IMG/VR virus record: IMGVR_UViG_3300013101_001348
Span: 1 to 20,293 of that record
Reading direction: 5' to 3' (one strand)
Length of the DNA: 20,293 bases
Source of the DNA: a virus
Below are positions 1 through 20,293 of the stretch, one piece after another. The notes under the pieces are model-generated. The model worked only from the letters and a program-made list of their open reading frames with translations. It ran no database searches and was not told the DNA's origin. The translations under genes were made by a program, and so were the position numbers. Within the stretch, counting starts at the first letter, position 1; each line of letters opens with the position of its first letter.

Positions 1-4
1 GAGT

Positions 5-1561
5 ATGAGCATAACAAATTATACTAATTGTATTAGAATAGAAAGAACAGATGGAGTTGTGCTTTGTATAACAGAATTAGATAAAGATTTAGAAATAAAT
101 GACTCTGTACTAGGATTCACAGCAGCTGAACAAACTTATTTGGCAGCTGCTGGGTATACACCTACTAATATGCAAAGTACTAGTGACAATGCTGTTAATA
201 ATGCTGATATAGAAGGTGTATTATCTGCTGTAGGTGCACAAAGAGAAGATATAATTGGTGGTAGATATGATTTTGCTAAATTACACATATTTTTATGGGA
301 TTATGTAAACAATACTTTAATAAAAAAACTAGGGTCAGGGCATTGGGGAGAAAGCACTTTAAAAGATGGTAGTTATATAGCAGAGTTTAGATCTCTAAGT
401 CAGCAATTACAACAAACAATAGGCAGAACATATAATCCTGAATGTGATGAACAGTTAGGTGGTACTAGATGTACTATAACTTTAGGGTTATTTCCACATT
501 TAAATGGTATAATAACAGCTGATTCTAGTAAAGTATACTTTAAAGATTCTAACTTAACTGAGGCAAATGATTATTGGAATAATTCTTTATTAACTTGGGA
601 TCTCGGAACTGAGAATCCCCTAGTAAGCTCATTAATAGAAGATTATATACTAGCAGATACCAAAATAATTCTACAAGGTGCTATGCCATCTTATATTAAT
701 TTAGATGATACTTACACAATGATAAAAACTGTTATAGAGGATCAAACAGTTACAGAATTAGGAACTACAACTCAATTTACAGACTCTAATAGAACAGAAC
801 CTGATAATTATTTTAATAATATGACTTTAGAGTTTACATTAGGTAATAATATAACAGAAACGTTTATTGTAACAAGTTTTATTAGTAATGAGTTTACATT
901 AAATATTCCAGCATCTTTTCCTATAGAAGCATTAGATGAATATAAAGTAATACACACTAAATCTGGTAGCGTAACACATGATGCAGCATCAAAAATAAAA
1001 ATACAAGATAATACATTATCATCAACTAGTTATATAGGTATGTATGCTGAATTTAACTCAGGCTTAAATGAGGGTGAATTTAGATTAATAACTGCACATG
1101 ATACTGATGATGATATAATTACAATACAAACAGCTTTTGATCATAATATTTTAAAAGATGATACATATACAATAATTAATGTAGGTGATACACATATGGC
1201 ATTAGGTGAAGTAACAGGATTCACTGATAATGCTACTTTTACTGCAACATTAACAAATACAGGTACTTATGGGGATGATTATTTTAATTATGGTAAATTA
1301 TTATTTAAATCAGGGTTAAATGATGAAATACATATGGAAGTAAAGGATTTTATAGAAGATTTAGGTGACCCAACAAATCAACAATTTATTTTATTTTTAC
1401 CTATGTCTTTTAATATAGCTATAGGTGATACTTTTCAAGTATTTGCTGGTTGTGATAAAAAGTTAGAAACATGTAAAACAAAGTTTGTAAATATTGAAAA
1501 CTTCCAAGGTTTTCCATATGTACCAGGAATAGATCAAATATCTTTATTTGGTGGACAATAA
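5..1561 (+). CDS. Tail hub protein, DUF2163/BR0599 family (GTA gp13-like)
   Basis: This 518-residue protein probably forms the hub between the tail tube end and the tail-tip protein. The N-terminal DUF2163 part (about residues 1-160) shows family motifs such as YTPTNMQSTSD (51-61), the GRYDFAKLHIF stretch (86-96) and LQQTIGRTY (135-143). The C-terminal BR0599 part shows AGCDKKLETC followed by NFQGFPYVPG (about 481-508). Cys147, Cys156, Cys483 and Cys490 are placed like the four cysteines that hold an iron-sulfur cluster in related phage and GTA hub proteins; cluster binding here is inference. Between the two parts lie four degenerate repeats (about 165-480), where relatives usually have one such unit, so the protein is longer than usual. 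The ATG at 5 forms an ATGA with a TGA at 6-8, which may be the end of an upstream gene outside the window. The peptidase and megatron genes directly downstream fit the GTA-type order. Confidence 0.88.
   Translation: MSITNYTNCIRIERTDGVVLCITELDKDLEINDSVLGFTAAEQTYLAAAGYTPTNMQSTSDNAVNNADIEGVLSAVGAQREDIIGGRYDFAKLHIFLWDYVNNTLIKKLGSGHWGESTLKDGSYIAEFRSLSQQLQQTIGRTYNPECDEQLGGTRCTITLGLFPHLNGIITADSSKVYFKDSNLTEANDYWNNSLLTWDLGTENPLVSSLIEDYILADTKIILQGAMPSYINLDDTYTMIKTVIEDQTVTELGTTTQFTDSNRTEPDNYFNNMTLEFTLGNNITETFIVTSFISNEFTLNIPASFPIEALDEYKVIHTKSGSVTHDAASKIKIQDNTLSSTSYIGMYAEFNSGLNEGEFRLITAHDTDDDIITIQTAFDHNILKDDTYTIINVGDTHMALGEVTGFTDNATFTATLTNTGTYGDDYFNYGKLLFKSGLNDEIHMEVKDFIEDLGDPTNQQFILFLPMSFNIAIGDTFQVFAGCDKKLETCKTKFVNIENFQGFPYVPGIDQISLFGGQ
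497..1444 (+). repeat. Four degenerate ~75-residue repeats inside the hub gene
   Basis: At protein level the hub residues about 165-240, 250-317, 325-392 and 400-480 line up as four units. Each has an N-terminal strand, a D-YF/YW-N-L-x-F patch (for example NDYWNNSLLTW, DNYFNNMTLEF and DDYFNYGKLLF), a segment of about 30 residues, then a hydrophobic-P-hydrophobic strand and a D-x-Y/F-x-V/I end (DDTYTMI, DEYKVI, DDTYTII, GDTFQVF). The last unit leads directly into the conserved AGCDKK motif, as the single unit does in ordinary BR0599 proteins. The DNA copies have diverged, so the expansion is old. Confidence 0.65.
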
Positions 1562-1562
1562 T

Positions 1563-1973
1563 ATGATAGATAGTTTAATAGAAGAAGCTAGAAAATATTT
1601 AGGAGTTCCTTGGAAACACCAAGGTAGAAGTATGAAAGGTGTTGATTGCGTTGGATTTTTACTATTGGCATTTAAACATATAAATGTTAATATTATAGAA
1701 ATAAAAGGGTACTCTAAGTCACCTGATGGTATTGCATTAAAGAAAATAATGGATGAACAACCTAATTTAAAACGTGTGCATTATCCATATTTACCTGGTG
1801 ATGTAGTATTATTTAGAATTAGAAAACACCCACAACATGTGGCTTTATTAACAGGTACGAAAGAAAACTTAAAAATGATACATTCTTATAATGGTGGTGC
1901 AAAAAAAGTCATAGAACATGATTTTGCCGAATACTGGAGAAATAAGATAGTATCTGTTTATAGATTGGTATAA
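1563..1973 (+). CDS. NlpC/P60-type peptidoglycan peptidase of the tail tip
   Basis: This is a 136-residue cysteine peptidase of the NlpC/P60 fold, the GTA gp14-like tail peptidase. In this family the enzyme cuts peptide stems of peptidoglycan so that the tail can cross the cell wall. The catalytic Cys29 lies in GVDCVGF, the His in HPQHVALLTG (His92) and the third polar residue in MIHSYNG (His107). The N-terminus (MIDSLIEEARKYLGVPWKHQ) matches the usual EARKYLGxPWxHQGR opening. An in-frame TTG lies upstream at 1548, but it is inside the hub gene. The ATG at 1563 sits one base after the hub stop with a GGTGGA ribosome-binding site at 1550-1555, so ATG was chosen. The position between hub and megatron is the canonical one. 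Confidence 0.88.
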   Translation: MIDSLIEEARKYLGVPWKHQGRSMKGVDCVGFLLLAFKHINVNIIEIKGYSKSPDGIALKKIMDEQPNLKRVHYPYLPGDVVLFRIRKHPQHVALLTGTKENLKMIHSYNGGAKKVIEHDFAEYWRNKIVSVYRLV

Positions 1974-1977
1974 TAAC

Positions 1978-4900
1978 ATGAGTAATGGTCAAATTTTTGG
2001 TTCAGTACTTGGTGCTGCCATAGGGTTCTTTTTTGCACCTGCTATTATAGGTACTGGCTTAGTGGCCACTGCAGCAGGTGCAACGTCTTTAGGTTTTACT
2101 ATAGGTGGCTTGATAGGTGGATTATTAGATCCATTAGAAAATACAGTAACACAAACAGGTCCTAGACTTGGTGACTTAAGTACACAAACAGCAGAATGGG
2201 GAACACCTATACCTAGATTATTTGGCTCTTATAAATTAACTGGAAATGTTATATGGTCTATGGATTTGCATGAAACTAAACATGTAGAAGAATCTGGAGA
2301 AGGTAAAGGTGGTGGTGGTACAAAAACTGAGACTATTTGGTATTCTTATGCAGGATCATTTGCTGTAAGTTTTAGTGAGGGTGAAATAGCAGGTATTAAA
2401 AAAATATGGTTTGATTCAGTTTTAGTATATGATGGGACTCATTATTCAGGTGGTTTAAGTAATGGTAATCATACAGTGTATTTAGGCAATTCTAGCCAAC
2501 CAATAGATTGGTATATGGATAATGGTAATACTCCAGCATATAGACACGTTTCTTATATTATATTTAGAAAAATAGAATTAGAAAATTATGGAAATAGAAT
2601 ACCTAAAGTAAGTGTAGAAGCTTATTCAGATGGTGATTTAAATGACTTTCAGGAAGTATGGACACAAAATATACCTAATTTAGCACCAGCTATAGACCAA
2701 GTATCTACGTATACACAAGTATTAAATTTATTACCACAAAATGGGTATACTAATATATATAATAAACACCATGATAATAATAGTTTTGATGATTATAATT
2801 TAGTCCCATTTTCTACAATAGTTTATGATGGAAATACAGATGTAGATGTTGAATTCTTTTCTCATAATTATTTACAAGTAGATAATACAAAAGATAAATA
2901 CTATTATTTAGGGACAGCTAACGAAAGTTTTATAAATTACATATATATAAACGGGGCAAAAGTATTAAGTGGTGCTAGAAGTGAGTTAGGCACTGATCCT
3001 GGCAACCCTTTTTATACTGTGTATAGAAACGACATGGCTTATGGGTTTTACCACAATGGTGAACCTAATATAACTACTAATACAATAGTAAAATACTCAG
3101 AAAAATTAAGCCCCAGTAATAGTCCCTATGGTAGTATGGGTATAGTAATTTCTGGCAATGAATATATGCATATAGCTGTTGGTAGCAATGAATTATACAC
3201 TTTTAATATGACTAATGATACTATAGATGTCTTTAATTTAAATGGTGTATATTTAAGAGCTATGGATCATTCAGATTTTACTTTTACATTTACTATAGGA
3301 ACCCCACAATCAGATACTTACTTAAAAACATATAATGATGGGGAAGTATTTGTCTTTAAGTGGGAAGATTCTAATAGGCCACGTATTTACAGAATAACAG
3401 ACACAACACAAGAATATATAGGTAAATTAGGTTCAAAAGGATCAGACTACCCAGGTTGGATAAATACATTTGAATATAAAGATAATTTTTTCTATGTGTG
3501 GGATCCAGACACCTCAGGGCATGAAGATTACTCAATTTATAGAATTTTTGGTAAAAGCCATAATGATACTAAAGTAGATATAGGTTATATAGTTAGAGAA
3601 TTACTACTAAGAGCTGGTGTAGAAGATTCATCTATAGATGTCGGTGATAGTCAAGATTTAGTTACAGGATATGTAGTAACTAAACCTATGAGTACACGAG
3701 CTGCTTTAACAACTTTAATATCGGCATATAATTATGAATTAGTAGAAACGGATTTTAAAATAGTTTTAAAAAAGAGAGATCCAACTAATATACAAACCAC
3801 TATATCTGATTTTATAGAGTTTACAAAATTATATAGATTACAAACTGTTGAACTTAGTAGATGTATTAATATAATGTATGCTAATAAAAATAAAAACTAT
3901 GATGCTGGTATTCAAACTTCAGTAAGAAATGATCATAATACTGAAAATACAAATACATATCAATATCCACTAGCTTTATCTGATACAGAAGCTAAGCAAA
4001 TATCAGAAATATATTTGTATAATGAATGGAATGGTAGATTAAAATTTGAGTTTACAATAACTATTGATTATATATGGTTAATACCTTCTGATATTATTAA
4101 AATAATATATTTAGATGATACTTATATTGTAAGACTGACTAAATTAACATATAGTACTAATAAACAAATAGATTGTGAAGCTATATTAGAAGACCCAACT
4201 ATTCAATTATCAGATTCTATAGGTAGTGATACTGGTAGTGCAAAGGATGAAGTAAGCATAATAGGCCCAACCAATATGTTATTACTAGATATACCTATGC
4301 TAGACAATAGTTACAATAGTGAAGGCATTTATATAGCAGCAAATTGTTATTTTTCTGACTGGAAAGGTTGTACTATAGATAAATCTACAGATACTAAAGT
4401 AACATATTCTACTATAGGACAATTAACAGCAGGTAGTATTATAGGTATTGTTAAAGATATATTACAAGATGGTACTACATATGTTTTGGATATTGATAAT
4501 CAGGTTACAATAGATATAACTATAGGTGAAATATATCAAATAGACTATATTACTTTATTGAATGCATATAATTATATACTCATAGGTGATGAAATACTTC
4601 AATATCAAAATTATATAATTAATGGTGACGGATCTTATACTTTATATAATTTATTACGTGGTAGACGCGGTACAGAATGGGCAACTAATACACATACTAT
4701 AAATGATAGATTTGTGTTTTTAGATACTAGTATGTTATTCGATGTAACAGCATCTCTAAACGCAGATAGCTACTATAGGCCAACAACTTTTGGTACATAT
4801 ATAGAAGATTCTGAAAATTATTATATCTCACCTGAAATACGGTGTTTAAAGCCACTATCCCCTAGATATATTAGAGGTTATAGAAATATTAGTGGTGATT

Positions 4901-5154
4901 TAATAATTACATGGATGCGCAGATCTAGAGATGTTACCGGATATATGAAGACTTTAGCTTTATTTGAAGAAACTGAAGAATATGAAATAGTAATAGGTGA
5001 TGATGTTAGATTATTAACCTCTACGTCTGAAACAGTAACATATACGGCAAGTGATCAAAGTGATGATTCATTACTTGGTTTACCTGTAGAATTAACTATA
5101 TATCAATTATCTGGTACCGTAATTAGAGGGTACGGAACGGGAGCAATACTTTAA
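1978..5154 (+). CDS. Megatron-like tail-tip/host-specificity protein, copy 1
   Basis: This 1058-residue protein resembles the central tail-tip proteins of GTA-like siphophages (GTA gp15; phage-tail_3-type). Order: a Gly/Ala-rich hydrophobic N-terminus with GxxxG-type spacing (1-50); a conserved block starting at TGPRLGDL (60-67) through the NRIPKVSVEAY region (about 60-216); an insert rich in aromatic beta strands (about 217-530), possibly a beta-propeller; the conserved IGYIVRELLLRAGV to LKKRD block (535-601) and the following region to about 745; LLRGRRGTEWATNTH (892-906); and a fibronectin-III-like end from LKPLSPRYIRGYR (957-969), with GDLIITWMRRSR. It stops where ordinary family members stop and has no LamG tail. 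The start is 4 bases after the peptidase stop with no clear ribosome-binding site, so re-initiation is likely. Expected roles are sealing the tail tube, contacting the envelope and helping DNA passage; these come from the family. Confidence 0.87.
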   Translation: MSNGQIFGSVLGAAIGFFFAPAIIGTGLVATAAGATSLGFTIGGLIGGLLDPLENTVTQTGPRLGDLSTQTAEWGTPIPRLFGSYKLTGNVIWSMDLHETKHVEESGEGKGGGGTKTETIWYSYAGSFAVSFSEGEIAGIKKIWFDSVLVYDGTHYSGGLSNGNHTVYLGNSSQPIDWYMDNGNTPAYRHVSYIIFRKIELENYGNRIPKVSVEAYSDGDLNDFQEVWTQNIPNLAPAIDQVSTYTQVLNLLPQNGYTNIYNKHHDNNSFDDYNLVPFSTIVYDGNTDVDVEFFSHNYLQVDNTKDKYYYLGTANESFINYIYINGAKVLSGARSELGTDPGNPFYTVYRNDMAYGFYHNGEPNITTNTIVKYSEKLSPSNSPYGSMGIVISGNEYMHIAVGSNELYTFNMTNDTIDVFNLNGVYLRAMDHSDFTFTFTIGTPQSDTYLKTYNDGEVFVFKWEDSNRPRIYRITDTTQEYIGKLGSKGSDYPGWINTFEYKDNFFYVWDPDTSGHEDYSIYRIFGKSHNDTKVDIGYIVRELLLRAGVEDSSIDVGDSQDLVTGYVVTKPMSTRAALTTLISAYNYELVETDFKIVLKKRDPTNIQTTISDFIEFTKLYRLQTVELSRCINIMYANKNKNYDAGIQTSVRNDHNTENTNTYQYPLALSDTEAKQISEIYLYNEWNGRLKFEFTITIDYIWLIPSDIIKIIYLDDTYIVRLTKLTYSTNKQIDCEAILEDPTIQLSDSIGSDTGSAKDEVSIIGPTNMLLLDIPMLDNSYNSEGIYIAANCYFSDWKGCTIDKSTDTKVTYSTIGQLTAGSIIGIVKDILQDGTTYVLDIDNQVTIDITIGEIYQIDYITLLNAYNYILIGDEILQYQNYIINGDGSYTLYNLLRGRRGTEWATNTHTINDRFVFLDTSMLFDVTASLNADSYYRPTTFGTYIEDSENYYISPEIRCLKPLSPRYIRGYRNISGDLIITWMRRSRDVTGYMKTLALFEETEEYEIVIGDDVRLLTSTSETVTYTASDQSDDSLLGLPVELTIYQLSGTVIRGYGTGAIL
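4650..4682 (+). repeat. 33-bp exact repeat, copy in megatron 1 (RGRRGTEW motif)
   Basis: These 33 bases are identical to 7784-7816 in the second megatron gene. They encode the core of LLRGRRGTEWA, including CGT and CGC arginine codons that are uncommon in this A+T-rich DNA. The same motif in the third megatron (near 11766-11800) uses different synonymous codons. Confidence 0.9.
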
Positions 5155-8100
5155 TGTCAGGGAATACAATAGGTGGAGTGCTAGGTGGAGTAATAGGTTT
5201 TATGGTTGCTGGTCCAGCTGGTGTACAATACGGTTTTGCTATAGGTAGTATGGTTGGTGGTTTATTAATGCCAGATACTGTAGGTCTACAAGACCAAAGT
5301 GGACCAAGACTTAGCGATCTAAAAGTAACTACATCTACTTATGGTTCTCCAATGGCTAGAGTATATGGATCTTATAGAATTGGTGGTAATATTATTTGGG
5401 CTAATAATATAAAAGAAACTAAACATGTAGAAGAAGTGGAAGTTGGTAAGGGTGGATCAGAAACTTATGATGTTATAACATATACCTATTCTATTGATAT
5501 GGCATTAGCTTTATGTGAGGGCCCTATTGGTGCTGTAAAAAGAATATGGGCAGATAGTGTATTAATATATGATGAAGCAAATAAGAAAAGAAAAGATGAT
5601 CTATCTATAAAAATATATTTAGGTACTAGTGATCAACCTGTAGATTGGTTTTTACAAGGTTATAAATCTAATTCACCGGCATATAGACACACAGCATATA
5701 TAGTGTTTAATAATTTTCAATTAGCTAAGTTTGGTGATAGAATACCAAATATAACGGCAGAAGTAATAACTGTAGCAGAAAAAAACTTTGGTGTAGTACA
5801 TTCATTTAGATTACCTTTTATATCAAGCAGAAAACAGGCTGTGACAAATGTAAGACCAATAAATAGTAAAATACATTATGTAGAAAATTATTATAATAGC
5901 GATATATATAAATATGTGGCTGTAGAAAATGGTGTTTTTATACCTGAAGGGGTAGATACTGGATATGTTGCATCAAATGGTAATTATAGTCTTATATCAA
6001 ATATAATTATACATGAGAATAGATATTTTGGTTTAGAACATAGAGGTACTTATGTTGCAATTATAGACATACCTTCAGGTAATGCGGTAGCTTATTATCC
6101 GACTGGTATACATATTGATGCTTATGCTTATGTTGATGGTGATTTTTATGTATATAGTAGAGCAGACGCAGGTAGTGGTGGGTATAAAACTTATTCAACA
6201 ATAAGTAAACTTAAGGGTGGTGATCCTTCCTTAATGGTACCAACACCATCTTATTATCCGGAGTGGACTATAGGTGATGATCCATTGATAAATACTATGT
6301 ATGTTAGTAGAAATAATGAAATATATACGTTACAAAAGAATGGTAACTACTCTTCTAATATATTAGTATTTAATAGAAATGCTGCATTGATTAATACCAT
6401 CTCTACTTCGGAATACCCATTATTTATAAGTGACGATTCACAAGGTAGAGTAAGACTATCTGAAGAGAATGGTTTTGTATATGCATACACATGGTCAGGT
6501 AATCCGACAAATAATAAATTATATAGATATTCTAATACCACACAAGAACTTATAACTAATTTATTATATACATCGTGGTATTCACATTATGGAGAAAAAT
6601 TTGAAGTATATGATGGGATTATTTATATATGGGATAATAATCTTAGAACAGATGCCAATGGTGAATTTACATTAATAAGAGCACAAAGAGATTGGTATAC
6701 GGATGGATCTACTACTACTCTGGCAAATATTTTAATTGATTTATTTGAGGATTCTAATTTACAGGATTATGATGTAACAGCGGCAGAAAGTATAATAGTT
6801 AAGGGTTTTGTAATATTACAAACATCAACTGCTAGGTCCAGTATAGCTGTACTACAAAGTATTTATAACTTTGATTTAGTTGAAGAAGATTTTCAAATAA
6901 TTGTTAAAATACGTGGTGAAGAATACATTAAAGAAATTAATAATGTCTTAAGTGTAAATACAATAAGGAAATTAGATACAGAATTACCACAGAGAGTAAC
7001 TGTAGCTTATGCAAATCATAGCTTAGATTATCAAATAGGGACACAATCAACACTAAGAACAGATGGTAATAGTGATAATAATTTAAAAATGGAATTCCCT
7101 GCTGTATTGTCTGATACAGAAGCAAAACAACTGTCAGAAACATTAATGTATAGAAGCTGGTCTGAGAAGATAAGTATTGACTTTATTATACCTATGGACC
7201 CAACCTTAAAAGTATCTGATGTAATTTTATTAATACATGATAATGCTTCATATATAGTACGTGTAGTAACTATTATATTAACTACTAATAAAACAATGGA
7301 ATGTACTGGATTAAATGAGGGATCATATGTATCAGAAGCTATAGGCTCTGATACATCTGCAGGTTTTAACGATCAAGAATTATATATACCAACTGTTACT
7401 GATTTAAAAGTATTTAATGCACCAACATTGGATAATGCTGTTGTTTCATCTTATGGGTTATATACTGCAGCTAATGGTTATGATGATACTTGGAACGGGT
7501 GTGAAATATTTAAATCAACTGATTCAGGATTAAATTATTCAACTTTAGGTGTAATATTGAATCCTATAGGTGTTGGTAGTGCTCATAGCAAACTACAGCC
7601 AGGCCCAACTACTATATGGGATTTAGAAAATACTGTAACAGTTTATGTACATAATTATACATTAACAGATACAACATTTGAAAAATTATTAATGGGTGAA
7701 ACTAATAATGCTTTAATTGGTAATGAAGTAATACAATATATGTATGCACAAAATAATGGTAATGATACATACACACTTAGTACTTTATTACGTGGTAGAC
7801 GCGGTACAGAATGGGCTATTGATACACATGAAACATATGAACTTTTTGTTAATCTAACTACTGAAGTGCAATTTGCACCATCAACTATAAATACTATCAG
7901 GCATTTTAAGGGTGTTACTTTTGGTACTTATTTAGATGACACAGAAACAATAGCTAAGTTGTATGATGGTACTAATCTCAAACCTTTATCACCATCATAT
8001 GTTAATAGTATAGTAGTAAATGACTATGATATAGAACTAGACTGGACAAGAAGAAGTAGATATATTTCAGGATATTTTAGATCACCACCTTTAATAGATA

Positions 8101-8984
8101 CACCTGAATTATATAATATTGATGTATATTTCTTTAACACATATAAAAATACATACCAATCCAGTACTAGTACATTTACATACACAAAACTTATGCAAGA
8201 TGATGATAATATAGTTTCTGATACAATTATTGAATTTAGAATATCACAACAAGGTGCTTTAAAAGGTTACAAAACTGTTTATAAATTTTATGGTAATATA
8301 CCAACACCCGAACCTATTGGATATTGGAAATTAGATGAAGATGATTACAGTAATCCAGCAGTAGATTCTATAGGAAATAATCATGGTAATTATGTATATG
8401 ATGTAGCACCATATGTTAGTTTAATTGATGATGATGATGGGCACAGTATGTATAATATGTATAATACTACAAATGGTGGTGTTCTTACCAATAATAATAA
8501 TATATTTTCAATAAACACTACTGGAGAGTTGTCTATATCTATGTATATATACTTAATGACAAATGATGCATTTCTTATGGGTAAAACATCAAATAATAAG
8601 GAGTGGGGGGTATATATATTTAATAATGTAATTTTTGGGTATATATATAATAGTAAAGCTACTTCAGTAAATTTAGCTGTTGAAACATATCCAATACTTA
8701 TAAAAAAGATATATCATGTAGCTGTTAATTTTACAGGATATACTGGTTCAGATGAAATTGAAATATATATAAATGGCATAAATATAGTTGATCCAACAAA
8801 AACGCATAGAGCTGGTTCAAGTTACTATAGTTTAAGTGCACCATTAGCTATAGGGTATGGTCAAACGTCTGGTGGTAGCACTGTCAAAGGTAGAAATTTT
8901 ATTGATGATGTTAAAATATTTGATAAAGTTTTACCTGAATGGTATATATCTGTATTAGCAGATAAAAGGAAGGAGATACTTTAA
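5154..8984 (+). CDS. Megatron-like tail-tip/host-specificity protein, copy 2, with LamG-like C-terminus
   Basis: This 1276-residue protein is a paralog of the flanking genes. It has the Gly-rich hydrophobic N-terminus (1-40), SGPRLSDLKVTTSTYG (49-64), the ALALCEGPIGAVKRIW block, RIPNITAEV (196-204), an aromatic-rich insert (about 205-515) with propeller-like strands (NEIYTLQKNG; FVYAYTWSGN; LYRYSNTTQE), the conserved central block (about 523-745), LLRGRRGTEWAIDTH (878-892) and the fibronectin-like region from LKPLSPSYV (942-950). Beyond the usual family end it adds a concanavalin/LamG-like domain (about 1053-1270: IGYWKLDEDD; HVAVNFTGYTGSDEIEIYING; IDDVKIFDK). That domain suggests sugar or surface binding. 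The ATG overlaps the previous stop as TAATG, with GGGAG at 5139-5143 as ribosome-binding site, so translation is probably coupled to copy 1. Confidence 0.85.
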   Translation: MSGNTIGGVLGGVIGFMVAGPAGVQYGFAIGSMVGGLLMPDTVGLQDQSGPRLSDLKVTTSTYGSPMARVYGSYRIGGNIIWANNIKETKHVEEVEVGKGGSETYDVITYTYSIDMALALCEGPIGAVKRIWADSVLIYDEANKKRKDDLSIKIYLGTSDQPVDWFLQGYKSNSPAYRHTAYIVFNNFQLAKFGDRIPNITAEVITVAEKNFGVVHSFRLPFISSRKQAVTNVRPINSKIHYVENYYNSDIYKYVAVENGVFIPEGVDTGYVASNGNYSLISNIIIHENRYFGLEHRGTYVAIIDIPSGNAVAYYPTGIHIDAYAYVDGDFYVYSRADAGSGGYKTYSTISKLKGGDPSLMVPTPSYYPEWTIGDDPLINTMYVSRNNEIYTLQKNGNYSSNILVFNRNAALINTISTSEYPLFISDDSQGRVRLSEENGFVYAYTWSGNPTNNKLYRYSNTTQELITNLLYTSWYSHYGEKFEVYDGIIYIWDNNLRTDANGEFTLIRAQRDWYTDGSTTTLANILIDLFEDSNLQDYDVTAAESIIVKGFVILQTSTARSSIAVLQSIYNFDLVEEDFQIIVKIRGEEYIKEINNVLSVNTIRKLDTELPQRVTVAYANHSLDYQIGTQSTLRTDGNSDNNLKMEFPAVLSDTEAKQLSETLMYRSWSEKISIDFIIPMDPTLKVSDVILLIHDNASYIVRVVTIILTTNKTMECTGLNEGSYVSEAIGSDTSAGFNDQELYIPTVTDLKVFNAPTLDNAVVSSYGLYTAANGYDDTWNGCEIFKSTDSGLNYSTLGVILNPIGVGSAHSKLQPGPTTIWDLENTVTVYVHNYTLTDTTFEKLLMGETNNALIGNEVIQYMYAQNNGNDTYTLSTLLRGRRGTEWAIDTHETYELFVNLTTEVQFAPSTINTIRHFKGVTFGTYLDDTETIAKLYDGTNLKPLSPSYVNSIVVNDYDIELDWTRRSRYISGYFRSPPLIDTPELYNIDVYFFNTYKNTYQSSTSTFTYTKLMQDDDNIVSDTIIEFRISQQGALKGYKTVYKFYGNIPTPEPIGYWKLDEDDYSNPAVDSIGNNHGNYVYDVAPYVSLIDDDDGHSMYNMYNTTNGGVLTNNNNIFSINTTGELSISMYIYLMTNDAFLMGKTSNNKEWGVYIFNNVIFGYIYNSKATSVNLAVETYPILIKKIYHVAVNFTGYTGSDEIEIYINGINIVDPTKTHRAGSSYYSLSAPLAIGYGQTSGGSTVKGRNFIDDVKIFDKVLPEWYISVLADKRKEIL
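7784..7816 (+). repeat. 33-bp exact repeat, copy in megatron 2
   Basis: This is the second copy of the 33-base identity with 4650-4682, covering the same reading frame and motif. Flanking bases differ on both sides. It is the longest exact stretch I noticed shared by the megatron genes. Confidence 0.9.
8970..8975 (+). promoter_or_regulatory. Strong ribosome-binding site for megatron copy 3
   Basis: AAGGAG lies nine bases before the ATG at 8985, inside the last codons of copy 2. It is a better match to the ribosomal anti-Shine-Dalgarno sequence than the sites before copy 1 (none clear) or copy 2 (GGGAG). Confidence 0.75.
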
Positions 8985-11900
8985 ATGGCAGCAATAGCCG
9001 GCTCAATAGGAGCTAGTATAGGGGCAACAGCTGCTGGTACATTTGGTTGGACAGCGGCTACTTGGTCTCAAATAGGTTGGGTGGCAGGTGTATTAATAAG
9101 TAATTATTTACTAGCACCAGACGGACCAGAAGTAATTAATACTGGACCTAGATTAAATGACTTAAAAGTTACTACATCTACATATGGTATGGATATACCA
9201 AAAGTATTTGGATCATATAGAATAGCAGGTAATATAATATGGGCATTACCACTACAAGAAACAAGGCATGAAGAAACAGAAGAAGAAGGTAAAGGTGGTG
9301 GTGGGGGTTCCACAACCACTATATGGTATACATATGCAGCTTCTTTTGCTATAGCTTTATGTGAAGGACCTATATCTGGTATAAGAAAAATATGGTTAGG
9401 TAGTAAATTAGTATATGATCTATCAAACGATGGATCATATAATGATTTTTATCAAAGTGGTAAATTAAATGATCATGTAACTATTTATAATGGTAGTAGT
9501 TCTCAGGCTATTAATACTACTATACAATCGGACAAAGCTGATACACCTGCTTATAGGCACACAGCTTATATAGTGTTTAATGACCTACAATTAAAAGATT
9601 ATGGAAATATTATACCTAATGTAACTTGTGAAGTTGTTAAAAGTGGTAGTACTAGTTCTAGCATGTTGGTTAATTCTAATTATTTACCTAATTTTGTAGT
9701 AGATTGGAATATTATAACAAATTATGTAAATAATTATATGTATACTTTTGTTGGTTTATGGGATAATGGTTATTCTACACATAATTTTGATGTATATAAA
9801 TCAATAGACTCTGCAGAAAATGCAACATTATATAAAAATATAATTGTAAATACAGATAATAATAATAATTTAATGTGGGATAATAATCTAGAAACTTCTA
9901 CTGATACAATTAAAAATGTGACTAGTGTATTTTCTAAAGAACCAGCGTATATACTATACTGGTCAGATGATGATTATTATAGATTTTACGTGTACAATGA
10001 AGATGGTTTAATGTCTCCTAGTTATTCTTCAAGCTATCCAGACCCTTATTATGATGATGAAATGTACCCGGGAGGTCCCGGGTACATTTTAGATAAAAGT
10101 ATAGGATACAATGAAAGTCACACAAGGGCTTTTGTAAAAAGCTATTCTGATATATTTTTAACTAGAAATCATACAGATTGTTATATAATGAGAATATCAG
10201 GTAGTCAATTTTATGATGTAATTGATCCAACATTATTAACAGATGTATATGAAACTTTTGTTGGTGATAATGAGATTTATACCTTAAACAGATCTGCTAA
10301 TTTGCGATTAATACAGATAAAAATATATGACTTTAATGGCAACCTATTAAATACTTTGGATATAGAAACTGATGGTGACATTTGGAGAGATTTATCATCT
10401 GCTGATTTCTTTTCAAGATTATTTAGTTCAGAAGATGGGCAACTTTATGTTATAGGTGCTACTGATATGGATTTGCATTTAATAAATACTAATACAGGCT
10501 CTTATACTTTCTTTAAAAATACACTCCCAAATGGAGATATAATTGAAGAAGCTTATAAATATGGTGGTTACACAATTAAAAGTGGAATATTTAATCAATA
10601 TTTTCCAAGTCTTAATACAGCAGTAGAAAAGCATCAAATAATAACTTATAATGCTTTAGCATCTAATAGTATATTATTAAACACAATAGTAGAAGAATTA
10701 GAATTAGAATCAGGACTTACTGATAGTGATATAAATAATACAGAAGGTGCAGAGACAAATGTAACTGGATATGTTGTAACAAAAAATATGACTGCCAGAG
10801 CTGCTATAGAACCTTTACTATCAGCATATGAATATGATCTAATAGAGCTTGGTTTTAAAGTAGTTTTAAGAAAAAGAAACAAAGATGCTGTAGAAGATAT
10901 ACCTGCAGAGTATTTGGGTGCAAATATAGATTATAATATAGAATATAATGTTACCCAAGAAATAGATTTAATAAAAAGTCTTACTATAAAATATGCTAAT
11001 CCTGATTCTGATTATCAAATAGGTGTACAACAAGCTAGAAGAATAGATACTAAAGCCACTAATGAAATAATAACTGAATTACCTTTAGCTTTTACAGATG
11101 ATGAAGCCAAGCAGTTAGTTGAAAAAACTTTATATAGAAATTGGTTAGAAAGACAAAGATTAAAATTTAATTTACCAATAATTTATAGGGATTTAATAGT
11201 AAGCGATGTTATTAATATAGAATTTGATAATTTTATTAAAAATGTTAGATTAACTAAATTAACAATAACATCTGATAATGTTATTGAATGTGAAGCTTTA
11301 GCTAACAGCTATGATATATTTATATCAGACTCAACAGGTACTAATACAGGTGGTAATGGTGGAACTATATCTGAAGATATAGGGGATACTTTATTTAAGG
11401 TATTAAATATACCAACACTATATAATGAATATATAAGTACGGAAGGAATGTATATTGCAGTTTCTGGTGTACTTGGTGGCTGGTCAGGCTGTACTTTACT
11501 ATCTAAATCTACAAATGCTGATGATTTAACATTAGATGCAACTGTACTTGGTGGTACGGGTATTGGTTTAGCTAATAATGTATTAAGTGACCATACTACA
11601 AATACCTGGGATATAACTAATTCAGTTACTGTATCTAGTACTGTAGAATTATTTGAACGAGATGATTTAATAACTAATGGATCTAATTATATACTATTAG
11701 GTAATGAGATATTACAATATGCTACTGTTGTAGATACTGGCAATAATATATATACATTAAGTAAATTACTGCGGGGTAGACGAGGTACAGAATGGGCTAC
11801 AGGTACACACAGTACTGGAGAAGTTTTTGTATTTTTAGATCAAAATGCTTTTGCATTTAATACTAGTTCAATAGGTAGTAATAAGTATTATACAGCTATA

Positions 11901-13001
11901 TCATTAAATACTACAGTTGTTGAACCAATAATTCAAAAGTATAATACAGGTACTAACTTAAAACCTTTTAGTCCAGCATATGTAAGATATATTAGACAAA
12001 ATATTGAAGATATTTATGTTACTTGGATGAGAAGAAGTAGGTATATAAGAGGTAGATTTCAAACTTTACCTTTATCAGAAACTATAGAAGATTATAATAT
12101 AGATATATATTATTTAGGTGAATTTCTAATTAACTATACAACTAATGATCCAAACTTTACATACACAGGAACCCAACAAGAATTAGATGGGGTTGTAACA
12201 GCAGGTGATAGGTTAGAACTATATATTAGTCAAATATCAGAAATATATGGTAATGGTGAAACAACATACTTAGATGTTGCAGATATTGATATAACTAAAG
12301 AAAATATGATAACATACTTTAAGTTAAATGAGTATAATTTAAGTGATAATTTAATAATGGCGGAAGAAATCAGTAACTTAGATGGAGAATTCTTAACAAC
12401 TAGTGCACCTTTTGTATCTTCTGCACCATTAGTAAATATTGGAGGATTTAGCCCTCAATTTAGTCATAATGGTTCCAAAAGGGTAGATTGCAATAATTCA
12501 AATATATATTCTATAGCAACAACAGGTGAATTAGGCATATCATTATTTTTTAATGTAGCTTCAAAGTATTCAACTAGATTTCTAATATCAAAAGCTGCAA
12601 CTAATAAAAATGAATGGAAGATATTTTTTAATGATGGAGTTACTAACCATCTAAATATAGGATTATATACAGTTAGTGGTACTGAAATTAAAAGAATAAA
12701 ATTAGATAGTACAGGTTTTGTATTAGGTAGTACTATATACCATTTAGTAGTAAATTTTACTGGATCTACGTATAGTGATGATATACTTGTATATGTAAAT
12801 GGAATTAAACAAACTTATACTACAATTACATCTAGTAATACATACACAAATAACGGCAGTACTGCTACTATGCAGATAGGTGGTGGTGGTGTTAATGCAG
12901 CTAGTGGATCTCAATTTGATGGACAAATTGATGATGTAAGAATATATAATAAAGTAATACCAAAAACACAACGTGATGCTTTATACGCAATGAAAGCTTA
13001 A
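8985..13001 (+). CDS. Megatron-like tail-tip/host-specificity protein, copy 3, with LamG-like C-terminus
   Basis: This 1338-residue protein is the third tandem paralog. It has a hydrophobic Ala/Gly-rich N-terminus (1-45), TGPRLNDLKVTTSTYG (53-68), a glycine run after EEEGK (about 101-108), the FAIALCEGPISGIRKIW block, IIPNVTCEV (209-217), a long aromatic and Asn-rich insert (about 218-560), the central conserved block (about 565-775), LLRGRRGTEWATGTH (928-942) and the fibronectin-like part from LKPFSPAYVRYIR (992-1004). A LamG-like domain follows (about 1107-1330: FKLNEYNLSD; HLVVNFTGSTYSDDILVYVNGI; IDDVRIYNK) and is homologous to that of copy 2. The start directly abuts the previous TAA and has a strong AAGGAG at 8970-8975. 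Copies 2 and 3 share more N-terminal residues with each other (KVTTSTYG, GNIIWA, ALCEGPI) than with copy 1. Confidence 0.86.
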   Translation: MAAIAGSIGASIGATAAGTFGWTAATWSQIGWVAGVLISNYLLAPDGPEVINTGPRLNDLKVTTSTYGMDIPKVFGSYRIAGNIIWALPLQETRHEETEEEGKGGGGGSTTTIWYTYAASFAIALCEGPISGIRKIWLGSKLVYDLSNDGSYNDFYQSGKLNDHVTIYNGSSSQAINTTIQSDKADTPAYRHTAYIVFNDLQLKDYGNIIPNVTCEVVKSGSTSSSMLVNSNYLPNFVVDWNIITNYVNNYMYTFVGLWDNGYSTHNFDVYKSIDSAENATLYKNIIVNTDNNNNLMWDNNLETSTDTIKNVTSVFSKEPAYILYWSDDDYYRFYVYNEDGLMSPSYSSSYPDPYYDDEMYPGGPGYILDKSIGYNESHTRAFVKSYSDIFLTRNHTDCYIMRISGSQFYDVIDPTLLTDVYETFVGDNEIYTLNRSANLRLIQIKIYDFNGNLLNTLDIETDGDIWRDLSSADFFSRLFSSEDGQLYVIGATDMDLHLINTNTGSYTFFKNTLPNGDIIEEAYKYGGYTIKSGIFNQYFPSLNTAVEKHQIITYNALASNSILLNTIVEELELESGLTDSDINNTEGAETNVTGYVVTKNMTARAAIEPLLSAYEYDLIELGFKVVLRKRNKDAVEDIPAEYLGANIDYNIEYNVTQEIDLIKSLTIKYANPDSDYQIGVQQARRIDTKATNEIITELPLAFTDDEAKQLVEKTLYRNWLERQRLKFNLPIIYRDLIVSDVINIEFDNFIKNVRLTKLTITSDNVIECEALANSYDIFISDSTGTNTGGNGGTISEDIGDTLFKVLNIPTLYNEYISTEGMYIAVSGVLGGWSGCTLLSKSTNADDLTLDATVLGGTGIGLANNVLSDHTTNTWDITNSVTVSSTVELFERDDLITNGSNYILLGNEILQYATVVDTGNNIYTLSKLLRGRRGTEWATGTHSTGEVFVFLDQNAFAFNTSSIGSNKYYTAISLNTTVVEPIIQKYNTGTNLKPFSPAYVRYIRQNIEDIYVTWMRRSRYIRGRFQTLPLSETIEDYNIDIYYLGEFLINYTTNDPNFTYTGTQQELDGVVTAGDRLELYISQISEIYGNGETTYLDVADIDITKENMITYFKLNEYNLSDNLIMAEEISNLDGEFLTTSAPFVSSAPLVNIGGFSPQFSHNGSKRVDCNNSNIYSIATTGELGISLFFNVASKYSTRFLISKAATNKNEWKIFFNDGVTNHLNIGLYTVSGTEIKRIKLDSTGFVLGSTIYHLVVNFTGSTYSDDILVYVNGIKQTYTTITSSNTYTNNGSTATMQIGGGGVNAASGSQFDGQIDDVRIYNKVIPKTQRDALYAMKA
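10060..10089. repeat. Perfect 14-bp inverted repeat inside megatron 3
   Basis: The left arm AAATGTACCCGGGA (10060-10073) and right arm TCCCGGGTACATTT (10076-10089) are exact reverse complements with only GG between them. The CCCGGG cores are striking in this A+T-rich gene. In RNA the two innermost pairs would probably open to give a small loop. The reading frame passes through and encodes MYPGGPGY (residues 360-367), so the peptide itself is almost mirror-symmetric. Only a short T-run follows, so it is a weak terminator candidate. Its role is unknown. Confidence 0.9.
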
Positions 13002-13011
13002 GGAAATAAAA

Positions 13012-13416
13012 ATGACAGTAACAACAAATTTAGAAATGCCATATTTAGAACAAAATGTGGCACAACCAGAAGTACCAGAAAATGAAGTAAAAGATATTGT
13101 AGATGCTGCTATTTGTGGTATTTATACTATTCCTATGTTAGATGGTAATTTTACATTAGATGATTTATCACTAACAGATACAGCATCTTATCCAAGAAAG
13201 TGGCAATATGGTATACTAGTTATTAGTAATCCACACACCGCAGAGACTACTTTAACTTTAGAAGATGATAAAAAAATGATTTATATTATAGATAATACTA
13301 CAGGATGGAATATTATATTTAAAACTGCATCTGAGCCTACAGGTGTAGATATACCTGATGGGGTTGTATATCAGGTCTATTCTGATGGTTCCAATATAAA
13401 AAGAGTAGAAGTATAA
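13012..13416 (+). CDS. Small tail/fibre-associated protein, paralog 1 of 3
   Basis: This 134-residue protein has no certain function. Its N-terminal motif (LEMPYLEQNVAQPEVPENE, then VKDIVDAA) resembles the opening of small phage adhesion-associated proteins such as the DUF2793 type (LPYL-x-Q-x-Q-K-E-x-x-x-N-E-A), but that link is only suggestive. The rest is a beta-rich domain of a kind common at the start of phage tail-fibre proteins, with YIIDNTTGWNIIFKT (91-105) and a closing YSDGSNIKRVEV (123-134). The next two genes carry the same layout. AAGGAA at 13000-13005 is the ribosome-binding site, and the gene follows the megatron 3 stop by 10 bases. A structural role at the tail tip is likely from position. 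Confidence 0.72.
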   Translation: MTVTTNLEMPYLEQNVAQPEVPENEVKDIVDAAICGIYTIPMLDGNFTLDDLSLTDTASYPRKWQYGILVISNPHTAETTLTLEDDKKMIYIIDNTTGWNIIFKTASEPTGVDIPDGVVYQVYSDGSNIKRVEV

Positions 13417-13784
13417 TGGCCACTGAATTTTTAAAAATAGGCTATCTACCCCAAAACGATAGTAAACCATATGAGTATCAAGATGCTGCTAAAGATATAT
13501 ATGATCAAGCAATAGTTGGCTTATTAAATGTTGATATGACTATTGATTTTAATTATACATTAGATAATGATTTATGGAAAAATAAAATATTAATAATAGA
13601 TACAGTACATACAATAGATGTTTCATTATTTGTACCAGATAATGAAGTAATGGTGTATATTATAATAAATAATACTGCTGTAAATATAACTTTTTCAACT
13701 GTTTCTGGGACTGGTATACTAGTACTAGCAGGCACAAAAGGGGAAGCTTATTCTAATGGAACTGATATTAAGGAGATAGTATGA
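13416..13784 (+). CDS. Small tail/fibre-associated protein, paralog 2 of 3
   Basis: This 122-residue protein is a diverged paralog of the genes on either side. FLKIGYLPQNDSKPYEYQD then AAKDIYDQAI (5-33) corresponds to the neighbours' N-terminal motif. The beta part contains VYIIINNTAVNITFSTVSGTG (80-100) and ends in YSNGTDIKEIV (112-122). ITFSTVSGTGI here and ITFSTVAGSGF in the next protein are nearly the same. The ATG overlaps the previous TAA as TAATG. No enzyme motif, signal peptide or membrane segment is visible. The function is not recognised beyond a probable virion part. Confidence 0.7.
   Translation: MATEFLKIGYLPQNDSKPYEYQDAAKDIYDQAIVGLLNVDMTIDFNYTLDNDLWKNKILIIDTVHTIDVSLFVPDNEVMVYIIINNTAVNITFSTVSGTGILVLAGTKGEAYSNGTDIKEIV
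13770..13775 (+). promoter_or_regulatory. Ribosome-binding site for the long fibre-like protein
   Basis: AAGGAG lies five bases before the ATG at 13781, within the last codons of the preceding gene. It supports this start, which overlaps the preceding TGA as ATGA. Confidence 0.7.
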
Positions 13785-15625
13785 CAGTTTATTCAGATAA
13801 TTTAAGGATACCTCATTTAGATTCTGACGTATTTCAACCATACATACCAGAAAACACAGCTAAGGATATTATAGATAGTTTTTTAACTAAAACATATACC
13901 ATCACAACTACTGATCCTACAGCAGATATAACTATTGAACATAGTGACAGCCCATTAGCTGCAGATGATTGGCAGTCTTTTATTTTTGATGTAGTTGAAG
14001 GTATACAATTAACAGCTCCAATCAATGTATTTTTACCTGATTATCCAAGACCTTATATATTTCAAAATAATTGTTCACAATCTATTACTTTCTCAACTGT
14101 TGCTGGTTCTGGTTTTTCAATACCAACCAATGAAAATGCCTATGGATATTGTGATGGTACTGATATAGTTAGATTAAATTTTGCTGCGGATGGTGCGGGT
14201 GCATCATTTGAAAGCTTAAATGATACTCCAGGTTCTGGAGAAATGTTAGCTAATCCATTAAAAAATGTAACAGTTAACTCATCTGGAGATTCTTTGGAAT
14301 ATACAGATGCACCAGTTATTTGGACTGGAATTTGGGCAGATGGAATAACATATAAGTTAAATGATATGGTAAGGGATGGTGGATATCTTGGTATAGTTGT
14401 TGAACCTTTAGGTACAGAGGAGAGATTAGCACCACAAGAAGTAGGTGGTTTACAAGATGGATTTCCTGTTGTAGCAGATTTTACAATAAATAGTAGTGAT
14501 ACAGTTATTACTATGAAACATACATATACTTTTTTACAGGGTGGTTTTGTAAGAGAAATAAATATAATTTTACCAGTTGTTACTGTAGATACTATAATAC
14601 GTGTAACTATTACAAATTTAGCTTCAGGAGAAACTACTGTAGCTGCACCTATTATTACTCCCGAAGTTTGGTATTCTTTAGCTATTGGAAGTATAGCTAT
14701 GTCTATTGGGGCTCAGTATGAGGTTAAAGTTGAATTATATACTTCAGACAGTTCAACAACCTTTAATAATGTTTGGGAATCAGATGTGGGAGTAGGAGAT
14801 CCAACAGATGGAGTATTTAGTATAGACGATGTTAGTACGCCAAGTAGTATAAAAATAGATAATGTAGCAACTAATAGTATTAATTATAGAAGTAATTTAG
14901 ATGATTATGATACTGATAGTATACTTCATATAGTAGAAGAAGGAGATTCTTCAAGAAGTGTTACTGTAAAAATAGATGCAATGGATGATACAGATCCTGA
15001 TTATATTCAATATGATGTTACTGTTTTAGATAATGGCCCTAAAAATTTACGAAATGGTAAAACATCAACCCTAACTTTTCAACAACCAACATCAACATCA
15101 GACTATGCAAAAATAGATAATTATTATGCAGCCAATGAGCCTGACTTTGCTGATATTACTACAGAGCTATTATTAGATGGGGTTGCACAAGCCCCTACTA
15201 CAACAGCATATGGCATTGATATAGTATTTCAACAAGCTTCAATTAGTGATGATTATATATATCTAGCAGTATCTGATTCTTCAGCTTCTTCTTCTAATTT
15301 ATTATCTGGTAAGACATTTCAAAATTATGGTGAAGTTTTAAATGAGCTAGGTGATGTATCAGGAAATCCAGTAGATATTGATATTAAATATGGTAATGTA
15401 GTATCGGCTACTATTATAGGAGATACTACTTTTACTTTTACTACAGATCATGATAATACATCATTTACTTTATTAATAACTGATGGTGATGTATATACTA
15501 TGACCTGGCCAACAATTTCTTGGGATAATAATATAGAACCTACTTGGACTAGTACTAGCTTAGCAACAATTACAAAAATAGGATCTATTTGGATAGGTGG
15601 GGCATTAACCGGTATAGTGACATGA
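13781..15625 (+). CDS. Modular tail fibre/adhesion protein (paralog 3 N-domain plus extension)
   Basis: The 614 residues begin with the same domain as the two preceding proteins: LRIPHLDSDVFQPYIPEN then TAKDIID, YIFQNNCSQSITFSTVAGSG and YCDGTDIVRLN (about 8-133). A linker with the phage-fibre motif F-x-x-L-N-D-T-P (143-150) and VNSSGDSLEYTD (165-176) follows. Next is a stretch like small carbohydrate-binding modules (WTGIWADGITYKLNDMVRDG, 181-200), then about 330 residues of beta-rich sequence without a recognised fold. The C-terminal domain (about 535-612: TTFTFTTDHDNTSFTLLITD; TMTWPTISWDNNIEPTW) is of a type common at phage fibre ends. Adhesion to host glycans or to another fibre part is inferred. 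The gene is coupled to its neighbours by ATGA overlaps at both ends. Confidence 0.78.
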   Translation: MTVYSDNLRIPHLDSDVFQPYIPENTAKDIIDSFLTKTYTITTTDPTADITIEHSDSPLAADDWQSFIFDVVEGIQLTAPINVFLPDYPRPYIFQNNCSQSITFSTVAGSGFSIPTNENAYGYCDGTDIVRLNFAADGAGASFESLNDTPGSGEMLANPLKNVTVNSSGDSLEYTDAPVIWTGIWADGITYKLNDMVRDGGYLGIVVEPLGTEERLAPQEVGGLQDGFPVVADFTINSSDTVITMKHTYTFLQGGFVREINIILPVVTVDTIIRVTITNLASGETTVAAPIITPEVWYSLAIGSIAMSIGAQYEVKVELYTSDSSTTFNNVWESDVGVGDPTDGVFSIDDVSTPSSIKIDNVATNSINYRSNLDDYDTDSILHIVEEGDSSRSVTVKIDAMDDTDPDYIQYDVTVLDNGPKNLRNGKTSTLTFQQPTSTSDYAKIDNYYAANEPDFADITTELLLDGVAQAPTTTAYGIDIVFQQASISDDYIYLAVSDSSASSSNLLSGKTFQNYGEVLNELGDVSGNPVDIDIKYGNVVSATIIGDTTFTFTTDHDNTSFTLLITDGDVYTMTWPTISWDNNIEPTWTSTSLATITKIGSIWIGGALTGIVT

Positions 15626-16407
15626 TTGGTATAAGTAGAAATTTGCAGATGATAGGAGAATATGTATCTGCCCCCTTAATTGGTTATTATAATTATGTTA
15701 TGTCTTTAAGTCCTGATGTATATTGGAGATTAGGTGATTCTATTGGATCAACGGTAGTAGTAGATGAAGTTAGTGCTGATAATGGTAGTTATGTTAATAC
15801 CCCATCTTTAGAACAAAGTAGCTTAATACCAAGTGATTTGGTTAATAAATCTGTATACACAGATGGTATTAGCCAATATATTAATTTAAATAATTATCTG
15901 CCAACTTTAAAACTAGGAAATAATAAAACTATAGCATTTACTTTTTCTACACCAGATTCATTAGTTACTAAAAGCTATATAACCTTTGCGTGTGCACATA
16001 CAGTTGATTCTTCATCATATGATATAATACAAATAGGTTTTTCAAATGGTAGCCCCTTTGCATCTGTTGTTGTTAAAGACGATAGTAATAATACACAAGT
16101 ATATTTGCAATATGGTGGAAATATAGTTCTTATACCAAATACATCATATAACTTAGTACTTATTCAAGATGATGTTTTAGGTGGTAAATTATACTTAAAT
16201 GGTATATACCAAATACCAGTTATAAATGATAGTACGGGTGATGGTACATGGTTTGGAACAAACCAAAGTAGAATCTCATTTCTTATTAATAAGTTAGAAA
16301 GATCAAATATAAATTATTATGAATCTACTATAGATGAATTAATTCTTTTTGATACTAAACTAACAACATATGAAATCAATCAATTAAAATTAGAATATTT
16401 AGGGTAA
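15622..16407 (+). CDS. Stand-alone LamG/concanavalin-like protein
   Basis: This 261-residue protein has a single LamG-like lectin fold from about residue 28 to the end: LSPDVYWRLGDSIGSTVVVDE (29-49), GSYVNTPSLEQSSLI, a KLYLNGIYQIPV strand pair, and IDELILFDTKLTTYEINQL near the end. Phages commonly use such domains for cell-surface binding. An in-frame TTG exists at 15589, but the ATG at 15622 overlaps the preceding TGA (15623-15625) as ATGA, the coupling used throughout this window, so ATG was chosen. Its LamG differs from those on megatrons 2 and 3 in the YWRLGD-type opening and may have a separate origin. It is the last gene before the terminator. Confidence 0.78.
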   Translation: MIGISRNLQMIGEYVSAPLIGYYNYVMSLSPDVYWRLGDSIGSTVVVDEVSADNGSYVNTPSLEQSSLIPSDLVNKSVYTDGISQYINLNNYLPTLKLGNNKTIAFTFSTPDSLVTKSYITFACAHTVDSSSYDIIQIGFSNGSPFASVVVKDDSNNTQVYLQYGGNIVLIPNTSYNLVLIQDDVLGGKLYLNGIYQIPVINDSTGDGTWFGTNQSRISFLINKLERSNINYYESTIDELILFDTKLTTYEINQLKLEYLG

Positions 16408-16448
16408 AAAAAATCCAGCTGGACTTAGCAATCCAGCTGGATTTTTTT
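16407..16448. terminator. Bidirectional intrinsic terminator between convergent operons
   Basis: The 17-base arms A7-TCCAGCTGGA (16407-16423) and TCCAGCTGGA-T7 (16432-16448) are exact reverse complements around an 8-base loop. The run of T follows the stem when read in either direction, so it can end both the rightward tail operon and the leftward metabolism operon, whose stops lie directly beside it. Each TCCAGCTGGA arm is itself a palindrome. Confidence 0.93.
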
Positions 16449-16453
16449 CAACT

Positions 16454-18505
16454 TTACTTCATTGGACAAACGCCCGTAGAGCATTCACCACCAGAATCTA
16501 CTTCTTCAAAAGAATCAGTATTATCCCAGTCAATTTCCATCAAAGAATTAAAATACAAATAAAAACTACTTTTTGATACATATTCTTGTGGTAAGTATGG
16601 ATAGCCTAAATCTTTAGCTGAAACAGTAGGATCATTCTTAAATAAAAATGATAGTCCAATATATATATCCCAATTATCATATAACCAATCTACTATAATT
16701 TCTTTTTCTTCCGGTCTATAGTATATAGTATTTGACACATTTTGGTCACAATAATTTATCATCCACTTTTTATATCTATTTAATTGAGACAATACACCTT
16801 CATCGTTTACTTCTAATATTTCTTTTGATCCATCTTTTCTAGTTACTTTCTTTTTATTAAAATTAACATTATCAAAAATTACAGGTAAGCAAACTAATAA
16901 CCCAGTAGTATCATTTGGGTTATCTATAACATTATAATTAGCTTTTTCTAATTTTAGTACTAATGGGTCATGTTTACTAAAATTAACCCAATTGAATAAG
17001 TATTTAGCTTCTGGTTTATGTATACCTTCAGTTGTATCCATTATTTTACCTAATGTCCCTGAAGGCTTAACTGTAGATACAGCTTTAGGGTATTCAGTAT
17101 CTAATTCTTTAGCCATTTGTCTAGCAGCAAATACTGCGGAATCACGAAGTTTTTTAATTTCATATTCAGAAAGATCATCTCTTTTAGCAATACCGGTAGC
17201 CCCTACACCACATAATCTTAAAAATTTATTATTTGTGTTCCAAGATTCAGTAAGTATACCATCATCTAAGTCAACACAAGTCTGCCTATAATTAGCTCTA
17301 GCAATAATATGATAAGCTTGATGTAGACCAGCAGAATCACCTTTAAACTTACCAATATCTACTTCTACAAGATTACAAAAACCTTTTGAGGGTAAACCTA
17401 TCTCACTACAGGGATTAAATCCTGATATATAAGGCATCCTCTTTTTACCTGTTTGCATATTAATAAAACCAGGTTCAGAGCCACCAGAATCAATCATCAA
17501 TTGAATTAGAGAATTTAATTCTTTTTTAGATGGTTTAGTATTAAACATAAGAGAATTATTAGATTGTTGTTTATGTTTGAAACCTTCTTCAAAACAATTA
17601 TTTTTAAACTTAGCAAAGTCTTCCCATTCATTACTATCATAATCAACAAATGTAATAATAGCTGAACGACGACTACTTAATACAGTACCTAAATAATTCA
17701 TTATTTCTATTATATCTACTTTTTTTAGCAAAGAACCTGCTCTTTTATTCATTATCTCAGCTATAGCTGGGTATGCTTTAGATATAGCTTCATCTCCAGA
17801 GCTAAGCCACCCATACCCACGTAATCTTTTTCCTGGGCCTCTTATTTCAGAAAAGTCTAATACTAATTTATTTGCTTTAAATTTACCAACCATTAGTTTA
17901 CCAATACTTTTAGCCCAAGATTCAGCACTATCACCAATTTTTATAGTCCAAACTCCATTTATAAAAGTTTCTTCATTCTCCTCTCTACCTCTGTTATTCT
18001 TTGTTCTATTAGACCTAATAACCTCTATATTTGGAATAACACTCCTAAAACCTGATAAACTACCAACAATAGGTTTACACCCTATACCACAACCTTGTAA
18101 TAACAGCCAAAATAAATCAACAATATCATATACACTTTCAATAGTAGAAAAACTACAATTAAACATACTACTTTCTCGTGTACGTGATATTTCAGTTCCA
18201 GCAAGCCATAAACTACGTCCACTAGTCAGTGCTTTTCTTTCCAGCATTAATTCCCTTAAGCTGGCTAATTCATGTATTTGATCATAATTCAAATTAACCC
18301 ATTCTATCATATTTTCTGTTATATCTTTTAAGGGCATACCCGGTAGTACTTTATGAGTCAATGCTCTTTCCCATAACCATTGTTGATGTCCTATAACTCT
18401 ATCAATAGTATCTTCCCAATTTTCAAATAAGGTACCTTCATCATTTAATGGTCTATTGTATGTTCTTTTTGTTAAAATTTCTGCTCTTGTGCTTACTTCA
18501 TTCAT
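16454..18505 (-). CDS. nrdJ: Monomeric class II ribonucleotide reductase (B12-dependent)
   Basis: This 683-residue enzyme is of the Lactobacillus leichmannii RTPR type and probably reduces ribonucleoside triphosphates to dNTPs using adenosylcobalamin. By alignment from memory, Cys117 in FNCSF and Cys377 in GFCNLVEVD form the active-site redox pair. The finger loop NPCSEIG carries the thiyl-radical Cys366 with Asn364 and Glu368. Cys675 and Cys680 in ECSTGVCPMK are the C-terminal shuttle pair that receives electrons from a thioredoxin-like partner. IKIGDSAESW (188-197) matches the effector-binding DSxEGW region, and SGTLGKIMDTTEGIH is the expected barrel segment. There is no N-terminal ATP cone. 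The length is somewhat below the 739 residues of the bacterial enzyme. The ATG follows the zinc-ribbon stop by three bases, with AGAGGA (complement of 18516-18521) as ribosome-binding site. No intein or intron is visible. Confidence 0.93.
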   Translation of the reverse strand: MNEVSTRAEILTKRTYNRPLNDEGTLFENWEDTIDRVIGHQQWLWERALTHKVLPGMPLKDITENMIEWVNLNYDQIHELASLRELMLERKALTSGRSLWLAGTEISRTRESSMFNCSFSTIESVYDIVDLFWLLLQGCGIGCKPIVGSLSGFRSVIPNIEVIRSNRTKNNRGREENEETFINGVWTIKIGDSAESWAKSIGKLMVGKFKANKLVLDFSEIRGPGKRLRGYGWLSSGDEAISKAYPAIAEIMNKRAGSLLKKVDIIEIMNYLGTVLSSRRSAIITFVDYDSNEWEDFAKFKNNCFEEGFKHKQQSNNSLMFNTKPSKKELNSLIQLMIDSGGSEPGFINMQTGKKRMPYISGFNPCSEIGLPSKGFCNLVEVDIGKFKGDSAGLHQAYHIIARANYRQTCVDLDDGILTESWNTNNKFLRLCGVGATGIAKRDDLSEYEIKKLRDSAVFAARQMAKELDTEYPKAVSTVKPSGTLGKIMDTTEGIHKPEAKYLFNWVNFSKHDPLVLKLEKANYNVIDNPNDTTGLLVCLPVIFDNVNFNKKKVTRKDGSKEILEVNDEGVLSQLNRYKKWMINYCDQNVSNTIYYRPEEKEIIVDWLYDNWDIYIGLSFLFKNDPTVSAKDLGYPYLPQEYVSKSSFYLYFNSLMEIDWDNTDSFEEVDSGGECSTGVCPMK

Positions 18506-18508
18506 TAA

Positions 18509-18685
18509 TTAATTATCCTCTAATATTTCTTTAACAACTTTACCACAATTAGGGCACTTAGTTGGCTCTGTTGTAGCATCACCTATAGTGAACCATTTAT
18601 AGCATCCAGTACATGTATAATGCTTTAGTATTTCTTTATAAACCCTAAGGCAGACAGTAGAGTCTCTTTTTGTCCTTCTATTCAC
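18509..18685 (-). CDS. Small zinc-ribbon protein (58 aa)
   Basis: This short gene lies between dUTPase and ribonucleotide reductase. It reads GTG start, MNRRTKRDST..., then YTCTGCYKWF (23-32) and KCPNCGKVV (43-51), ending in EILEDN. The two CxxC knuckles (Cys25/Cys28 and Cys44/Cys47), 15 residues apart, form a typical zinc ribbon, with a basic N-terminus that could contact nucleic acid. The GTG forms a GTGA overlap with the dUTPase stop, and its TAA is three bases before the reductase ATG, so it fills the gap exactly and is very likely expressed. Function is unknown; a DNA- or RNA-binding or accessory role are both possible. Confidence 0.8.
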   Translation of the reverse strand: MNRRTKRDSTVCLRVYKEILKHYTCTGCYKWFTIGDATTEPTKCPNCGKVVKEILEDN

Positions 18686-19104
18686 TGTACACCAGAATCA
18701 CCAAAACCACTTTCACCTCTTTCTGTTGGGGATAGTTTATTTACTTTTACCCAAGAATCTAATAAACAAGGTAATATAACTGCTTGACATATTCTATCAC
18801 CTATATTTATTTTAATACTATTATTATCTGATACATTTTTTATAAAAGCTGTATACTCGCCACGATAACTAGAATCACATATACCTACAGTATTCATTAA
18901 TACTAAACCTTTAACACCCAACCCACTTCTTGGTACTATCATAGCAAAATAACCTTCAGGTACCTCTAATTTAAACCCTAAAGGTATTTTACACTCTGTC
19001 TGCGGTGTTAATAAAACTTCTACAGTAGATCTTAAATCCATACCAGCATCTGTTTTATGCTTCTTACTTGGTTTACATACTTCTGTTAATAATTCATACT
19101 TCAT
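18682..19104 (-). CDS. dut: dUTPase (trimeric type)
   Basis: This 140-residue enzyme hydrolyses dUTP to dUMP and pyrophosphate, which keeps uracil out of phage DNA and supplies dUMP for dTMP synthesis. All five family motifs are visible: DAGMDLR (19-25), PRSGLG (58-63), NTVGICDSSYRGEY (71-84, with catalytic Asp77), GDRICQAVILP (102-112) and TERGESGFGDSG (127-138). Motif V has Asp-Ser where many relatives have Ser-Thr, and motif III has Cys before the catalytic Asp; both look tolerable. The length is normal for the family. The ATG overlaps the exonuclease stop as ATGA, and the stop overlaps the zinc-ribbon GTG. Confidence 0.93.
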   Translation of the reverse strand: MKYELLTEVCKPSKKHKTDAGMDLRSTVEVLLTPQTECKIPLGFKLEVPEGYFAMIVPRSGLGVKGLVLMNTVGICDSSYRGEYTAFIKNVSDNNSIKINIGDRICQAVILPCLLDSWVKVNKLSPTERGESGFGDSGVQ

Positions 19105-20000
19105 ATATCATCCTCTGCTAATCTCCTTTTTCTTTCTATTCTACTCTCATATGTTATAGGAAAATTATCTAATTCACCTTTAAAATATTTTACACTTAAA
19201 TCAACTTTCTTTAAACAATCTGCAGCAGCTATAGCTGTCTCACAGTAAGTAACTAAATCCATTAATTCATAATTTAATTCAAAACCTGTAAACTTATTTA
19301 GTTCTTGTATATATTTGGCTGATCCACTTAAAGGTACATTACACATAACATCAAAAGCTGTCGGACCAAACTTTTCTAATATAGTATAAGCTCTTTTAGG
19401 ACCAACTCCAGGTATTCCAATAATATTATCACCAGTATCCCCATTTAAAACTTTAATATCTAAATGCATGTCTAATGGATAACCATAGTGTTCTTCAAAA
19501 CTATTTATAGTAAATTCTTTCTTACTAAATAATGAAAATCTACTAACTTTATCATTTACTAATAAATCCAAATCTCTATCAGATGATATTATCCATATAT
19601 GATCATAATAATCTTTTAGTTTTATACATAAATATGCAATTAAATCATCAGCCTCAATACCTTTAAATTTCATGATAGGATATGTACTAATAGTTACACC
19701 AAGTGCTCTTTCATATTCATCAAAAAAATCTTTCCATTCTTCTTTTTCTTCCTCTGTTTGGTCTTTATTTCTATTACCCTTGTATTCAGGATAAATACCT
19801 TTTCTATAGATAGATCCACCATCTCCTAATACTATAGTATCTTTAGCACAATATGAACCAGCTAAAGACGTTATAGTACTACTTAAACTATCTTTCCAAC
19901 CAGTACCTTGTTTTTTCCATCTGAAAGCCATATTCAGTGAATCAACTAACATAAGATTTTTACTGTCTAAATCTATTAAATCTTCAAATGCTATTCCCAT
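19101..20000 (-). CDS. 5'-3' exonuclease/flap endonuclease (T5 D15-like)
   Basis: This 299-residue structure-specific nuclease is like phage T5 D15 and the N-terminal domain of DNA polymerase I. It would remove RNA primers and flaps during replication. Metal-binding acids appear in order and with the family spacing: Asp20 (MLVDSLN), Asp60 (VLGDGGS), Glu116/Asp118/Asp119 (GIEADDLIAYL), Asp141/Asp143 (SSDRDLDLL), and Asp188/Asp191 (NGDTGDN). The helical-arch YPEYKGNR (70-77) gives the substrate-gripping Lys74 and Arg77. The H3TH DNA-binding motif is GIPGVGPKRAYTIL (195-208). No polymerase domain is attached. The ATG directly follows the TAG of the upstream small gene, with a GGAG about 12 bases before it. 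Confidence 0.93.
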   Translation of the reverse strand: MGIAFEDLIDLDSKNLMLVDSLNMAFRWKKQGTGWKDSLSSTITSLAGSYCAKDTIVLGDGGSIYRKGIYPEYKGNRNKDQTEEEKEEWKDFFDEYERALGVTISTYPIMKFKGIEADDLIAYLCIKLKDYYDHIWIISSDRDLDLLVNDKVSRFSLFSKKEFTINSFEEHYGYPLDMHLDIKVLNGDTGDNIIGIPGVGPKRAYTILEKFGPTAFDVMCNVPLSGSAKYIQELNKFTGFELNYELMDLVTYCETAIAAADCLKKVDLSVKYFKGELDNFPITYESRIERKRRLAEDDI

Positions 20001-20237
20001 CTAAAATTGTCTCCATATTCTTATATTAGTTGGTAAATTTAAGTCATATACATACATAGTATTATCTGACATTATCTTTACCAATACTGTTTCACTCATT
20101 TTTATAACTTCTACAAGTTTTGGTTTTGGTATTAACCCACCATTTCTTAATGTAGCCCTATTTAATTTCTTCCTCAAATCATTATTTTCAGCTCTTAGCT
20201 GTTCTATTTCCATAGCAATAAAAGTATAATCAGTCAT
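20001..20237 (-). CDS. Small coiled-coil protein of unknown function (78 aa)
   Basis: The first half, IAMEIEQLRAENNDLRKKLN, looks like a short leucine-zipper coiled coil, so dimerisation is likely. The second half (LVEVIKMSETVLVKIMSDN, then TMYVYDLN) looks like a small beta-hairpin unit. I recognise no family. A TTG nine bases upstream (20244-20246) is in frame, but the ATG at 20237 has AAGGA at the right distance and forms an ATGA overlap with the previous gene's stop, so it was preferred. It sits directly before the exonuclease in the same operon. Confidence 0.68.
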   Translation of the reverse strand: MTDYTFIAMEIEQLRAENNDLRKKLNRATLRNGGLIPKPKLVEVIKMSETVLVKIMSDNTMYVYDLNLPTNIRIWRQF

Positions 20238-20293
20238 TTTATCCAATCCTTTATATTATTATTTTCTAAGAAAGGTTCAAGAGCATACACGTA
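20234..20293 (-). CDS. 3' end of an unidentified gene (partial)
   Basis: An open frame enters from the right edge and ends YVYALEPFLENNNIKDWIK with TGA at 20234-20236. The TGA overlaps the ATG of the coiled-coil gene as ATGA, the same junction used downstream. Nineteen residues are too few to name the product. A replication or metabolism role is likely only from its operon. Confidence 0.6.
   Translation of the reverse strand, partial: YVYALEPFLENNNIKDWIK
20247..20251 (-). promoter_or_regulatory. Ribosome-binding site that fixes the start of the coiled-coil gene
   Basis: Reading the minus strand, AAGGA lies nine bases before the ATG at 20235-20237. It lies directly against the alternative TTG at 20244-20246, too close to serve it. 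This favours the ATG. Confidence 0.6.

Follow-up and report, generated by a model that had tools for sequence, protein, structure and literature searches.

Why would a phage carry three full-length copies of its tail-tip gene? In the solved homologous baseplates, the central tail-tip proteins are homotrimers. We considered a 20,293-base IMG/VR virus fragment (IMGVR_UViG_3300013101_001348; the whole stretch is called the window), which is cut off short of the Dit gene. In this window, three megatron genes (M1, M2, and M3) run head to tail behind the genes for the baseplate hub and an NlpC/P60 peptidase (Table 1). A sequence-only reading had described three full-length megatrons (1058, 1276, and 1338 amino acids) with coupled starts. 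This description holds: the frames have zero internal stops, M1 and M2 share one base (TAATG), and M2 and M3 abut.

Table 1. Features of the tail-tip region in the window, with the evidence for each assignment.
Feature	Coordinates	Strand	Evidence
Baseplate hub protein, 518 aa, single copy	5..1561	+	PF09931 (E 2e-35), PF09356 (E 6e-26)
NlpC/P60 tail peptidase, 136 aa, single copy	1563..1973	+	PF00877 (E 9e-12)
Megatron copy M1, 1058 aa, without LamG	1978..5154	+	PF13550, PF23666; phrog_4271 (E 1.5e-150); model compared with 6tba_8A; ortholog clade with M1 of L180 and L181
Megatron copy M2, 1276 aa, C-terminal LamG at about 8466-8936	5154..8984	+	PF13550, PF23666; Laminin_G_3 (E 1.8e-10, C-terminal piece); ortholog clade
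Megatron copy M3, 1338 aa, C-terminal LamG at about 12519-12962	8985..13001	+	PF13550, PF23666, Laminin_G_3 (E 2.8e-12); ortholog clade; model of the L181 ortholog compared with 6tba_8A
S1, short fibre-type protein, 134 aa	13012..13416	+	phrog_12796 tail fiber (E 1.7e-4); 46% identity to the L181 gene after M3
S2, short paralog of S1, 122 aa	13416..13784	+	36% identity to S1 (E 1e-20); none seen in L181
S3, 614 aa, probable fibre	13781..15625	+	S1-like N-terminal 130 residues and a long C-terminal part; L181 ortholog
ORF of 272 aa adjoining S3 downstream	15589..16407	+	ORF call

The membership of M1-M3 in the megatron (Rcc01698-type) family is firm. All three copies match phrog_4271 (E of about 1e-150 or better) and exceed the Pfam cut-offs for PF13550 and PF23666. 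Within the stretches that align, they share 32-43% identity (BLASTP E values of 1e-41 to 1e-141), which is far beyond chance. A profile of M1-M3 matches the megatron of RcGTA (6tba_8A) with E 1e-55 (residues 3-206 and 766-1295) and the megatron of R4C (8gtc_M) with E 7e-51, in each case over N- and C-terminal parts. The N-terminal iris/penetration domain and the adhesin-like domain align to the megatrons of RcGTA and R4C. Similarly, the M1 model superimposes on 6tba_8A with a Z score of 32.8 (rmsd 2.7, 351 residues aligned) and on 8gtc_M with a Z score of 29.0, and the next-ranked structures are tip proteins from JBD30, Chi, lambda, and T5 phages. (The mean pLDDT of the M1 model is 66, and residues 220-397 are unreliable, with pLDDT below 50.) The model also supports the C-terminal fibronectin-like region that the sequence-only reading had predicted. 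Among the motifs listed there as common to the copies, GPRL-DL and LLRGRRGTEW do occur in all three, but CEGPI is found in M2 and M3, and M1 has SEGEI instead.

The same triplet is present in two divergent viral contigs, which is the new point here. In L180 (IMGVR_UViG_3300013101_000113) and L181 (IMGVR_UViG_3300013101_000164), the hub, NlpC/P60, and three megatrons follow one another in the same order, so the megatrons of all three phages have the gene position expected of the family. (L180 and L181 are the only relatives with a triplet, and both come from one metagenome set. M3 of L180 stops at the contig end, at residue 933.) All nine megatron frames are open, with PF13550 and PF23666 above the Pfam cut-offs in nine of nine, and the iris, adhesin-like, central, and C-terminal parts are kept in every copy. 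In each of the three phages, both junctions are either TAATG overlaps or abutting. Three different contigs agree, which rules out an assembly artefact as the origin of the triplet. These orthologous triplets strengthen the earlier view of three intact, co-expressed paralogs.

The hub and NlpC/P60 are single-copy in the window, L180, and L181, and Dit is single-copy in L180 and L181. The hub has cysteines at residues 147, 156, 483, and 490, and the hubs of L180 and L181 have cysteines at the equivalent places. They probably correspond to the Fe-S ligands described for the RcGTA hub (PMC7296036).

When did the triplication happen? Over 685 core columns, copies at the same position are 42-52% identical, and copies at different positions are 31-41% identical. 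In the tree, M1, M2, and M3 form clades with one sequence per phage each (support 100/100, 100/100, and 98/100). These three clades also come out of each of the separate trees for the iris plus adhesin-like part, the central part, and the C-terminal part, with support from 86/91 to 99/99. Trees forced to unite the copies of each phage are rejected (p-AU of 5e-32, 1e-53, and 1e-6), and all nine copies form one group apart from the single-copy outgroups (support 100/100). (L183, whose row was out of frame with 35 stops, was in the 17-row clade tree and was left out of the repeat tree with outgroups.) Because the clades are recovered and independent triplication is rejected, a single triplication must have preceded the divergence of the window phage, L180, and L181. 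The triplet is ancestral and locked in its order, with no visible conversion or domain exchange since.

This history bears on the idea that the copies assemble at random, giving a population of mosaic tips. Fresh duplicates would mix by default, all copies share the same core domains, and the genes overlap or abut. But mixing does not require that the identity and order of the copies be kept along the whole core in three phages. Also, copy-specific fixed residues exist. These are commonest in the adhesin-like domain of M1 (13 of 155 columns), although, as each group has three sequences, this is no more than a hint. Overall, unordered co-assembly strikes us as improbable.

Tandem megatrons were already known, but three of them were not, as far as we could find. 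A paper from 2012, which found the single megatron of phiCbK in virions, had already pointed out the duplication in CcrColossus (PMC3556154). Our counts are from best-match samples and are no census: in viral_contigs, 137 of the fetched loci with at least one full-length megatron have one copy and 2 have three (65 and 2 if the count is limited to loci in which a neighbouring copy could be seen); in genome_contigs, 53 loci have one megatron (41 with visible neighbours); and of 20 annotated phage records, 14 have one and six have two. The six are Caulobacter phages C1, CcrColossus, and CcrPW, Brevundimonas phages Bambus and Kikimora, and Erythrobacter phage XM05. None of the records among the matches listed for the phage collection has more than two megatron places. 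The sequence-only reading had stated that relatives carry a single megatron, which generally holds, although XM05 and several Dolichocephalovirinae have two. It had also pointed to related phages as a place where the extra copies might prove broken or absent. In the triplet lineage they are neither, while more distant relatives have one copy.

Scanning viral_contigs with M2 or M3 alone gave no match, so alignment queries were needed. In scans of viral_contigs with alignments of the ortholog groups (A4-A6), L180 and L181 were the only matches, which suggests that few phages in this collection have the triplet. Where L013, L014, L016, L019, L033, L056, and others seem to have two or three matches, a gene is split rather than present as several full copies in tandem.

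Tandem duplication of megatrons occurred independently in at least three lineages, and it is cheap. Might the three genes then be redundant, recently amplified, and without separate roles? This explanation was already disfavoured. The triplication is older than the split of phages whose orthologs are 42-52% identical, and the nine open frames have been diverging separately. We give redundancy very little credence.

How could three different megatrons be arranged on one tip? The baseplates of RcGTA and R4C have, below a hexameric Dit, three copies each of the hub and the megatron (PMC7296036, PMC10276861). In RcGTA, alternate Dit subunits are contacted by hub and megatron, which leaves three megatron sites (PMC7296036). 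Three N-terminal helices form the iris in both systems (PMC7296036, PMC10276861). The iris closes the channel and is presumed to make a pore across the outer membrane; the central domain docks onto Dit and the hub, and the C-terminal region binds fibres. In the window, the docking and iris parts are kept in each copy, so all copies would compete for the same three sites.

Given the fixed order, the lack of domain exchange in the core, the single hub, and the three positions per tip, we favor a 1:1:1 heterotrimer of M1, M2, and M3. It is the best explanation that our analysis offers, and we put its prospects at about even. The number of paralogs equals the number of ring positions (three; PMC10276861) and each paralog is orthologous across the relatives, as in a PCNA-type heterotrimer. 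Specifically, we infer that all three copies are in one virion, in a 1:1:1 ratio, and have a role in receptor binding. An ancestral megatron gene was triplicated before the three phages split. In this scenario, the start-stop arrangement would couple translation across the array, and M1, M2, and M3 would each take one of the three places in the ring, while the hub would stay symmetric. The host contact is where the symmetry would be broken, as the peripheral domains differ by copy and LamG is on two of the three subunits, and a single tip would show several binding surfaces at once. The full version of this proposal is an obligate and ordered 1:1:1 heterotrimeric siphophage tip with a symmetric hub, a hetero-iris, and two LamG lectins, which descended from a homotrimer and was kept in the lineage. 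We hold this more tentatively, at slightly under an even chance.

Some observations run against a 1:1:1 tip. The two-copy state persists in other phages, and two is a number unfit for this ratio. The fibre-type paralogs do not hold at three. The triplet is in two relatives only, one of which is cut inside M3.

The copies might instead act at different levels of the tip. In T5-type tips, the trimers stacked beneath the hub are of different kinds. By analogy, one copy could form the ring on the hub, and the others could make up additional trimers beneath that ring or be attached as decoration to the tip or tube, for up to nine megatrons. Phages with two and three copies could then differ just in tip length. 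But every copy keeps the central domain that docks onto Dit and the hub, as well as the iris that plugs the channel, and we doubt that the copies are divided in this way.

We then considered the variable parts of the megatrons. Even among orthologs, the peripheral region is nearly unconserved (12-22% identity), and in L181 M3 the peripheral domain is absent. The model of L181 M3 is a complete core without this domain (pLDDT 82; Z score of 31.4 to 6tba_8A). In relatives, too, the large peripheral domain is optional. The large peripheral domain of the RcGTA/R4C type, with its carbohydrate-binding part, had no Pfam match in M1-M3, and the M1 model is poor there. (Weak WD40 matches raised the suspicion of a beta-propeller, but no stretch passed alone, and this is the same poorly modelled region.) M2 and M3, but not M1, end in a Laminin_G_3 domain. 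Neither this domain nor the lack of conservation in the peripheral region had been noticed in the sequence-only reading.

If the copies are receptor modules for different hosts, then each might form its own homotrimer, with three kinds of particle per burst or one kind dominant depending on conditions. Such alternative tips were, with the heterotrimer, the two models of the sequence-only reading. Peripheral domains and C-terminal LamG vary by copy, as receptor modules would; paralogs that share 31-41% identity may have lost the ability to mix; and the two-copy state is stable in other phages. But no inversion system was seen. The array has no long well-matched inverted repeat, only chance-like AT-rich ones, and the window has no recombinase gene, although, as the window is a fragment, one may lie farther away. 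Core domains are not swapped between copies, as the agreement of the domain trees indicates, and the start-stop coupling, which is conserved at the two junctions, links the copies to one another and leaves little room for one to prevail. Furthermore, a tip made only of M3 in L181 would be without the peripheral domain. Alternative tips are thus weakened and, in our judgement, unlikely, albeit less so than the random or divided arrangements discussed above. The heterotrimer is now the better of the two models.

The three genes after M3 (S1-S3), whose paralogy had also been overlooked, share an N-terminal domain of 130 residues. Residues 1-132 of S3 are 30% identical to S1 and S2, and its ortholog in L181 is 38-40% identical. 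S3 has no match in Pfam, and the adjoining 272-aa ORF has none in Pfam or PHROG. Based on one weak PHROG match and gene position, S1-S3 are probably fibre-type proteins. The window has three such paralogs and L181 at least two; in L182 and L222, which are single-copy relatives, the one megatron is followed by one fibre-type gene. The three S genes suggested a rule of one fibre per megatron, which we rejected because no S2 was seen in L181. A relationship of the S family to DUF2793-type fibre adaptors was not significant by profile comparison.

If the heterotrimer is real, then nature would offer an example of a viral injection ring that went from homomer to heteromer, with different receptor modules per subunit on one tip. 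The conserved triplet turns a guess about one contig into a testable proposal, and phages with two and three copies make the origin of ring complexity directly testable.

How does the triplet compare with known systems? A search of the literature turned up no tail tip that is a heterotrimer. In Sulfolobus PCNA, a homotrimeric ring was replaced by three paralogs, and the heterotrimer was shown experimentally (PMC8357120). PCNA and the megatrons both have three co-inherited paralogs, but the proteins are unrelated and the heterotrimer is only predicted for the window. In phages, the cement of T1 includes a heterotrimer of one gp48 and two gp49 (PMC11945409). This is a precedent for similar proteins in one trimer, but it is a capsid decoration with a 2:1 ratio, alongside homotrimers, rather than a tail tip.

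The closest genomic parallels are other tandem megatrons. Like the window, several Dolichocephalovirinae (CcrColossus gp122/gp123, C1, Bambus, and Kikimora) have tandem full-length paralogs that overlap or abut. Their megatrons form A and B ortholog clades across Caulobacter and Brevundimonas phages, so the two-copy state is old. But this duplication was independent, and with two copies, unlike three, a 1:1:1 tip is impossible. Erythrobacter phage XM05 also has two full-length megatrons in one gene run, but with a fibre gene between them, and this duplication was independent as well. Lastly, Rcc01698 of RcGTA (g15; PDB:6tba and 6teh) and the R4C megatron (PDB:8gtc) have the same gene order and core domains as the window's megatrons, and a matching fold. 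By sequence, no equivalent of their large peripheral domain was detected in the window, where this region is unconserved and, in the triplet, sometimes absent. They also differ in the number of genes: RcGTA and R4C build a C3 homotrimer from one gene, and the window has three.

The hub protein differs in length among the window and two viral contigs with an orthologous megatron triplet (L180 and L181), phages that are alike in other respects. The difference arises because additional sequence, located in the oligosaccharide-binding region, separates the two cysteine pairs. By eye, this sequence looks like a varying number of units of about 70 residues; BLAST self-comparison detected no repeats in the hub.

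Megatrons range from about 740 amino acids, in Tetraselmis viridis virus S20, to over 1500. (The S20 protein apparently has no peripheral domain.) This range makes the peripheral region look like an insert that megatrons throughout the family can exchange. The range was noted with Alteromonas phages R9Y2 (L092) and R7M (L090) as well as S20.

Some megatrons are split. In viral locus L013, the first gene encodes a stand-alone iris and adhesin-like part (205 amino acids), the second (543 amino acids) carries its own iris and adhesin-like part, and the third encodes a separate central and C-terminal part (545 amino acids). Such an arrangement, with two iris modules to a single central one, would likewise break three-copy symmetry.

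Coordinates of the features discussed
Feature	Locus	Positions	Strand	Remarks
Hub gene	window	5-1561		518 aa
Hub gene	L180	2504-4492		662 aa
Hub gene	L181	5554-6399		281 aa
Megatron spread over several genes	L013	9147-14781		likewise L014, L016, L019
S1, S2, S3	window	13012-15625		adjacent paralogs
Nucleotide-metabolism block	window	16454-20000	-	convergent
Two ankyrin-repeat proteins	L182	18506-19955	-	side by side

L182, which has the ankyrin-repeat genes, is a viral contig of 27% GC with one megatron. The fibre-type genes S1, S2 and S3 share a 130-residue N-terminal domain; L181 has orthologs of S1 and S3 and shows no S2. The nucleotide-metabolism block encodes a dUTPase, a 5'-3' exonuclease and a B12-dependent (class II) ribonucleotide reductase, which is 50-55% identical to proteins from marine roseophages and uncultured phages.
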